Source: Citreicoccus inhibens
GTDB taxonomy: Bacteria; Myxococcota; Myxococcia; Myxococcales; Myxococcaceae
NCBI RefSeq assembly: GCF_019039035.1
Contig: NZ_JAHNZT010000013.1
Coordinates: 62,001 to 126,000, forward strand
Direction: 5' to 3'
DNA: 64,000 nucleotides
Shown: positions 1 to 64,000 of the stretch, piece by piece
Numbering within the stretch: the first letter of the stretch is position 1
Layout of the letters: every line of letters starts with the position of its first letter
The notes under the pieces: generated by a model
Told to the model about the DNA's origin: nothing
Database searches by the model: none
The model's input: only the letters and a program-made list of their open reading frames with translations
Position numbers and translations under genes: made by a program

Positions 1-106
1 TGCACATCGCTGTGCCACGGAAGAGGCCTGATCGGTGACGCGGGCTTCGCGTTGGGGGAGGCTCGGCCTCTCGCACACGGCGGCCCCCCCGGGCCGGGCA
101 GGAGCC

Positions 107-925
107 ATGAAAGCACGCTCGTTTCGCGTTCTCACTTCGCTGCTCGCCACGCTGACGGCGCTCGGGGCTGCCGCCCAGGAGGAGGGCGTCCTCGACTCGG
201 CGGTCGTCCGCAATCGGCTGTATCGCCCGGCGGGGCATCCGGAGCTGTCGTTGTCGGTGGGACTGCCGGTGCAGACGCACCTGACCGCCCACTACTTCTT
301 CGACGTGGGGTTGGCCTACAACCTCTTCGACACGCTCGCGGTGGAGGCCCGTGCGGGCTACGCGGCCAGTCGCCACACCGGGTTGGCGCGCTCCATCTCG
401 GAGAGCTTCCTGGACCGGCAGGACAAGAAGATCACCGACGAGCTCGAAGACCTCTGGCAGATGAACTTCCATGGGGTCGCGGGTGTGCGTTGGGCGCCCG
501 TCTACGGGAAGTTGAGCCTGGTGTCGGACATCCCGGCGCACTTCCAGGCCTACCTCTGGGCGGGAGGTGGGGTGGGCTCGTTCAAGCGCAAGTCCGTCAT
601 CCAGTGCTCACATGTGGTGGACCGCACGGCGGGCGTCTGCGACGACCGGACCTCGCTGGATGATCGCGGCACGGCGCGCGAGGACTTCTGGGTCCACGAG
701 ACGCGCGTGGCGCCGGTGGTGTCTGGGGCGCTGGGCTTCCGCTTCTTCATCCTCGACAAGCACGGCGTGAAGCTGGAGGTGCGCGATTGGATCTTCCGCG
801 ACAGCTACCGCGTGAACCTGCTGCGGGATGACTGGGAGGCCGGCCGCGAGACGGGGGAGAAAGCCCCCAGCCCTGGACTCACGCACCTGGTGCAGTTCGA
901 CCTTGGCTACACCTTCTCCTTCTAG
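107..925 (+). CDS. nfsA: NfsA-type outer-membrane beta-barrel protein
   Basis: First gene of an eight-gene envelope operon. The protein has 272 residues, a signal peptide (cut near residue 24, after ALGAAA) and alternating beta-strand sequence. It ends in an aromatic-rich strand with a terminal Phe, as outer-membrane barrels do. Two cysteines about twelve residues apart lie in a predicted surface loop near residue 170. A LEVRD motif close to the C-terminus recurs in the next gene, so the two barrels are paralogues. I chose the ATG that begins the signal peptide, not the in-frame ATG 24 codons upstream. In M. xanthus NfsA-H act with the AglRQS motor to compact the spore coat polysaccharide. 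The name is inferred from gene order and protein types. The gliding paralogue gltA/gltB is the alternative. Confidence 0.72.
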   Translation: MKARSFRVLTSLLATLTALGAAAQEEGVLDSAVVRNRLYRPAGHPELSLSVGLPVQTHLTAHYFFDVGLAYNLFDTLAVEARAGYAASRHTGLARSISESFLDRQDKKITDELEDLWQMNFHGVAGVRWAPVYGKLSLVSDIPAHFQAYLWAGGGVGSFKRKSVIQCSHVVDRTAGVCDDRTSLDDRGTAREDFWVHETRVAPVVSGALGFRFFILDKHGVKLEVRDWIFRDSYRVNLLRDDWEAGRETGEKAPSPGLTHLVQFDLGYTFSF

Positions 926-934
926 GCCGGCCCC

Positions 935-2128
935 ATGCGAACCTTCCCGCGCCTCGCGCTCCTGTTCACCGCGCTGCCCGCGCTCGCGCTCGCTCAGGTC
1001 TCGAGCGGCGAGCAGCCCGTGCCCGCGCCGGGCCCCGAGTCGGCGATCCCTCCGGAGCCCGTCAGCGCCAGCCCCCAGCCCGAGCCACCGCGCGCGCCTC
1101 GAGAGCGCCCGCCGCCCGTGACGCCGGCGATCCAACATGCGCCGGTGCGCGCCATCGAGGCCTCCGCGCCCGCGCCCGATGCGCCCGTGGCCATGCCCAC
1201 CCCCGCGCCGCCACCGGCGAGCGCGGATGACACGCCCGACCTCTCCTCGGAGGGGCCTCGCACCACGGACGCCTCGCAGCAGCGCCTGGTGAACGGCGCG
1301 CCGCTCTACGACCCGAACGTCAACGTCCACATCGTGCAGAAGAAGCGCTTCGCCGACGAGGGCCACCACGAGGTGGTGCTGTACCCGGCGGTGGTGCAAC
1401 TCAATGGCAAGTACACCAACCACGTGGGGACGGCGCTGCACTACGTCTACCACCTGCAAGAGAACTTCGGCGTCCAACTGGCGGGCCAGTACAACTGGTA
1501 CTCGGACGAGAGCCACTTCAACCTGGAGTTGATCGACAAGGTCCGCGAGCAGGCGCAGGCGGCCTCGTCGCTCTTGCTGCAGTGGGGGGTGCAGGCTGGC
1601 GTGGAGGTGACGCCGCTGTACGGCAAGTTCGCCTTCCTCAACAACTCGTTGGCGCAGTTCAGCGTGGTGCTGAGCGGTGGTGCGGGCCTGGGGGCCACGC
1701 GGCACCTCATCCGCCCCGCGGTGGCCAACGAGGTGGATGGCCAGACGTTCCAGGTGCCCGCGCGCTACGGCGACACGGGCACCAAGTTCCTGGGCTCGGT
1801 GGGCGGCGGCTTCCGGCTCCAGTTCGGCGAGTCGTACTCCATCCGTCTGGAGGTCCGTGACCTGCTCTACACGGCGCGCGTGGACAAGGTGGATGGCTGC
1901 TCGCTGTCGGACTTCGAGGCGATGGAGACCGCGCGCGCGGGCAACCAGCCCTTCTCCGACTTGAAGCTGAGCGGTGGTTGCAAGGTGGAGAAGTTCGACG
2001 GCGTGGACCCGAAGACGAAGAAGAACTACCGCGAGGACATCATCCTGGGGCGCGACCTCGTCGCCGAGCCGTCCTCGGACGTCCTCAACAACGTCAGCTT
2101 CTATGCTGGCTTCTCCATCCTCTTCTGA
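935..2128 (+). CDS. nfsB: NfsB-type outer-membrane beta-barrel protein
   Basis: Nine bases after nfsA, clearly the same transcript. The 397-residue protein has a signal peptide ending near ALALAQ. A Pro/Ala-rich, low-complexity linker follows (about residues 25-105), then a barrel domain that ends in a terminal Phe. Two cysteines around residues 320 and 348 flank a probable surface loop. The LEVRD motif and surrounding strands match the nfsA product, so the pair looks like an old duplication in which only this copy gained the proline-rich arm. That arm could reach through periplasm or peptidoglycan to the TPR partners encoded next; this is inference. It could be the Glt equivalent instead, but no gltI or gltJ lies nearby. 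Confidence 0.7.
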   Translation: MRTFPRLALLFTALPALALAQVSSGEQPVPAPGPESAIPPEPVSASPQPEPPRAPRERPPPVTPAIQHAPVRAIEASAPAPDAPVAMPTPAPPPASADDTPDLSSEGPRTTDASQQRLVNGAPLYDPNVNVHIVQKKRFADEGHHEVVLYPAVVQLNGKYTNHVGTALHYVYHLQENFGVQLAGQYNWYSDESHFNLELIDKVREQAQAASSLLLQWGVQAGVEVTPLYGKFAFLNNSLAQFSVVLSGGAGLGATRHLIRPAVANEVDGQTFQVPARYGDTGTKFLGSVGGGFRLQFGESYSIRLEVRDLLYTARVDKVDGCSLSDFEAMETARAGNQPFSDLKLSGGCKVEKFDGVDPKTKKNYREDIILGRDLVAEPSSDVLNNVSFYAGFSILF

Positions 2129-2159
2129 GGACCGGCGCACGACCGAGGGAAAGAACGCC

Positions 2160-3692
2160 ATGTCCCGACTGCTCCGCCTCCTGGTTGTCCTGGCGCCGCT
2201 CGCGGCCTCCGCGCAGCAGGACGTCTCCGGGTACAACCGCGCGCTCGCGGCCTTCAACGCGGGTGACCTGGACACCGCCGCGCCCCTCTTCCTCCGCCTG
2301 TCGGAAGGGGAGGTGCCCCCGGATGTGAAGGCCCGGTCCGAGTACTACCTGGCGCAGTCCTTCGCGAAGAAGGACCTGCCCGTAGCGGCCTTCATCACCT
2401 ACGCGAACATCGTCAACGCTGGGCCCAAGCACCCCTCGTACCTCAAGGCCATCGAGGGGCTGGTGGACATGCAGCAGCGGTTGGATGAGCAGAACCTCAT
2501 CCCGAGCATCCTCAACCAGGCCTACACCGACGAGGTGCGCGACCAATGGGTGACGCTGCCCAAGGAAGTGCTCGCGCGCATCAACTATCTGGTGGGCACC
2601 GTGAGCCAGCGGCGCATGCGCTTCGAGGAGGCGCGGGCGCTGCTCGAGGCGGTGCCTCGTGACAGCCGCGTCTACGCGAAGGCGCGCTATCTGCTCGGCA
2701 TCGTGTTGGCGGATCCGCGCTTCCCGGGCCGTCCGGGCGAGGCCCAGTCGCTCGACCAGGAGGCCATCTCCTCGTTCAAGGATGTGCTGGCCGCCAAGGA
2801 GCCCCAGGTGGAGCTGCCCGAGACGCGGCAGCTCGCGATGCTGTCGCTCGGGCGGGTGCTGTACCGCCGCGGTGAGTATGCGCGCGCGGAGGAGGCCTAC
2901 GAGATGGTCCCTCGCTACGCGCGCTTCTGGGATCAGGCCTTGTTCGAGAATGGCTTCGCGCGCTTCCAGAACGAGGACTTTGGTGGCGCGCTCGGCAGCC
3001 TCCAGGCCCTGCACGCGCCGCAGTTCGAGGGTGCCTTCCAGCCCGAGTCGTGGATCCTCAAGGCGACCGTCTATTACTACTCGTGCCTGTACGACGAGGT
3101 GAAGACGACGCTGGCCTCGTTCGACGCGCACTACGGCCCCATGGCCAAGCAGCTGGAGCCCTTCACGCGCGAGGACGTCACGCTGGTGCAGGCCTTCAAC
3201 CTGGTGGCTTCGGAGAACCGCCGGCTGCCGCGCCCCGTCTACCTGTGGATCCGCAGCAACGAGCGGATCCGTGAAGTGCAGCGGATGCTCGCGCGCGTGG
3301 ACGCGGAGAAGCGCGAGCTGACCGAAGGCCCGTGGCGAGGCACGCCGCTGGCGACGCAGACCGTGGCCTCGTTGGAGGACGTGCGCAGCACGTTGCTCCA
3401 GGTGGGAGGCACCCTGGCGCGCAGCCGACTGCACGAGGCCTACGACAACCTGCGCACCTTCTCCGACCAGGCGGAGATCATCCGCGTGCAGACAGCGCTG
3501 GATGAGAAGGACTTGTTCCAGGCGGGAGTGGACCAGCGGGCCCTGCTCGCGCGTCAGTCGCTGTACCGCCCGAAGATGCCGGGCGAGGCGTGGAACTACT
3601 GGAAGTTCCAGGGCGAGTTCTGGATCGACGAGATTGGCTACTACCAGTACACGCTCAAGCGAGGCTGTCCCGCGAAGAAAGCGGAGCGCTGA
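2160..3692 (+). CDS. nfsC: NfsC-type periplasmic TPR protein
   Basis: The 510-residue protein has a signal peptide (residues 1 to about 19, ending ASAQQ) followed by helical TPR-like repeats, for example around residues 25-100 and 225-290, and a long helical C-terminal half. The start is the ATG of the signal peptide. The open frame runs 62 codons further upstream, but that part overlaps nfsB and is not protein-like. In the Nfs and Glt complexes the C component is a soluble periplasmic TPR protein that links the outer-membrane barrels to the rest of the machine. A gap of 113 bases to nfsD shows no clear promoter. Confidence 0.7.
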   Translation: MSRLLRLLVVLAPLAASAQQDVSGYNRALAAFNAGDLDTAAPLFLRLSEGEVPPDVKARSEYYLAQSFAKKDLPVAAFITYANIVNAGPKHPSYLKAIEGLVDMQQRLDEQNLIPSILNQAYTDEVRDQWVTLPKEVLARINYLVGTVSQRRMRFEEARALLEAVPRDSRVYAKARYLLGIVLADPRFPGRPGEAQSLDQEAISSFKDVLAAKEPQVELPETRQLAMLSLGRVLYRRGEYARAEEAYEMVPRYARFWDQALFENGFARFQNEDFGGALGSLQALHAPQFEGAFQPESWILKATVYYYSCLYDEVKTTLASFDAHYGPMAKQLEPFTREDVTLVQAFNLVASENRRLPRPVYLWIRSNERIREVQRMLARVDAEKRELTEGPWRGTPLATQTVASLEDVRSTLLQVGGTLARSRLHEAYDNLRTFSDQAEIIRVQTALDEKDLFQAGVDQRALLARQSLYRPKMPGEAWNYWKFQGEFWIDEIGYYQYTLKRGCPAKKAER

Positions 3693-3805
3693 GCGGCGTG
3701 CCCGGGCCACTTCTCATTCGAGGGGGGCGCGTCTACTTTCTGTCGTCCCTGGCCCAGGGGGCCGCGCGGCCTTCGCGCCAGGGCAGGTGACTTGGCGGGG
3801 TTCGC

Positions 3806-6800
3806 ATGAAGGTGGTGCTGCGTTTCGGTGCGCTGGCGGTGGGGGTCGCACTGGCGACAGGGGCGGGGGCGGAGGCTGCGCAGTCCCGGAAGGCCGCCAC
3901 GAAGCCGGGGCGGGCGTCCGCGACGAAGCCTGAGGCGGCGTCCTCTCGCAAGGACAGCGCGGGCAAGGACGACGCGAAGAAGGCCGAGGCACCTCCGCCG
4001 GGCGTGGCGCCCGAGGACGTGCGCAGCGGTCCCGCGCGCGTGCGGCCCGCGACGGCGAAGTTCGCGGAAGTGCCGCGCATCGACGACGCGAAGAAGGACG
4101 CGCTGGCGGACAAGAAGCGCGACGAGGCCATCGAGGGCTTCAAGCGCCTCATTCCCAAGCTCCAGGATGGCAGCACGCAGAAGGCGGAGCTGCTGTATCG
4201 CCTGTCGGAGTTGTACTGGGAGAAGTCGAAGTACCTCTACCGGCTGGAGATGAACCAGTTCCTCTCCGCGGAGAAGTCCTACGACGCGGCCGTGGCGCGG
4301 GGCGAGAAGGTGGAGGCGCCTCGGCAGGACCATCGTGAGAGCGAGCGTTACCGCGCGGACACGATGCGCATCTACGAGGACATCCTCCGCGACTACCCGA
4401 ACTATCCCCAGCGCGACGAGGTCCTCTTCTCCCTGGGCTACAACCTCTACGAGCTGGGCCGGCGCGACGAGGCCGTGGCCCGCTACGAGGAGCTCATCCG
4501 CGACTTCCCCAAGTCGCAGTTCGTGCCGGACACGTACATCCAGCTCGGCAATCACTACTTCGAGGCGAACAAGTTGGACCCCGCTCGGGCCAACTTCGAG
4601 AAGGCGCGCGCGTCCGGCGTTCCAAAAATCTTCGCCTACGCCATCTACAAGCTGGCGTGGTGTGACTACAACACGCCGGGCGGCTACGACGCGGGACTCA
4701 AGAAGCTCCACGACGTGGTGGACTACGCGCAGAAGCACGGCGCGGAGCTGAGCGACCTGCGCACCGAGGCGCTCAATGACCTGACGGTCTTCTACGTCCA
4801 GTTGGATCAGCCCGAGGCCGCGCTCGCTTACTTCAAGGCGAAGGCGCCCGTGCAGCGGCAGAGTCGGCTGCTCGCGAAGACCGCCGCGGGACTCGTGGAC
4901 GCGGGCCACTTCGACAGCGCCATCACCATGTACCGCACGCTCATCGACGACGCGCCGATGGGTTCCAACGCTCCGGAGTATCAGCAGGCCATCGTCCGCG
5001 CCTTCGAAGGACTGCGGCAGCGCCAGCAGGTCCGCAAGGAGATGAAGCGGATGGTGGACCTGTACCGCCCCGGCGCGCCCTGGTGGAGCGCCAACGCGGG
5101 ACAGACGCCGGTGCTGCGCAACGCCTTCAACGTCACCGAAGAAGCGATGCGGGTGATGGTGACGGAGTACCACCAGGAGGCGCAGAAGACGCGGCAGGTG
5201 GAGACGTACCGGCTCGCGCGCGACATCTACAAGCAATACGTGGACGCGTTCGCGTCGAATGACAACCCGGACTTCGTCGCGGACTCGGCGTTCAACCTGC
5301 GCTTCTTCTACGCGGAGATCCTCTGGGCCCTCGAAGAGTGGGAGGCCGCCGCCGCCGAGTACGACGCCGTGGTGGTGTTCAAGATTCCGGACCGCGACAC
5401 CGCGCGCGAAGTCTCCAACGAGGCCTACCGAAAGAGCGCCGCGTACAACGCGGTGCTCGCCTACGACAAGCTGGTGAAGATCGAGCGCGGGCAGCTGTCT
5501 CGCAGCGACCTCAAGGACGGGCAGAAGGTCGACGAGAAGAAGGACAAGGGCGACGTCGCTCGGCAGAAATTGGTGAAGCGCGACGCGCGGGAGCAGCAGG
5601 AGGAGGACCTCACGCGGTTCGAGTCCCGACTCGTGGCTGCTTGCGACGTGTACAACAAGCTGTACCCAGACAACCCGGACGAGATTGACCTGCGCTATCA
5701 GGCCGCGGTGATTCTCTACGACCGCGCGCACTTCGTGGATGCCGCGCGGCGCTTTGGGGAGATCATCGACAAGTTCCCGGAGGAGCGGCGATCGCGTGAC
5801 GCGGCCGACCTCACGATGTACGTGCTGGAGAGTCGGCAGGAGTGGTTCGAGCTGAACACGCTGTCGCGCAAGTTCCTGTCGAACAGGAAGTTGTCCAAGC
5901 CCGGCACGGACTTCACCGCGCGCGTCGCCCGCGTGGTGGAGGGCAGCCAGTACAAGTGGGTGGATGAGATCGTCTACAAGAAGGAGAAGAACCCGGCGAA
6001 GGCCGCCGAGGAGTTCCTTCGCTTCGTCTCCGAGTTCCCTCACTCGGAGAACGCCGACCGCGCGCTCACCTACGTGATGGTCATCGCGCAGGAAGCGGGC
6101 GAGATGGACAAGGGCATCACCGCCGGCGAGCGCTTCCTCAAGGAGTATCCCGGCAGTCCCTTCACCCTGAAGGCTCGTTACACGCTGTCCGGCCTCTACG
6201 AAAAGGTGGCCGAGTTCCGCAAGGCGGCGGTCATGTCCGAGGCCTTCGTCGCCGAGTACGACGCGGCCATGGCGGAGCGCGACTCGAGCCACAAGGCGAA
6301 GGAGTCCAAGCACAAGGGCAAGGCTCCTCCAGCGAAGAAAGAGGAGCCCGCGAGCCCCACGCCTCCAGAGTCCGCCGAGTCGCGCGCGCGCCATGCGTCG
6401 GAGCGCGCCACCTTGGTGGATGAAGCGGGGGCCTGGGTGGCCGATGCGCTGTTCAACACCGGGGTGTGGTGGGACGGCGTGGGCGATTCACAGAAGGCGG
6501 TGGCGGCCTGGTCCGCGTACATCCGCCGCTTTGGGGACCGCAAGGACGTGCCTCAGGTCGCGTTCGCCATCGGGCTCGTCTGGGAGAAGGAGAAGAAGTG
6601 GGCGGATGCGGCTCGCGCCTTCAACCTCTTCGTCGAGGACTATGGGCGGGATGCGCGCACGGCCTCGGGGCAGCCGTATCTGGCGCGCTACCGCGAGTTG
6701 CTCGCGTACCAGAAGCAGCGCGATTACCGCGGCATGGAGCGGGCCGAGGACGACCTGGTGCGGACGTGGGGCCGTCTGCCGGAGGCGCAGCACAAGAACA

Positions 6801-7462
6801 CCGCGCTGCTCAACGCGTATGGCCATGCGCGGTTCCTCACGCTGGAGTCGCTGTGGCGGCGCTACACGGAGATCCGCTTCACGCGCGTGAGCACCATCCG
6901 CCGAGACCTCGCGGCCAAGCAGCGGGAGATGGCGCGCCTGGAGAAGGAGTACGCGGCGGTGCTCGCCACGGGCTCGGGCGAGTGGGGCATCGCGGCGCTC
7001 ACCCGCATCGGGCTCGCATACGCGGACTTCGCGCGCAACATCATGGAGTCGCCGGATCCGCCGGGGCTCGATGAGGATCAGCTCTCCATGTACCGCGGTG
7101 AGTTGGAGAACCTGGCGCTGCCGCTGGAGGACAAGGCCTCCGAGGCTCTGGAGAAGGGCTTGGACAAGGCCTACGAGCTGGGGCTCTACAGCGAGTGGAC
7201 GCTGGCGGCCCAGGAACAGCTCAATCGGTACAAGCCCGGGGTCTACGCCGCGGTGCGGCCGGTCACCTATCGCGGCAGCGGTGAGTCGTTCGCCAGCACG
7301 GATGTGGCGCGCGTGCTGACGGGCCCGGCCAGCGCAGCCACCGCGCCCGCCGAGCCTGCTCCGGCCACGCCGCCGCCGCAGGACCCTCCCGCGAAACCCC
7401 AGGCGCCCGAGGCGGGCAAGGCGCCCGCGCCCACCGCGTCGAATGAGGAGGTGCACCCGTGA
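3806..7462 (+). CDS. nfsD: NfsD-type large TPR protein
   Basis: The largest component of the cluster at 1218 residues. A signal peptide (to about residue 22) is followed by a Lys/Ala/Pro-rich linker (about 25-70). Many TPR-like helical pairs follow, for example around 125-160, 205-265, 370-400 and 745-800. The protein ends in a Pro/Ala tail after residue 1175. A GGCGGGG ribosome site precedes the ATG. The family analogue is the D component of the Nfs and Glt trans-envelope complexes, thought to be a periplasmic scaffold. A second Lys-rich, charged insertion lies near residues 830-860. The stop codon overlaps the start of the next gene (GTGA), so the two are translationally coupled. Confidence 0.7.
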   Translation: MKVVLRFGALAVGVALATGAGAEAAQSRKAATKPGRASATKPEAASSRKDSAGKDDAKKAEAPPPGVAPEDVRSGPARVRPATAKFAEVPRIDDAKKDALADKKRDEAIEGFKRLIPKLQDGSTQKAELLYRLSELYWEKSKYLYRLEMNQFLSAEKSYDAAVARGEKVEAPRQDHRESERYRADTMRIYEDILRDYPNYPQRDEVLFSLGYNLYELGRRDEAVARYEELIRDFPKSQFVPDTYIQLGNHYFEANKLDPARANFEKARASGVPKIFAYAIYKLAWCDYNTPGGYDAGLKKLHDVVDYAQKHGAELSDLRTEALNDLTVFYVQLDQPEAALAYFKAKAPVQRQSRLLAKTAAGLVDAGHFDSAITMYRTLIDDAPMGSNAPEYQQAIVRAFEGLRQRQQVRKEMKRMVDLYRPGAPWWSANAGQTPVLRNAFNVTEEAMRVMVTEYHQEAQKTRQVETYRLARDIYKQYVDAFASNDNPDFVADSAFNLRFFYAEILWALEEWEAAAAEYDAVVVFKIPDRDTAREVSNEAYRKSAAYNAVLAYDKLVKIERGQLSRSDLKDGQKVDEKKDKGDVARQKLVKRDAREQQEEDLTRFESRLVAACDVYNKLYPDNPDEIDLRYQAAVILYDRAHFVDAARRFGEIIDKFPEERRSRDAADLTMYVLESRQEWFELNTLSRKFLSNRKLSKPGTDFTARVARVVEGSQYKWVDEIVYKKEKNPAKAAEEFLRFVSEFPHSENADRALTYVMVIAQEAGEMDKGITAGERFLKEYPGSPFTLKARYTLSGLYEKVAEFRKAAVMSEAFVAEYDAAMAERDSSHKAKESKHKGKAPPAKKEEPASPTPPESAESRARHASERATLVDEAGAWVADALFNTGVWWDGVGDSQKAVAAWSAYIRRFGDRKDVPQVAFAIGLVWEKEKKWADAARAFNLFVEDYGRDARTASGQPYLARYRELLAYQKQRDYRGMERAEDDLVRTWGRLPEAQHKNTALLNAYGHARFLTLESLWRRYTEIRFTRVSTIRRDLAAKQREMARLEKEYAAVLATGSGEWGIAALTRIGLAYADFARNIMESPDPPGLDEDQLSMYRGELENLALPLEDKASEALEKGLDKAYELGLYSEWTLAAQEQLNRYKPGVYAAVRPVTYRGSGESFASTDVARVLTGPASAATAPAEPAPATPPPQDPPAKPQAPEAGKAPAPTASNEEVHP

Positions 7463-8838
7463 GCGCCCCGTCGTCGTTCGTGGCCCCTCGCGCGTGGGGA
7501 TGGCGCTCGCGCTGGTTCGTGTTGGGCCTGTCGTGTGGCGCGCTGGCGTGCGCCTCGGCGAAGCCCGCGGTGGTGACACCGCCCACGCCGCCCGTGGTCA
7601 CCGCGCCTCCACCTCCGCCACCGGAGAAGACCGCGGACGCGCTGTTCGCCGAGGCGCTCGCGGCCTACGAAGCGGGCGACCTGGACACCGCGCGCGCGGG
7701 CTTCGAGAAGGCGCTGGCCAAGGCGCCTCAGGCGCTCAATGCCCAGTTCAACCTGGGCGTCATCGCGCAGCGCCAGGGGCGGATGGATGACGCGCGCGCG
7801 GCCTATGAGAAGGCACTGTTCCTGGACCCCGCGCACACGCCCTCGGTGCTCAACTTGGGTGGGCTGGAGCGTCAGCAGGGGCGGGCGGATGAGGCCATCG
7901 CGCTCTACGCGCGCGCGCTCAAGGCGCCGAAGCATGAGGATGACGTGGCGGTCCTCGACGCGCTCACCGCTGCGTACGCGCAGGCCAAGAAGTTCGACCT
8001 GGCGGAGTCCACCGCGCGCCGCGTCCTATCGCGACACAAGGACCATCCCGAGGCCTACAAGAACCTCGCGCTCATCGCCTACGAGCGTGGCCAGTTCCGC
8101 CTCGCGGAGCTGCTCCTGCTCGACGCGCGCAAGGGCGCGGACAAGGACCCGGCCATCGCGAACACCCTGGGCATGGTGTACCTGAAGCTCGATGACCGAG
8201 CCCGGGCGCTGGCGCAGTTCCAGCGAGCCGTCTCGCTCGATGCGAAGTTCGTCCCAGGCTTCCTCAACCTGGGCGCGCTGGCGCTCAGCTACCGCGACTA
8301 TGCGGGCGCGGAGCGAGCCTTCTCTCGGGCGCTGGAGCTGGAGCCGGGCGCGCAGGAGGCCCAGCTCTATCTGGCGTATGCGTTGGATGGTCAGAAGGGC
8401 CGGGAGCCGAAGAAGGGAATCGCGGCGGGCGAGGCCTTCGAGCGGGTGCTGGCGCAGCGCCCGGATCAACCCGAGGCCCTGTGTGGCGCGGGCTGGGCCT
8501 ACGCGGCCGAGCGCACCGGCTGGCAGAAGGCCATCGCGTTCCTGGAGCGTTGCAGGGGGTTGCCGTCCACGTCCGCGCAGGATCAGCAGCTCATCCAGGC
8601 GAAGACGCAGGGCTTGCGCAACATGATGAAGTCCACCGCACAGGCCACTCCCGCGCCCGAGGGGGGGCATCCGGACAAGAAGCCAGGACCTCCGGCCGCG
8701 GGTGGGGGCGGCTCGGTGTTGGAGCACCTGCCACAGGACCCGGCCGCGGAGCCTGCTCCCACTGGGACTGGGGGGCCAGCGGGTGATGCGCCCGAGACGC
8801 CTCCCGCTCCCTCCCCGGCGCCAACTCCGGGGAAGTGA
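7459..8838 (+). CDS. nfsE: NfsE-type TPR lipoprotein (AglT/GltE family)
   Basis: Starts with GTG inside the nfsD stop (GTGA overlap). The 459-residue protein begins with a basic, hydrophobic signal ending in GALAC followed by Ala-Ser, a plausible lipobox without Asp at +2, so outer-membrane retention is expected. After a Pro/Thr linker come about eight canonical TPR units (about residues 50-370), with the A-x-x-x-F/Y-x-x-A-L pattern repeating every 34 residues. A Pro/Gly-rich tail closes the protein. AglT/GltE is the gliding paralogue. Its exact role is unknown, but it is needed for a stable complex. A T-rich hairpin lies directly after the stop and precedes nfsF. Confidence 0.72.
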   Translation: MSAPSSFVAPRAWGWRSRWFVLGLSCGALACASAKPAVVTPPTPPVVTAPPPPPPEKTADALFAEALAAYEAGDLDTARAGFEKALAKAPQALNAQFNLGVIAQRQGRMDDARAAYEKALFLDPAHTPSVLNLGGLERQQGRADEAIALYARALKAPKHEDDVAVLDALTAAYAQAKKFDLAESTARRVLSRHKDHPEAYKNLALIAYERGQFRLAELLLLDARKGADKDPAIANTLGMVYLKLDDRARALAQFQRAVSLDAKFVPGFLNLGALALSYRDYAGAERAFSRALELEPGAQEAQLYLAYALDGQKGREPKKGIAAGEAFERVLAQRPDQPEALCGAGWAYAAERTGWQKAIAFLERCRGLPSTSAQDQQLIQAKTQGLRNMMKSTAQATPAPEGGHPDKKPGPPAAGGGGSVLEHLPQDPAAEPAPTGTGGPAGDAPETPPAPSPAPTPGK

Positions 8839-8843
8839 CGGTG

Positions 8844-8866
8844 GGGGGAAGTTTTTTCCTTCCTCC
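8844..8866 (+). terminator. stem-loop between nfsE and nfsF (attenuator or processing site)
   Basis: Six bases after the nfsE stop an 8-bp stem (GGGGGAAG at 8844-8851 pairing with CTTCCTCC at 8859-8866, one G-T pair) closes a 7-base loop containing six T. It resembles a weak terminator, but the T run is in the loop rather than behind the stem. It may lower transcription into nfsF-H or protect the upstream message. Not tested. Confidence 0.4.
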
Positions 8867-9000
8867 AGGCCCGCCCGTGGAAGCTGGCGAGCGGCGGCCT
8901 TAGATTCAGGGGGCTTGGAGCTGGTGCGAGCCCTGCAAGGAGCGGCGGGGGCCTCGGGCCCGACCCGCTGTCTCAGGCAATGGAGTGACTGGAGGCTGCA

Positions 9001-9282
9001 ATGAAGCGACTGGCAGCGGGAGTGTTGGGGACCGTGCTGTTCGCTCTTCCCGTGGCCGCGCAGGAGCGCGGCAAGGATGAGGTGAAGGTCATCCAGGAGG
9101 AGGACCGGACGGTCTACCGGAAGAAGACGGTCATCGACTTCACGGATGTCGCGGTGGAGGGGGAGCTCACCAAGCCGGAGGGCTCCTATCTGCTCAATCG
9201 CAAGCAGACCGACTTCCAAAGCCTCATCAAGGTCCGGGAGAACTTCGATCCAGAGATGCAGAAGTCCGCGGACAACCTCTAG
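9001..9282 (+). CDS. nfsF: NfsF-type small periplasmic protein
   Basis: A 93-residue protein with a clear signal peptide (residues 1-20, cut after PVAAQ) and a charged mature part of about 70 residues with no cysteine and no membrane segment. A GGAGG ribosome site lies a few bases upstream of the ATG. Size, secretion signal and position between the TPR lipoprotein and the FHA/TonB-like gene match the F component of the Nfs and Glt complexes, whose biochemical role is not known. A gap of 162 bases before it holds a stem-loop and no convincing promoter. Confidence 0.7.
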   Translation: MKRLAAGVLGTVLFALPVAAQERGKDEVKVIQEEDRTVYRKKTVIDFTDVAVEGELTKPEGSYLLNRKQTDFQSLIKVRENFDPEMQKSADNL

Positions 9283-9338
9283 CGGGTGACGCGACGGGCG
9301 GGCGTTTTTCGGGCGGAAGGGAAGAAGGAAGATTCCTC

Positions 9339-11384
9339 ATGGCGGCGGCGAAGAAGAACGGCGTGACGCTTCGAATCACCGGACCGGACGGCTCCATCCA
9401 GGAGGCCGTTGTGGATGCGGACAGCGTCATCGTGGGGTCGGGCGCCCAGGCGGCGGTGAAGATTCAGGACCCGCGGGTCTCCAACCTGCACGTGATGCTC
9501 AAGGTCGATGCCGACGGCTCGGTGGTCGCCATCGACCTGGGCAGCGAGAGCGGCACGCAGGTGCGCGGCGAGCGCCTCCTCATCCCCACGCCCCTCAAAC
9601 CCGGTGACGTGCTGGCCCTGGGGGGCTCGCGCGTCGAGGTCTTCTTCGGTGAGCCCGCGCGGGCCATGCCTCCCGCGGGCGCGCAGGTGGCGGGCGCCGC
9701 GTTCCAAGGGTCGGTGACGCAGCGCCCGGCGTCTCCCTCCATGGCCGAGGTGGTGACACCCGCGCGAGTGCAGGCCGTGGGCGCGCAGGTCACGAGCGCC
9801 GGGGGCGCGAATCGCGCGACGGTGAGCGCGGGGTTGGGCGGAGCCGGGGCCGTGTCTCGCTCCACGCCGCCCGCGCCCATGTTCGATGCGCCGCCGCCCG
9901 CGGCCCGGACTCGCCCCGAGCCCCACGCGGTTCGCCGCGATGCGCCGCTTTCCGCGGCCCGTCCTCCCGCGCATCTTCAGGAGCCGCTGCCCGCCGAGGC
10001 CCAGCCCACGGCCGATGCGCACCTGCTCCAGGTCGCGCTTCTGTGGGGCGACACGCTGCTCGAGGTCCGGCACTTCCGAGACGGCGTGCCCGTCACGGTG
10101 GGCGAAGGCTCACGCAACGCGTTCCTGGCTCCAGTGCCCGGGGTGGGCGCTCGCCATGTCCTCGCGGTGGGGCGCGGGGGCACGTTGGAGCTGCGGACTC
10201 CCGCGGGGGCGGGCGTCATCGTCACCCACATGGGGGACGTGCGGACCAAGGATGCGCTGCGTGCGGCGGGACAGCTCGCGAGCGCGGCGGCGGACGCGGA
10301 GCAGGTGTACACGCTCGGCCTGCATGACCGGGCGGAGGTGGCGCTGGGCGCGCTGACGTTCGTGCTCCGGCAGGTCCGGCCCTCGGCGGCCATCGAAGCG
10401 CCCGCGCTGTCCGAGCGCGACTTCGCCTTCTTCAAGATCACCGTGATGTGCCTGATGGTCGCGGCGGCGCTGCTGGCCGCGCTGACGCTGACGCCGCGCA
10501 CGGAGTCGCGCTCGGCCGATGACATCTTCGAGTCCCAGCAGCGGGTGGCGAAGTTCCTCATCGCGCCGGAGAAGAAGGTGGAGATGAAGAAGCTCCAGCT
10601 TCAGGGCGTGGAGGAGGGCGCGAAGGCGAAGGACGAGGAGGGCAAGTTCGGCAAGGAGGAGGCCAAGAAGGCCGAGGCCGATCCCTCGAGGCCCGGGACG
10701 CCCGTGGTGGATCGCACCAAGAAGGAGAAGGACCGGCAGGTGGTGGGAAAGGTCGGCCTGTTGGGTGCGTTCAAGGGCTTGAAGGGCGGCGCGTCGGACG
10801 TGTTCGGGCCGGGCGGTCTGGGCACGGGCATCAACAACGCGCTGGGTGGGCTCAAGGGCGGCGCGGGCATGGGGGATGCGCAGGGCGTGGGCGGCATGGG
10901 CACGCGCGGCACGGGCAAGGGCGGCGGCGGCACGGCGCTGGGCATCGGGGGCGTGGGGACGCAGGGCGATGGGCGCGGCGCGGGTGGCTCGGGGGGCATC
11001 GACCTGGGCGGGCGCGGCAAGAGCCTCACCAAGGTCATCCCGGGCAAGACGACGGTGGTGGGCGGCCTGGACAAGGACGTCATCGCCAAGGTCATCCGGC
11101 GCCACCAGGGTGAGATCAAGTACTGCTACGAGTCCGAGCTGAACAAGAACCCGAGCCTCGCGGGCAAGGTGGCGGTGGCGTTCACGATCGACCCGACGGG
11201 CGCGGTGGCGGACGCGTCCGTCTCCGAGTCGACGCTCGGCAGCACCTCGGCGGAGAACTGCATGCTGGCTCGCATCCGTCGCTGGAAGTTCCCCGAGCCC
11301 AAGGGGGGTGGCGTGGTGTCGGTGACGTATCCCTGGCTGTTCTCGCCCGCGGGCGCGGATGTCGGCGGCGGGGGCGAGGGCTGA
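9339..11384 (+). CDS. nfsG: NfsG-type trans-envelope protein (FHA-like, TM, TonB-like C-terminus)
   Basis: 681 residues in recognisable modules. There is an FHA-like fold at about 8-105, then a Pro/Ala linker, then a second compact domain at about 225-350. One transmembrane helix lies at about 364-385, followed by a charged Lys/Glu helix and a strongly Gly-rich spacer (about 480-565). The C-terminal AgmX/PglI-type TonB-like domain spans about 575-675 and includes an E-I-K-Y-C-Y-E motif. The N-terminus would be cytoplasmic and the C-terminus periplasmic. In the gliding paralogue GltG this layout couples the inner-membrane AglRQS motor to envelope parts. The FHA motif SxxH is kept (SNLH), but the usual phosphate-binding Gly-Arg reads GSG. 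Start ATG follows an AAGGAAG ribosome site. Confidence 0.75.
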   Translation: MAAAKKNGVTLRITGPDGSIQEAVVDADSVIVGSGAQAAVKIQDPRVSNLHVMLKVDADGSVVAIDLGSESGTQVRGERLLIPTPLKPGDVLALGGSRVEVFFGEPARAMPPAGAQVAGAAFQGSVTQRPASPSMAEVVTPARVQAVGAQVTSAGGANRATVSAGLGGAGAVSRSTPPAPMFDAPPPAARTRPEPHAVRRDAPLSAARPPAHLQEPLPAEAQPTADAHLLQVALLWGDTLLEVRHFRDGVPVTVGEGSRNAFLAPVPGVGARHVLAVGRGGTLELRTPAGAGVIVTHMGDVRTKDALRAAGQLASAAADAEQVYTLGLHDRAEVALGALTFVLRQVRPSAAIEAPALSERDFAFFKITVMCLMVAAALLAALTLTPRTESRSADDIFESQQRVAKFLIAPEKKVEMKKLQLQGVEEGAKAKDEEGKFGKEEAKKAEADPSRPGTPVVDRTKKEKDRQVVGKVGLLGAFKGLKGGASDVFGPGGLGTGINNALGGLKGGAGMGDAQGVGGMGTRGTGKGGGGTALGIGGVGTQGDGRGAGGSGGIDLGGRGKSLTKVIPGKTTVVGGLDKDVIAKVIRRHQGEIKYCYESELNKNPSLAGKVAVAFTIDPTGAVADASVSESTLGSTSAENCMLARIRRWKFPEPKGGGVVSVTYPWLFSPAGADVGGGGEG

Positions 11385-11405
11385 ACAGCTCCGGCGGTCG
11401 CGAGT

Positions 11406-11429
11406 GGCGGGGACGCAACGGACCCCGCC
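11406..11429 (+). terminator. GC-rich stem-loop between nfsG and nfsH
   Basis: Perfect 7-bp stem GGCGGGG/CCCCGCC with a 10-base loop, 22 bases after the nfsG stop and followed by GGTTTCG. It could be a partial terminator, or an mRNA-processing hairpin that sets the ratio of nfsH to the upstream genes. There is no T run, so full termination is not assured. Confidence 0.35.
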
Positions 11430-11529
11430 GGTTTCGCTCCGGACCGACATTGCCGAGTGGCCCGGGGCATCACTAACGTCTCGCGCCGCTTCCGGTGGGT
11501 TCGGGAGGGCTCGTTCGACGGGAGGCCCT

Positions 11530-12129
11530 GTGAAGAAGTCCGTGCTGTTGGCCGCGCTCGCGCTGTCCGTCCCCGCCCTGGCGGAAACGCCTCCCGAGGG
11601 TGTGGAGTTCACGCCGCGCCGTGGCTTCTTCACCGAAACGGATATCGGCGTCTTCTTCACCGTGGGCGGCGAGAACTCCTATTCGAACGCGCAGTCGTAC
11701 CTGCAGCTCGGCATCGGCTACGACCTGACCGAGCGCCTGTCGTTGGGCGCGCACTTCGGCTTGGGCTCGTCCGCGGCGAACTGCTTCGCCGGCTTCTTGC
11801 CGAACTCCGACATCTGCTCGCTGTCGGACAACTTCACCGTGGCGTTCGGTGACCTGACGGCCGCGTATCACCTGCGGCTGGCGAATCGCTTCTATCTGAC
11901 GCCGAAGATCGCCGCGGGTTACACGCGGTTGGATCCGTCTCCCGTGGACTCGGAGGGGGGAGACCCCGGTCGCGCGACGAATGCCTTCAACGCGGGGGCC
12001 GGGGTGGGGCTGGAGTACGCGACGTCGCTCGATCACTTCTCCGTGGGGGCGGACTTGATGGGCCGCTACATCTTCGGGCCCAGCATCATGACGTTCGCCG
12101 TGTTTCCTCGCGTGAAGTACACGTTCTGA
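11530..12129 (+). CDS. nfsH: NfsH-type outer-membrane beta-barrel protein
   Basis: A GTG start with GGAGG four bases upstream opens a 199-residue protein. The signal peptide ends near PALA, and a small barrel follows with a terminal Phe. Two cysteines about twelve residues apart (near 79 and 91) could form a surface-loop disulphide. It closes the eight-gene set, the last member in both Nfs and Glt nomenclature. The open frame extends 57 codons upstream, but that stretch overlaps the inter-gene hairpin and lacks a secretion signal at its beginning. The next gene is on the other strand, only 12 bases away. Confidence 0.7.
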   Translation: MKKSVLLAALALSVPALAETPPEGVEFTPRRGFFTETDIGVFFTVGGENSYSNAQSYLQLGIGYDLTERLSLGAHFGLGSSAANCFAGFLPNSDICSLSDNFTVAFGDLTAAYHLRLANRFYLTPKIAAGYTRLDPSPVDSEGGDPGRATNAFNAGAGVGLEYATSLDHFSVGADLMGRYIFGPSIMTFAVFPRVKYTF

Positions 12130-12141
12130 GGGCCGCGCGGC

Positions 12142-13122
12142 TCACGCCCGCGAGGCGTGGTGGCGGTAGCTCTCCAGCGTCTCGCGGAGGGCTTGCTCCA
12201 GGGGGGTGTACGTGAAGTCCGGGACGCGCCGCCGCAGCGTCGCGTCATCGAGCAGCAGGGTGTTCTCGTAGAGGTAGCGCATCTCCACCACCTCGCGAGC
12301 CATGCCATTGAAGAGTCCACCCACGCGGATGAGCCACCACGGCAGCCGGCGCACGCGCGCGGGGGCTCCGGCGGCTCGTGCGACGGCCTCCAGGAAGTCT
12401 CGGGAGGTGGGCGTGACGAAGCCGCGCACGTGCACCACGTCGAACGCCGGGCCATCCGCGAGGCCCATCAGCGCAACGGTGGCTCGGGCCACGTCGGGCA
12501 CATAGGCCATCTCGTGCGCGCGAGTTGGATCCGTGAGCGTGAGCAGCGCCTTGCCGGCCAGCGCATTGAGGAACATTGGATCCACGCCACCGTTGCGCAC
12601 GGTGGGGCCGAAGTAGTCATTGGCCCGGACGACCAGGACGCGCACGTCGCCAGCCTGCGTGGCGTCGCGCAGCGCGTGCTCCATGCGCATTCGCAGCGTT
12701 CCCTTGTGCGTGATGGGGCCCTCGGGATGGGACTCCGTCAGCGGGACGTCGTAGCGCGGGGCGAGGTTGTACACGTTGCCCGCGAAGACGATGGTCGCGC
12801 CCTGCGCTCGCGCGGCGGCGATGACGTTGGTGGTGACGCGCTCCATGACGGTGTCCCACTCGGGATAGGGCACGTTGATGGCGTGGACGAGGTGACTGCA
12901 GCCCTCGGCGGCGCGTGAGACCGCCTCGGCCTGTAGGGCGTCACCGACTCGCAGCGCCACGCGTGAGGCGTCCTCGCCCAACGCTCGGCGGGCCCGGGCC
13001 TCATCGCGTACGAGCGCTCGCACCCTTGCCCCCGCGGCGAGGAGCGCTCGCGTCACGGCGAGGCCAAAGCCTCCCGTGGCACCAAGGACGAGGATGGGAC
13101 GCGTGAACGAGGGGGCGGGCAT
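12142..13122 (-). CDS. NAD-dependent epimerase/dehydratase (extended SDR-like)
   Basis: The 326-residue protein opens with a Rossmann strand and the dinucleotide motif GATGGFG at about residues 14-20. The body resembles atypical SDR proteins of the epimerase/dehydratase group, with an Asn-Val-Tyr-Asn stretch (about 106-109) near the usual catalytic region. No textbook YxxxK is visible, so the reaction is uncertain and an NmrA-like or sugar-nucleotide role is possible. GGAG precedes the ATG by six bases. It is transcribed away from the AraC-type regulator, which may control it. That link rests on position only. Confidence 0.75.
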   Translation of the reverse strand: MPAPSFTRPILVLGATGGFGLAVTRALLAAGARVRALVRDEARARRALGEDASRVALRVGDALQAEAVSRAAEGCSHLVHAINVPYPEWDTVMERVTTNVIAAARAQGATIVFAGNVYNLAPRYDVPLTESHPEGPITHKGTLRMRMEHALRDATQAGDVRVLVVRANDYFGPTVRNGGVDPMFLNALAGKALLTLTDPTRAHEMAYVPDVARATVALMGLADGPAFDVVHVRGFVTPTSRDFLEAVARAAGAPARVRRLPWWLIRVGGLFNGMAREVVEMRYLYENTLLLDDATLRRRVPDFTYTPLEQALRETLESYRHHASRA

Positions 13123-13338
13123 GGGAGGCTCCAGGAGCAAGGAAGACCGATGCCCGAAACCTACGAAGCGGGCGGCTCCGGGGCAGTGATGGCACCGGAC
13201 AAAGGATTGACCCGCGCGGCCACGGCCCGTGTCACGACGCGCCACGCCCCCCCGCGCGAGCACAGGGCTCGGCCAGTCTCCCCTTGCGATGGGCTCCCGG
13301 AGAGCGCGGGTGGGGCGCGGGGCGATATAACCGGGGAT

Positions 13339-14349
13339 GTGAGTCACCTCGTCTCCCTTCGCGTCCTGCGTCCCGTGTTGGAGGCCTCGCGTGCCGTGGG
13401 ACTCGCTCCCGCGGAGCTTGCGCTCATCGAGGGTCCCCCCGTGGATTCCCCGGATGCGGTGCACGTGGCGGTGGAGCGCTACCTGGAGCTGTGGGACGAG
13501 GTGTCGCGCCGGGCGCCTCGTCCGCTGTTCCACCTGGACGTCGCCCGCATGGGGGGACGCGAGCACTTCGGCGCGCTGGGTTTCGCGTGCGCGGTGAGTC
13601 CGGATCTGGACGAGGCGTTCGCCCGCCTGGGGCGCTTCTGTCGGCTGTGCACGAGCGCGTGGACGTGGGAGCGCGGGCAGGTGGAGGACCTCGCGGCGTT
13701 GGTGCTCGCGTGGCACACGGCGCCGCAGGCCGGCGACTCCGTGGCGGCGGAGCACCTGCTCATGGAGTGCCTGCACACGGGCCAGCTCATCGCGGGACAG
13801 CCGTGGCGGCCCGTGGAGGTTCACTTCACGCACGCTGGGCCCTCGGACACGTCGGCGCACCAGGCCGCGTTCGGCGCGCCGGTGCACTTCGGCCGCGAGC
13901 GCAACGCGCTGCTCGTTCGCCCCGAGGTGACGCAGTGGAAGCTCGCGCAGGCGGACCCGTACTTCCTCGCCTTCTTCGAGCGGCAGGCCGAGGCCCTGCT
14001 CGCGAAGGCGCCTCGCCCCGAGTCGCTGAGCGCGCACGTGCGGCGCCTGCTCGTGGAGGACTTCCGAGGCGGACTTCCGAGCCTGGGCAGCGTGGCGACG
14101 CGGCTGGCCTTGTCCGAGCGCACGCTGCGCCGGAGGCTTCAGGACGAAGGCACCCAGTTCCAGCAGCTCGTGGAAGAGGTCCGAGAGGCGCTGGCGCGCC
14201 GCTACCTGGGGGAAGCCCGCTTGTCCGTGGGCGAGGTCGCCTTCCTGCTGGGTTTCAGCGAGCCGAGCGCCTTCCACCGCGCCTTCAAGCGATGGACCGG
14301 GGAGACGCCGGTGAGCTTCCGGCGGCGGCAGGACGTCTCGCACGCCTGA
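13339..14349 (+). CDS. AraC-family transcriptional regulator (arabinose-binding-like N-terminus)
   Basis: The 336-residue protein has the two-part layout of the OruR/ArgR-like AraC subgroup. The N-terminal ligand domain (about residues 5-195) carries the F-G-x-L-G-F/Y-A stretch typical of PF12625. The C-terminal double helix-turn-helix (about 235-330) includes A-x-x-L-x-x-S-x-R-T-L-x-R-R-L and the second-helix motif G-F-S-E-P-S-A-F-H-R-A-F-K-R-W. I place the start at the GTG where family similarity begins. An ATG 63 codons upstream is possible but adds only low-complexity sequence. A GATATAA stretch just before the GTG could be a -10 element. Its target may be the divergent epimerase gene. 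Confidence 0.82.
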   Translation: MSHLVSLRVLRPVLEASRAVGLAPAELALIEGPPVDSPDAVHVAVERYLELWDEVSRRAPRPLFHLDVARMGGREHFGALGFACAVSPDLDEAFARLGRFCRLCTSAWTWERGQVEDLAALVLAWHTAPQAGDSVAAEHLLMECLHTGQLIAGQPWRPVEVHFTHAGPSDTSAHQAAFGAPVHFGRERNALLVRPEVTQWKLAQADPYFLAFFERQAEALLAKAPRPESLSAHVRRLLVEDFRGGLPSLGSVATRLALSERTLRRRLQDEGTQFQQLVEEVREALARRYLGEARLSVGEVAFLLGFSEPSAFHRAFKRWTGETPVSFRRRQDVSHA

Positions 14350-14359
14350 GGAAACACGA

Positions 14360-14389
14360 AGGGCCGCCCCCGATGAGAGGAGCGGCCCT
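14360..14389. terminator. stem-loop between convergent araC-type gene and typA
   Basis: Perfect 8-bp inverted repeat AGGGCCGC/GCGGCCCT around a 14-base spacer, 10 bases after the regulator stop and 26 bases after the typA stop. The symmetric position between convergent genes suggests a bidirectional terminator. No T run is present on either side. Confidence 0.55.
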
Positions 14390-14415
14390 GGGGACGTCAC
14401 AACGAGGGTGAGTGA

Positions 14416-16260
14416 CTACCCGTTCTCGTTGCGCTCCTCGCGCTTGCGGTCGCGCTCGGCACGGTAGCGCTCACCGTTGGCGAGGGCCTTCTTGCGCATG
14501 CGGACGGACTTGGGCGTCACCTCGACGAGCTCGTCGTCGGCGATCCACTCCAGGGCCTTCTCTAGCCCCATCTCGCGGGGCGGGACGAGGATGACGTTCT
14601 CGTCGCGGCCAGCGGCGCGGATGTTGGTGAGCTTCTTCTCGCGGCACGCGTTGACGTTGAGCTCGGACGGGTGCGAGTGCTCGCCGATGATCATGCCCTC
14701 GTAGACGGTGGTGCCCTCGGCGACGAAGAGCTGGCCGCGCTCCTGGATGCTGAACAGGGCGTAGGGCACGGTGTCGCCCAGGCGGTCCGAGACGATGGCG
14801 CCGTTGGCGCGCTTGGGGATGTGGCCGAACCACGGCTCGAAGCCGTCGAACTGGCTGCTCATGATGCCCTCGCCACGGGTGATGGTGAGGAACTCAGAGC
14901 GGAACCCGATGAGGCCGCGCGCGGGGATGCGGAACTGGAGGCGGGTGCGGCCCGAGCCCAGCTGCGCCATGTCCGTCATGCGGCCCTTGCGGGGCCCCAG
15001 GCGCTCCGTCACGGAGCCGACGCTGTTCTCCGGCACGTCGCAGAAGAGCAGCTCCATCGGCTCGTGGAGCACGCCGTCGATGGTCTTGGTGATGGGCTCG
15101 GGGTTGGACGCCGTCAGCTCGTACCCCTCGCGGCGCATGTTCTCGATGATGACGGCGAGCGCGAGTTCGCCACGGCCCACGACCTTGAACGCGTCCGGCG
15201 TCGCGGTGTCCTCCACGCGCACGGCCACGTTGCGGTAGGCCTCGCGGTAGAGGCGCTCACGCAGGTTGCGCGAGGTGACGAACTTGCCTTCCTTGCCGGC
15301 CAGCGGTCCGTCGTTGACCTTGAAGATCATCATCATCGTGGGCTCATCCACGGTGATGCGGGGCAGGGCCACCGGCTTCTCGGCGTCCGCGATGGTGTCA
15401 CCAATGGACACCGCCTCGATGCCGGCGATGGAGACGATCTCACCCGGACCCGCGTCCGGAATCTCCACGCGCTTCAGGCCGGAGAAGCCGTACAGCTTGA
15501 CGATCTTCCCCTGCTCGACCTTGCCGCCCTCGCGCATGACGGAGACGGGCATGTTGGCCGCGAGCCGGCCGGCCTGAACGCGGCCCACCGCGAGGCGGCC
15601 CACGTAGTCGTCGTAGTCCAGGTTGGCCACGAGCAGCTGCAGCGACGGCTCGCTGGACATCGGTGGAGGCGGGATGTGGCGGATGATGGCGTCGTAGAGC
15701 GGCTCCAGCGTCTTGCCGGGGACCTCGAGCTCCGTGGACGCCTGACCCTGGCGCGCGACCGTGTAGAGGACGGGCATCTCCAACTGCTGCTCGTCCGCGC
15801 CCAGGTCGATGTAGAGCGAGTAGACGAGGTCGAGCACGTCCTTGGCGCGCGCGTCCTGCCGGTCAATCTTGTTGATGACCAGCACCGTCTTGAGGCCCAT
15901 GGCCAGGGCCTTGCTCAGCACGAAGCGCGTCTGGGGCAGGGGACCTTCGGCCGCGTCCACCAGCAGGATGACGCCATCGACCAGGCGCAGACCGCGCTCC
16001 ACCTCGCCACCGAAGTCGGCGTGGCCTGGGGTGTCGATGATGTTGATCTGCATCCCCTTGTAGGAGACCGCGGTGTTCTTCGCGAGGATGGTGATGCCCT
16101 TCTCGCGCTCGAGGTCGTTCGAGTCCATCACCCGTTCGGCGACGACCTCGTTGCTACGGAAGGTGCCCGCCTGGCGAAGCAGGTGGTCGACGAGCGTGGT
16201 CTTGCCATGGTCGACGTGGGCGACGATGGCGACATTGCGGATGTTTTCGCGAGGAATCAT
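14416..16260 (-). CDS. typA: translational GTPase TypA/BipA
   Basis: 614 residues, the usual TypA/BipA length. The GTPase domain begins immediately: A-H-V-D-H-G-K-T (G1, about 14-21), an R-E-K-G-I-T-I-L-A switch I region, D-T-P-G-H-A-D-F (G3), N-K-I-D (G4). Elongation-factor-like beta-barrel and alpha-beta domains follow, with the TypA-specific C-terminal domain ending in a Lys/Arg/Glu tail. TypA is a ribosome-associated GTPase used in 50S assembly and in stress or cold growth. The ATG has a poor ribosome site. A good sigma-70 promoter can be read about 90 bases upstream on the same strand. It appears to be monocistronic. Confidence 0.96.
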
Positions 16261-16344
16261 ACGAACCGAACTGGAAGATGGAGGTGCGATGGGGCCACCC
16301 AGGACGGGTGCTCCCGAACCTCACCGGAACCCGGAAGGCCGGCG

Positions 16345-16373
16345 CTTATATGCCGCGAGGGACTCCCCTGCAA
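16345..16373 (-). promoter_or_regulatory. sigma-70-type promoter of typA
   Basis: On the minus strand TTGCAG (16373-16368) and TATAAG (16350-16345) are separated by exactly 17 bases, giving a transcript with a leader of about 75-80 bases before typA. This is a close fit to the housekeeping consensus in DNA that is otherwise very GC-rich. Confidence 0.6.
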
Positions 16374-16490
16374 TGAACGCGGGTGCTTGCCGCGTGACTG
16401 ACCGGGACAGGGGCTGGCATTCCAGTGAGAACGGTACGGGCGCGCCCGATGTTCCCCGCTCGGCGAATCCTCCCCGGCGGGTGGCCCCTG

Positions 16491-17429
16491 TCACCGTCCC
16501 GGCACAGTCCCGGTGGCCCGGCCGTCGACCGGAGGACAGGCCGCCCCGAGCGACAGGCGCTCCCGGAGGAAGCGCTCGATGCGCTGCTCGACCCGGCTGG
16601 GGGCCTCCAAGGGGGTGGTGTGGGTGCCCTCGGGGATGAGCATCAGCTCGGCATCCGGCACCCGGGCGGCCAGCCGCCGGGACAGCCACCCGGGGGTGAA
16701 GCGGTCCCGCTCCCCGGCGATGACCAGGGTGGGGACGTCCACGTGGGGCAGGTGATCCCACGCGCTGTGGGCGGCCAGCGAGTCCAGCGTCCGGACGAAG
16801 ACGACCGGATCCATGTTCGCCAGGTGGGCGAAGTAGGGCGACAGGTCATTGCGTGAGATGAGGTCGCGGTTCATCTCCAACTGGATGGCGACCTGTACGG
16901 CCACCTCGGTGCTGAGCACCCCGCGCACGAGCTGGGCGGCGCGCCGGGGGAAGCGCTCCACCACGCGCCGCAGGGTGGGGAAGGCGCGCTTGAGCAGGGT
17001 GGAGTCGTGGAAGGTGTCCAGCGGGTTGCCGTAGCTGCCGCACAACAGGGCGAGTCCTCCCACGCGGTCGGCGTGGCGCCGGTGGAACTCCAGCGCCACC
17101 TGGACGCCCATGGAGTGGCCGAAGACGACGGCGCGCTCCAAGCCCGCCGCGTCCATCACCCGCGCGAGGTCGTCGCACGTGTACAGCATGCCGATGCGGC
17201 CGCGGTCAGACGGCAGGCCGGAGCGGCCATGGCCTCGGTAGTGCCAGCGGACCACGCGGTGCCTGCGCGCCAGGTATGGCAGCAGGTACTTCCACGCGAA
17301 GCCGTCGCAGCCCAGGCCGTCGCACAGCACCATGCCCGGCTCGCCCTCGCCCATCACCTGGAAGTACAGGTCCGCGCCGTCGGGAACGCGGAGGAAGTCC
17401 TGATGGAAGTAGGGCGGCGTGGCGCTCAT
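16491..17429 (-). CDS. alpha/beta-fold hydrolase
   Basis: 312 residues with the alpha/beta hydrolase core: the oxyanion strand near residues 33-40 (C-D-G-L-G-C-D-G), the R-G-H-G-R-S-G-L motif (about 70-77), and the nucleophile elbow G-H-S-M-G (about 104-108). A late Asp lies in G-E-R-D-R-F (about 242-247) and a catalytic His in E-G-T-H-T-T (about 271-276). The substrate cannot be read from sequence. Its start overlaps the stop of the upstream sigma-54 activator (ATGA), so the two are translationally coupled and the activator likely co-regulates it. No signal peptide, so cytoplasmic. Confidence 0.88.
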
Positions 17430-18976
17430 TCCTCGTCCGGGTCGTCCAGGTCATCCGGCAGGCCCTTGTTGAGGCCGTAGCGGGCGATCTTCAGGATGAG
17501 GTTGGAGCGGCTAATGCCCAGCTCTCGCGCCAGGCGACTCTTGTTGTTGCGCGTGCGCACGAGCCCCTGGTGGATCATCTCGCGCTCCAGGGCCTCCACC
17601 GCCTCGTGCAGCTTGCCGTGCGCGCGGGGGGCCACGAAGGGGCCTCCGCCCGGGACGACCGCGTCGCGGATCCGACTGGAGAGCAGGTCGCCGGGGATGG
17701 TGTCCTGATCGCCGCCCAGGACGAGCAGCCGTTCAATCTCGTTCTCCAACTCGCGGATGTTCCCGGGCCAGGTGTACGCGCCGAGGATGCCCAGCGCGTC
17801 CGGGGCCAGCCCGCGCGCCTGCTGTCCCGGGCGGTGATGCTTGCGCAGGAAGTGGTCGATGAGGACCGGCAGGTCGTCGCGGCGCTCGCGCAGCGGGGGG
17901 AGCTGAAGCCGGATGACGTTGATGCGGTAGAAGAGGTCCTCGCGGAACTCGCCGCGTTTGACCAGCTCGCCCAGGTCCTTGTGCGTGGCGGCGATGACGC
18001 GCACGTCGACTTCCTTGAGCTGGGTGCCTCCCACGGGCAGGAAGGTACCTTCTTGGAGCACGCGGAGGAGCTTGACCTGGAGGGCGGGGGACATGTCGCC
18101 CACTTCATCCAGGAAGAAAGTGCCGCCGTCGGCCACCTCGAAGAGGCCCTTCTTCTCCCGCAGCGCGCCGGTGAAGGCCCCGCGCGTGTGGCCGAACAGG
18201 GCGCTCTCCAGCAGGTTGTCGTTGAACGCGGAGCAGTTCTGCACGACGAACGGTTTGTCCTGCCGCGGCCCGTTGTGGTGGATGGCTCGGGCCACCAGCT
18301 CCTTGCCCGTGCCGGACTCGCCGTTGATGAGGACGGTGGAGTCCGAGTGGGCCACCTTCTCCATCAGCCGGAAGACCTCCATCATCGGCCCCGAGCGCCC
18401 GATGATCTGCTCGAAGCGGAAGCGGTCGCTCAGCTCCGAGGAGAGCGACGGGAGGGTCTGCTCCTGCCGGGCCAGCTCGTTCACCACGAACTCGAGCAGG
18501 TCGGCCAGCTTGCTCTGCTCCGAGGCGTCCAGCACCGGAACGCGTGGCTCGGCGCCCGTGCGCTCCGGGGGCATGCCCAGCCGTGCGCGGGTGGCCTCGG
18601 CGTCCGATGGGCCCAGCGGTTGGCGCGCGAAGCCCTCCACGAAGAGGAAGCCCTCGTAGTCCTGCCCGATGTAGAGCGGCGCTCCTACGATGCAGAAGTT
18701 GAGGTGACAGTCGTGGAAGAGGGCGCGGCGGTGCGTCTTGCTGGCCTTGAACTTCTCGTGGAGCACCCGCACCGACTGGCCACAGCGCCGCAGCCCCTCC
18801 TTCGAGGAGAGCGAGTGGCGACAGAAGTCATTGGGCGGCGCGACCCCTTCCGCGCGCTGCCAGTCCTGCACGCCGCCATGCTTGTCCGCGAAGGTGAGCT
18901 CGAGCCGCCACCACTTGCGGATGACATCCCTCAGCATGACAATGGTGTGCAGGTTCTGGTGCTTCTCGAAGTCCAT
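17426..18976 (-). CDS. sigma-54-dependent transcriptional activator with PocR-like sensory domain
   Basis: 516 residues. The N-terminal part (about 8-170) resembles a PocR sensory domain, with conserved Cys/His positions (F-C-R-H, R-R-C-G-Q, F-H-D-C-H-L). The central AAA+ domain (about 205-435) has Walker A G-E-S-G-T-G-K-E, the sigma-54 contact loop G-A-F-T-G-A, Walker B F-F-L-D-E-V-G-D-M and an R-finger region. A Fis-type helix-turn-helix closes it (about 470-510), followed by an acidic tail. No receiver domain is present, so control is by ligand or redox rather than phosphorylation. I start at the ATG 21 codons inside the open frame, where family-like sequence begins. The PocR assignment is by pattern. 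Confidence 0.88.
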   Translation of the reverse strand: MDFEKHQNLHTIVMLRDVIRKWWRLELTFADKHGGVQDWQRAEGVAPPNDFCRHSLSSKEGLRRCGQSVRVLHEKFKASKTHRRALFHDCHLNFCIVGAPLYIGQDYEGFLFVEGFARQPLGPSDAEATRARLGMPPERTGAEPRVPVLDASEQSKLADLLEFVVNELARQEQTLPSLSSELSDRFRFEQIIGRSGPMMEVFRLMEKVAHSDSTVLINGESGTGKELVARAIHHNGPRQDKPFVVQNCSAFNDNLLESALFGHTRGAFTGALREKKGLFEVADGGTFFLDEVGDMSPALQVKLLRVLQEGTFLPVGGTQLKEVDVRVIAATHKDLGELVKRGEFREDLFYRINVIRLQLPPLRERRDDLPVLIDHFLRKHHRPGQQARGLAPDALGILGAYTWPGNIRELENEIERLLVLGGDQDTIPGDLLSSRIRDAVVPGGGPFVAPRAHGKLHEAVEALEREMIHQGLVRTRNNKSRLARELGISRSNLILKIARYGLNKGLPDDLDDPDEE

Positions 18977-19026
18977 TCGGGCCGCACGTATCCCACGACC
19001 GCGCGCTGTCCGCACCCCTCTGCCCC

Positions 19027-20049
19027 TTGAGCACACCACCCCACATTCCCGGTCATGCAGGGAAGGCTCCCGAGGGCTCCGGGCACGAGCACGAGCACGG
19101 CCACTCCCATCATGGGCACGACCATTCGCACGGGCACAGCCACGGGCCTGCTCGCGGTCCGCGCCGTGGGGGCATGGCGGAGGAGCGGCGCAGGGATCGC
19201 CGCCGGCTCGTGTTCGCGCTGGTGCTGACGGCGACCATCATGGTGGCCGAGGCGGTGGGCGGCTACCTGACGCACTCGCTGGCGCTGATGTCCGATGCCG
19301 GCCACATGCTGACGGACGTGTCCGCGCTGGTGTTGAGCCTGCTGGCGCTGTGGTTCGCGGGCCGGCCGGCGGACGTGAAGAAGACCTACGGCTACTACCG
19401 GATGGAGATCCTCAGTGCGCTGCTCAACGGCGTGCTGCTCCTGGGCATCACGGTGGTCATCGTCAAGGAAGCGTGGGAGCGGTTCAACACCCCCACGCCG
19501 GTGACGCTCGGGCCCATGGCGATCGTGGCGGGGGTGGGCCTGGTGGCCAACCTCGCGGCGCTCGGCTTCCTGCACCAGACGCACTCGATGAATGTGCGCG
19601 GCGCGTTCCTCCACGTGCTCGGGGACACGCTGTCCTCGGTGGGCGTGTTGATGGGCGCCGGCATCATGGCGCTCACCGGCTGGTACGCGGTGGATCCGCT
19701 CATCTCCGTCGTCATCTCGCTCGTCATCGTCGTGGGCGCGGTTCGGCTGGTGAAGGACGCGGTGGACGTGCTGCTGGAGGCCGTGCCGTCGCACGTGGAC
19801 CTGTCACAGATTCGGGAGCTGATGCTCAAGGTCAACGGCGTGCAGGCGGTGCATGACCTGCACGTGTGGACCATCTCCAGCGGGATGTACGCGCTGTCGG
19901 CGCACCTGGTCGTGCTGGACCCCATGGTCTGCAACAACGACGAGATTCTCTCGGCGGTGAAGCACGACCTGTTTGACCGCTTCGGCATCGACCACACCAC
20001 CATCCAGATCGAGAGCGAGACCTACGCCCACCTGGGCGAGGTCCACTGA
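19027..20049 (+). CDS. CDF-family divalent metal (zinc-type) exporter
   Basis: 340 residues with six predicted membrane helices and the cation-diffusion-facilitator signature. The metal-site pattern H-S-L-A-L-M-S-D-A-G-H-M-L-T-D lies in helix II and H-V-L-G-D in helix V, as in CzcD/ZitB zinc exporters. The C-terminal domain (about 250-335) is the cytoplasmic ferredoxin-like metal sensor. Before the first helix is a run of about a dozen His with Glu, Gly, Ser (residues 20-40), a probable zinc-gathering tail. This tail is retained only if translation starts at the TTG. The next in-frame ATG (residue 50) would lose it. It starts 50 bases from the divergent sigma-54 activator. Confidence 0.9.
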   Translation: MSTPPHIPGHAGKAPEGSGHEHEHGHSHHGHDHSHGHSHGPARGPRRGGMAEERRRDRRRLVFALVLTATIMVAEAVGGYLTHSLALMSDAGHMLTDVSALVLSLLALWFAGRPADVKKTYGYYRMEILSALLNGVLLLGITVVIVKEAWERFNTPTPVTLGPMAIVAGVGLVANLAALGFLHQTHSMNVRGAFLHVLGDTLSSVGVLMGAGIMALTGWYAVDPLISVVISLVIVVGAVRLVKDAVDVLLEAVPSHVDLSQIRELMLKVNGVQAVHDLHVWTISSGMYALSAHLVVLDPMVCNNDEILSAVKHDLFDRFGIDHTTIQIESETYAHLGEVH

Positions 20050-20172
20050 CGCCGTCACCCCGTGGCCCCCGCTCGGGGCTGCCCTTCTGGCCGGGGAGGG
20101 CGTGGGGGAGGTGACGCTCTTGGACGCTTCGCCTTGCACAAGGCGCTGCGGGCGGATGATTCTCGGCGCTCC

Positions 20173-21204
20173 ATGAGCGTGCTGGACAAGGTGCTGTCGT
20201 TGCGTCCGGGAAACGCGGTGGCGCGGGTGGGCTCCGGCTCGCGCGTGCCGCTGCTCAACCCGCGCGAGTTGATCCGAGCGTTGGCGTCCGTTCCGGTCGC
20301 GCTGCCGTGCATTCCGGTGCAGTCCAAGGGCGCGTTGCCGGGCCTGTTGGCTGCGGCCCGCGCCGAGGACTCCGTGCTGGGGCTGGCCTGTCCGCATCCG
20401 CTCGCGGACCGAGGCGCGGCCGACCGCTTCGTGTCCGCGGTGCACGAGGCCGCCTCCGAGGCGGGCCACGCCCGACCGCTCTTCCTCCAGGCGGGCCCCG
20501 TCCGCGTCACGGCGACGGACGCCGTCGCGCTGTCGAGTCTCCAGGAGGGCCTGTTCCGCGTCGTGGACGCCGGCTTCGCGCTGGTGTCGTTGGACGTGTC
20601 GCGGCTCGACTCCTACGCGGCCATCGAGGCGGTGAACGCGCTGGCGGGCCCGCTGCTGGAGCGGGAGCTGTCCCTCGAGCTGACGCCGCCGGCCGGCGCG
20701 GAGGCCTTGGCGGGCTGCCAGACCCTGCTGGAAGGACTGCGGCAGTGGAAGGTCCCGGTGCGCTTCGTGCGGCTCCCCGAGTCCGAGCTGGGCGGCGCCG
20801 AGCCGGACGTGGCGATGCTGCGGCGACTGGTGGAGCTGGCCGCGAGCCACGATGCGCGCGTGACGGTGGGCGAGGTCTCCGCCGGCCTTCCTCGCGCGCT
20901 GCCGACGTATGTCGCGGCGGGGGTGGCCAAGGTGGACTGCGTGGGCCCCTTTCCCCGGCTGGCGCTTGGGGCGTGGCCTCCTGAAGTCCGTGGCGGCGTG
21001 GAGGCGAAGGCTCGCGCGGCCGGACTGCCGGCGGGCGAGCTGCTCAGCGTGGTGGAGGAGCAGCTGCCGGCGCTGGAGCCCGCGGCCCGCGAGAAGCTGG
21101 AGGCGCTTTCCTTCGCGGAGGCGACCGAGGCGATGGCCGCGCTTGGCGCGACGCGCAGCGGTGGGCTGTCGATGACGTTCCTGGCGAACGACCGCGGCGA
21201 CTGA
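20173..21204 (+). CDS. unrecognised protein, possibly TIM-barrel aldolase-like
   Basis: 343 residues, soluble, no signal peptide, Ala/Leu/Val-rich with regular beta-alpha alternation. Strand-like segments such as A-L-V-S-L-D-V-S (about 136-143) and V-R-F-V-R-L-P-E (about 198-205) recur every 35-45 residues. Together with conserved-looking Asp and Glu at strand ends, this suggests a (beta/alpha)8 barrel, perhaps near the GatZ/KbaZ or class II aldolase group. No zinc-ligand motif convinces me. I chose the ATG where structured sequence begins. The frame continues 37 codons upstream into low-complexity text. It ends 14 bases before rsmD and may be cotranscribed with rsmD-coaD. Confidence 0.6.
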   Translation: MSVLDKVLSLRPGNAVARVGSGSRVPLLNPRELIRALASVPVALPCIPVQSKGALPGLLAAARAEDSVLGLACPHPLADRGAADRFVSAVHEAASEAGHARPLFLQAGPVRVTATDAVALSSLQEGLFRVVDAGFALVSLDVSRLDSYAAIEAVNALAGPLLERELSLELTPPAGAEALAGCQTLLEGLRQWKVPVRFVRLPESELGGAEPDVAMLRRLVELAASHDARVTVGEVSAGLPRALPTYVAAGVAKVDCVGPFPRLALGAWPPEVRGGVEAKARAAGLPAGELLSVVEEQLPALEPAAREKLEALSFAEATEAMAALGATRSGGLSMTFLANDRGD

Positions 21205-21218
21205 GCTAGAAGGGCGCC

Positions 21219-21794
21219 ATGCGCATCGTGGCGGGCACGGCCCGGGGACGCTCGTTGGCGGGCCCCAAGGCGACATCACAGCACATCCGCCCCACGGCGG
21301 ACCGGGTCCGGGAGACCCTCTTCAACATGTTGGGGCAGTTCCTGGACGGCCAGCGCGTGCTGGACCTGTACGCGGGGACGGGCGCGCTCGGACTGGAGGC
21401 GCTCTCGCGGGGGGCGGGACACCTGGTGATGGTGGACCAGGACCGCGAGGCCCAGTCGCTGTGCCGCCAGAACGCGGAGCACCTGGGCTTCACCGCCCAG
21501 TCGACGCTGCTGGCGCAGCCGGTGAATCGGGCGCTGGAGCTCTTGGCGCGGCAGGGCGAGCGCTTCGAGATTGTCTTCGCGGACCCGCCCTATGCGGCGC
21601 GGGTGGTGGAGTCCGTGCTGGAGAGCGTGGCGAAGGTGGTGGCGCCCGGCGGCACGGTCGTGGTGGAGCACGACAAGCGCGAGCCGGCGCCCGAGGCCCA
21701 CGCGGGCCTCACGCAAGAGGATCAGCGGCGATTCGGGGACACGCTGGTGACCTTCTACCGCGCACCCGCCGAGTCACCCGAGACCATTGCTTGA
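21219..21794 (+). CDS. rsmD: 16S rRNA (guanine-966-N2)-methyltransferase RsmD
   Basis: 191 residues. It opens with the RsmD signature M-R-I-V-A-G and the [13 protein letters not shown] segment (about 26-38). The SAM-binding motif [13 protein letters not shown] follows (about 49-61), and the catalytic D-P-P-Y at about 126-129. The enzyme methylates G966 of 16S rRNA in the 30S subunit. The usual partner coaD follows 34 bases after the stop, a widely conserved pairing. The C-terminus is of normal length. Confidence 0.95.
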
Positions 21795-21828
21795 CCGACT
21801 TCCGGGGGCGTCCGAGACTCCTGGCCAC

Positions 21829-22311
21829 ATGCCGGTCGCCATCTATCCTGGTTCGTTCGATCCGCTCACCAACGGGCACCTGAGCCTCATTCAGCGCAGC
21901 CTGAAGATGTTCGATCGGCTCATCGTGGCCATCGCGGTGAACCCGAAGAAGACGCCGCTGTTCTCGCAGGAGGAGCGGCGCGAGCTCATCCACGACGCGG
22001 TCAAGGACAGCCGGGTGGAAGTGGACTCGTTCCACGGGCTGCTCGTGGACTACGTGCGCAGCCGCAACGTTGGCGTCATCGTGCGCGGCCTGCGGGCAGT
22101 GTCCGACTTCGAATACGAGTTCCAACTGGCGAACATGAACCGCAAGCTGGCGCCCAACGTGGAGACCGTCTTCATGATGACGGGCGAGGACTACTTCTAC
22201 ATCTCCTCGCAGCTCGTGCGCGAAGTGGCGTCCTTCGGCGGAGACGTGTCCGGACTGGTTCCCGACAACGTGAATGCACGCCTGAAGGCGAAGTTTGCCG
22301 GCAAGACGTAA
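21829..22311 (+). CDS. coaD: phosphopantetheine adenylyltransferase
   Basis: 160 residues, the typical CoaD length. The nucleotidyltransferase motif Y-P-G-S-F-D-P-x-T-N-G-H lies at residues 6-17, and R-G-L-R-A-x-S-D-F-E-Y-E follows near 87-98. The S-S-Q-L-V-R-E motif near 127-133 completes the active site. It makes dephospho-CoA from 4'-phosphopantetheine and ATP, the fourth step of CoA synthesis. The start is the ATG directly before the first core strand. The frame runs 14 codons further upstream into rsmD, which I reject. The ribosome site is weak, so coupling to rsmD translation is possible. Confidence 0.97.
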
Positions 22312-22360
22312 CGCGCCACGAACGCTTGTCCGGCCCATCGCTCCGCGCTAGGCACGGGGC

Positions 22361-23551
22361 ATGAAACTCGCTCGCCGGCTCCAGGCCATCAAGCCGTCCG
22401 CCACCCTCGCGCTGAATGCCCGTGCCAAGGCCCTGGCGGCCCAAGGCGTGGACGTCGTGGTGCTGGCGGCGGGTGAGCCGGACTTCGACACGCCGGACTT
22501 CGTGAAGCAGGCCGCCATCGACGCGATGAAGGGCGGCTTCACCAAGTACACCGCCACGTCCGGCATCCCCGAGCTGCGCGAGGCCATCCGCCAGAAGCTG
22601 GAGAAGGACAACGCGCTGAAGTTCGCGGCGGATCAGATCCTGGTGACCGCGGGCGGCAAGCAGGGCCTCTACAACACGTTCCAGGCGCTGCTGGACGAGG
22701 GGGACGAGGTCATCGTCTTCGCTCCCTACTGGGTGAGCTACCCGGACATGGTGCACCTGGCGGGCGGACGTCCCGTCATCATCCCCACGCGCGAGGAGGA
22801 CGGCTTCGCGCCGGACCCCGAGGCCATCCGCCGCGCGCTCACGCCGCGCACGCGCGCCATCATCCTCAACAGCCCGGCGAACCCCACCGGCGCCGTCTAC
22901 TCGCGCGCCACGCTGGAGCGCATCGCGGACGCCGTGCGCGGCCATGACTGCCTCATCGTCAGCGACGACATGTACGAGAAGCTCTTGTACGAGGGCCAGT
23001 TCCTCAACCTCGGCAACGTGGCGCCGGACCTCATCCCGCGTCTGGTGGTGTCCAACGGGCTGAGCAAGTCGTACGCGATGACGGGCTGGCGCATCGGCTA
23101 CGTGGCGGGGCCCAAGCCGCTCATCGCCGCCATGACGATGGTGCAGGACCAGTCCACTTCCAACGCTTCGTCCATCGCGCAGAAGGCGGCGGTGGCCGCG
23201 TTGCAGGGGCCCTCGGACACCATCTCGGCCATGGTGGCCGAGTACAAGGCCCGGCGCGACCTGTTCGTCAACGGGCTCAATGCGCTCGAGGGCGTGCGGT
23301 GCCGGATGCCCGAGGGCGCCTTCTACGCCCTGGCGGATGTGCGCGGTCTGGCCCAGCGCCGTTACAAGGGCGCGCCCGTGGGCGACTCGATGCGCATCTC
23401 GGAGATCCTCCTCGATGACTTCCGCGTCGCGGCCGTGCCGGGGGATCCGTTCGGCGCGCCGGGCTACGTGCGCATGAGCTTCGTCACCTCGCGGGAGGTG
23501 CTGCGCAAGGGGCTCGCGCGGCTGGGCGAGTTCGTCGCCGCGTTGAGCTGA
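22361..23551 (+). CDS. aspC: aspartate aminotransferase (class I/II, PLP-dependent)
   Basis: 396 residues. Fold-type I aminotransferase with the A-A-G-E-P-D-F-D-T-P signature near residues 36-45 and N-S-P-x-N-P-T-G near 168-175. The PLP-lysine region is S-N-G-L-S-K-S-Y-A-M-T-G-W-R-I-G-Y (about 229-245), with a substrate-binding Arg near 370. This is the pattern of the class Ib aspartate/prephenate aminotransferases of bacteria, so activity on prephenate as well as oxaloacetate is possible. It follows coaD by 49 bases on the same strand and may be independently transcribed. Confidence 0.92.
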   Translation: MKLARRLQAIKPSATLALNARAKALAAQGVDVVVLAAGEPDFDTPDFVKQAAIDAMKGGFTKYTATSGIPELREAIRQKLEKDNALKFAADQILVTAGGKQGLYNTFQALLDEGDEVIVFAPYWVSYPDMVHLAGGRPVIIPTREEDGFAPDPEAIRRALTPRTRAIILNSPANPTGAVYSRATLERIADAVRGHDCLIVSDDMYEKLLYEGQFLNLGNVAPDLIPRLVVSNGLSKSYAMTGWRIGYVAGPKPLIAAMTMVQDQSTSNASSIAQKAAVAALQGPSDTISAMVAEYKARRDLFVNGLNALEGVRCRMPEGAFYALADVRGLAQRRYKGAPVGDSMRISEILLDDFRVAAVPGDPFGAPGYVRMSFVTSREVLRKGLARLGEFVAALS

Positions 23552-23635
23552 GCGCTCGGGCTCGCAGCCGCGCGCTCGGGCCTGATGCGGAGCGCTCCTG
23601 CTCTCGGCAGGGCGCTCACGCTCGGGGTTGGTTGC

Positions 23636-24292
23636 TCAGTCGGTGTACGCGAAGGCGCGCCACTGATCGCCGCCGTCACGGAACAGGAAGATGGCGGCGT
23701 GGCCGGAAAGGTTGCCCACCGCCACCCAGACGTCCTTGGTGTTGCGCAGGTCCAGCCCGAGCCGCGCAGGCGCCTTGCCGTGCTTCTTCTCCATGTCGGC
23801 CAGCGGCATCACCTCGATGTCATAGAGGGTGACGAGGTCCGTGCGCTTCAAGCGGATCTGCTTCACCCACGCCTGCACCAGCTCCTCGGGCGTGCCGATG
23901 TGCTTGTCCTCGAGCTGGAACGGGTACATCAGCTCGGCGGCGGCGTTGCGGACATCGCCGCTCAAGAGGCTCTGGAAGAGAAAGCGCGCCTCCTGGCGAA
24001 TCTCCGTCTGCGCGTCGTCCGGCTCCGGGGTCTCTCCCGCGGGCGGGGCCGGGACAGGTGGCGGGGGCGGTGGCTCCTTCGCCGTCGCGGTGGGCGCGGC
24101 CTTCGGCGTGGCTTCCTTCGGCGCGGCGGGCGCCTTGCGCGGAGTCGGCGCGGGGCGGGGCGGGGCGGGGGATTCGCCAGCGGGACTCGACGCGGGCTCG
24201 GCGGGCGCGGGCGCGGTGGGCGCGGCCTCGGGCGCCTGCGCGAAGGCGGGGGAAGCAAGAGAGACGAGCAGGGCCAGGGACCAGCGACGCAT
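23636..24292 (-). CDS. secreted Pro/Ala-rich protein of unknown function
   Basis: 218 residues with a signal peptide (residues 1-19, ending AFAQA). A Pro/Ala/Lys low-complexity arm covers about 20-95, and a compact C-terminal domain of about 120 residues rich in charged and aromatic residues follows. The domain looks like the NTF2-type 'accumulation and stress' folds often found in envelope proteins, but I cannot name it. GGAGG precedes the ATG by a few bases. It is convergent with aspC and divergent from carB. The arm suggests attachment to or passage through the cell wall. Confidence 0.78.
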
Positions 24293-24377
24293 GGGACCTC
24301 CGAGAGGCGCGGGAGCGTACCAGAGCCCGCCGCGCTCCGGTCCCCGAGCGGGCGGACGACCGGTTCTGACGCGCCGT

Positions 24378-24394
24378 TGCACGCGCCGCGTGCA
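24378..24394. promoter_or_regulatory. palindrome in the carB leader region
   Basis: TGCACGC-GCC-GCGTGCA: 7-bp perfect arms around three bases, 34 bases before the carB start. The position suits an operator or an mRNA leader hairpin controlling carB. It could be chance in GC-rich DNA, but perfect 7-bp arms at this spot are notable. Confidence 0.35.
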
Positions 24395-24427
24395 TGTGGC
24401 GGCGGACGTTGGTATGGGGGGCGCCCG

Positions 24428-27400
24428 ATGCCAAAGCGTACCGATATCCGCAAGGTTCTTGTGATTGGCTCGGGCCCGATCGTCATCGGGCAGGCCGTCG
24501 AGTTCGACTATTCCGGTACCCAGGCCATCAAGGCACTGAGGGACGAAGGCGTCGAGGTGGTGTTGCTCAACAGCAACCCAGCCACCGTGATGACGGACCC
24601 CGAGTTCGCGCACCGAACGTACATCGAGCCCATCACCGTGGAGGCGGCCGAGCGAATCCTGGCCGCCGAGCGCCCCGACTCCCTCTTGCCCACCATGGGT
24701 GGCCAGACGGCCTTGAATCTCGCCAAGGCCCTGGCCGAGCAGGGAATCCTGGAGAAGTACGGCGTGCGCCTCATCGGCGCATCGCTGGAGGCCATCAACA
24801 AGGCGGAGGACCGCCAGCTCTTCAAGGCCGCGATGCAGAAGATTGGCGTGTCGCTCCCCAAGAGCGGCTACGCCACCACGCTCGCTGACGCGCTGGCGCT
24901 GACGGAGGAGATTGGCTTCCCGGCCATCATCCGCCCGTCCTTCACGCTGGGCGGCACGGGCGGCGGCATCGCGTACAACCGCGAGGAGTTCGAGACCATC
25001 TGCCGCTCCGGCCTCAAGGCCAGCCCCACCTCCACCATCCTCGTGGAGGAGAGCGTGCTCGGCTGGAAGGAGTACGAACTGGAGGTGGTGCGCGACTCGG
25101 CGGACAACGTCATCATCGTCTGCTCCATCGAGAACCTGGACCCCATGGGCGTCCACACCGGTGACTCCATCACGGTGGCGCCCGCGCAGACGCTGACGGA
25201 CCGCGAGTACCAGCGCATGCGCCAGGCCTCGCTGGCCATCATCCGAGAGATTGGCGTCGACACGGGCGGCTCGAACATCCAGTTCGGCATCCACCCGCGC
25301 GATGGCCGCATGGTCGTCATCGAGATGAACCCGCGCGTGTCGCGCTCCAGCGCGCTCGCCTCGAAGGCCACGGGCTACCCCATCGCGAAGATCGCCGCGA
25401 AGCTGGCGCTGGGCTACACGCTGGACGAGCTGCGCAACGACATCACCCGCGAGACGCCGGCCTCGTTCGAGCCGACCATCGACTACGTGGTGGTGAAGGT
25501 CCCCCGCTTCAACTTCGAGAAGTTCCCGCACGCGGACCGCACGCTCACCACCAGCATGCGCTCGGTGGGCGAGGTGATGGCCATTGGCCGCACCTTCCCC
25601 GAGGCGTACATGAAGGCGCTGCGCTCCATGGAGCTGGGCCGCGTGGGCCTGGAGTCCCCCGAGCTGCCCGCGGAGAAGGAAGAGCGCGAGAAGGTGCTGC
25701 ACGAGGCGCTGCGCGTGCCGCGCCCCGAGCGACCCTGGTTCGTGGCCCAGGCGTTCCGCGAGGGCATGACGGTGGACCAGGTGCATGCCCTGTCCGCCAT
25801 CGACCCGTGGTTCCTGCGGCACATCGAGGCGCTGGTCCGTGAGGCGCAGACGCTGGCGGACTACGGCCGGGTGGATCAGCTCCCGGATGACGTGCTGCGG
25901 CTGGCGAAGTCGCACGGGTTCTCGGACAAGTACCTGGGCCGGCTCCTGGGCTATCCCGAGTCCGAGGTCCGTTCGCACCGGCAGGCCCGTGGCATCCGTC
26001 CGGTGTACAAGCGGGTGGACACCTGCGCCGCCGAGTTCGAGGCGTACACGCCCTACCTGTACTCGACCTACGAGGAGGAGGACGAGTCGCCTCCCACGGA
26101 CAGGCAGAAGGTGCTCATCCTGGGCAGCGGTCCCATCCGGATTGGCCAGGGCATCGAGTTTGATTACGCGTGCGTGCACGCGGCCTTCGCGCTGCGCGAG
26201 GCCGGGTATGAGACCGTGATGGTCAACTGCAACCCGGAGACGGTGTCCACCGACTACGACACGTCGGACCGCCTGTACTTCGAGCCGCTGACCATCGAGG
26301 ACGTGCTGGAGGTGTCCCAGCGCGAGAAGCCGGTGGGCGCCATCGTGCAGTTCGGTGGGCAGACGCCGCTGCGCCTGAGCGTTCCGCTGGAGCAGGCGGG
26401 CCTGCCCATCCTGGGCACGTCGCCGGACGCCATCGATCGGGCCGAGGACCGCGAGAAGTTCTCCGCCCTCATCGAGAAGCTCGGGCTCACGCAGCCGGAG
26501 AACGGCGTCGCGCGCAGCCACGCCGAGGCCTTCAAGGTCGCCGAGCGCATCGGCTACCCGGTGATGGTGCGCCCCTCGTACGTGCTGGGCGGCCGTGCGA
26601 TGGAGACCGTGTACGACGCGGCCAGCCTGGAGCGGTACATGCGCGAGGCGGTCAGCGCGTCGCCGGAGCACCCGGTGCTCATCGACCGCTTCCTCAAGGA
26701 CGCCATCGAGGTGGACCTGGACCTGGTGGCGGACCGCACCGGCGCGACGCTCATCGGCGGCGTGCTGGAGCACATCCAGGAGGCCGGCGTGCACTCGGGT
26801 GACGCGGCCGCCACGCTGCCGCCGCACTCGCTGTCGCCGGACCTGGTGGAGCGCATGAAGGATCAGGCCAACGCGCTGGCTCGCGAGCTGGGAGTGGTGG
26901 GCCTGATGAACGTGCAGTTCGCCATCCAGGGCAAGACCATCTACATCCTGGAAGTGAACCCACGCGCGAGCCGCACGGTGCCCTTCATCTCCAAGGCGAC
27001 GGGCGTGCCGATGGCGAAGATCGCCGCGCTCTGCATGGTGGGCAAGACGCTCAAGGAGCTGGGCCACACGTCCGAGCCCGAGTTCCGCCACGTCGCGGTG
27101 AAGGAGAGCGTGTTCCCGTTCGCGCGCTTCGCGGGCGTGGACGTCATCCTGGGCCCGGAGATGAAGTCCACGGGCGAGGTGATGGGACTGGCGGAGGACT
27201 ACCCCACCGCGTTCGCCAAGAGCCAGCTCGCCGCGGGCGTGAAGCTGCCCAAGTCCGGCCGCGTGTTCATCTCCGTGAAGGACGATGACAAGCCGGCCGT
27301 GGTGGACCTGGGCCGCCGCCTGCGCGCCATGGGCTACACGCTGGCCACCACGCGCGGCACGCACGAGTACCTGAAGACGAAGGGCATCGAGACGCAGATG

Positions 27401-27676
27401 GTGCAGAAGGTGAAGGAGGGCCGGCCGAACATCGTCGACAAGATCGTCGACGGGGAGATCGTCCTGGTCATCAACACCACCTTCGGCAAGCAGGAGATCT
27501 CCGACAGCTTCTCGCTGCGCCGCGAGTCCCTGATGCACTCGGTGCCGTACTACACGACGGTGCAGGCGGCCCGCATGGCGGTGGGCGCGCTCGAGTCGAT
27601 GAAGCGCTCCGAGCTGTCCGTGAAGTCGCTCCAGGAGTACCTGGGCGTGAAGCCGCAGCTTCCGGCGCGGCGGTAG
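24428..27676 (+). CDS. carB: carbamoyl-phosphate synthase large subunit
   Basis: 1082 residues, full length for CarB. Two homologous ATP-grasp halves are visible. The N-half opens with [14 protein letters not shown]-x-E-F-D-Y-S-G-T (about 10-31). The C-half repeats the motif as [14 protein letters not shown]-x-E-F-D-Y at about 561-579. Oligomerisation and C-terminal allosteric (MGS-like) domains follow. The enzyme makes carbamoyl phosphate for pyrimidines and arginine. The glutaminase partner carA is not adjacent and must be encoded elsewhere. An ATG after GGGGGGCGCC is the chosen start. Confidence 0.97.
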
Positions 27677-27688
27677 GCCTCACTCCGC

Positions 27689-27728
27689 GCGGACGCGGGG
27701 GCCGGTCACTCCGGCCTCCTTCGTCCGC
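27689..27728. terminator. bidirectional terminator between carB and infC
   Basis: Outer stem GCGGACG (27689-27695) with CGTCCGC (27722-27728), inner stem GGCCGG (27700-27705) with CCGGCC (27711-27716), extended by a few further pairs. The result is a nearly continuous stem of about 16 bp with a 5-base loop, just after the carB stop. The infC stop lies about 135 bases away on the opposite strand, so it may serve both genes. Confidence 0.6.
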
Positions 27729-27863
27729 GGGAGGTCGCCGCCGGGTACGGCTCCGGTGGAGTCCTGGGGGGAAGTGCTGCGGCGGCGGGGAGGGGCGTGC
27801 CCGTCTTCGGGCTCCCGTCTTCAGGCTCCTGAACGGAGCCTCCCCGCCGCGCTGCGGCTCCGG

Positions 27864-28559
<696 letters not shown>

Positions 28560-28570
28560 GTGACCATCCT

Positions 28571-28614
28571 CCGAAATGGGTTTCGGGCCTGCGCTTCAAA
28601 GGTGTGACAGGCCC
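28571..28614 (-). promoter_or_regulatory. infC leader: two hairpins next to and overlapping the ribosome site
   Basis: Read on the minus strand, GGGCCTG (28614-28608) pairs with CAGGCCC (28591-28585) over a 16-base loop. Next, CCGAAA (28586-28581) pairs with TTTCGG (28576-28571) over a CCCA tetraloop. The last GG of the second hairpin belongs to the GGAGG ribosome site, and the two hairpins share bases 28585-28586, so both cannot be complete at once. This suggests translational control of infC. The mechanism is inferred. Confidence 0.5.
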
Positions 28615-28695
28615 ACGCGCTACGACAGGGAGTCCGCCGTGAAAGTGGGGCGACCCTCCCGTCAGCCGCTCCGCCTGGCAGGACGCTGTCGCCTT

Positions 28696-28711
28696 TTCGA
28701 GTGGACTCGAA
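28696..28711. promoter_or_regulatory. 16-bp operator-like palindrome
   Basis: TTCGAGT-GG-ACTCGAA, arms of 7 bp, perfect except for the two central bases. It lies about 140 bases upstream of infC and 340 upstream of the rightward gene. The symmetry fits a dimeric regulator site. No regulator is encoded next to it. Confidence 0.4.
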
Positions 28712-28746
28712 TGCCCCGCTCGCTCACCTGGCGGGACGAGGGGCAT
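28711..28746. repeat. inverted repeat adjoining the palindrome
   Basis: ATGCCCC (28711-28717) and GGGGCAT (28740-28746) form a perfect 7-bp stem. An alternative inner pairing is CCCGC/GCGGG (28715-28719 with 28731-28735). It directly abuts the 16-bp palindrome. It could be a terminator, part of the infC leader or an untranslated RNA element. Confidence 0.35.
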
Positions 28747-29051
28747 ACCACCGACTTCGGTTCGTGGGGGAACCGTGCGTCGGAAAGTAATGCACTCGTC
28801 GGGTTCTCGCCACGGAACCACCGAGCGAGCAGACGGCCCGTGTGGGGCGGCATCCGAGCGGCCGGGCCCTGTCTCCCAGGCGACAAGGCCCGGGGGGGCC
28901 CTGCGTCGCGAGGGAGGCGGTGTGGGTTCTTGGACGCCGGGAGGGCGGTGGCGCGTCGCGGAGCGGACACCCCAGGGGGAGGTTTCGGGGGACCACTGGG
29001 GCCGGCGGGTGAGGCGCCGCATGTCTTCCCAGGGGTCGGAGCGGGGCGGGG

Positions 29052-30905
29052 ATGCGCGCAACGGTGCTGGGCGTGGTCGTACTGCTGGCGGGACTGGTCG
29101 CGCGCGCGGAGCCCCAGGTCTATGCCGAGAGCCTGATGGTGAAGGTCCGTCCCGACACCGCGCCCCATGCGGGGAGCGCGGTGCAGCTCATGGCGGCGCG
29201 CAACGAGGCCGTGAGCTTCCAGGTCATCGTGCACGGCGGGGACACGGGCGCGAGCGCGGTCACCGCCCGTTGCGCGGGGCTGGACGGCCCGACACACCTG
29301 GGAGGTCGGCAGCTCACGCTCTACCGGGAGGGGTATCTGGAGGTGACGGCGCCGTCGGGGGGGCCGGGTGGGGTGGGCTCGTGGCCGGATGCGCTGGTCC
29401 CCGACGTGGACGAAGTCTCCGGTGAGCCTCGGCGGGCGTTTCCGTTCGACGTGCCTCGGGGCGAGGCGCGGGGCATCTGGGTGGACCTGCTCGTGCCGGA
29501 GGATGCGCCGCCCGGGAGCTATCAGGGCACCGTGGAGGTGCGGGACGCGGAGCGGGCGCTGGGCTCGGTCTCCGTGGCGCTCACGGTGGTGGACGTGGTG
29601 CTGCCCAGCACGCCCCAGTACGCCACGGCCTTCGGGATGGAGCCGGACCTCGTCTGCGAGGCGCACACGGGGCGCAAGGACTGTGGCAGCGATGACGCTC
29701 GCGCCAACCTGGTGGGCCTCTATGCGCGGCTGGCGTTGGATCATCGCCTCACGCTGTCGGACGTGTTCGTCATCCAGCCCGCGGGCGGGTGGTGGGATCG
29801 GTTCGATGCGGTGTACGGGCCGCTGCTCGATGGCACCGCGGCCACCCGCTTGAAGGGCGCGCGGATGACGAGCGCCCAGTACATGGGGCCCCTGGAGGAC
29901 AGCGCGCTGGCCGCGTTCGTGGAGCACTTCACCGCGCGGGGATGGATTGATCGCGCGTACGACTACACGGCGGACGAGCCGCCGCTGTTCAGCACCTACG
30001 ATGCGCTGCGCGCTCGCGCGGCCGTGCTCCAGCGTTCCGCGCCGGGGCTGGTGCGCATGGTCACCACCAGTCTGCCGAAGGCCCAGGCGAACGGGGTCGA
30101 GGACTTGATCGGGCGCATCTCGGTGCTGATCCAACTCATGTCCTCGAATGCCCCCGCCGACGCGGGCGTCGAGCGGCCGGCCTATGACACGTTCCTCACG
30201 CGGCCCGGCACGTCCCTGTGGCTGTACCAGAGCTGCTCCAGCCATGGCTGCGTGGGCGGGATGCCGGCGGACAAGCACTGGCCCTCGTACATGGTGGACC
30301 ACCCGGCGGCGCTCAACCGCGCCATGCCATGGGTGGTGTTCCTCCAGCATGCCTCGGGCGAGTCGTACTACGAGACGACGGCGCGCCTGGTCAACGCGTG
30401 GACCGACCAGAGCTTCTATGGCGGGAATGGAGACGGGACGCTGTTCTATCCCGGGACGCCTGAGCGCATCGGCGGCACCACCCACGTGCCCTTGCCGAGC
30501 CTCCGCCTCAAGCTGCTGCGCGCGGGCGTGCAGGACTACGAGTGGCTGATGCGCGTGGCGGAGGCGGGAGACCCGGACTTCGCGGCGCAGGTGGCGCGCG
30601 AGCTGGTACCCGCCGCGGATCAGATCACGTTGGATGGCGATGCCTTCGAGCGCGCCCGCGAGCGCCTCATCGCGCGCTCGCTGGAGCTGGGGCCTGGAGG
30701 ACCGAGGCAGGAGTCCATCTGGTCCACCGACCGAGGCTTCTCGGAGACCACGGGCTGCGGCTGCGGGGAGACGTCACCGGGCACCGCGCTGACGGCCTGT
30801 GGCGCGGGGCTCGTCTGGGCGCTGCTGCGTCGTCGCCGGCGGCTCCAGCGCAGCCTCCAGAGCGAGCTGTCGAAGCGCGCCCGAGGGGCGCCGCGTCGTC
30901 CGTGA
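29052..30905 (+). CDS. DUF4091 glycoside-hydrolase-like surface protein with MYXO-CTERM tail
   Basis: 617 residues. A signal peptide (to about residue 19) is followed by beta-sandwich sequence (20-190) and a DUF4091-type catalytic-like domain (about 195-540), distantly related to GH123-like enzymes. Acidic residues lie in the D-Y-T-A-D-E-P motif (about 305-311). The tail (about 569-600) has the MYXO-CTERM pattern: T-G-C-G-C-G, a short hydrophobic helix, then R-R-R-R. Such tails mark myxosortase-processed, cell-surface lipoprotein-like proteins. An additional basic stretch of about 20 residues follows the Arg cluster, longer than usual. The substrate is unknown; a polysaccharide is likely. Confidence 0.82.
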   Translation: MRATVLGVVVLLAGLVARAEPQVYAESLMVKVRPDTAPHAGSAVQLMAARNEAVSFQVIVHGGDTGASAVTARCAGLDGPTHLGGRQLTLYREGYLEVTAPSGGPGGVGSWPDALVPDVDEVSGEPRRAFPFDVPRGEARGIWVDLLVPEDAPPGSYQGTVEVRDAERALGSVSVALTVVDVVLPSTPQYATAFGMEPDLVCEAHTGRKDCGSDDARANLVGLYARLALDHRLTLSDVFVIQPAGGWWDRFDAVYGPLLDGTAATRLKGARMTSAQYMGPLEDSALAAFVEHFTARGWIDRAYDYTADEPPLFSTYDALRARAAVLQRSAPGLVRMVTTSLPKAQANGVEDLIGRISVLIQLMSSNAPADAGVERPAYDTFLTRPGTSLWLYQSCSSHGCVGGMPADKHWPSYMVDHPAALNRAMPWVVFLQHASGESYYETTARLVNAWTDQSFYGGNGDGTLFYPGTPERIGGTTHVPLPSLRLKLLRAGVQDYEWLMRVAEAGDPDFAAQVARELVPAADQITLDGDAFERARERLIARSLELGPGGPRQESIWSTDRGFSETTGCGCGETSPGTALTACGAGLVWALLRRRRRLQRSLQSELSKRARGAPRRP

Positions 30906-30919
30906 GCCTCCGCGGGGGG

Positions 30920-32299
30920 CTACGAAGAGGTGACGCCCGCGACCAGATAGAACCGCAGCTCGCCGGAGTTGACGCCGTAGGCCACGTCCACGCCCACGAG
31001 GGGCAGCACCACGTTGCGCAGATACAGACGCAGGCCCGCGCCCACGCCCTGCGCGAGCGTGGCTCCGTCGAGCCCCGCCTTCGCGTCCGGCAGGTACCCG
31101 CGCACCACGCGCCCCGTGACGTCGCGCAGCTGGCGATCCTCGGGAATCGAGCGCCAGAGCATCAAGCCCGTGTCCGAGAACCCCACGCCGCGGAACGCCA
31201 GCGAGCGGATGGTGAAGAGGGGGAAGTGGTACTCGGCGGTGAAGGACAGGCGGGTGTCGCCTCGGAACTGTCGATGCAGGAAGCCCCGCAGCGAGTTGCC
31301 TCCCAGCACCAGCTCCTGCTGGAAGGGCAGGTCCGTGCCCAGCGCCGCCTCCGCGCGCAGCACGAGGTTGTGCTCCTCGAAGAACCGCAGGCCGTGTCGG
31401 TACAGCAAACCGAACTTCCGATACTGGAACTCGCTCCACACGCTGGGGCTCGACAGCTCGTAGGAGGCCTCCAGGTTCAGGCCCTCCATCACCGCGTGCA
31501 GGGTCTGCCGGGTGTCGATTCCCACCATCAGCCGCAGTGACGTGTCCCGCTGGGAGGGGCCGGGCTCGAAGGCGGGCTCGGTCACGGGCGTGTCCTGGCT
31601 CGGCGGTCGCGCGTCGATCAACATCAGCCGGTACTTCGCCGCCGCTCGCACGCGCTCGAACAGCATCACGCCCAGCTCCCCCGCGATGGAGGCCGAGTTG
31701 AGTCGCGTGCGGCGCGCCACCTCGGGCGAGGACTGGGTCGCGCCCGGGCGGTACTCCTCCACGCGGTCGCTGCGAAGTTGTCCTTCCAGGCTCAACTTGA
31801 GCTGCGGCAGGCCGAACAGGTTGGGATCCAGATAGCCCATGAACAGGCCGCTCTCGGCCGTGCTCACCTGCGCCGCCACCGCGAACTTCTTGCTGCGCCC
31901 CCACAGGTTGTTCTCCGCGTAGAGCACGCCGCCGCCCACGTTGGAGGAGGACAGCGCGAAGGTGGGCGCGATGACCCACGAGGCCTTGTCCTCCACCTCC
32001 AGCACCAGCCGGACGCGGCCATCGGCCATGGGCTCGGTGCGCACGCGCACGTCCTGGAACAGGCCCGTGGCGGTGAGCCTTCGCTCGACCTTGAGGAGGT
32101 CCGCCTGGGTGAGCGCGTCGCCCTCGTCCACGCGCGCATAGCCTTGGATGGTCGCGGCCGTCGTGCGGCCCGTCTCGTTCACGACGACCTCGCCCACCAC
32201 TTGGGTGGGTTCGGGGTCGACCTCTTGTGCTCGCGCGGCCTGGCCCCACAGCAGGGCCATGGCTCCGACGAACACGGCTGCCACGACGCTTCGGCTCAT
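30920..32299 (-). CDS. Omp85/TamA-like outer-membrane protein
   Basis: 459 residues: a signal peptide (ending AARAQ), one POTRA-like domain at about 30-105 (I-Q-G-Y-A-R-V then L-F-Q-D-V-R-V), and a C-terminal 16-strand-type barrel. The conserved loop motif L-R-G-F lies near residue 315, as in BamA/TamA surface-antigen (D15) domains. Only one POTRA is present, against five in BamA and three in TamA, so this is a short member with uncertain role in protein insertion or lipid traffic. I chose the ATG 39 codons inside the open frame, at the signal peptide, with GAGGTGTG upstream. The plsC-type gene ends 61 bases upstream on the same strand. Confidence 0.82.
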   Translation of the reverse strand: MSRSVVAAVFVGAMALLWGQAARAQEVDPEPTQVVGEVVVNETGRTTAATIQGYARVDEGDALTQADLLKVERRLTATGLFQDVRVRTEPMADGRVRLVLEVEDKASWVIAPTFALSSSNVGGGVLYAENNLWGRSKKFAVAAQVSTAESGLFMGYLDPNLFGLPQLKLSLEGQLRSDRVEEYRPGATQSSPEVARRTRLNSASIAGELGVMLFERVRAAAKYRLMLIDARPPSQDTPVTEPAFEPGPSQRDTSLRLMVGIDTRQTLHAVMEGLNLEASYELSSPSVWSEFQYRKFGLLYRHGLRFFEEHNLVLRAEAALGTDLPFQQELVLGGNSLRGFLHRQFRGDTRLSFTAEYHFPLFTIRSLAFRGVGFSDTGLMLWRSIPEDRQLRDVTGRVVRGYLPDAKAGLDGATLAQGVGAGLRLYLRNVVLPLVGVDVAYGVNSGELRFYLVAGVTSS

Positions 32300-32360
32300 C
32301 ACACCTCGCACGCGCGCGCAGTCATAGCGCAATCCTGGCTGCGCGCGATGGGGCAGGGAC

Positions 32361-33158
32361 TCAGTGGGGGGGCTCGGTCTCCACCATCCGCGCTTTCTCC
32401 GCGATGATTCGCTCACGGACCGCGTCCCGCAGCGCGTGGACGTCTCCCTGGAAGGCCGCGGGGTCCACCGGGGACAGGACGCGCACCTGACAGCGGGCCG
32501 GGGTGCGCATCACCAGCCCGTGCTTCGGCAAGGTGCGCGCGGTGCCCGTCACGACGATGGGGATGACGGGGCAGCCTTGCTGCACCGCGAGCGTGAACGC
32601 GCCATCCTTGAAGGCCTTCACGTTTCCATCCGCGGAGCGCGTGCCCTCGGGGAACATGAGGATGGGGACGCCGCGCAGAAGCCACGCCTCGCACTGCGCC
32701 ATCATGCGCCCGATGCTCTCCTTGTCGCCTCGCACGAGCGGCACGTAGCGGTTGAGGCGCATGTTCCAACCGATGAACGGCAGCTTGAAGTTCTCCGCCT
32801 TGGAGACCCACTTGAAGGGGCGATAGAGGCCGAAGAGCACCAGCACGTCCCCGAGGGACTCGTGGTTGGCCACGAGCACCGCGGCGCCGCGCCAGGGCAG
32901 GTGCTCGCGCCCCTCGATGCGCAGGCGCCAGAGCGGGTTTACGTACACGTAGAGCTGCGCCCAGAAGCACGAGTACAGGTGCAGCACCCGCCCGTTCCGG
33001 TCGAACGGCAGCGTGACGAGCCACACCAGCACGGCGCCCAGGAAGAGCACGGCGCTGGAGAGCCCGAAGAAGGCCCAGAAGGCGATGGAGAAGAGGAGTC
33101 CGATGGCGCCGCGCACTGTGTCACAGCTCGGCGGATCCGGACCGTAGACGCGCGACAT
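32361..33158 (-). CDS. plsC: 1-acyl-sn-glycerol-3-phosphate acyltransferase
   Basis: 265 residues. Two hydrophobic segments lie near residues 15-50. The acyltransferase motif N-H-E-S-L-G-D (H-x4-D) is at about 97-103 and the acceptor-binding motif F-P-E-G-T-R-S at about 167-173, with V-P-L-V-R-G before and P-V-I-P-I-V after, in normal order. It transfers an acyl chain to lysophosphatidic acid at the inner membrane. I use the ATG where family sequence starts; the frame extends 35 codons upstream. It probably forms a two-gene transcript with the Omp85-like gene. Other PlsC-like specificities (lyso-ornithine lipid) cannot be excluded. Confidence 0.88.
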   Translation of the reverse strand: MSRVYGPDPPSCDTVRGAIGLLFSIAFWAFFGLSSAVLFLGAVLVWLVTLPFDRNGRVLHLYSCFWAQLYVYVNPLWRLRIEGREHLPWRGAAVLVANHESLGDVLVLFGLYRPFKWVSKAENFKLPFIGWNMRLNRYVPLVRGDKESIGRMMAQCEAWLLRGVPILMFPEGTRSADGNVKAFKDGAFTLAVQQGCPVIPIVVTGTARTLPKHGLVMRTPARCQVRVLSPVDPAAFQGDVHALRDAVRERIIAEKARMVETEPPH

Positions 33159-33308
33159 GTCGACCGACACGTCGAAAATGCGTCGAATCCCCGGCGTGCC
33201 GCCCGGTTCGCGTGCCCGCCCGAGGGACGTGGCTGGGCGCGGGGATGGGCACGCGGGGTGCAATCCCGCCCGGCGAACCCTCCCGAACCTTCAAGGAAGG
33301 ACGCACCC

Positions 33309-34274
33309 ATGGCCTCCTCATTCTCGCCGTCGCAGAGCGCCGCCACGCTGTCGGCCATCGCCTATCTCGGACAGTACGAATTCAACTCCTGGCGCTTCGC
33401 CACCATGAACAAGGCGATGGCGGGGACGCTGGGGGGCTCGTGGAGCATCGTCTGGGGCCCCGCGACCGCCGGCCAGGACCTGGCCTACGTGGCCTATGAC
33501 GGTGACAGCACCTACGCGGTGGTGGTGCGTGGCACGCTCGTCACGCGCGTGGAGGATCTCCTCCAGGACAAGACCATTGGGACCCAGGTGGCGCTGCCGT
33601 TCAGCGCGCCGTCCTTCCCCAACGCGCAGATTTCACAGGGCGCCGCCGAGGTCTGGACGAACATCAACAGCATGGACTCGTCGGTGCCGGGCTCGGGGGC
33701 GGGCGGGTTGCTCGCGTTCCTCCAGGGGCTCTCAGGCTCACCCACCGTCCTGGTCACGGGGCACAGCCTGGGGGGGCAGACGGCCTCGGTGCTCGCCGCC
33801 TGGTTCGCGAGCACCTTGAGCGGCGCCACCGTCGTTCCCATCACCGTGGCCGCGCCCACGGCGGGCAACGCCGCCTTCGCCTCCGCGTACGACTCCGTGT
33901 TCGCGTCGAGCGCGCAGCGGCTCTTCAACACGCTCGACGTGGTGCCGATGCTCTGGACGGTGGCGGGGTTGGACACCCTCCTCACGCTCTACTCGGGCGG
34001 CCCCCAGTGCGGCCCCACGTGCTCCGCCGCGGTCAACAGCGCGCTCAACACGCTGCAGAAGGGCGGGGTGACGTACGTGCAGCCGAGCGCCAGCACGAGC
34101 CTGACGGGGTCGCTCTACAGCGAGAGCGGCATCCTCGCCTTCGAGGACGAGGTCCTCGCTCAGCACAGCGCCCTCTACTACATGAGTCTCCTGGGCATTC
34201 CGACCAGCACCATCCAGGTCCTCAACAAGGACTGGGCCCCTCCGAGCACGGCGGCGGTTCGCTCGGTGGCGTGA
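33309..34274 (+). CDS. class 3 lipase-family protein
   Basis: 321 residues with the nucleophile motif G-H-S-L-G-G (about 152-157) and the fungal-lipase (Lipase_3) layout: an oxyanion region V-V-R-G-T (about 72-76), then an Asp following F-N-T-L-D (about 208-212) and a His late in the chain (A-Q-H-S-A-L-Y-Y, near 291). No signal peptide is evident, which is odd for a lipase; it may be cytoplasmic or leave the cell by a signal-free route. An AAGGAAGG ribosome site precedes the ATG. The following desaturase gene is on the same strand but separated by a stem-loop terminator. Confidence 0.82.
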   Translation: MASSFSPSQSAATLSAIAYLGQYEFNSWRFATMNKAMAGTLGGSWSIVWGPATAGQDLAYVAYDGDSTYAVVVRGTLVTRVEDLLQDKTIGTQVALPFSAPSFPNAQISQGAAEVWTNINSMDSSVPGSGAGGLLAFLQGLSGSPTVLVTGHSLGGQTASVLAAWFASTLSGATVVPITVAAPTAGNAAFASAYDSVFASSAQRLFNTLDVVPMLWTVAGLDTLLTLYSGGPQCGPTCSAAVNSALNTLQKGGVTYVQPSASTSLTGSLYSESGILAFEDEVLAQHSALYYMSLLGIPTSTIQVLNKDWAPPSTAAVRSVA

Positions 34275-34287
34275 GTCGAGCGGGCGA

Positions 34288-34315
34288 GGCTTCCCGTTCC
34301 ACCCGACGGGAGGCT
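34288..34315 (+). terminator. terminator after the lipase gene
   Basis: Ten-bp stem (34288-34297 with 34306-34315, two G-T pairs) closing an 8-base loop, 14 bases after the lipase stop. It separates lipase and desaturase transcription units. Confidence 0.5.
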
Positions 34316-34397
34316 ACCGTGCGCGCACCGAGTGCGCCCGGTGGAGGTGGGGCGCGGCTCGAGCCACCCGCGTCCCACTGCTTCGAGGAGTCCCCGC

Positions 34398-35525
34398 ATG
34401 TCTCGCGCCGCACCCGCCTTCGATCTCGCCTCCGTGGACGTGGAGGGCTTTCACCGCGAGGTGAAGGCGCTGCGCGCGGAGATGGAGGCGAACCTGGGCG
34501 AGCCGGATGCGGCGCACCTGCGGAAGATCGAGCGCTGGGGCCGCGCGGCGACGCTCGTGGGACTGGCCACCTGCTGGGTGATGCCCAATCCGCTCAGCGC
34601 CTTCGCGCTCGGGCTGGGGCGCTCCACGCGGTGGCTGCTCATGCACCACGTGGGGCACCGTGGCTATGACCGCGTGCCTGGCGTGGGCACGGCCCGCACG
34701 AGCAAGGGGTTCGCGCGGGGCGTGCGGCGGTATGTCGACTGGCTCGACTGGATGTTGCCGGACGCGTGGGTCTACGAGCACAACGTCCTGCACCACTCGT
34801 TCACGGGTGAAGAGGCCGACCCCGACCTGCTGGAGCGCAACGCCGAGGGCACGCTGCGCAACGCGGAGCGGCCGTTGTGGCTGCGCTACACCCAGCTCGC
34901 GCTGCTCGCCCTGACGTGGCGTGCCAGCTACTACGCCCCCGAGACGCTCGGGTCGCTGCGCCGCAAGGGCCGGCGTGAAGGCGGCGCGCTCACGGGCGCG
35001 GAGCTGCGCGAGCTGTTCACGCGCTGCTACCTGCCATATGCCGCCGTGAACTTCGTGCTGTTGCCGGCGCTGTTCCTGCTGGTGAGCCCCTGGGCCGCGT
35101 TCAGCGTGCTGTGCAACTCGGTGCTCGCGGACATCTTCACCAACCTGCACACCTTCCTCGTGGTGGGGCCCAACCACACGGGCGAGGACCTGTACCGCTT
35201 CGACTCGTCGCCCGCGAACAAGGGTGAGCGCTTCGTGCAGCAGGTGGTCGGCAGCGCGAACTACCGGACGGGCGGGGACCTGAACGACTTCGCCCACCTG
35301 TGGCTGAACTATCAGATCGAGCACCACCTCTGGCCGGACATGCCCATGCTCAAGTATCGCGAGGTGCAGCCCAGGGTGCGCGCCCTCTGCGAGAAATACG
35401 GCATCCCGTACGTGCAAGAGAGCGTGTGGACGCGCGCGAAGAAGATGGTGGCCGTGGTCGTGGGGCAGCGCTCCATGCGGCGCATGGCACCCCCGCTGGC
35501 GCGCGCGGACATCACGGCGGCGTGA
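34398..35525 (+). CDS. fatty acid desaturase family protein
   Basis: 375 residues with the three histidine boxes of membrane di-iron desaturases: H-H-V-G-H (about 84-88), H-N-V-L-H-H (about 129-134) and Q-I-E-H-H-L-W-P (about 311-318). Hydrophobic segments lie near 55-75 and 205-250. The box III Q-x-x-H-H form is typical of front-end or omega-type acyl-lipid desaturases rather than of alkane hydroxylases. It likely introduces a double bond into membrane lipid acyl chains. GAGGAG lies upstream of the ATG. The frame extends 22 codons upstream without a ribosome site. Confidence 0.88.
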   Translation: MSRAAPAFDLASVDVEGFHREVKALRAEMEANLGEPDAAHLRKIERWGRAATLVGLATCWVMPNPLSAFALGLGRSTRWLLMHHVGHRGYDRVPGVGTARTSKGFARGVRRYVDWLDWMLPDAWVYEHNVLHHSFTGEEADPDLLERNAEGTLRNAERPLWLRYTQLALLALTWRASYYAPETLGSLRRKGRREGGALTGAELRELFTRCYLPYAAVNFVLLPALFLLVSPWAAFSVLCNSVLADIFTNLHTFLVVGPNHTGEDLYRFDSSPANKGERFVQQVVGSANYRTGGDLNDFAHLWLNYQIEHHLWPDMPMLKYREVQPRVRALCEKYGIPYVQESVWTRAKKMVAVVVGQRSMRRMAPPLARADITAA

Positions 35526-35532
35526 CGCTCGC

Positions 35533-36036
35533 TCAGGTCGCCACGGCGCCGCGCTTGCGAGCCGGGGCGGCGCGCGCGAGGGTCGCGGGCGGTTGCGTCG
35601 CGGGGTCCTCGTCGTGGCGCACCGCCTGCCCGTCCACCACCTGCACGCCATCCGGGCGGGCGGGGGGCCCCAGGGTCGCGCGCAGCACGCGGTAGCTCTC
35701 CTCCAGCCGCCGATAGAGCGAGTTGAAGGTAATCTGCGCGGTGCCCGGCATGTCCTCGGTATAGGTGAAGTACCAGCGCAGCTCGTCCAGGCGCGAGTAG
35801 AAGTGATCCACCACCGCTGACTCCTGCTCGGTGAGGTGGACGAGCTGGGCGAAGGCGCCATCCGCGTAGCGCGAGGCGATGGTGCCCAGGAGCGGCTCGC
35901 GGCTGCGCAAGCGCGAGAAGAGGAGGAACATCTCATCGCGCCGCGCGTCCAGCCGCCGCATGATGCCAGCGGCATCCATGGCGAGCAGGTTGCGCACGCG
36001 CGCGGTCATCTCATCGGCCTTCCGGCGGCGAGCCAT
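35533..36036 (-). CDS. conserved-looking hypothetical protein, helical
   Basis: 167 residues, mostly alpha-helical with a charged N-terminus (M-A-R-R-R-K) and a basic, low-complexity tail after residue 135. No signal peptide, membrane segment or known motif is visible. Conserved-looking aromatic and charged residues (for example H-F-Y-S-R-L-D-E-L-R-W-Y-F-T-Y near 82-96) suggest a real protein. It is divergent from def, with 38 bases between starts, and convergent with the desaturase, leaving 7 bases between stops. The function is not recognised. Confidence 0.7.
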   Translation of the reverse strand: MARRRKADEMTARVRNLLAMDAAGIMRRLDARRDEMFLLFSRLRSREPLLGTIASRYADGAFAQLVHLTEQESAVVDHFYSRLDELRWYFTYTEDMPGTAQITFNSLYRRLEESYRVLRATLGPPARPDGVQVVDGQAVRHDEDPATQPPATLARAAPARKRGAVAT

Positions 36037-36074
36037 GGACGCGCAGCCTACCGCGCCTGCTACGGTTCGGCGCC

Positions 36075-36686
36075 ATGGTGCTCAAGATTGTGCAAGCAGG
36101 GGAGCCGGTCCTCCGGCAGCCAGCGCGCGACCTGACGGTGGAGGAGATCCGCGGGCCAGACATCCAGCGGCTCATCGCGCTCATGCGGGACACGATGCGC
36201 GACGCGCCCGGCGTGGGGTTGGCCGCGCCTCAGGTGGGCGTGGGCGTGCGGCTGGTGGTCGTGGAGGATCGGGCCGAATACCAGGCGGGCCTGTCCCCCG
36301 CTGAACTGTCCACGCGCGAGCGCACGCCCGTGGGCTTTCACGTGCTCGCCAACCCCCGGCTGTTCGTGGAGGATGCCTCGCCGGTCGAGTTCCACGAGGG
36401 CTGCTTGAGCGTGGCGGGCTTCGCGGCGCTGGTGCCTCGGGCGCGAGGGGTGCGGGTGGAGGCGCTCAACGAACTGGGTGAGCCGGTGACGGTGTGGGCG
36501 CGGGGCTGGTACGCGCGCATCCTTCAGCACGAGTTGGATCACCTGGACGGCACGCTCTACGTGGACCGGATGGAGTCGCGCAGCCTCACCACGCAGGAGA
36601 ACCACCGCCGACACTGGGCGGGCCGCACGACCGCCGAGGTCCGCGCGGCGCTGAAGCTGAGCGAGCGGCCACCCTCCACTCGCTAG
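36075..36686 (+). CDS. def: peptide deformylase
   Basis: 203 residues with all three PDF motifs in order: G-V-G-L-A-A-P-Q (about 46-53), E-G-C-L-S-V (about 113-118) and Q-H-E-L-D-H-L-D-G (about 155-163). The metal ligands Cys and two His plus the catalytic Glu are therefore intact. It removes the formyl group from nascent N-termini at the ribosome. An insertion near residues 65-95 and an extended C-terminal helix make it longer than E. coli Def (169). It is followed by namA after nine bases, probably one transcript. The usual partner fmt is not adjacent. Confidence 0.95.
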   Translation: MVLKIVQAGEPVLRQPARDLTVEEIRGPDIQRLIALMRDTMRDAPGVGLAAPQVGVGVRLVVVEDRAEYQAGLSPAELSTRERTPVGFHVLANPRLFVEDASPVEFHEGCLSVAGFAALVPRARGVRVEALNELGEPVTVWARGWYARILQHELDHLDGTLYVDRMESRSLTTQENHRRHWAGRTTAEVRAALKLSERPPSTR

Positions 36687-36695
36687 GAGAACCGC

Positions 36696-37763
<1,068 letters not shown>

Positions 37764-37782
37764 GGCGAGGTCGGGGCTCGCC
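37764..37782 (+). terminator. terminator after namA
   Basis: Perfect 6-bp stem GGCGAG/CTCGCC with a 7-base G-rich loop, beginning on the base after the namA stop codon. It ends the def-namA unit. Confidence 0.45.
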
Positions 37783-37912
37783 CAGTGCCCCGGTTCCTTG
37801 CCAGTCGTTCCGGCTGTCCGCGCGGGCTGGGAAGCTTCCGCGTCGCTTGCGCCGGGCACCATCCTGACGGGTCGACCCATGGCCCGGGCCTCGGGCCAGG
37901 AGGGAGTGCCCC

Positions 37913-38299
37913 ATGTCCTCTTCGAGACGCCGCAGTCAGGGCCTCACCGCCGGCCTGTTGCTGTGGGGCTTGTTCGCCTTCCCGGTGCCGGGGGGCGCGG
38001 CGTCCGATGCGCCGCGGCCTTCGTCGAGCGGGCAGGCCTGCGGTGGGTTCGCCGGCGCGCCGTGCCCTCAGGGCTACCACTGCGCGGACGCTCCCAGCGA
38101 TGACTGCGACCCCGCGCGAGGTGGCGCGGACTGCGCTGGAGTCTGCGCGCCCGGCGGAGCTCCCGCGAAGAAGCCTGCCTGCGAGGGCGCGAAGTCTTCC
38201 GGGAAGGAGGCGACCGGGGGCTCCGGAGCCGCGACCGCGGCGTGCCCCCAGGGCTGTCCCCATTGCCGCGCCCGAGACAGCGCGCCCCCGAACCCGTAG
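37913..38299 (+). CDS. cysteine-rich secreted protein
   Basis: 128 residues with a signal peptide (to about residue 30). A C-G-G-F-A-G-A-P-C-P-Q-G-Y-x-C pattern follows, then a D-D-C-D-P-x-x-G-G-A-D-C-x-G-x-C motif (about 43-78). This Cys pattern is common in short secreted proteins and domains of myxobacteria and looks like a small disulphide-knotted module. The tail has more Cys (C-P-Q-G-C-P-H-C). A GGAGGGAG ribosome site precedes the ATG. No enzymatic motif; likely an envelope or extracellular structural or protease-inhibitor-like part. The 149 bases upstream show only the namA terminator. Confidence 0.72.
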   Translation: MSSSRRRSQGLTAGLLLWGLFAFPVPGGAASDAPRPSSSGQACGGFAGAPCPQGYHCADAPSDDCDPARGGADCAGVCAPGGAPAKKPACEGAKSSGKEATGGSGAATAACPQGCPHCRARDSAPPNP

Positions 38300-38305
38300 A
38301 CCGGG

Positions 38306-38917
38306 CTACAGCGAGAACCGGACGCCCACGCGCTCCTGGAACATGTGCACGTTGGTGTGGACGAGCCGGGCGAACGTGTACGAGCCCTGAAAGGTGAGCC
38401 CGAACCAGCGATTGGGATGCCACTCCACTCCCGCCCAGACCTCGGGGAACGTACCGAACCGCGTCTCCGTATCCGGGTCCGCGTCGTGGTGATCGAAGTC
38501 GTCCCAGTCGAAGTCCATCGCGGTGACGGCAGCGGCCTCGAGGCCCAACAGCCCCCGGCTGGCTCCCACGCCGCCGAACTTCAGGCCCGCGCCCGCGTAG
38601 GGCACCCAGCGCTGCTCCGCGCTGTCTCGCCAGCGGTACAGGAAGCCGGGCGCCAGGCCGAACTCCGCGAAGTTCACGTCCGTGCCCGCCGCGCCCGAGC
38701 CCTCCAGGTGGATGCGCAGCGCCCAGCGCGTGCCCAGGTCAATCTGGACGCCCGTGGACAGGCTGGCGCCCTGAACGCTGCCGTGCCGCGTGAAGGCCTG
38801 CATGGGCCCGATCGACACGGGCTCCATGTTGAAGCCCGCGCCGAACAGGCCCGCCCGAGGCAGGTCCTCGGTCACGGGAGCCTGCGCGAGCACCATCATC
38901 AAGGGGACCAGCAGCAT
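38306..38917 (-). CDS. small outer-membrane beta-barrel protein
   Basis: 203 residues, with a short hydrophobic leader (M-L-L-V-P-L-M-M-V-L-A-Q-A) that would act as a signal peptide. Alternating beta-strand sequence rich in Gly, Phe and Trp follows, and the protein ends in G-V-R-F-S-L. The strand pattern is that of an 8-stranded OmpA/OmpW-like barrel. A loop near residues 137-150 is acidic (D-W-D-D-F-D-H-H-D-A-D), so it may bind a cation. It is on the same strand as the upstream DUF4139 pair but lies 18 bases after its stop, so cotranscription is likely. The function is not recognised. Confidence 0.72.
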   Translation of the reverse strand: MLLVPLMMVLAQAPVTEDLPRAGLFGAGFNMEPVSIGPMQAFTRHGSVQGASLSTGVQIDLGTRWALRIHLEGSGAAGTDVNFAEFGLAPGFLYRWRDSAEQRWVPYAGAGLKFGGVGASRGLLGLEAAAVTAMDFDWDDFDHHDADPDTETRFGTFPEVWAGVEWHPNRWFGLTFQGSYTFARLVHTNVHMFQERVGVRFSL

Positions 38918-38935
38918 GTCTTCTCCGAAGCGACG

Positions 38936-40492
38936 CTAGAGCCCAGCGACCTTGGCCGAGCTGGACACGGTGTAGCTGAACGACAGGGTCTGTTGCGAGC
39001 GGGGCTCCGCCTTCAGCTCGAAGCGCACGATGCCCTCGGCACTCACGCGCGTGGGAGCGGTCTGCGCCGAGTCCTTCACGAGCGCGACCTCCACGGCCGC
39101 GACCTCGGACACGGGGATGCGCTCCTCCAGGGCCAGGGCTTCCGGACGCGCGCCCATGTTGGACACAAAGAGCTTCACCTTGTGGGTCCGCGTGCGGCGG
39201 CTGGTGAGCATCCGCGTCTCCTCGGTCTCCTCCACCTGCCGGGCGATGCGCAGCGCGTCCTCGCTGCCGAAGCCCAGCTTCACGTGCTCGTTGCGTCCGG
39301 TGAACTTCAGCTGCGCGCGCCCCACGTAGCCGCTGGAGCGCACCAGGTCCACCGGGCCCGCGAGCAGGACCGAGGGCCCCACGTTCTCGAAGCGGGCCAC
39401 GCGGTGCACCAGGGGGGACTGCTCGGGACACGCCACCAGCTCCGAGCGAGCCGGCGCCGTGAAGAGCATCAAGGGGATCCGGTGCGGCTCACCGTTCGAG
39501 AGCACCTGGGCCGGATGCGGCGCGGCCAGCGTGAGCGCCTCGCCGCCGTCGTCCATCCCGGGCAGCGTGTCGGGCTTTCTCGAGTGCGTCGCCTCGCCCG
39601 TCGTCTGGATGACTTCCTCGCGCACGGACACGTCCACCACGCGCTTCTCGCGCTCGGACTTGTCGCGCAGCCAGAGCCAATCCTCGGCGAGCCGGGGAGG
39701 TGTCGCGCCGAGCGTGGGACGCGCGGTGGAGAACGTGAGGCCAACGTCCTTCCAGTCTTCTCCGGTGTGCTGCCACACCACGGCCTCGCACTCCACCGTC
39801 ACCTGCTCGCCGTTCTCCGTGGAGCGCAGCGTGGCGCGGTACGCCGGGCGCCAGGCCGCGCAGGGCACCAGATAGCTGAGCGTCACCGTGGTGGCTCCAC
39901 CGGTGGGGTGGTTCACCTCCAGCTCGGCCAGGGTGTCCATCTTCGGCTCGGGCTGGAGGGCCTGCGCCGCGGCGTTCTGGGCCTGATTGAGTTCGTGGGT
40001 CGCGGCCTCTTCGCGTTGCCGCGCCTCGCGCAGCTGGGCCTCCACCGCGTCGAGCTGCTCGCGGGCCAGACCCAGCTGTTCGCGCCATGTGACGGGATGG
40101 GCGTCGCCCACGCCGGTCTGCTCCGCGATGGCGCGGTACACATCCGCGCGAGCGCTCTGCAGGAGGCCCTGCTTGACGACGAGCCGCTGCACGTCCGCCG
40201 CGCGTCGCGCCTGCTCCTCCCTCAGCGTGGCCACGCGCCGCTCCACCTCCGTGCGCAGCGCCCGCTCGGCCTCGGGAGGTTGCGGGCGCGTCACCCGTCG
40301 CAGTCGGGCCTGGGAGACGACTCCACCGGACAGCCTGGCTTGGAGCGAGCGGTCCACCGCCACGCGAGGAAGTCCCTCGATGACGAGCCGCTGGGCGCCA
40401 GGGGCGAGGGTGACCTCGCCACGGCGCTCCACGAGCGCGCGGTCCTCCAGCAGGGTCACCTGGCTCACGGGCAAAGAGAGGGGCGCGTGCAT
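38936..40492 (-). CDS. DUF4139 (mucoidy-inhibitor MuiA-like) protein, compact copy
   Basis: 518 residues. The N-terminal DUF4140-like segment (V-T-L-L-E-D-R-A-L-V, about 11-20) leads into coiled-coil helices (about 85-185). The C-terminal DUF4139 half (about 200-515) is beta-rich and includes L-S-Y-L-V-P-x-A-x-W-x-P-x-Y, the family hallmark. There is no signal peptide, so the protein is predicted cytoplasmic, unless the N-terminus is longer. In E. coli MuiA overexpression affects mucoidy; no biochemical role is established. The start is the ATG that shares one base with the stop of the next DUF4139 gene (TGATG), so translation of the two is coupled. Confidence 0.82.
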   Translation of the reverse strand: MHAPLSLPVSQVTLLEDRALVERRGEVTLAPGAQRLVIEGLPRVAVDRSLQARLSGGVVSQARLRRVTRPQPPEAERALRTEVERRVATLREEQARRAADVQRLVVKQGLLQSARADVYRAIAEQTGVGDAHPVTWREQLGLAREQLDAVEAQLREARQREEAATHELNQAQNAAAQALQPEPKMDTLAELEVNHPTGGATTVTLSYLVPCAAWRPAYRATLRSTENGEQVTVECEAVVWQHTGEDWKDVGLTFSTARPTLGATPPRLAEDWLWLRDKSEREKRVVDVSVREEVIQTTGEATHSRKPDTLPGMDDGGEALTLAAPHPAQVLSNGEPHRIPLMLFTAPARSELVACPEQSPLVHRVARFENVGPSVLLAGPVDLVRSSGYVGRAQLKFTGRNEHVKLGFGSEDALRIARQVEETEETRMLTSRRTRTHKVKLFVSNMGARPEALALEERIPVSEVAAVEVALVKDSAQTAPTRVSAEGIVRFELKAEPRSQQTLSFSYTVSSSAKVAGL

Positions 40493-42723
40493 CAGGTCCT
40501 CCGGTTGCCGCCGTCGAGCATCTTCGCGGCGGGGATCTTGATGGTCCATGTGGCCTTCAGCGTCTGCGACTCACCGGGCTGTAGCGCCACGCGCCATGCC
40601 CGCTCTCCTTCCACAACCGTCTCACCCGGCAGCAGCGCACGCTTCTGCCAGCCGGGCGCGACCTCGGCCTCGTCGACCTTGATGTCCTTCTCCGAGGGGG
40701 GAACGACGGGCAGCCGCTCCTGCACCTCCAGCGTCACCCGATGGCCGAGCCGATTGGCCACGTCGATGAGGACCTGATGCGTGAGCAGCGTGTTGCCGCC
40801 GAACATGCCGCCCGAGGCTTCATCGAAGCGGGTGTTGCGAGCGACCTTGATGGCCTCCTCGACGCCCAGGCCCAAGCGCTGCGTGGCGCCTGGCGCCAGG
40901 GTGGGCAGGGGAGACGTCATGAGGAACTCCTCGCCGAGCGTCACGTCCACTGGCCCCGCGAGGAGCGGGTGCGCGGTCCGGTTCTCGATGCGCAGGGTGC
41001 GGAACGCGCGGGGCTCCACCGAGGGCACGCAGAGGTACTCGGCGACGAGGCCCACGGGGACGGCGAGCAGGGGCACCGTGTGCCACGCCCCATCCGAGGG
41101 AACCTCCGCGCGCGCCTCCACCTCGAAGCGCGCGTCGAAGTGCTGCGCGGACTCGCGCGGGGGGACGGTCCAGGTGGGCGCCGGCACGTTGTGGATGCCT
41201 CGGGCCCGTTGCTCTTGCGTGGCGAGCAACGTGACGACATCGACCTGGACACGAACGGCCGTGAGCGCGAGCAGCTCTCGCGAGGCGTCCGTGGGGCGTG
41301 GGCGCAGGCGACCGCGTGCCCCGGGGACCTCGGCCGACATCAGCGTGAGTTGCTGATAGTCGAGCAGCGACTCAGAGACCTCCAGCCGCGGCTCCGAGAC
41401 GTCCTGGCTCGGCGAGGGGGCTCCGCCCTCGTCGTCGAGAGCCATCTCGGGCTCTCCGCCAAAGCTCGGCTCGTCCGCTTCCATGAGCAGCTCTTTGGGC
41501 GCGGGCTCCGCGCTGCGCTTCTTGCTCTTCTCCTGGTTGCGCATCATCCCGCCGCCGCGAGAGGACGCGGGCGCGATGGCCTGCGCCGGAGCGGCGGGGC
41601 GCGAAGGGGAGGGCAGGCCGCCCCCGGGCGCTGGGGCACGCGGGGGCGGCGGGGGGACGGGCATCGCGCCGTCCATCGCCCCGTAAGTGGCGATGTTCGC
41701 GACCGCGTCGCGCGGCGCCGAGCCTCCACCGACGCGAAGGTCTGGCATGTTCTTGGGCGCCGCGGCGGGGGGCGACATCGGCTTTCGCGGGCGCACCGGC
41801 GGGGGCGCGCTGTCGTAGCCCGCGAACAGCTCATCCAGTCCCGCGGCCGGTTCGCGCCAGCCCGAGCGGGGAGGAGGAGGTTGGCTGCGGCCGATACGCA
41901 GCGCCTTCAGCTCGGGCACCTCCGCGCGTCGCTCCAGGTCCGCCGTGGACACCGACAGGCGCACGCCGCTCCAGTCCTCGCCCGTAAGCTGGAGCACCGA
42001 GGCGCGCATGCGCAGCGTGCCGTCCTGCAACGAGCGCGGCAGCCGCAGGTCATACGTGGGCACCCAGCGCGCCCCGGTGACGGCGTACTCCAGCGCGATG
42101 CGAGCGGGGCCCTCCGAGGTCAACGGCCCCGCCAATGACAGCACCGCCGCGCGATACAGCTGCGCGCGCTGGCCTCGCGCCGCGCCGGACTGCTCGCGGA
42201 TCCGCGCGCGGCGAAGGTCCAGCTCGGCCTGGGCATCGCGCTCCTCGCGTTCCAACTCCAGCCGCCGCGAGCTCAGCGCGGACAGCTCCGCGTCCACGAA
42301 CTCCGCCAGCGCGAGCGTCGCGGACAGCGGCGTCTGTCGCGGTGGCTCGCCCTTGCGGTTCGGGAGCGCGGTGGGCTTCAGCTCCATCAGTTCCTGGATG
42401 TCGCGCCGCGTCTGCTCCAGCCGGGCGCTCACGTCGGCGCGGGCTCGCTCGGCGCGCTCCAGGGCGTGGCGCTCAGCGGGCAGATCCGCTTCGGTGGGGA
42501 GCCGCACGTCGAAGAGTGGCTGGATGCCACGCACGACCAGGCCCGCGGGCCCTTCCACCACGCGGGCGCGAAGCGAGCCCACGCGCAGCGACAGGGGCAA
42601 TCCTTCGATCCTCACCTCCGCGGGGAAGCGGCCTCCCTCGCTGGGCACGGAGAGGAGGCGGGTGCACAGCGCTCCCTCCGCGTGAACGGTGACCGCATCC
42701 AAGACGGACGGAACAACTGGCAT
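40492..42723 (-). CDS. DUF4139 protein, long copy with central low-complexity insert
   Basis: 743 residues with the same plan as its downstream partner: a DUF4140-like N-terminus (about 8-75), helical coiled coil (about 90-200) and DUF4139 core with A-L-E-Y-A-V-T-G-A-R-W-V-P-T-Y (about 222-236). An insert of roughly 200 residues (about 285-470), rich in Pro, Ala, Gly and Ser, splits the core. Coding from an ATG with GAGGGGG upstream. The N-terminus has no signal peptide. The coupled arrangement suggests that the two paralogues form a heteromer. Their role in the envelope or exopolysaccharide is inferred only from the E. coli name. Confidence 0.8.
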   Translation of the reverse strand: MPVVPSVLDAVTVHAEGALCTRLLSVPSEGGRFPAEVRIEGLPLSLRVGSLRARVVEGPAGLVVRGIQPLFDVRLPTEADLPAERHALERAERARADVSARLEQTRRDIQELMELKPTALPNRKGEPPRQTPLSATLALAEFVDAELSALSSRRLELEREERDAQAELDLRRARIREQSGAARGQRAQLYRAAVLSLAGPLTSEGPARIALEYAVTGARWVPTYDLRLPRSLQDGTLRMRASVLQLTGEDWSGVRLSVSTADLERRAEVPELKALRIGRSQPPPPRSGWREPAAGLDELFAGYDSAPPPVRPRKPMSPPAAAPKNMPDLRVGGGSAPRDAVANIATYGAMDGAMPVPPPPPRAPAPGGGLPSPSRPAAPAQAIAPASSRGGGMMRNQEKSKKRSAEPAPKELLMEADEPSFGGEPEMALDDEGGAPSPSQDVSEPRLEVSESLLDYQQLTLMSAEVPGARGRLRPRPTDASRELLALTAVRVQVDVVTLLATQEQRARGIHNVPAPTWTVPPRESAQHFDARFEVEARAEVPSDGAWHTVPLLAVPVGLVAEYLCVPSVEPRAFRTLRIENRTAHPLLAGPVDVTLGEEFLMTSPLPTLAPGATQRLGLGVEEAIKVARNTRFDEASGGMFGGNTLLTHQVLIDVANRLGHRVTLEVQERLPVVPPSEKDIKVDEAEVAPGWQKRALLPGETVVEGERAWRVALQPGESQTLKATWTIKIPAAKMLDGGNRRT

Positions 42724-42816
42724 CGAGCCCCCTCGTCGCGAAGAGGACGACACGCTATCCGAGGAGCCCCGACACAGGCCATCACCTCGGCCATTCGCGC
42801 CGGGCGAGGGGGTGGG

Positions 42817-43227
42817 TCAGAACAGCGACAGCTGCGTGCTCGCCCCGCCCTGTGGCGTCTTGGGCGGCAAGGGATGGAAGCCGCGCGCGCGGGCCCACTC
42901 CTCGGTGGGGCCTGCCCACTGGTGCACGCTCATGAGCACGTGGCCCTTCTCATCAAAGCCCACGCCTTCCTCCTCGAGCCGCTCCTTCTGGCCGTGGCCC
43001 GAGGTGCTGATGCCCCCGGTGCGATTGATGATCCGCTGCCAGGGGCAGGTCGCCGCGCGAGCGCCCAGCGCGGCCATGGCATGCCCCACGATTCGCGCAT
43101 CGCAGCCGTCCCCGACAATGGTCGCGATGTCGCCGTAGGTGGACACCTGTCCGCGAGGGACCTCCTCGCAGACCCTAAAGATGCGCTCGTAATAGTCGCG
43201 CTCGTCGCGTGCGGTGGGGGTGCTCAT
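42817..43227 (-). CDS. alkyltransferase-like (ATL) DNA-damage recognition protein
   Basis: 136 residues, the size of the DNA-binding domain of O6-methylguanine-DNA methyltransferase. Helix-turn-helix and recognition motifs are kept (V-P-R-G-Q-V-S-T-Y-G-D-I-A and R-I-V-G-H-A-M). The active-site P-C-H-R is P-W-Q-R here (Trp at residue 63). This Cys-to-Trp swap defines ATL proteins such as S. pombe Atl1, which bind alkylated guanine and hand it to nucleotide excision repair without alkyl transfer. An extra Cys (61) precedes the motif. It has a clean ATG start and stands alone. It ends 94 bases from the DUF4139 start on the same strand. Confidence 0.87.
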   Translation of the reverse strand: MSTPTARDERDYYERIFRVCEEVPRGQVSTYGDIATIVGDGCDARIVGHAMAALGARAATCPWQRIINRTGGISTSGHGQKERLEEEGVGFDEKGHVLMSVHQWAGPTEEWARARGFHPLPPKTPQGGASTQLSLF

Positions 43228-43403
43228 GAAGCCTCCGGGGTGGGGGCGCCTAGATGGCCGCTCGCCCGGGTTGAGTCAAGCGGGGGGGGCGCGCGTGCAA
43301 AGCGCGCGGAGGCCGGATGTGCTCGGACCGACAGCGACCGAGCAGCGCTTCGTCTCGGGGCCCCATTGGAGGTGCCGAAGCCGCGTGTTGTAGGTTTCCG
43401 CCC

Positions 43404-44624
43404 ATGGCCGAGCCGCGCACGGAAAGCGTGAAGTGGGTCGAAAAGGTCATCGAGGTCGTGCGGGCCCGCGGTTGGAAGGCGCTCGACACCTTGGACCGCT
43501 ACCGACCCGAAGCTCCGCTGTTCCGTCCTCTCTCGCCCGACGTGCTCGCGTCGCTCACGTTGCCCCACGGCGCGCCCTTGCCACCCTCGCTGCGGAGCTG
43601 GCTTGGCTTCGATGCGGGCTTCCTGGCGCACTGGGGCTGGTTCGAACTGGAGCCCACCTTTCGTTGGACGCCGCGCTCGCTCCAGGAGATCGCCCGCGCC
43701 GAGTACGACGGCGAGCCCTCGCCGGAGATGGAAGCCCAGGTCACTCCGGAGCCTGACGACCCTGAGGCCTCGGGTCCGCGCGAAGTGGCGTGGTCGCAGT
43801 CCTTCGCGGTGCCGTCCATGGCGCACGCGTTCCTGTTGCCGGGAGGCTCCGACACGCGGCGGGTCTACGTGCTCACCTCCGCGCCCGACGCGGCCGGCGA
43901 CTACCCGGTGCTGTACACGGACATCGATGATCAGCCGCTCCTGGCCGTGCTGTACCCAGGGCTGGACCTGTATCTGGCGGAGACCGCGGGCCTGCTGAAG
44001 CCCGAGGGCGTGGACTTCAACACGGTGCGCGAGGACCGGCGCTTCCGCGCGCGCTTCCGTCATCACGAGCGGGTGGCGCTGGCCGGGCGCCGCGAGGTCG
44101 AGTGGCCCGCGGAGGTGCTCGCACCGCCGCGCGCCGAGGTGGCGGACGTCATCAACCCGTTCACCGGCATCCCCGTGCAGGTGTTCTCGCTGGCGCGCGA
44201 GGACTGGACGCAGCTGCTCACGCAGCTCCACCCCCCGAGCGCGCGCACGGCGCTCAAGGGCGCGAGCGAGGCGAACCTCGCCCGCATCGAGGCGCGCTGG
44301 GGCTGGCCGCTGCCGCCCGCTCTGCGCCGCTTCCTGGCGGGGGTGGATGGCCTGCGCCTGGGGCGCTACCACTTCCTGGAGAGTGCCGAGCTGTTGGCGG
44401 AGGTGCCGCAACGCGCGCTCGCGACGCGCGCCGCGGGGCAGCTCCCGCCTCCGGAGGGCCCACGGCTCTTCTGGGCCGAGTCGAAGGCGGATGACGTGCT
44501 CGCCTATCTGGAGGTCCAGGACGGCGAGGTCATCTGCTTCGTGGCCGACGAAGGACTGGTCCGCGAGGAGCCGTGCCTGGAGACGCTGGAGGCGCTGGTG
44601 GAGCGCGCGCGCGTGCAGGACTGA
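43404..44624 (+). CDS. SMI1/KNR4-like protein of unknown function
   Basis: 406 residues, soluble, no signal peptide. The C-terminal third has the SMI1/KNR4 pattern: R-I-E-A-R-W-G-W-P-L-P-P-A-L-R-R-F-L (about 294-311) followed by G-V-D-G-L-R. The N-terminal part (about 45-75: L-P-P-S-L-R-S-W-L-G-F-D) resembles a second, divergent copy, so the protein may be a tandem. SMI1/KNR4 folds are common among immunity proteins of contact-dependent toxin systems. No toxin gene lies next to it, so an orphan immunity or regulatory role is possible. I start at the ATG after the upstream low-complexity run. Confidence 0.62.
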   Translation: MAEPRTESVKWVEKVIEVVRARGWKALDTLDRYRPEAPLFRPLSPDVLASLTLPHGAPLPPSLRSWLGFDAGFLAHWGWFELEPTFRWTPRSLQEIARAEYDGEPSPEMEAQVTPEPDDPEASGPREVAWSQSFAVPSMAHAFLLPGGSDTRRVYVLTSAPDAAGDYPVLYTDIDDQPLLAVLYPGLDLYLAETAGLLKPEGVDFNTVREDRRFRARFRHHERVALAGRREVEWPAEVLAPPRAEVADVINPFTGIPVQVFSLAREDWTQLLTQLHPPSARTALKGASEANLARIEARWGWPLPPALRRFLAGVDGLRLGRYHFLESAELLAEVPQRALATRAAGQLPPPEGPRLFWAESKADDVLAYLEVQDGEVICFVADEGLVREEPCLETLEALVERARVQD

Positions 44625-44639
44625 GGGCCGCGCCGCGAC

Positions 44640-45068
44640 TCACGGGTCGACGGTGAGGATGTCGGTGGAGATGCGGATGGGCGAGCCCCAGTCAATCTTC
44701 ACTCGGAACTCCACGCGGCCTTCCTTCACCACGATGTTCTGGACCGTGTAGGCCGCGACGCCATTGAAGCGATTGCCCGCGTTGTCGACCTCGCTGGCGG
44801 ACACGTAGACGTGCGAGCCCGCGTGGATGGCGCCCCAATTGAATCCGAAGTTCACCGTGCCGTTCACGCTGGGCCAGCCGTCGTACCGCAGCGCCGCGCC
44901 GGTGAGGGTGCCGCTGATGTTGCGAGGCGTCTGACGTGCATCCACGGTCATCTCAAAGTCGGGCTTCTGGGCGGGGGAGCGGCCCGTCGACTCGGAGCTG
45001 GTGGCGTGGGATTGCAACAGGGCGAGGGACGACACCGCGACGACGACGGCGAGGGGACGGGGGTTCAT
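44640..45068 (-). CDS. secreted beta-rich protein, unknown function
   Basis: 142 residues with a signal peptide (residues 1 to about 25). The mature domain is about 110 residues, beta-strand rich, with repeated Thr/Asn/Gly-x-Val/Phe alternation, and no Cys. It resembles a single jelly-roll or lectin-like sandwich, but I cannot assign a family. An AGGAG ribosome site lies upstream of the ATG. Its stop faces the SMI1/KNR4-like gene with 15 bases between stops. Confidence 0.68.
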   Translation of the reverse strand: MNPRPLAVVVAVSSLALLQSHATSSESTGRSPAQKPDFEMTVDARQTPRNISGTLTGAALRYDGWPSVNGTVNFGFNWGAIHAGSHVYVSASEVDNAGNRFNGVAAYTVQNIVVKEGRVEFRVKIDWGSPIRISTDILTVDP

Positions 45069-45274
45069 GGAAGGACTCCTGGGGAAGGGCGCGGATGCGC
45101 GAGGGAGGGGGAGGATCCCGTGGCGTGGCCCGCGCGTTCCACGCGACCCGAGCGCCTGTCCCTTGTTCTGTGCCCAGCGGAGGTCCTGCGCTCTCGTCTC
45201 GGGCGCGCCCTGGCCTGCCGTTCGCATCGCGGCGCGAAGACTCGTTACAGTGGATTCTTCGAGTGGAGGCATGC

Positions 45275-46558
45275 GTGGAGCGCCAGCGAAGCATGGGGGG
45301 ACATGCGGCGGAGATGGAGGCCGCGCGGAGCTGTGTGGCGTGCGGCGCGGTCCGGGAGGCGCTTCGCTGCGGGCACTGCGGCGCGGCCGATGCCCCGGGG
45401 GGCTATTGTGTCCAGCGCGTCCTCTCCCAGTCGGCGCATGGTCGCGTGTATCTGGCGCTGGATGCCTCGGGCCGACGCGTCGCGCTCAAGGAGCTGCTCT
45501 TCGCCCTGGTCCCTGGCCCCGAGCAGCTGGATGCCTTCGAGCGGGAAGCCGCGGTGCTGCGCTCGCTGTCGCATCCGGACATCCCCCGGTTCCTCGCCAG
45601 CTTCCAAGAGGGGACCGGGGTGGGGACGCGGCTCTATCTGGCGCAGGAGTACCTGGAGGGAGAGTCGCTGCTCCAGCGCCTCGAACGCGAGCCGCTGCGC
45701 GAGGACGAAGCCTGGAGTCTCGCGGAGCAGGTGCTGGAGACCCTCGACTCGCTGCACCAGCGGCGGCCTGCGCTACTGCACCGCGATGTGAAGCCCGCCA
45801 ACCTCATCCTGCGGCCCGGGGGCCGCGTGGCCCTGGTGGACTTCGGCTCGGCGCGGCATCTGGCCCGCGAGGTGACCCATGGCTCCACGTTGGTGGGGAC
45901 CTTCGGGTACATGCCCCCCGAGCAGCTGGGGGGCACCGTGGAGCCCTCCAGCGACCTCTATGCCCTGGGCGCAACACTCGTCCACGCGCTGAGCGGACGC
46001 TCACCGGCGGACCTCCTCGATGAGCGCCTGAGGCTCGCGTTCGACGCCGACGTCCGGGTGTCTGCGTCGCTTCGGACCTTCCTCCATACGTTGGTGGCGC
46101 CGCGCCGCTCGGAGCGCTTCGGCTCGGCCGCCACCGCGCTCGAACGCCTCCGCTCACTGCGCGCTCCGCCGGGGCCTGCGCCTGTCGGAGCCGTCGTCGC
46201 GCTTCAGCCCGCGCCGGTCGCGCCGCTCCCTGTCGAGCCCGTCGCCTCCCTCGCCGCCGAGCCCGAGGGGGGCCTCCATGCGGCGTCGGCCCAGGCGACC
46301 CAGGAGGCCGTGCCGCCCGTTCGACGAAACGCGCTGCGGTGGGTCCTCCTAGGGGCCGCCACGGTGGTGGGGTTGGGCGTGGCGCTGACCACGGGCTACC
46401 TCGTGCTCAGGCCTCGCGCGGAATCTCCTCTTCCTGCGCCGCCGGCGGTCGCGCCCTCGCATGGGGGCCGGCCGGTGGCGCCCCTCCCCGCGGACGATCC
46501 GGGCGGCGAGCATCGCCACTTCCGCACGCCCTGGCAGCCCGGTGCGGGCTCGCGGTAG
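45275..46558 (+). CDS. membrane Ser/Thr protein kinase with N-terminal zinc ribbon
   Basis: 427 residues from a GTG with GGAGG five bases upstream. An N-terminal zinc ribbon (C-V-A-C-G and C-G-H-C-G, about 20-40) leads into a Hanks-type kinase domain. Its motifs are V-A-L-K-E (Lys72), H-R-D-V-K-P-A-N-L-I-L (catalytic Asp171) and D-F-G-S-A, with P-P-E-Q in the activation segment. The glycine loop is degraded: only the last Gly of GxGxxG remains. After a Pro/Ala linker comes one transmembrane helix (about 365-387) and a short, Pro-rich periplasmic tail. The order resembles many myxobacterial kinases with an outside sensor, but the outside part is tiny. An ATG six codons inside is the alternative start. 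Confidence 0.84.
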   Translation: MERQRSMGGHAAEMEAARSCVACGAVREALRCGHCGAADAPGGYCVQRVLSQSAHGRVYLALDASGRRVALKELLFALVPGPEQLDAFEREAAVLRSLSHPDIPRFLASFQEGTGVGTRLYLAQEYLEGESLLQRLEREPLREDEAWSLAEQVLETLDSLHQRRPALLHRDVKPANLILRPGGRVALVDFGSARHLAREVTHGSTLVGTFGYMPPEQLGGTVEPSSDLYALGATLVHALSGRSPADLLDERLRLAFDADVRVSASLRTFLHTLVAPRRSERFGSAATALERLRSLRAPPGPAPVGAVVALQPAPVAPLPVEPVASLAAEPEGGLHAASAQATQEAVPPVRRNALRWVLLGAATVVGLGVALTTGYLVLRPRAESPLPAPPAVAPSHGGRPVAPLPADDPGGEHRHFRTPWQPGAGSR

Positions 46559-46744
46559 GCTCGCGAGCGGCTGGAAGACCACGCGAGGAGGGGGGACCTC
46601 GCGGCCCGGAGCGCACGCGCCCGTGGCTGACCGGCCACATCCCTCCGGCCTCGGGCGGCCTCCCGAGCCTAGGACCCTGACCGTGAGGCTGGCCTCTCGC
46701 TTGCTCTTCTCGCGGACCCGTACCCCCGCGTTGGATCCCACCCC

Positions 46745-49700
46745 ATGTCCTCGAACGAATCAGAACCCGCGCCGCGACGGCCGCGACTGCTCTCCCGCCT
46801 GGTGGGAGAGCTGAGTTGGAACCCACCTCCTTGGGCCTCAGGGCTCGGTCGAGGCGTGGTGTCGGCAGCGGGGTGGATGCGCCGCAATCCCAAGCGCCTA
46901 GTGCTCGGGCTCGGGGTCCTGGTGGCGCTGCTCGTCGCGGGCAACGCCGGGTACACGTGGTACCAGAATCGGCCCAAGCCGGTGACCTACTCGGTGTCGT
47001 GCACCAGCCCGTCGCCCACGCCCATCGAGGAGCGCGCGCAGCCGGCCGCCATCTCCATCCAGTTCGGTGGCTCGGTGGCGCGGCTGGAGCAGGTGGGCAA
47101 GGTCGTCACGGCGGGCATCCGCATGACGCCCGAGACGCCGGGTGAGTGGCGCTGGGCGAATGATCAAATCCTCACCTTCACGCCTTCGTCGGACTGGGCG
47201 GTGGGGCAGGCCTACAAGGTCGTGCTCGACAAGTCGCTCTTCCCTGACCACGTGCGGCTGGAGACGTACGAGACGGGGTTCGCGTCCGCGCCGTTCACCG
47301 CGTCCATCTCCGAGCTGCGCTTCTACGAGGACCCGCGCAACCCGGCGGACAAACACGTGGTGGCGACGATCGCGTTCAGCCATCCGGTGGACCCGGCGAC
47401 GCTGGTGCGCAACCTCTCGCTGCGCCCGAAGGATCAGAAGCGCGGGCTCCTCGGCTGGGGCAGCCTGGGCGTTCCGTTCCAGGTGACGTACGACAAGTTG
47501 AAGGGGCAGGCCTATGTGCACTCGGAGCCCATGCCCATCCCGGAGAACACCACCGTCCTGACGCTGACGATGGACGTGGGCGTTCGCGCCGCGCGCGGTG
47601 GCCCCGCGACGACCGAGGCGCAGACGCAGGATGTCTCCATCCCCGGCATGTTCACGTACTTCCACGTGAACGACGCCAGCGTGACGCTGGTGCGCAACGA
47701 CCGCTTCGAGCCTGAGCAGGTGATGGTGCTCAACCTCACCACGGGCGTCACCGAGCCGGAGCTGCGCAAGAACCTCTCCGTGTGGGTGCTGCCGAAGGAT
47801 CTCCCGGCCAAGGACGGGCAGAAGGCCGTGCGCAATTACACGTGGAGCAGCCCCAGCCTCATCGGGCAGGAGTGGCTCACGCCCGATGCGCTGCTCAAGT
47901 TGGATCCGGTGCCCACGGATCGTGAGCAGGCCACGCTGCACAGCTTCCGCGTGCAGGCGGACGTGGGGCGCTACGTGTACGTGCGCGTGAAGAAGGGGAC
48001 CCGGTCCGCGGGCGGCTATGTGCTGGCCGAGGACTTCAACACGGTGATTCGCGTGCCGGCGTTCCCGCAGGAGGTGAGCATCCTGCACGACGGCGCGTTG
48101 CTCAGCCTCGCGGGTGAGAAGAAGCTGACGGTGTTGGCGCGCGATGTGCCGGCCCTGCGCTTCGAGGTGGGCCGGGTGCTGCCCGGGCAGATCAACCACC
48201 TGGTGAGCCAGTCCTACGGCCAGTTCGCCCACCCGATGTTCTCGTCCTATAGCTTCGGCGAGGACAACATGACGGAGCGCTTCTCGGAGGTGCGTCCGCT
48301 GGAGGGCGTGGGCCGAGGCAAGGCGCAGTACGCGGCGTTCGACCTGGCGCCCTACCTGAGCGCGGCGAACGATTCGTCCGCGCGCCGCGGCCTCTTCTTC
48401 TTCCGCGTGGAGAGCTGGGACCCCGAGGCGAAGCGCGCCATGGGGCGGCAGGACAACCGGCTGGTGCTGGTGACGAACCTGGGGCTGGTGGTGAAGGACA
48501 ACGCGGATGGCTCGCATGACGTGTTCGTGCAGGGCCTGGACGCGGGGGCTCCCGTCGAGGGCGTCACGGTCAGCGTGCTGGGCCGCAACGGCATCGCCGT
48601 GGTGAACGGCACCACGGACGCGCAGGGCCACGCCGCGCTGCCTCGCCTGAACGACTTCCGGCGCGAGCAGCAGCCCACGGTGTACCTGGCGCGCAAGGGG
48701 GACGACTTCGCCTTCCTGCCGTATGATCGCGGGGACCGGCAGCTCAACTTCAGCCGCTTCGACATTGGCGGGCTCGTGAGCGGCGGCACTCCGGACCGCC
48801 TGACCGCGTTCATGTTCTCGGACCGAGGGCTGTACCGTCCGGGCGACACGTTCCACGTCGGCATGATGGTGAAGTCCTCGGACTGGAACAGTCCGCCGGT
48901 GGGCGTGCCGTTGGAGGTCGCGGTGCTCGACCCGCGCGGCCTGGAGGTGCACAAGCAGAAGGTCGTGGTGTCCGCGGCCGGGCTCGACACGCTCGACTAC
49001 TCGACCGAGGAGACGTCGCCCACGGGCAACTACCAGGTGAACCTGTACGTCGTGAAGGACCACCAGCGCGGCAGCCTGCTGGGGAGCACGTCGGTGCGCG
49101 TGGAGGAGTTCCTCCCGGACCGCATGCGCATCACCACGCGCTTCAGCGCCGAGCGCGCCGATGGCTGGGTGTCACCCAAGGACCTCAAGGGCCGCGTGAC
49201 GCTGAAGAACCTCTTCGGCATCGCGGCCGCGGGTCGCCGCGTCGCGTCCGAGCTGGTGCTCAGCCCCACGTACCCCAGCTTCCGCGCGTTCCCCGGCTAC
49301 CAGTTCCGGGATCCGCTCCAGGCGAAGGAGCAGTTCAACGAGCGCCTGGCGGACGCCACCACCAATGACGAGGGCGAGGTGGAGGTGGACCTGGGCCTGG
49401 AGAAGTACGCGAAGGCGACGTGGCGCCTGTCGTTCCTGGCCGAAGGCTACGAGGCGGAGGGCGGGCGGGGCGTGTCGTCGGAGGCGTCGGTGCTGGTGTC
49501 GCCGCTGCCATACCTGGTGGGCTTCAAGCCGGATGGGAACCTGCGCTTCCTGAGCCAGGGCTCGGACCGGACGGTGGACTTCATCGCGGTGGACCCCGCG
49601 CTGAAGAAGCTGGCGGTGAAGGGGCTCAAGGCGCAGCTCGTCGAGCAGCGCTGGGTCTCGGTGCTCACGCAGCAGTCCAACGGCACGTATCAGTATCAGT

Positions 49701-52648
49701 CCGCGCGCCGCGACTCGGTGGTGCGCACCACGGACCTGAACCTGAGCGAGGCCGGGCTCAAGTTCTCGCTGCCCACCGAGCAGCCGGGGGACTTCGTGGT
49801 GGTGGTGAAGAACGCGGAGGACCTGGAGCTGAGCCGCGTGGAGTACAGCGTGGCGGGCCACGGCAACCTCACGCGCGCGCTGGAGAAGAACGCCGAGCTG
49901 GAGGTGAAGCTCAACCGCCCGGACTACGCGGCGGGCGACGAGATTCAGCTCAACATCAAGGCCCCGTACACGGGCGCGGGCCTCATCACCATCGAGCGCG
50001 ACCGCGTCTATGCCTGGAAGTGGTTCAAGACGGACGCGACCAGCTCCGTGCAGACCATCCAACTGCCGGCTGGCATCGAGGGCAACGCGTACGTGAACGT
50101 CGCGTTCGTGCGTGCCATGGACTCGCAGGAGATCTTCATGAGCCCGCTGAGCTACGGCGTGGCGGCGTTCTCCGTGAGCCGGGCCAACCGCGTGTTCGAC
50201 ATCCAGGTCGAGAGCCCGGACAAGGCGCGGCCTGGCGAGCCGTACCGGATCAAGTACCGCGGCAACCACAAGGGCAAGGCGGTCCTCTACGCGGTGGACG
50301 AGGGCATCCTCCAGGTCGCGAACTACGGGACGCCGGATCCGCTCGCGCACTTCTTCAAGAAGCGGGCGCTGGAGGTCCGCACCTCGCAGATCCTCGACCT
50401 GTTGCTGCCCGAGTTCTCCGTGGCGAAGGCGGTCTCCGCGATGGGCGGTGACGCGGAGGGCATGGACGCCATCGGCAAGAACCTGAACCCGTTCAAGCGC
50501 AAGCGGGACAAGCCCGTGGCCTATTGGTCGGGCGTGGTGGACATCGACTCGACGGAGCGCGAGCTCGTCTACGCGGTGCCGGACTCCTTCAACGGCGAAC
50601 TCCGGGTGATGGCGGTGGCCGTGGCCCCCGAGGCCGTGGGCGCCATGTCCAAGCGCGCCACCATTCGCGGGCCGTTCGTCATCACGCCCAACGTGCCCAC
50701 CTTCGTCGCGCCCGGGGACGAGTTCTCCGTGGGGGTGGCGGTGGCCAACAGCGTGGAGGGCTCGGGCAAGGGCGCGGAGGTGACGCTGGAGCTCAAGCCG
50801 TCCGACCACCTGGAAGTGGTGGACGCGGCCAAGCGCCCGCTGAAGATCGACGAGGGCCGCGAGGCGAGCACCACGTTCCGGGTGCGCGCGAAGGGGCCGT
50901 TGGGCTCCGCGACGCTCGCGTTCACCGCGTCGCTGGGACGCGAGCGCGTGCGCAGCGCGGCGGACCTGAGCGTGCGGCCCGCGGTGCCTTTCCTCACCAC
51001 GGTGTCGAGCGCGCAGGTGTCGGGCGGCAAGCAGGACCTGGCGGTGAGCCGCAAGCTTTACGATGCCTACCGCACGTTGGAGGTGAGCGCCTCGCCGCTG
51101 CCGCTGGGGCTGGCCCGGGGCCTCACGACGTACCTGGACAAGTATCCCTACGGTTGCACCGAGCAGCTCGTGAGCCGTGCCTTCCCGGCGGTGGTGCTCA
51201 AGGGACGGCGTGAGTTCGGGATGGCCTCGCAGACCATCGCGTCCAACTTCGACACCGCGTTGCACACGCTGCGCGGACGGCAGAACGAGGAGGGCGCCTT
51301 CGGGTTGTGGGCGGCCAACTCGTACGCGCCCACGCTCACCAGCGTGTACGCGATGCACTTCCTCACCGATGCGAAGGAGCGCGGCTTCGCGGTGCCCACG
51401 GACCTCTTCAACCGTGGCATGACGTGGCTGGGCAACGTGGCGGCCCGCACTCCCTCGACGCTCGCGGACGCGCGCGCCGTGGCGTATGCGCAGTACATCC
51501 TCGCCCGCAACGGGAAGGTGCCCACCCCGCAGGTGAACGCCCTGCGCGAGCGCCTGGATTCGAAGCTGAAGGACTGGCCGAAGGACCTCACCGCCGCATA
51601 CCTCTCCGCGACGTACAAGCTCTTGAAGCAGGAGCGGCAGGCCGAGCAGGCCCTGGGCTCGGTGAAGCTGGGGCAGGTGCAGGCCGCGGACTACGCCGCG
51701 CTGTACGACGGGCTCGTCTACGACTCGCAGGTCCTCTATCTGCTGTCGCGCCACTTCCCCGAGCGGGTCTCGCAGGTGTCGGGCGAGCAGCTCGCGGCGA
51801 TGGCGCGGCCCATCAACGAGGAGCGCTTCAACACGCTGTCGTCGTCGTACGCCATCCTGGGCCTGGACGCGTACGCGACGGCGCTGGGCGCGCAGGGCAC
51901 GCCGTCCGCGAGCGGCGTGGCGATGCTGGAGCAGGTGGCCGGCAAGCTGCGTCCGCTGACGGTGCCCGAGGGGCTCTTCCCCCGCGTGGCCTTCTCGCCG
52001 GACGCCGCGCAGGTCCGCGTGGAGTCCCCCGCGAGCACGCCGCTGTTCGTCCAGGTGACGCAGGCGGGCTACGACCTGGAGACGCCCACGAAGGCCATCC
52101 AGCAGCGGCTGGAGGTGCAGCGGGAGCTGCAGACGCTGGACGGCAAGGTCACCCACGAGGCGAAGCTGGGCGAGGAGCTGGAGGTCCACGTGAAGCTGCG
52201 GGCCCTCGATGGAGACGTCTCGCACGTCGCCATCACGGACCTGCTGCCCGGTGGCTTCGAGGTGGTGCTGGAGCGTCACGCGCCCGCGCCCGGTGACTCC
52301 GAGTCCCACGCGTCGGAAGGCGAGGGTGAGGGCGATTCGTCCGAGCATGACGGTGCGTCCGAGGAGGGCGAGGACGTGGAGTCCTTCGAGCCAGCGCCGA
52401 CGGCGACGGGCTTCGTTCCTCCGGTGGGCAGCGACAAGTCGAGCTGGCGTCCGGAGTACGTGGACGTTCGCGAGGACCGGGTTGTCCTCTACGGCAGGGT
52501 GGGCCCCACGGTGAGCGAGTACGTGTACCGGGTGAAGGCGACCAACTCCGGCAAGTTCGTCATGCCGCCGGCGTTCGCCGAGGGCATGTATGACCGCGGG
52601 GTTCGCGCGCGCTCGGTGGGCGAACAGGTGTCGGTGGTCGCGCCGTGA
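46745..52648 (+). CDS. bacterial alpha-2-macroglobulin family protein
   Basis: 1967 residues. The N-terminus is anchored by one transmembrane helix (about 54-75) instead of the lipobox of E. coli YfhM. Macroglobulin-like beta domains follow. The thioester motif C-T-E-Q is intact (Cys near residue 1471) in the Y-P-Y-G-C-T-E-Q context, with the alpha/alpha thioester domain after it. A highly acidic Glu/Ser/Gly insert lies near residues 1850-1885, before the last beta domain. The protein is thought to trap host or competitor proteases in the periplasm. Stop and start of the next gene overlap (GTGA), forming the A2M/PbpC pair conserved in many Gram-negative bacteria. Confidence 0.94.
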   Translation: MSSNESEPAPRRPRLLSRLVGELSWNPPPWASGLGRGVVSAAGWMRRNPKRLVLGLGVLVALLVAGNAGYTWYQNRPKPVTYSVSCTSPSPTPIEERAQPAAISIQFGGSVARLEQVGKVVTAGIRMTPETPGEWRWANDQILTFTPSSDWAVGQAYKVVLDKSLFPDHVRLETYETGFASAPFTASISELRFYEDPRNPADKHVVATIAFSHPVDPATLVRNLSLRPKDQKRGLLGWGSLGVPFQVTYDKLKGQAYVHSEPMPIPENTTVLTLTMDVGVRAARGGPATTEAQTQDVSIPGMFTYFHVNDASVTLVRNDRFEPEQVMVLNLTTGVTEPELRKNLSVWVLPKDLPAKDGQKAVRNYTWSSPSLIGQEWLTPDALLKLDPVPTDREQATLHSFRVQADVGRYVYVRVKKGTRSAGGYVLAEDFNTVIRVPAFPQEVSILHDGALLSLAGEKKLTVLARDVPALRFEVGRVLPGQINHLVSQSYGQFAHPMFSSYSFGEDNMTERFSEVRPLEGVGRGKAQYAAFDLAPYLSAANDSSARRGLFFFRVESWDPEAKRAMGRQDNRLVLVTNLGLVVKDNADGSHDVFVQGLDAGAPVEGVTVSVLGRNGIAVVNGTTDAQGHAALPRLNDFRREQQPTVYLARKGDDFAFLPYDRGDRQLNFSRFDIGGLVSGGTPDRLTAFMFSDRGLYRPGDTFHVGMMVKSSDWNSPPVGVPLEVAVLDPRGLEVHKQKVVVSAAGLDTLDYSTEETSPTGNYQVNLYVVKDHQRGSLLGSTSVRVEEFLPDRMRITTRFSAERADGWVSPKDLKGRVTLKNLFGIAAAGRRVASELVLSPTYPSFRAFPGYQFRDPLQAKEQFNERLADATTNDEGEVEVDLGLEKYAKATWRLSFLAEGYEAEGGRGVSSEASVLVSPLPYLVGFKPDGNLRFLSQGSDRTVDFIAVDPALKKLAVKGLKAQLVEQRWVSVLTQQSNGTYQYQSARRDSVVRTTDLNLSEAGLKFSLPTEQPGDFVVVVKNAEDLELSRVEYSVAGHGNLTRALEKNAELEVKLNRPDYAAGDEIQLNIKAPYTGAGLITIERDRVYAWKWFKTDATSSVQTIQLPAGIEGNAYVNVAFVRAMDSQEIFMSPLSYGVAAFSVSRANRVFDIQVESPDKARPGEPYRIKYRGNHKGKAVLYAVDEGILQVANYGTPDPLAHFFKKRALEVRTSQILDLLLPEFSVAKAVSAMGGDAEGMDAIGKNLNPFKRKRDKPVAYWSGVVDIDSTERELVYAVPDSFNGELRVMAVAVAPEAVGAMSKRATIRGPFVITPNVPTFVAPGDEFSVGVAVANSVEGSGKGAEVTLELKPSDHLEVVDAAKRPLKIDEGREASTTFRVRAKGPLGSATLAFTASLGRERVRSAADLSVRPAVPFLTTVSSAQVSGGKQDLAVSRKLYDAYRTLEVSASPLPLGLARGLTTYLDKYPYGCTEQLVSRAFPAVVLKGRREFGMASQTIASNFDTALHTLRGRQNEEGAFGLWAANSYAPTLTSVYAMHFLTDAKERGFAVPTDLFNRGMTWLGNVAARTPSTLADARAVAYAQYILARNGKVPTPQVNALRERLDSKLKDWPKDLTAAYLSATYKLLKQERQAEQALGSVKLGQVQAADYAALYDGLVYDSQVLYLLSRHFPERVSQVSGEQLAAMARPINEERFNTLSSSYAILGLDAYATALGAQGTPSASGVAMLEQVAGKLRPLTVPEGLFPRVAFSPDAAQVRVESPASTPLFVQVTQAGYDLETPTKAIQQRLEVQRELQTLDGKVTHEAKLGEELEVHVKLRALDGDVSHVAITDLLPGGFEVVLERHAPAPGDSESHASEGEGEGDSSEHDGASEEGEDVESFEPAPTATGFVPPVGSDKSSWRPEYVDVREDRVVLYGRVGPTVSEYVYRVKATNSGKFVMPPAFAEGMYDRGVRARSVGEQVSVVAP

Positions 52649-54957
52649 AGAAGCGGTGGTGGCGTGGGGTCGCAGGGGGGGTGGTGGGGTTGGCGGTGCT
52701 GTGGGCCGTCATGCCTCGGCCTCCTCTGCGGGAGGGGCTGGGATTCTCTCAGGCGGTCATGGACCGCCAGGGCCGGCTCCTCCGCCTCACGCTGTCACCC
52801 GATGAGAAGTACCGGCTGTGGGTGCCCCTCGCGAGCATCCCGCCGGCCCTCGTGGAGGCCACGCTTCTCCACGAGGATCAGCACTTCCGGCAGCACCTGG
52901 GCGTGAACCCCATCGCGGTGGGGCGGGCCGTCTGGCGCACGTGGATTCTTCGCGGGCGGCGCGTGGGCGGCTCCACGCTCACCATGCAGTTGGCGCGCAT
53001 CCGCTACGGCATTGACTCGCGCACGCCTCGGGGGAAGGTCTGGCAGATGCTCCGGGCGCTGCAACTCGAGTGCACCTGGTCCAAGGACGACATCCTGGAG
53101 GCGTACCTCAACCTCGCGCCGTATGGCCGCAACGTGGAGGGCGTGGGCGCGGCGAGCCTGGTGTACTTCGGCAAGGGCGTGGAGAAGCTGTCCCTGGCGG
53201 AGTCGCTCACGCTCGCGGTGATTCCCCAGAGCCCCGCGCGCAGAGATCCCACGCGGGACGAGGGCGCCCTCACGGCCGCGCGGCTGCGGCTGTTCGACCG
53301 GTGGCTGGAGCCTCACCCGGAGGACCTGGAGCGCCGGACCGCGCTGTCCGCGCCGCTGAGCGTGCGTGCGCCGGGGGAGCTGCCCTTCCTCGCGCCGCAC
53401 TTCGTGCAGGCCACGCTGCGCACGCTGCCGGTGGGCTCGGGCGTGATGACGACGTTGGACCTGTCCCTCCAGCGCCAGCTGGAACGGCACGTGCGCCAGT
53501 ACATCGAGCGGCGCAAGGCGGTGGGCATCCGCAACGCGGCGGCGATGCTGGTGGACTGGCGCACGCTGGAGGTCCGCGCGGCGGTGGGCTCGGGGGACTT
53601 CTTCGACGAGGCCATCGAGGGACAGGTGAACGGCACGGAGGCGAAGCGCTCGCCGGGCTCGGCGCTCAAGCCGTTCATCTACGGGCTCGCGTTCGATCAG
53701 GGCCTCATCCACCCGCGGACGATGTTGAAGGACACGCCCACGGGCTTCGCGGGCTACGGGCCGGAGAACTTCGACGGCAGCTTCGCGGGGCCGCTGCCCG
53801 CGGAGGAGGCGCTGACGCGCAGCCGCAACGTGCCGGCGGTCGCGCTCGCTTCGCGCCTGCGGGCCCCGTCCCTGTATGGCTTCTTGCGGCAAGCGGGCAT
53901 CACGGGGCTTCGCAGCGAGGAGTTCTACGGCCTGTCCCTCGCGCTGGGCTCGGCCGAGGTGACGATGACGGAGCTGGTGGAGCTGTACGCCATGCTCGCG
54001 AACGGCGGGGTGTTGCGACCGCTGCGCTTGGAGGCGGACAGCCCGAGACCGGAAGGCGTGCGGATGCTCAGCGCCGAGGCCAGCTTCCTGGTGTTGGAGT
54101 CGCTCAAGGGCGCGAAGCGTCCCGCGCAGACGTACCAGTCCGAGTGGGCTCGCGATGCCGTCCCCGTGGCCTGGAAGACGGGCACGTCGATGGGCTATCG
54201 AGACGCGTGGACGGTGGGCGTGGCGGGGCCGTACGTCATCGCGGTCTGGGTGGGCAACTTCAACGGGCGCCCCAACCCCGCCTTCGTCGGCCAGTGGGCC
54301 GCGGCGCCCCTCCTGTTCGAGATGGTGGACTCGCTGCGCGCCAAGGACCCGGACATGCACCGCGTGCGCTGGACGCCGCCCGCGGGAGTCAGTCGCGTGT
54401 CGGTGTGCGCGCTGTCCGGCGGCATCCCGGGGCCTCACTGTCAGCGGCAGGTGAGCACGTGGTTCATCCCCGGCACCTCGCCCATCCAGGCGTGTGACGT
54501 GCACCGGGAGATCTGGGTGGATACGCGCACGGGAAAGCGCGCGTGCGGCCCGGGGCCCTCGGCTCGCGCGGAGGTGTATGAGTTCTGGCCGTCGGATCTC
54601 CTGCGTCTCTTCCAACGCGCGGGCATCCCTCGTCGCGTGCCTCCACCGGAGTCCGAGTCCTGCGGCATCGCGCGCGCCTCGGCCGAGGGGGTGGCGCCGC
54701 AGATCACCACGCCTGAGCAGGGGGTGGACTACGACGTGCGCGCCTCGGCCACAACGCCCCAGACGGTGCCGCTGGCCGCGGTGACGGACGCGGACGTGCG
54801 CCAGGTGTTCTGGTTCGTGGACGAGCAGCTCGTGGGCACCGCGCCGCGCGGCGAGCCCCTGCACTGGGTGGCCAGGCCGGGGACCTACGTGGTCCGGGCC
54901 GTGGATGACCGGGGGCGCTCGGACGCGCGCGCACTGCGGGTGCGGTTGGTGCCCTGA
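52645..54957 (+). CDS. pbpC: penicillin-binding protein 1C
   Basis: 770 residues from a GTG start overlapping the alpha-2-macroglobulin stop. A membrane anchor (about 7-23) is followed by the glycosyltransferase domain (about 45-215), with E-D-Q-H-F-R-Q-H and G-G-S-T-L-T-M-Q-L-A-R. The transpeptidase domain has the S-A-L-K motif (Ser339), S-R-N (about 393-395) and K-T-G-T (about 511-514). A C-terminal BiPBP_C domain closes it (about 680-770). PbpC may mend peptidoglycan where proteases have breached the outer membrane, matching its coupled partner; that partnership is the field's hypothesis. Full length, all catalytic residues kept. Confidence 0.95.
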   Translation: MKKRWWRGVAGGVVGLAVLWAVMPRPPLREGLGFSQAVMDRQGRLLRLTLSPDEKYRLWVPLASIPPALVEATLLHEDQHFRQHLGVNPIAVGRAVWRTWILRGRRVGGSTLTMQLARIRYGIDSRTPRGKVWQMLRALQLECTWSKDDILEAYLNLAPYGRNVEGVGAASLVYFGKGVEKLSLAESLTLAVIPQSPARRDPTRDEGALTAARLRLFDRWLEPHPEDLERRTALSAPLSVRAPGELPFLAPHFVQATLRTLPVGSGVMTTLDLSLQRQLERHVRQYIERRKAVGIRNAAAMLVDWRTLEVRAAVGSGDFFDEAIEGQVNGTEAKRSPGSALKPFIYGLAFDQGLIHPRTMLKDTPTGFAGYGPENFDGSFAGPLPAEEALTRSRNVPAVALASRLRAPSLYGFLRQAGITGLRSEEFYGLSLALGSAEVTMTELVELYAMLANGGVLRPLRLEADSPRPEGVRMLSAEASFLVLESLKGAKRPAQTYQSEWARDAVPVAWKTGTSMGYRDAWTVGVAGPYVIAVWVGNFNGRPNPAFVGQWAAAPLLFEMVDSLRAKDPDMHRVRWTPPAGVSRVSVCALSGGIPGPHCQRQVSTWFIPGTSPIQACDVHREIWVDTRTGKRACGPGPSARAEVYEFWPSDLLRLFQRAGIPRRVPPPESESCGIARASAEGVAPQITTPEQGVDYDVRASATTPQTVPLAAVTDADVRQVFWFVDEQLVGTAPRGEPLHWVARPGTYVVRAVDDRGRSDARALRVRLVP

Positions 54958-54992
54958 GCGCGCCGCGGATGTTGGCGAGTGGACACTTGGGG

Positions 54993-55523
54993 CTAACCGC
55001 TGTGTGAGCGCAGGCCCGCGGCGGCTCCCGCGCGGAGGCGCTCGTGGAGCGTCTGCGTGAGGAGGAACCAGAACTGGACGTTTCCGAAGCTGAGGATGTC
55101 GCCGTCGCGCAGCGTCACCTCGCGCGTGTTCAGGGTGCTGGCGTTGAGGAAGGTGCCGTTGGTGGAGCCCAGGTCCCTCACGGTGCAGCGCTGGGTGTCC
55201 TCGCTCCAGCGCAGCTCCGCGTGGAGCTTGGACACGGACGCATCGTCCAGGATGAGCTCACAGTCCGGGCGGCGGCCGATGCGCAGCACGTCGGTGGGGT
55301 GCAGCGGCGGCAGGGTGGCGACGCGCAGGTCCTCGAACTCGAAGATGAGGGCCATCATGCCCTGCTCGATTTGCGCGGGCGCGGCCATGGACGTGGGGGC
55401 GAGCACGGCGGAGGAGGGCTCGCCGGGGGGGCGCTGGATGAGTGCGAAGGGCCCCAGTTGCCGCTGGAACGTGCCCACGGGGAGAGAGGCGCCGAGTGCG
55501 CGAAGTTCCTGGACGGACAGCAC
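54993..55523 (-). CDS. FHA-domain protein
   Basis: 176 residues. The forkhead-associated domain occupies about 70-165 with all phosphothreonine-binding positions: I-G-R-R, S-V-S-K-L-H, D-L-G-S-T-N-G-T-F-L-N. The N-terminal 60 residues are non-conserved with a Pro/Ala linker. It would bind phosphothreonine peptides from Ser/Thr kinases, and one such kinase is encoded at 45275-46558; the pairing is only suggested by proximity. It is convergent with pbpC, leaving 35 bases between stops. Confidence 0.86.
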   Translation of the reverse strand: MLSVQELRALGASLPVGTFQRQLGPFALIQRPPGEPSSAVLAPTSMAAPAQIEQGMMALIFEFEDLRVATLPPLHPTDVLRIGRRPDCELILDDASVSKLHAELRWSEDTQRCTVRDLGSTNGTFLNASTLNTREVTLRDGDILSFGNVQFWFLLTQTLHERLRAGAAAGLRSHSG

Positions 55524-55589
55524 AGCGGAAGCCTAGCGGGTCGCCGGCCGGGCGCACAGCGTAACGGCGCGCGGGACGTACGGCTTTGA

Positions 55590-55619
55590 TTGACCGCCTT
55601 GGGAGTCGTTCCCTACATT
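55590..55619 (+). promoter_or_regulatory. sigma-70-type promoter of greA
   Basis: TTGACC (55590-55595) and TACATT (55614-55619) with an 18-base spacer, about 90 bases upstream of the greA start. The good match makes it the probable main promoter. It leaves a leader of roughly 80 bases. Confidence 0.55.
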
Positions 55620-55671
55620 CGGCCTTTCTGGCCGTTGGGGGCTGGGCCTCTTCTGCGAGGTTCCGGCCCCC
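55620..55671 (+). promoter_or_regulatory. structured greA leader
   Basis: Two hairpins follow the promoter: CGGCC/GGCCG over TTTCT (55620-55634), then GGGGGC (55637-55642) with GCCCCC (55666-55671), enclosing a smaller CCTC/GAGG hairpin. The second could act as an attenuator ahead of greA, comparable in idea to the E. coli greA leader RNA GraL. No T run follows, so the claim is tentative. Confidence 0.35.
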
Positions 55672-55708
55672 CATGCATTGAACGCAGGTGGTGGAAGGAG
55701 CGGTGTCG

Positions 55709-56227
55709 ATGAGCAGCGGGAGCGACAACATCCCGATGACCCCCCACGGTCTCCGCAAGCTCAAGGAGGAGCTCAAGCACCTCCAGTCCGTGGAGCGGGG
55801 AAAGATCTCCAAGGAGATCGAGGTCGCCCGCGCGCATGGTGACCTCCGCGAGAACGCGGAGTACCACGCGGCGAAGGAGAAGCAGTCGCACATCGAGGGC
55901 CGCATCCTGGACCTCAATGACTGGATTGCCCGGGCCGAGGTCATCGACCCCAGCAAGCTCGGGGGCGACAAGGTCGTCTTCGGCGCCACGGTCGTCCTGA
56001 TGGATACGGAGACGGAGAAGTCCGTGACGTACCGTCTGGTGGGCGAGCTGGAAGCCGACCTCAAGAAGCGGTGGATCGCGGTGACGTCGCCCGTGGCCCG
56101 CGCCATTGTCGGCAAGCGGGTGGGGGACGTCGCCACGGTGCAGAGCCCGGGCGGGGTCCGCGAACTGGAGGTCCAGGAGATCCGGTTCGAGGAGCCGCAG
56201 GACGACGCACCGCCCAGCGAGGGCTGA
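55709..56227 (+). CDS. greA: transcription elongation factor GreA
   Basis: 172 residues with the GreA plan: an N-terminal antiparallel coiled coil (about 12-85, containing G-D-L-R-E-N-A-E-Y-H-A-A-K-E) whose acidic tip enters the RNA polymerase secondary channel, and a C-terminal FKBP-like domain. It stimulates transcript cleavage and rescues stalled polymerase. AAGGAG lies eight bases upstream of the ATG, so I prefer this start to a GTG seven codons earlier. The acidic tail after residue 160 is longer than in E. coli. It is the first gene before recG, with 91 bases between. Confidence 0.93.
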   Translation: MSSGSDNIPMTPHGLRKLKEELKHLQSVERGKISKEIEVARAHGDLRENAEYHAAKEKQSHIEGRILDLNDWIARAEVIDPSKLGGDKVVFGATVVLMDTETEKSVTYRLVGELEADLKKRWIAVTSPVARAIVGKRVGDVATVQSPGGVRELEVQEIRFEEPQDDAPPSEG

Positions 56228-56318
56228 TGCACGGTTCGCTGGGCTTTTGCCGGGGGAGTGGGCCCAGGCTCGCTCCCCCGGTTTCGTTTGCTGTGAGACG
56301 TCATCCCCGCTCCGTAGG

Positions 56319-59279
56319 ATGGGCACCAGGAACCGCGTGAACCATCCGCTTGCCAGCCTCGTCGGGCCGCTGCGCTACGCCTGCCAGCGCGACTTCGCTC
56401 AGCTCGCCATCGTCCGGGACTTGCGCACCCTCATGGAGCGCGCCCTGGCCGGAGCGAGCGGCGTGGACGCGGCGGCGGTCGCGCACCTGCGCGCGGCCTT
56501 GCCCTACGTGGATCCGCCCACGCCACCGGAGCGCCGCAAGAGCGCGCTGCGCCAGGTGGTGGCGGCCCTGAAGCAGAGCGGCGTGCCCCTGCCCGCCGAA
56601 CTGGAGCCCCTGACGCAAGACGCGGGACGCACGGCGCCGCGCCAGCAGGACGTGCCCCCGGGGTATGTGCCCACGTGGAGGTCCACGGCTCCGGTGCCGG
56701 ATCCGCATCGCGCCGGTGCGACGCGTGCGAGCCCGAGTGCCTCGCGGACGGCGTCGAGCGCGCGCGACGACCACTCGGAGCCGTCCATGCGGTCGCGTGC
56801 TGCTTCCGTGCATGGCGACCGCGCGAATACCGCGATGCGCTCGGGGCCGGCGGGTGGCCGCGAGGGAGTCCTGAACTCCATCCCCGCTGCGACCGCCGGA
56901 CCTGCGCGCAACAGCTCACCAGCGCCTACCCAAGCGCCGGTGTCCGCGGCGGGTGCTTCCAGTGCGCCGACCTCGCGCCCGGCTGCCTCGGCACGGCACG
57001 GCGCGACGGCGGCTCGCGAAGTGCTCGCGCTCACCCCCGTGAGCAAGTCGAGCGCGAAGCCGTCCGCCGCCGGCAGCGCGGCGTCGAAGGCCGAGGCCGC
57101 ACGGACGCGCAAGAAGAAGCGCGCGGTGGGCGCCGAGGCTTCTCGCTCCGAGGCGAAGCTCCTGTCCATCGCGCCTCGCTCGGGCCCGCTGTCCTCGCCG
57201 CTCGCCACGCTGGGCAAGCGCCTGGGACCCCGTCTGGTGTCGGCGCTGGACAAGAAGGGGCTGCGCCGCATGGGTGACATCCTCTTCCTCCTGCCGCGGT
57301 GCTACGAGGACCGCCGGCGCCTGAAGACGATCGCCGAGCTGGAGCCAGGCGAGCGCGGCGTCACCGTCGGCATCGTCAAGCTCGCGGAGTTCGCGCCGAG
57401 CCGACAAGGCAAGCGGATGTTCAAGGCGGTCGTGGGCGATCGCTCGGGCACCATCGCGGCCACGTACTTCCATGCTGGCCCCTGGCTCAAGAGTCGCTTC
57501 ACCGTGGGCAAGCAGATCGTCCTCTCGGGCGAAGTCCGCGCCTCCATGAGCGGCCGGGAGATGGCGCACCCGGAGATCGAACCGGCCGAGGGGCTGGAGT
57601 CCACCACCTCCGTCCACTTCCACCGCATCGTGCCCATCTACCCGGGCTTCGAGCGCGGCGAGCAGCGCTCGTTCCGGGAGGTGGCCTCGCGCGTCAGCGA
57701 GCAGCACGCGCACCACTTGGAGGAACCGCTCCCCCCCGAACTCCGTCGGCGCATGCACCTGATGGGGCTGTCGGACGCGCTGCGGTACATCCACTTTCCG
57801 CCCGAGGATGCGGACCTGGAGGCGCTCGACGCGCACCAGAGCCCAGCGCACCGACGACTCGCGTTCGATGAGCTGTTCTTCCTTCAGCTCGGGATGGCCC
57901 TCAAGCGTCAGGGCGTGAAGGCCGAGGAGGGCATCCGCTTCGACGTGTCCCCCGAGCGGTTGGCGAAGGCACAAGGCGCGCTGCCCTTCCAGCTGACGGG
58001 CGCGCAGGCCCGGGTGGTGGAGGAGCTGTCGCGAGACATGGCCCGGCCCGAGCCGATGACGCGGCTGGTGCAAGGCGACGTGGGCAGCGGGAAGACGGCG
58101 GTGGCGCTCGTCGCCGCGATGGTGGCGTTGCAGGACGGCTACCAGGTGGCGGTGATGGCGCCCACCGAGATCCTGGCCGAGCAACATGAGCGCACCTTCC
58201 GCCGCGTGCTGGAGCCGCTCGGCTTCAAGGTCGGGCTGGTGAGCGCGGCGGGCACGGCGAAGCACAAGCGGCAGATCCGCGAGGCGCTCGCGGCCGGAGC
58301 GCTGCACCTCGCGGTGGGCACGCACGCGCTCATCGAGGGCGGGGTGTCGTTCCAGCGACTGGGGCTCGTCGTCATTGACGAGCAGCACCGCTTCGGCGTG
58401 CTCCAGCGTCACTCGCTGATGAGCAAGGGGCTCACGCCGGACGTGCTGGTGATGACGGCGACGCCCATTCCTCGCACGCTCGCGATGACGCTGTACGGAG
58501 ACCTGGATGTCTCCATCATCGATCAGCTCCCCCCGGGCCGAACGCCCATCACCACGCGCGTCTTCAACGACAAGCAGCGGGCCCGCGTGTACGAGGCGGT
58601 GTCGGCCGAGCTGGCCAAGGGGCATCAGGCCTACGTCGTCTATCCGCTGGTGGAGGAGTCCGAGAAGCTCGACCTGGAGGACGCCACGCGTGGCGCGGAG
58701 AAGCTCGCGAAGGTGTTCCCCGAGGCGCGGGTGGGCTTGCTGCACGGGCGGATGAAGGCCGACGAGAAGGACGCCGTCATGGCGGCGTTCCGTGAGAAGG
58801 AGCTGCACCTCCTGGTGTGCACCACCGTGGTCGAGGTGGGGGTGGACGTGCCCAACGCCTCGGTGATGGTGGTCGAGTCCGCCGAGCGCTTCGGCCTTTC
58901 ACAGCTTCACCAGCTTCGCGGGCGCGTGGGCCGAGGCGCCGCGGCCAGCTTCTGCTTCCTGGTGGCCGGCAGCGCGCGCTCCTGGGAGTCCACCGAGCGA
59001 CTGGCCGTCATGGAGGGCAGCAGCGACGGCTTCGTCATCGCCGAGAAGGACCTGGAGATTCGCGGGCCCGGCGAGTTCCTCGGCACGCGGCAGAGCGGCC
59101 TGCCGGAGCTGGCGGTGGCGAACCTCGCGCGCGACAGTGACTTGCTGTCCTTGGCCCAACAGGAAGCCCGGCGCATCTTGGAGAAGGACCCCGAGCTGAA
59201 GTCCGCGGAGAACCAGGGGCTCGTGAAGGCGCTCGAGGAGCGGTGGGAAGGCCGTCTGGCGCTCGCGCGGGTCGGATAG
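56319..59279 (+). CDS. recG: ATP-dependent DNA helicase RecG with long N-terminal extension
   Basis: 986 residues, about 290 more than E. coli RecG. The classic RecG body starts near residue 290. It has the wedge/OB-fold region, Walker A G-D-V-G-S-G-K-T (about 585-592), D-E-Q-H (about 686-689), T-A-T-P-I-P-R-T-L (about 713-721) and the C-terminal helicase lobe. The extension has a folded-looking part (residues 5-85) and a low-complexity Ala/Ser/Thr/Pro linker (about 100-270). RecG remodels stalled forks and R-loops. A GTG six codons later is a possible start. The extension may be a protein-binding module; that is unproven. Confidence 0.93.
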   Translation: MGTRNRVNHPLASLVGPLRYACQRDFAQLAIVRDLRTLMERALAGASGVDAAAVAHLRAALPYVDPPTPPERRKSALRQVVAALKQSGVPLPAELEPLTQDAGRTAPRQQDVPPGYVPTWRSTAPVPDPHRAGATRASPSASRTASSARDDHSEPSMRSRAASVHGDRANTAMRSGPAGGREGVLNSIPAATAGPARNSSPAPTQAPVSAAGASSAPTSRPAASARHGATAAREVLALTPVSKSSAKPSAAGSAASKAEAARTRKKKRAVGAEASRSEAKLLSIAPRSGPLSSPLATLGKRLGPRLVSALDKKGLRRMGDILFLLPRCYEDRRRLKTIAELEPGERGVTVGIVKLAEFAPSRQGKRMFKAVVGDRSGTIAATYFHAGPWLKSRFTVGKQIVLSGEVRASMSGREMAHPEIEPAEGLESTTSVHFHRIVPIYPGFERGEQRSFREVASRVSEQHAHHLEEPLPPELRRRMHLMGLSDALRYIHFPPEDADLEALDAHQSPAHRRLAFDELFFLQLGMALKRQGVKAEEGIRFDVSPERLAKAQGALPFQLTGAQARVVEELSRDMARPEPMTRLVQGDVGSGKTAVALVAAMVALQDGYQVAVMAPTEILAEQHERTFRRVLEPLGFKVGLVSAAGTAKHKRQIREALAAGALHLAVGTHALIEGGVSFQRLGLVVIDEQHRFGVLQRHSLMSKGLTPDVLVMTATPIPRTLAMTLYGDLDVSIIDQLPPGRTPITTRVFNDKQRARVYEAVSAELAKGHQAYVVYPLVEESEKLDLEDATRGAEKLAKVFPEARVGLLHGRMKADEKDAVMAAFREKELHLLVCTTVVEVGVDVPNASVMVVESAERFGLSQLHQLRGRVGRGAAASFCFLVAGSARSWESTERLAVMEGSSDGFVIAEKDLEIRGPGEFLGTRQSGLPELAVANLARDSDLLSLAQQEARRILEKDPELKSAENQGLVKALEERWEGRLALARVG

Positions 59280-59281
59280 CG

Positions 59282-59305
59282 GCCCGCCCTCGCTGCGCAG
59301 CGGGC
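59282..59305 (+). terminator. weak stem-loop after recG
   Basis: GCCCGC (59282-59287) pairs with GCGGGC (59300-59305) just after the recG stop, with a 12-base loop that can itself fold. Possible terminator or mRNA 3' end. Confidence 0.3.
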
Positions 59306-59322
59306 GTGGTTAACCTAGACGC

Positions 59323-59952
59323 ATGGGAGACCAGGAGCGCGCGGAGTATCTGGCGCGACAGGGCATTCAGGATCGCCGGGTGCTGGAGGCCATCGCCCAC
59401 CTGCGTCGCGCGGAGTTCGTGCCGGAGCAGGAGCGAGCCCGTGCGGGTGCGGACACGCCCCTGTCCATCGGCCAGGGACAGACCATCAGCCAGCCGTACA
59501 TCGTCGCGCTGATGACCCAGGCCCTGCGCCTCGAAGGCCACGAGCGCGTCCTGGAGATCGGCACTGGCTCTGGCTACCAGACGGCGGTGCTCGCTCAGCT
59601 CTGTCGCGAGGTGTTCACGGTGGAGCTGTTGCCGGACTTGTCTCGAACGGCGCAAGGGCTGCTCACCCGGCTGGGCTTTCAGGACATCGCGTACCGCGTG
59701 GGAGACGGCACGCGAGGCTGGCCCGAGGAAGCCCCCTTCGACGCCATCCTCGCCACCGCCGCGCCGGAGGAGGTGCCGGCCGCCCTGGTGGCGCAGCTCA
59801 CGCGGGGGGGGCGCATGGTCATCCCCGTGGGGCCGGCGTATGGCTCGCAGGAACTGCTGCGCATCCACCGAGGCCCCCCGGGCACGTTGCCCCGGGTGGA
59901 GCATCTGCTCCCGGTGCGCTTCGTCCCCATGGTGGAAACGACCCCACTTTGA
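59323..59952 (+). CDS. pcm: protein-L-isoaspartate O-methyltransferase
   Basis: 209 residues. The Pcm signature is complete: R-R-A-E-F-V-P (about 28-34), Q-T-I-S-Q-P-Y-I-V-A-L-M (about 53-64), the SAM-binding V-L-E-I-G-T-G-S-G-Y-Q-T-A-V-L (about 76-90) and a distal D-A-I-L-A-T-A-A-P region. It repairs isoaspartyl residues that form in ageing proteins and is useful for long-lived spores, which fits a sporulating lifestyle by inference. It is followed at 33 bases by an acetyltransferase-like gene on the same strand. Confidence 0.94.
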   Translation: MGDQERAEYLARQGIQDRRVLEAIAHLRRAEFVPEQERARAGADTPLSIGQGQTISQPYIVALMTQALRLEGHERVLEIGTGSGYQTAVLAQLCREVFTVELLPDLSRTAQGLLTRLGFQDIAYRVGDGTRGWPEEAPFDAILATAAPEEVPAALVAQLTRGGRMVIPVGPAYGSQELLRIHRGPPGTLPRVEHLLPVRFVPMVETTPL

Positions 59953-59985
59953 CAACGGCGGGGAATGGGCGGCGAGATCGCTCCC

Positions 59986-60408
59986 ATGTCCTCACACGCC
60001 GACAACTCGCCCGCCGAGGTGGTGCCCGTCCGGTACGACCCCTCACAGCACTTCGAACAGCTTCAGAGCTGGTTCGCCCACCGCAACGAGATGCTCACGC
60101 CCGATGCCCTTCCGCGCGTGGGCTTCATCGTCCCGGGCAAGGCGGCCGGGTTCCTCTACCAGACGGACAGCTCGGTGGCGTGGATTGAAGGGCTCGTGGC
60201 CTCACCGTCGCTGAGCAAGGCCGAGCGCAACGTGGTGGTGGACGCCATCGTCAGAGCCGTGTGCGAGGAGTCGAGCAAGCTCGGCTTCAAGACGCTCCTG
60301 GGCTACACGGTGCTGGATGTGGTGGTCGAGCGCGCGAAGCGCCTCGGGTTCAACCACGTGAGTAGTGGCTTTCACCTCGTGGCAATGGGGCTGAACCCTT
60401 CCACCTGA
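59986..60408 (+). CDS. GNAT-like acetyltransferase-fold protein
   Basis: 140 residues. Strands and helices in GNAT order are visible: a substrate arm (about 15-60), a beta-bulge region W-I-E-G-L-V-A-S-P (about 65-73), and a pyrophosphate-binding-like helix followed by L-L-G-Y-T-V and a final L-G-F-N-H-V pair. The canonical Q/R-x-x-G-x-G/A acetyl-CoA loop is not clear, so activity is not certain. I take the second in-frame ATG, which has better ribosome-site spacing. The first ATG (59965) lies directly against a GGGGA. Confidence 0.66.
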   Translation: MSSHADNSPAEVVPVRYDPSQHFEQLQSWFAHRNEMLTPDALPRVGFIVPGKAAGFLYQTDSSVAWIEGLVASPSLSKAERNVVVDAIVRAVCEESSKLGFKTLLGYTVLDVVVERAKRLGFNHVSSGFHLVAMGLNPST

Positions 60409-60502
60409 GGGCCTCGGACTGGCGCGTGGCCCCTCGGGTGCCCTCCGGGGGCACCCCGGGGTGCGTTGCCCCAGGGCAAGGCCGCCGATAACGTGCCATG
60501 CC

Positions 60503-61063
60503 ATGATCATCTGCCCGGTCTGCGACCACGTTCAGCCTCAAGGCGACGAGTGTGAAACCTGCGGCAAGCGGTTTCCCGTCGTGAACCTGGCCGAGGCGCC
60601 CCCGGTGGAGACGCTGCCGGAGCTGGAGCTGACGCACCACGCCAACGGGCGCGTCGCCGTGGAGACGGCTCCACTTCCCGAGTTGGATTTGACGCGGCTG
60701 CGCTCGGGGCCGGACCTTCCCGCGATGGTGGTGCCGGACCTGGAGTTGACGCGGACGGGCGACACGGGCGCCGTTCCAGTCGCGCCGATGAACGACCTGG
60801 ACACGGGCCGCGCCGCGGATGACGGCGTGCGGACCGCGGCGCCGGTGGGCGCGGTGGTGTGCCGCTATTGCAAGCACGTGCAGTCCGAGGGCCTGTTGTG
60901 CGATCGCTGTGGAATGCGGCTGCCGAGGGCGCGCATCGCGGCGCCGGTGGCGCCGACCCGCGCGGCGGAGGGGGACTGGCTGCCTTGTCCCGTGTGCCAC
61001 ACGCCCACGCGGCCGGGGCGCAACTGCACCGAGTGTGGCGCGCGCGTGCAGGCGGAGGCGTGA
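60503..61063 (+). CDS. triple zinc-ribbon protein
   Basis: 186 residues with three four-cysteine knuckles: C-P-V-C/C-E-T-C (about 4-20), C-R-Y-C/C-D-R-C (about 116-133) and C-P-V-C/C-T-E-C (about 163-180). Each would bind one zinc. Between the first two lies a stretch of repeated L-E-L-T/L-D-L-T segments (about 35-90). There is no enzyme motif; such proteins are usually adaptors or regulators. Its stop overlaps a GTG (GTGA) that is in frame with thrC, so translational coupling is likely. The role in threonine metabolism is unknown. Confidence 0.7.
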   Translation: MIICPVCDHVQPQGDECETCGKRFPVVNLAEAPPVETLPELELTHHANGRVAVETAPLPELDLTRLRSGPDLPAMVVPDLELTRTGDTGAVPVAPMNDLDTGRAADDGVRTAAPVGAVVCRYCKHVQSEGLLCDRCGMRLPRARIAAPVAPTRAAEGDWLPCPVCHTPTRPGRNCTECGARVQAEA

Positions 61064-61071
61064 GCGCGGCC

Positions 61072-62394
61072 ATGCACGCGGACTACGCATGCAGCGAGGG
61101 CTGCGGCTTTCGGGCCTCGCTGCTCGACATCGTCTATCGCTGTCCTCGGTGCGGCAGCCTGTTGGAGGTCGCGCACGACCTGGAGGCGCTGCGCGCGACG
61201 CCGGCCTCTGAGTGGAAGCGCCGCTTCGAGGGCCGCTTCGGCGCGGCGCGGATTCCGGATGCCTCGGGCGTGTGGGGCAAGCGCGAGTGGGCGTATCCGC
61301 AGCTGCCCGTCGAGGACATCGTCTCGCTGGGCGAGGGGCGCGTGCCGCTCAAGGCGCTGCCGCGCATGGCCTCGGCGCTGGGGCTGGGCGCGTTGGACTT
61401 GATGGAGTGCGGCGTCTCGCCCACGGGCAGCTTCAAGGACTGGGGCATGACGGTCCTGGTGTCCGCCGTGAAGCACCTGCGCTCGCGCGGCGTGCCGGTG
61501 CGCGCGGTGGCGTGCGCGTCCACGGGCGACACCTCCGCGGCGCTCGCGGCCTACTGCGCGGCGGCGGGCATCCCCGCGGTCGTCTTCCTCCCGAGGGACA
61601 AGGTGTCGCTCGCGCAGCTCGTGCAGCCCATCGCGAATGGCGCGCGAGTCTTGTCGCTGGACACGGACTTCGACGGCTGCATGCGGCTGGTGCAGGCGGT
61701 GACGGCGGACACGGGGCTGTATCTGGCCAACTCGATGAACTCGCTGCGCATCGAGGGGCAGAAGATGATCGCCGTGGAGTTGTGCCAGGACCTGGGCTGG
61801 GAGCCGCCGGACTGGGTGGTGATTCCGGGCGGCAACCTGGGCAACGCCAGCGCGCTGGGCCGAGGCTTCGAGCTCATGTTGTCGCTGGGCCTCATCACGC
61901 GCCGTCCCCGCATCGCGGTGGCGCAGGCGCAGCGGGCCAACCCCTTCGCGCGCGCCTTCCGAGGCGGGTTCCGCGAGTGGGTCCCCATGCAGGCCGAGCA
62001 CACCCTCGCGTCCGCCATCCAGATTGGCAACCCGGTGTCGTTCCGGCGCGCGGTGCGAATGCTCCAGGCCTTCGAGGGCGTGGTGGAGGAAGCCACCGAG
62101 TCCGAGCTGGCGAACGCGGCCGCGCGGGCCGACCGCGAGGGCACCTTCGCGTGTCCTCAGACGGGCGTGGCGCTCGCGGCGGTGGAGAAGCTGGTGGCGC
62201 GTGGCGTGATTGCGCGAGACGCGCGCGTGGCCGTCATCTCCACGGCGCACGGCCTCAAGTTCGCGGACTTCAAGGTCGGCTACCACCGCTCGGCGCTCGC
62301 CGACGTGGCGAGCGCCTACGCGAATCCGCCGGTGAACCTGCCGGCGGAGCTGGACGCGGTGAAGGCCGCGCTCGCGGACCTCAGCGGACCTTGA
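61072..62394 (+). CDS. thrC: threonine synthase with N-terminal zinc ribbon
   Basis: 440 residues. A zinc-ribbon-like start (C-S-E-G-C and C-P-R-C-G, residues 6-27) precedes the fold-type II PLP enzyme. The PLP Lys is in S-P-T-G-S-F-K-D-W-G-M (about 114-124), A-C-A-S-T-G-D-T-S-A-A-L-A-A is at about 144-157, and the phosphate loop P-G-G-N-L-G-N is at about 253-259. It converts O-phosphohomoserine to threonine. I use the ATG; a GTG 12 bases upstream overlaps the previous stop and is also possible. The 3' end overlaps the convergent ribBA-like gene by 14 bases. Confidence 0.92.
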   Translation: MHADYACSEGCGFRASLLDIVYRCPRCGSLLEVAHDLEALRATPASEWKRRFEGRFGAARIPDASGVWGKREWAYPQLPVEDIVSLGEGRVPLKALPRMASALGLGALDLMECGVSPTGSFKDWGMTVLVSAVKHLRSRGVPVRAVACASTGDTSAALAAYCAAAGIPAVVFLPRDKVSLAQLVQPIANGARVLSLDTDFDGCMRLVQAVTADTGLYLANSMNSLRIEGQKMIAVELCQDLGWEPPDWVVIPGGNLGNASALGRGFELMLSLGLITRRPRIAVAQAQRANPFARAFRGGFREWVPMQAEHTLASAIQIGNPVSFRRAVRMLQAFEGVVEEATESELANAAARADREGTFACPQTGVALAAVEKLVARGVIARDARVAVISTAHGLKFADFKVGYHRSALADVASAYANPPVNLPAELDAVKAALADLSGP

Positions 62395-63505
62395 GCGGGA
62401 CGCGCGAGTCGATGGTGAGGCCGAACCCGGCCAGCCCGCGGTAGGTCATGTCCGTGTTGCTCATCAGGCGCATGGAGCGCACGCCCAGGTCCGTGAGGAT
62501 CTGGCAGCCCATGCCCAGGTCGCGCGACTCGTGCGGGCCCCGGCCGGAATGCGGGCTGCTGCCGTCGGTGTTGCGCTTGTGGTGGATGCCGAAGTCATCC
62601 CCGTGCATGCCCGGCAGGTAGACGAGCACGCCGGTGCCTTCGCGCGCGATGGTGGCCAGCGACTCGTCCAGCAACTGGTGGCACTGGCAGGTCGGCGAGC
62701 CGAACACGTCGCCCAACGCACAGGCGGCGTGCAGGCGCACGAGCGGGTGCGGCTGGCGGCTCGGGTCACCCTTCACCAGGACGAGTGACTTCACGCCATC
62801 GGGCATCCACGAGTAGGTCAGGGCGGTGAACTCGCCGTGGCGCGTGGTGACGGTGTGCTGTCCCGGCTCGCGGCGGACCAGCTTGTCCTTCCGGCGGCGG
62901 TACTCGATGAGGTCCGCGATGGTGATGACGGACAGGCGGTGCTCGCGCGCGAAGGCCTTGAGGTCCGGCATGCGCTGCATGGTGCCGTCGTCCTTCACCA
63001 ACTCGCAGAGGATGCCCGAGGGCTCGAAGCCCGCCAGCCGGGACAGGTCCACGGTGGCCTCGGTGTGGCCCGCGCGGCGCAGCACGCCGCCCTCGCGATA
63101 GCGCAGCGGGAAGATGTGGCCGGGGCGCAGGAAGTCGTCCGCCTGGCTGGCCGGGTTGACGAGGGCGCGGATGGTGGCGGCGCGGTCCACTGCGGAGACG
63201 CCCGTGGTGGTGCCGTGCCGGTAGTCCACGGACACGGTGAAGGCGGTGCGGTGCGACTCGGTGTTCTCCGCCACCATCTGCGGCAGCCGCAGGGCATCCA
63301 GCCGCTCGGCGAGCATGGGCATGCAGATGATGCCGCTGGTGTGGCGGACCATGAAGGCGATGTGCTCGGGGGTGACCTTCTCGGCCGCCATGATGAGGTC
63401 GCCCTCGTTCTCGCGGTCCTCATCGTCCGCGACGACGACGAACTTGCCGTTCCGGATGTCTCGGATGGCGTCCTCGATGGTGGACAGCTCGGTATCGTGG
63501 CTCAT
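62381..63505 (-). CDS. ribB: RibBA-like protein: DHBP synthase with degenerate GTP cyclohydrolase II half
   Basis: 374 residues. The N-terminal half (about 1-205) is a full 3,4-dihydroxy-2-butanone-4-phosphate synthase, with D-D-E-D-R-E-N-E-G-D (about 27-36), H-T-S-G-I-I-C and G-H-T-E-A-T-V-D-L. The C-terminal half keeps the GTP cyclohydrolase II fold and three spaced Cys (C-x10-C-x-C). It lacks the R-C-D-C-G form and the Q-E-G-R-G-I-G-L catalytic motif, reading G-M-H-G-D-D-F-G-I instead. It resembles the RibBX arrangement. DHBP synthase activity is expected, cyclohydrolase II activity is not. I start at the ATG of the DHBP domain; the long upstream frame is non-coding. Confidence 0.88.
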   Translation of the reverse strand: MSHDTELSTIEDAIRDIRNGKFVVVADDEDRENEGDLIMAAEKVTPEHIAFMVRHTSGIICMPMLAERLDALRLPQMVAENTESHRTAFTVSVDYRHGTTTGVSAVDRAATIRALVNPASQADDFLRPGHIFPLRYREGGVLRRAGHTEATVDLSRLAGFEPSGILCELVKDDGTMQRMPDLKAFAREHRLSVITIADLIEYRRRKDKLVRREPGQHTVTTRHGEFTALTYSWMPDGVKSLVLVKGDPSRQPHPLVRLHAACALGDVFGSPTCQCHQLLDESLATIAREGTGVLVYLPGMHGDDFGIHHKRNTDGSSPHSGRGPHESRDLGMGCQILTDLGVRSMRLMSNTDMTYRGLAGFGLTIDSRVPLKVR

Positions 63506-63553
63506 GCGGATGGTTAGCCGGGGAGTCAGGGGTGTGCTGCGAGAATCGCGTGG

Positions 63554-63582
63554 CATGTAGCGTTTGCGATCCACGCTGGCAA
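63554..63582 (-). promoter_or_regulatory. sigma-70-type promoter of the ribBA-like gene
   Basis: On the minus strand TTGCCA (63582-63577) and TACATG (63559-63554) are 17 bases apart, about 50 bases before the start codon. The transcript leader would be about 40 bases, too short for an FMN riboswitch. Confidence 0.55.
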
Positions 63583-63725
63583 GCCGCGTCATGGAGGCCC
63601 GCTCTGCTGGAGAAATGGGAGGGATGAGCCAGGGTGCGGCTCGGCTGCCCGGCTGCCTTGCCGGGACGGGGGCCGAGCGAGCTGACTCGACGACGACCCG
63701 GGGCTCGGCTAGGGTGCCCGGTCCC

Positions 63726-64000
63726 GTGAACGCTGACACTCAGGACCTGCGGGCCCGGCTCGACCTGCTTCAGGAGAGCCTGGCGATCCGCCAGAGCACC
63801 ACCCATTTCGCCCACACGGGCGTGTCCACCATCGCCGCGCTGCTGATTGGCGGGGCCTCCGCGAAGCTCTTCCATGACTCGCTGCGCACGCCGCATCTGG
63901 CGTACGGGGCGGCGGTGCTCTCGCTGGCCCTGCTCGTGTATGGCCTGCGCAACTACTGGAAGGGTCGGGCGGCGCTGGCGGATGAGCTCAAGCGCTTCGA
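63726..64000 (+). CDS. membrane protein, cut by the window edge
   Basis: Open from a GTG and running off the right end, so only about 91 residues are seen. There is a helical, charged N-terminus (L-R-A-R-L-D-L-L-Q-E-S-L), then two hydrophobic segments (about 33-50 and 62-80), and a charged helix (R-A-A-L-A-D-E-L-K-R-F) at the cut. No family recognised. It is divergent from the ribBA-like gene with a 220-base spacer. Confidence 0.6.
   Translation, partial: MNADTQDLRARLDLLQESLAIRQSTTHFAHTGVSTIAALLIGGASAKLFHDSLRTPHLAYGAAVLSLALLVYGLRNYWKGRAALADELKRF

Follow-up and report, generated by a model that had tools for sequence, protein, structure and literature searches.

In Myxococcus xanthus, sporulation depends on every gene of the nfsA-H operon (MXAN_3371-3378); AglR is in contact with NfsG, AglRQS must conduct protons, and NfsD and the Exo glycan rotate together around the spore (PMC3858216, PMC2875238). 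Conserved synteny of nfs in Stigmatella was reported in 2010 (PMC2875238). A homologous component set, for which the same AglRQS motor is expected, forms the gliding machine Glt of M. xanthus (gltA-K, clusters G1 and G2), and C-, D-, E- and G-type components like those of nfs also occur at two further M. xanthus loci, G4 and G5.

The window analysed here was a stretch of 64,000 nucleotides (C28:62001-126000) from the draft genome of Citreicoccus inhibens (9.05 Mb, 123 contigs). Eight complete, co-oriented ORFs with plausible starts and stops were found on the forward strand between positions 107 and 12129, in the order A-H and with high third-position GC throughout (Table 1). An eight-gene Nfs-like run of this order and these component types had been predicted; ORFs and domains matched, and the coordinates were right, including the start at 107. 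NfsA and NfsB both passed the NCBIfam model for myxobacterial outer-membrane barrels (TIGR04565, cut-off 60 bits); AlphaFold models of the two proteins from 12-sequence alignments had mean pLDDT values of 40 and 38, respectively, and were set aside. In NfsG, the FHA domain (residues 30-95) is followed by a single hydrophobic segment (364-384) and a TonB_C domain (607-669).

Table 1. Features of the nfs locus of C. inhibens (positions in the window; percentages are protein identities).
Feature	Position	Strand	Description	Evidence
nfsA	107..925	+	outer-membrane beta-barrel, 272 aa	73% to M. xanthus NfsA; TIGR04565 184 bits; tree, Nfs side
nfsB	935..2128	+	outer-membrane beta-barrel, 397 aa, long Pro-rich N-terminal part	65% to M. 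xanthus NfsB; TIGR04565 67 bits; tree, Nfs side
nfsC	2160..3692	+	TPR protein, 510 aa	79-80% to M. xanthus NfsC; GltC model 209 bits, cut-off 450; tree
nfsD	3806..7462	+	large TPR protein, 1218 aa	74% to M. xanthus NfsD, 28-29% to GltD; tree
nfsE	7459..8838	+	TPR lipoprotein, 459 aa, lipobox LAC at Cys31	62% to M. xanthus NfsE; GltE model 120 bits, cut-off 225
nfsF	9001..9282	+	small periplasmic protein, 93 aa	74% to M. xanthus NfsF; CglF/GltF model 70 bits, cut-off 90
nfsG	9339..11384	+	FHA - transmembrane - TonB_C, 681 aa; expected AglRQS motor contact	69% to M. xanthus NfsG; GltG model 352 bits, cut-off 650; tree
NfsG FHA domain	9426..9623	+	canonical phosphate-binding Arg position is Ser34, codon 9438-9440	PF00498 46 bits
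nfsH	11530..12129	+	outer-membrane beta-barrel, 199 aa, GTG start	74% to M. xanthus NfsH; OMP_b-brl 36 bits; tree

Scanning genomes with the D protein gave 22 loci. Nearly all of these belong to named Myxococcaceae, M. xanthus AM003 among them. The matched M. xanthus locus has ORFs of 294, 439, 520, 1286, 535, 96, 744 and 200 aa (starts not corrected). It was taken as nfs because these sizes fit the published NfsA-H table (294, 442, 512, 1202, 499, 94, 682 and 200 aa; PMC2875238). The M. xanthus glt loci were likewise recognised by size (GltI 4132 aa, GltG 640 aa).

All eight C. inhibens proteins were 62-79% identical to this one M. xanthus locus and shared its gene order, strand and domain make-up, whereas matches to Glt, G4 and G5 proteins, whichever of the two genomes these came from, were at 22-45%. 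The neighbours are conserved as well: an rplC-like gene (87%) lies upstream, and downstream are BipA (92%) and a gene for an alpha/beta hydrolase (74%). The locus differs from the M. xanthus operon as follows: NfsB (397 vs 442 aa) and NfsE (459 vs 499 aa) are shorter, the gap between nfsC and nfsD is 113 instead of 214 bp, and an epimerase-like gene stands between nfsH and BipA. This gene lies directly downstream of nfsH on the opposite strand (12142-~13000) and had no match in the compared loci. In M. xanthus, too, the gene downstream of nfsH is on the other strand (PMC2875238). Among Myxococcaceae, the DNA approximately 190-200 bp before nfsA, which lies just beyond the 64-kb window, has a conserved GAAACGTT-like block and, closer to nfsA, another conserved block; both stand after a probable rplC terminator.

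Trees were calculated for each of the eight proteins by quick searches with SH-aLRT support only, and all placed the C. inhibens protein with Nfs (support 82-100). In the D tree, all Nfs sequences fell on one side of a branch with support 100 and all Glt sequences on another (98); in the C tree, the corresponding values were 99 and 98. In both, the C. inhibens proteins adjoined those of Corallococcus, near the Nfs proteins of Myxococcus and Pyxidicoccus. The A, B, E, F, G and H trees agreed, with Nfs branch supports of 96, 93, 92, 82, 98 and 100, respectively; the Glt branch of the G tree had a support of only 55. The locus is thus a vertically inherited orthologue of the spore-coat operon nfsA-H, as had been proposed in preference to Glt, and it shows once more that a known machine is conserved by vertical descent. 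It was also announced as a further natural variant for comparing Nfs with Glt. This is true, but the gain is modest: the kind of locus is already known from M. xanthus and, since 2010, from Stigmatella, and what is new is another species' copy.

Seven MotA/ExbB loci were counted in the C. inhibens genome. One (contig C32) is aglRQS, with 82-85% identity to M. xanthus, and another (C67) is of the MXAN_3003-5 type (76-81%). Orthologues of exoA-D, which were recognised by the published operon make-up (Wza, a Wzc-type membrane protein and a separate kinase), are located on C72 with 56-86% identity to M. xanthus. Gene content, order, orthology and synteny of the locus are those of nfs, and both aglRQS and exoA-D are present. 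We therefore expect, with a probability of about 0.86, that this nfsA-H operon acts in C. inhibens as a trans-envelope spore-coat machine run by AglRQS. The barrels NfsA, NfsB and NfsH, the TPR proteins NfsC, NfsD and NfsE, the small NfsF and the inner-membrane-spanning NfsG would form a complex reaching from the inner to the outer membrane. In sporulating cells, this complex would couple via NfsG to AglRQS, the proton-driven motor whose genes lie elsewhere in the genome. The motor would move the complex around the cell surface, and the moving complex would wrap the spore-coat polysaccharide Exo into a tight layer. Developmental expression, coupling to the motor, rotation and the wrapping of the coat are expected here by analogy with the M. 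xanthus experiments; the M. xanthus mechanism is the most likely one because of the orthology and because aglRQS and exo are present.

An nfs orthologue by descent might instead serve to transport a different surface polymer, not the myxospore coat, or have no part in sporulation. Nfs-type operons are found in seven other families of the order as well, and Nfs may not mean sporulation in all of them. For C. inhibens itself this appears unlikely, given the closeness of the locus to M. xanthus and Corallococcus, its conserved flanks and the presence of exoA-D and aglRQS.

A gliding machine, or a second glt set serving motility rather than the spore coat, would share the component types and distant homology of this locus, and NfsH even reached 212 bits on the NCBIfam CglE/GltH model (NF033755, gliding_CglE; cut-off 70). 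This model, however, gave only 179 bits for the genome's own GltH, and is an equivalog model without power to discriminate NfsH from GltH. On the curated GltC, GltE, GltF and GltG models, the Nfs proteins stayed below the cut-offs (Table 1), whereas the GltC, GltE and GltG of the same genome, used as positive controls, scored 1061, 772 and 1034 bits. A full glt set is encoded elsewhere: gltD-H, the giant TPR frame gltI (a 4123-aa open frame) and gltJ are on C29, and gltC, gltA and gltB on C57. Thus glt is split over two loci in C. inhibens as in M. xanthus, unlike the single run of nfs, and has the order B-A instead of A-B. The original prediction had rightly noted that gltI and gltJ are not next to the nfs run; they adjoin gltD-H, as they adjoin glt in G1 of M. 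xanthus. With the trees, the models and the separate glt set all against it, Glt ancestry of the locus was rejected as highly improbable. Given the NF033755 scores, automatic annotation is likely to name NfsH proteins CglE.

That the locus is instead a Glt-like paralogue of the G4 or G5 type has a negligible chance, although the genome contains both (C49 and C35), since each of these lies away from the window and pairs with its own M. xanthus counterpart on a long separate branch (D protein 75% and 84%), and trees and gene content refute the identity. C49, which has B- to G-type genes, was also considered as a rival Nfs locus and rejected, because it pairs with the M. xanthus G4 locus beside mglBA. 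The mglBA genes, which we take to be MXAN_1925-1926, decide which M. xanthus locus is G4 (MXAN_1922) and which is G5 (MXAN_1327). The three other GltD-type loci of C. inhibens are accordingly Glt, G4 and G5, and the draft assembly, which is estimated to be 100% complete, yielded no other Nfs locus, let alone a better one. The G4-type locus (L013, G000:C49:64000-83999, 3517-17611) stands between mglBA and a wza gene, and its MglA is 97% identical to that of M. xanthus, where mglA and G4 are linked as well (L092). The published orphan wzaB, MXAN_1915, is numbered close to MXAN_1922, so that G4 may be connected with polysaccharide export through this linkage.

The canonical FHA arginine (GR motif) contacts phosphothreonine. 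Approximately 46 NfsG and GltG loci were compared at this position, which was checked by sequence against the FHA domain of mycobacterial TB39.8. Serine was present in all 31 NfsG having an FHA domain; arginine or lysine was present in 15 of 15 GltG outside family f7. In f7, three Glt sequences also had serine, and four NfsG had no alignable FHA domain. Phosphothreonine binding, as the usual role of FHA domains, was mentioned in the 2010 description of NfsG (PMC2875238). The residue pattern speaks against such binding by the NfsG domain. No discussion of this pattern was found in the open-access papers searched. The motor-contacting protein offers a specific difference that can be tested, Ser34 in NfsG versus arginine in GltG.

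For an order-wide search with NfsC, 59 genomes from nine families (coded f1-f9) were used. Within Myxococcaceae, 25 of 26 genomes had a copy at at least 50% identity. The sole exception in the family (G021, L197; 2.7 Mb, 99% complete) has gltB-A-C, and its only C protein is of the Glt type. In the seven other families with copies, f2-f4 and f6-f9, identities were 34-45%. Family f5 (17 genomes) yielded a Glt-type C only or none, and no Nfs-type C in this search; Nfs operons were thus present in eight of the nine families sampled (L164-L203). Outside Myxococcaceae, they form A-B-C-D-E-F-G-H runs with best matches to Nfs throughout, some of them cut by contig ends. In f5, f6, f7 and f9, glt too forms one uninterrupted run (B-A-C-D-E-F-G-H). 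The C. inhibens nfs locus is indeed a single run, but because glt has the same form in these four families, an uninterrupted run does not identify Nfs by itself, and its use as the only criterion was rejected.

In the D and C trees, Nfs copies from the other families joined Nfs, and Glt copies of the same families joined Glt. Since the two clades are separate across eight of nine families, the duplication is older than the families sampled; with only G4 and G5 as outgroups, this gives a minimum age for the split. The published account describes this duplication as recent (PMC3858216, PMC3169522), whereas nfs-type operons look older and more widespread than that would suggest. In 2011 it was left open whether Glt or Nfs is the more recent; in the present comparison, the two were distinct before the sampled families diverged. 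We tentatively put forward a broader reading, on balance rather doubtful, in which Nfs would be an old sister machine predating the families and not a recent Glt offshoot for myxospores. It would perhaps serve another surface-polymer task in several families, and the NfsG FHA domain would no longer read phosphothreonine, so that the machine would be switched by expression and not by the signalling that steers gliding. A Myxococcaceae MAG (L141, G005:C58) carries an extra GltG-like gene with 50% identity, with no other glt genes recognised in the stretch examined.

Follow-up and report, generated by a model that had tools for sequence, protein, structure and literature searches.

A translationally coupled pair of leaderless MuiA-family paralogues in Citreicoccus inhibens, a candidate cytoplasmic heteromer kept together in Streptomyces

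Two adjacent genes in the window (the whole stretch of 64,000 nucleotides of Citreicoccus inhibens DNA that was analysed) encode proteins of the MuiA family that make up a real, old unit of long-diverged sister proteins. A conserved, coupled pair of distinct paralogues is most simply explained as a heteromer. We think it somewhat more likely than not that the two proteins form an obligate heteromeric MuiA/DUF4139 complex, a cytoplasmic scaffold or adaptor that has no enzymatic activity of its own.

Two distinct subunits encoded as one unit

The long upstream subunit, P0001 (743 aa; 40492-42723, minus strand), and the short downstream subunit, P0002 (518 aa; 38936-40492, minus strand), both carry DUF4140 followed by DUF4139, above the Pfam cut-offs (DUF4140, 34.4 and 52.1 bits, respectively, for a cut-off of 27; DUF4139, 113.9 and 131.3 bits, cut-off 31.8). 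Both also score well above the cut-off of NCBIfam TIGR02231, the model of the MuiA family (200.2 and 250.1 bits; cut-off 112.6). Each subunit is predicted to consist of an N-terminal beta domain, an antiparallel coiled-coil hairpin and, C-terminally, a second beta part. In the AlphaFold2 models, the coiled-coil hairpins, which gave generic hairpin matches, span residues 81-184 of the upstream subunit (42172-42483, minus strand) and 73-178 of the downstream one (39959-40276, minus strand). Homology between the two runs along their length (hhalign probability 99.9; 482 columns at 25% identity). The original prediction of an adjacent DUF4139 pair, each member with DUF4140, a coiled-coil hairpin and DUF4139, was thus correct. 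It was also right about the one-base overlap: in the sequence, the TGATG junction and its ribosome-binding site (40490-40502, minus strand) have base 40492 common to the upstream stop TGA and the downstream start ATG, with GGAGG (40498-40502) placed five bases 5' of that ATG, within the upstream gene's codons for NRR. Translational coupling of this kind would provide matched amounts of both subunits.

The long protein is upstream, with the same order and on the same strand, in 42/42 paired loci, 40 of which were chosen for having two adjacent matches. Conservation of the pair, on which the prediction had in part been staked beforehand, is therefore what we find in these selected loci. The genes overlap by -1 or -4 in 20 of the 42, and a candidate start lies at most 28 nt from the upstream stop in all of them. 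In a second set, both genes are present in 59 of 62 loci, the exceptions being two loci cut by the contig start (L108 and L132) and a weak partial match (L137). Of 198 genomes sampled from the Streptomyces phylum, five scored over the cut-off, one of them being the centre picked by the analyst; all five have an adjacent pair. Leaderless pairs are indeed found in Streptomyces and Kitasatospora, partly on Streptomyces plasmids.

A tree of 106 rows (29 of the 42 pairs, 4 actinobacterial pairs, 15 further pairs and 10 singles, omitting L170, the same gene as L010, and L172, which is cut) places 48/48 downstream proteins in one clade (SH-aLRT 99) and 48/48 upstream proteins in another (97); the 10 single-copy MuiA proteins sit between the two in this unrooted tree. 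With one group per subunit, the gene order and the overlaps, the translationally coupled pair of distinct paralogues holds up: the subunits fall into two separate groups whose genes invariably come as closely coupled pairs, as suits the members of a heteromer. Path lengths of the upstream and downstream proteins follow each other (r = 0.975 over 48 pairs, with 32/45 splits common to both), a correlation expected for any two co-inherited genes. We infer that the heteromer is a physical one. An alternative would have co-expressed paralogues, acting with separate partners or as homomers, and adjacent for dosage only. Single-copy DUF4139 proteins presumably act alone, 7 of the 43 positive relatives carrying a single match, and muiA being solitary in Pseudomonas aeruginosa; yet the pair stays joined across two phyla with next to nothing else shared, both subunits switched compartment together and both display clade-specific motifs, so that we consider this alternative rather unlikely.

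Loops, linear motif and C-terminal tail

The DUF4139 domain of the upstream subunit accommodates a Pro/Ala-rich, mostly unfolded insert (residues about 266-530; 41134-41928, minus strand), the loop measuring 285 residues from LSVSTA to VPSDG, with an AlphaFold pLDDT mostly below 50 at residues 316-449. The insert is therefore real, but it is not a split peculiar to this copy, as had first been proposed: with loops of 184-321 aa in upstream subunits against 72-84 aa in downstream ones, it marks the upstream subunit everywhere. At residues 269-304 (41812-41919, minus strand) we find a conserved linear motif of low pLDDT, VPELKALRIGRxQPxPPxSGWREPxxGLDELFAGYD, present only in leaderless pairs; among the 15 leaderless upstream reading frames without RIG[RK]xQ, 14 are truncated by a contig end, as judged from their length (243-416 aa), the exception being L127. 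Elsewhere in the genome, outside the upstream gene, the motif has matches at chance level only. The same subunit has a conserved C-terminal tail, GGNRR (residues 738-742; 40498-40512, minus strand), which in the form GG[NT]RR is present in 82 of 84 leaderless upstream reading frames and 0 of 32 exported ones; the two that lack it are L098, a broken frame, and L127, with GGDRR.

The downstream subunit has its own loop (residues 259-320; 39533-39718, minus strand; pLDDT 30-51) at the position in DUF4139 that the insert occupies upstream, with invariant RE and PGxDDGG; P311, G312 and D314-G317 are invariant in A3, while a stricter motif ending in E matches 64/86 leaderless rows, though hardly any of those from actinobacteria. 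Conservation reaches 0.82-0.84 in the upstream block 271-300 at pLDDT 46-61, against 0.63 in well-folded blocks, and 0.83 in the downstream block 311-320 at pLDDT 51, against 0.64, the low pLDDT being possibly a consequence of shallow alignments (59 and 41 rows). Segments that are conserved and yet predicted to be unfolded might fold upon binding the partner subunit or a shared client. The upstream loop 269-304, the GGNRR tail and the downstream loop 261-320 are the candidate docking segments, with a role that we infer from their conservation, and the upstream Pro/Ala-rich linker that follows the docking segment would give it reach.

Compartment, neighbours and origin

Both window proteins start directly in DUF4140, leaving no room for a signal peptide, and neither has an export signal of the kind expected of an envelope system, as judged by eye and with a hydrophobicity index. 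A signal-peptide-like N-terminus, a common trait of the family rather than a database criterion, is found in 10/10 single-copy MuiA proteins and is absent from both window proteins. These assignments come from inspection by eye and a simple index for which the groups overlap slightly (L053_dn, at 2.01, is counted as leaderless, and L036_dn, at 2.0, as exported). The leaderless pair is thus presumably cytoplasmic.

The original prediction had, by contrast, seen a candidate for an envelope or surface system that would include the neighbouring barrel. This small predicted outer-membrane barrel, P0003 (38306-38917, minus strand), starts 18 nt past the pair on the same strand and matches Pfam OMP_b-brl below threshold (21.9 bits; cut-off 28.7). 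Several observations go along with that reading: in some Myxococcus and Pyxidicoccus loci the pair is followed by a small, apparently unrelated protein whose start resembles a signal peptide (24-30% identical to the barrel when the alignment is forced, with no BLAST support), paralogous pairs look exported, and two papers tie MuiA of P. aeruginosa to envelope stress and biofilm (PMC10418997, PMC7603352). Relatives of P0003, however, are present in 2/42 loci, the window included (the other is L038), and in 0/62 of the second set, that is, in 1/103 other loci when both sets, which have some places in common, are pooled. The barrel, a genus-level neighbour outside the conserved unit, was accordingly rejected as a partner. 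Other clades have a hydrolase-like or a DUF952 gene in its place, and one small gene family, of which the member scanned is DUF952, follows the pair in 18/20 actinobacterial loci. Streptomyces and Kitasatospora are monoderm organisms, without an outer membrane. Since the proteins are leaderless, the barrel is not conserved and the pair exists in these monoderms, the envelope reading is left unsupported for the window pair, and we hold it to be highly improbable. For the paralogous pair that this genome carries elsewhere, on contig C53 (locus L005), an envelope-type location does fit.

An alkyltransferase-like gene upstream (42817-43227) recurs in 8 of the 19 named class A loci that have 3.5 kb or more of sequence upstream; as its distance varies and no actinobacterial locus has it, we read it as family synteny. 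A search for promoters and terminators gave nothing above chance. An oxidoreductase-like family makes the only other gene cluster spanning Myxococcota and the 20 actinobacterial loci. Because this sole cluster is generic and represented in actinobacteria by a single locus, where it lies 5.6 kb from the pair and is about 30% identical, only the pair itself is kept between the two groups.

How might this have come about? The leaderless proteins form one group per subunit in the tree (22 rows each, support 100 and 100), and a single change of compartment per subunit suffices to explain the labels on this unrooted tree, two proteins having been labelled exported via their partner (L155_up, a cut frame, and L072_dn, with no clear start codon 5' of its hydrophobic stretch). 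The unit may have arisen by a single duplication of an exported MuiA-like protein, after which both subunits would have shed their signal peptides together, the change running presumably from exported to cytoplasmic. We see an even chance that an ancient exported heteromer of Myxococcota became a cytoplasmic unit with new, almost invariant docking segments (RIGRxQPPPxxxGWRxPPxGLxxLFxxYD and GGNRR upstream, PGxDDGG downstream), and that this unit crossed between Myxococcota and Streptomyces or Kitasatospora, partly on plasmids, the loci otherwise sharing nothing specific.

Function and relation to known systems

For neither model did Foldseek return a match at E <= 0.001, and the notion of a non-enzymatic scaffold is therefore derived from the architecture and from the lack of a recognised catalytic motif. 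A catalytic role was judged unlikely: the downstream residues invariant in both compartments are mostly W, P and G with scattered charged ones, making no recognisable catalytic set. The upstream hairpin resembles archaeal prefoldin beta (Z 10.1, rmsd 3.8 over 100 residues) and the upstream C-terminal beta part resembles the AP-4 mu4 cargo-binding domain (Z 7.1, rmsd 2.8 over 84 residues), which might evoke a peptide-binding, chaperone-like clamp, with hairpins similar to prefoldin tentacles, in place of a fixed scaffold. Such Z values nevertheless lie in the range that the tool describes as frequent among long helices and beta domains, and unrelated hairpin proteins score equally; we deem the clamp improbable. 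The VIA lists were filled by hairpins, so that the beta parts were barely tested.

Two further readings were examined. PADLOC gave no match of note to a defence system (none for P0001; for P0002, a JetC coiled coil at E 0.19). A phage origin was rejected: no relative appeared in viral contigs or phage records, and PHROGs yielded only a coiled-coil-like match at E 0.064. DUF4139/MuiA proteins exist in the bacteria and archaea of our control genomes and, according to the literature, in eukaryotes (a nematode and Leishmania). The papers within our literature search give no molecular function for them. A two-subunit lineage, with both subunits in one compartment and with named candidate docking segments, would make this unknown domain a testable one, and the hosts include tractable ones, among them Streptomyces and Myxococcus xanthus, which has a class A pair (locus L088). 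If true, a complex moving from outside to inside with both subunits kept would be a useful case of re-siting.

Compared with known systems, MuiA of P. aeruginosa, an example of the family (PF13600 DUF4140 followed by PF13598 DUF4139), has the domains and order of both window proteins and is 24-25% identical to the downstream subunit; effects on alginate, swarming and biofilm are reported for it (PMC10418997, PMC7603352). It is the product of a single gene, with a signal-peptide-like N-terminus (L153) and a loop in the single-copy range of 77-97 aa, whereas the window system comprises two dedicated leaderless subunits, one with a 285-aa loop. The exported pair at L005 follows the same gene order and the same plan, long upstream and short downstream, but differs by signal-peptide-like N-termini on both proteins, by another loop motif and tail, and by a CarboxypepD_reg domain in its loop (41.3 bits; cut-off 32.3). 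The third system is the leaderless pair of Streptomyces and Kitasatospora: while those loci have almost no neighbours in common with the window locus, the small gene family with the DUF952 member following in the 18/20 cited above, the pair itself has the same order, no signal peptide, the RIGRxQ motif and a GGNRR-type tail, and its downstream proteins are 40-44% identical to P0002.

The two genes and their spread

The gene of P0001, the long upstream subunit (743 aa), runs on the minus strand from 42723 to 40492, and that of P0002, the short downstream subunit (518 aa), from 40492 to 38936 on the same strand. They meet in a TGATG stop/start overlap (40494-40490, minus) with one base common to both, and a GGAGG lies within the final codons of the P0001 gene (40498-40502, minus). 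In both proteins DUF4140 and DUF4139 exceed the Pfam cut-offs, and the MuiA family TIGR02231 that of NCBIfam; aligned as profiles, they share 25% identity over 482 columns. Adjacent coupled genes, domain scores and profile alignment thus confirm the observation of a DUF4139 pair.

The genome has four DUF4139 places, which make two tandem pairs. DUF4139 is present in 43 of 60 relatives, with one match in seven of the 43 and two or more in 36. Forty adjacent pairs chosen from the relatives' listing, together with the two of the own genome, make a set of 42; in all of these selected loci both genes lie on one strand and the longer comes first. The genes overlap by 1 or 4 nt in 20/42, and in the remainder a candidate start lies no more than 28 nt from the stop. 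Pairs are also found outside the window's family, and the domain occurs in 144 of 193 genomes of the phylum. When the downstream alignment was used to scan a species collection, 62 loci matched. Twenty belong to Streptomyces, Kitasatospora or Peterkaempfera, with 40-44% identity; of the 62, 59 carry both genes, the other three being cut by a contig start (L108, L132) or a weak partial match (L137). Of 198 sampled genomes from the actinobacterial phylum, six match, five of them above the cut-off, and these five, the centre genome among them, all have an adjacent pair. Two Streptomyces plasmid records carry the pair, one with a MOBP relaxase. On a Streptomyces sp. NBC_01001 plasmid typed as mobilizable, a leaderless pair (without signal peptides; L151:5863-11542) lies two genes past a DNA alkylation repair protein. 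The phage and viral collections searched held no relatives of the pair. A record titled Comamonas sp. KCTC 72670, a title possibly wrong, has a pair of class A (the class of the Myxococcus xanthus pair) with 62% identity to P0002 and Myxococcus-like surroundings.

Neighbours vary. The gene after the pair encodes a small secreted-looking protein in Myxococcus and Pyxidicoccus, an alpha/beta hydrolase, judged by eye, in Corallococcus, and in actinobacteria a family of which the one member scanned is DUF952. An oxidoreductase-like family is the sole other cluster across both phyla, and among actinobacteria it occurs in a single locus, with about 30% identity. The conserved unit is the two DUF4139 genes, in leaderless and exported branches. 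Directly upstream of the window pair, a short Ogt/AGT-like protein (42817-43227, minus) is encoded that turns up again close to the pair in several loci of Myxococcaceae. Alkyltransferases carry PCHRV at the motif where this protein has PWQRI, so that it is probably alkyltransferase-like.

Compartments and history

Two kinds of N-termini are found among the pairs, hydrophobic and signal-peptide-like or leaderless, as judged by eye and with a simple hydrophobicity index whose values overlap slightly between the groups. Class C pairs and most pairs outside the family have signal-peptide-like starts on both proteins, the exceptions, labelled by their partner, being a cut upstream ORF (L155) and a downstream one of unclear start (L072). 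In the window type (classes A, A' and B, the actinobacterial pairs, L163 and L167) neither protein has such a start, and in the window pair the DUF4140 strands begin within about 10 residues of the start codon. The link to the envelope originally proposed for this copy is therefore not upheld. Nor is the barrel gene P0003 (38306-38917, minus) conserved beside the pair: its relatives are restricted to the window and one same-genus locus among the 42, it is found once in its own genome, and none appeared in the 62 named loci.

An unrooted IQ-TREE quick tree of 106 rows (48 pairs and 10 single-copy proteins) and 509 columns has one branch holding all downstream proteins on one side (SH-aLRT 99) and another doing so for all upstream proteins (97). 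Leaderless rows form one group per subunit side, 22 rows each (support 100 and 100), so that one compartment change per subunit is enough. All ten single-copy MuiA-type proteins look exported, hence the simplest direction, the tree being unrooted, is from exported to cytoplasmic. Upstream and downstream distances correlate at r = 0.975 (0.962 for the leaderless and 0.959 for the exported pairs taken separately) and the two sides have 32 of 45 splits in common; this is expected because the genes are linked, and is alone no proof of interaction.

Insert, predicted structure and proposed function

Between two conserved strands, upstream proteins of the 42 pairs (one ORF, L042, being cut) have 162-301 residues, and downstream proteins 66-76. 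With the slightly different anchors of the tree set the figures are 261-321 for leaderless and 184-269 for exported upstream proteins, 72-84 for downstream and 77-97 for single-copy ones. The long insert noticed in P0001 is thus present, as a trait of the upstream subunit across pairs and not a peculiarity of this copy; as downstream lengths resemble those of single-copy proteins, it was probably gained by the upstream subunit. CarboxypepD_reg (PF13620) lies inside it in three of four exported pairs scanned (L005, L036, L066), including that of the own genome (L005:9455-11626, contig C53), where it sits in the DUF4139 loop. The upstream protein of L075, class B-like, has long aspartate runs there.

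AlphaFold2 monomer models (downstream, pLDDT 83, pTM 0.62; upstream, 76 and 0.59) both combine a beta domain with a long antiparallel hairpin and additional beta structure. A Foldseek search of the PDB found nothing at E <= 0.001 for either, sequence searches for solved relatives returned only coiled coils and marginal matches, and VIA-align gave generic hairpins and a weak match to the C-terminal domain of AP-4 mu4 (84 residues at Z 7.1 and rmsd 2.8). Conservation is 0.82-0.84 at pLDDT 46-61 in upstream residues 271-300, 0.80-0.83 at 49-63 in the upstream tail (731-743), and 0.64-0.83 at 30-51 in downstream 261-320 without 301-310; well-folded blocks, for comparison, have 0.63-0.64. Being conserved yet unfolded in the models, these segments are candidate docking sites, which might serve between subunits or towards a client. 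Of 84 leaderless upstream ORFs, 82 have the tail motif GG[NT]RR and 69 have RIG[RK]xQ, whereas neither is present in any of 32 exported ones. In most of the leaderless pairs listed the NRR codons of the tail (40498-40512 in the window) are also the ribosome-binding site (CGG AGG) of the downstream gene; L075 keeps the tail though its codons form no GGAGG, so that what is conserved is the protein.

The original prediction is probably right on a heteromer, and for its function we lean, by a narrow preference, to a scaffold or adaptor. The portions searched of the PMC literature on DUF4139, DUF4140, TIGR02231 and MuiA yielded no paper on paired DUF4139 proteins. F37C4.5 of C. elegans we take to be a DUF4139 protein. 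It is reported to have co-purified with KRI-1, but knocking it down failed to suppress radiation-induced apoptosis (PMC6470173). For MuiA of P. aeruginosa, a single-copy relative, two papers report that the sigma factor SbrI promotes muiA transcription, that MuiA inhibits swarming and enhances biofilm formation, and that SbrI and MuiA both rise after osmotic shock, with D-cycloserine or when CtpA is overexpressed (PMC10418997, PMC7603352).
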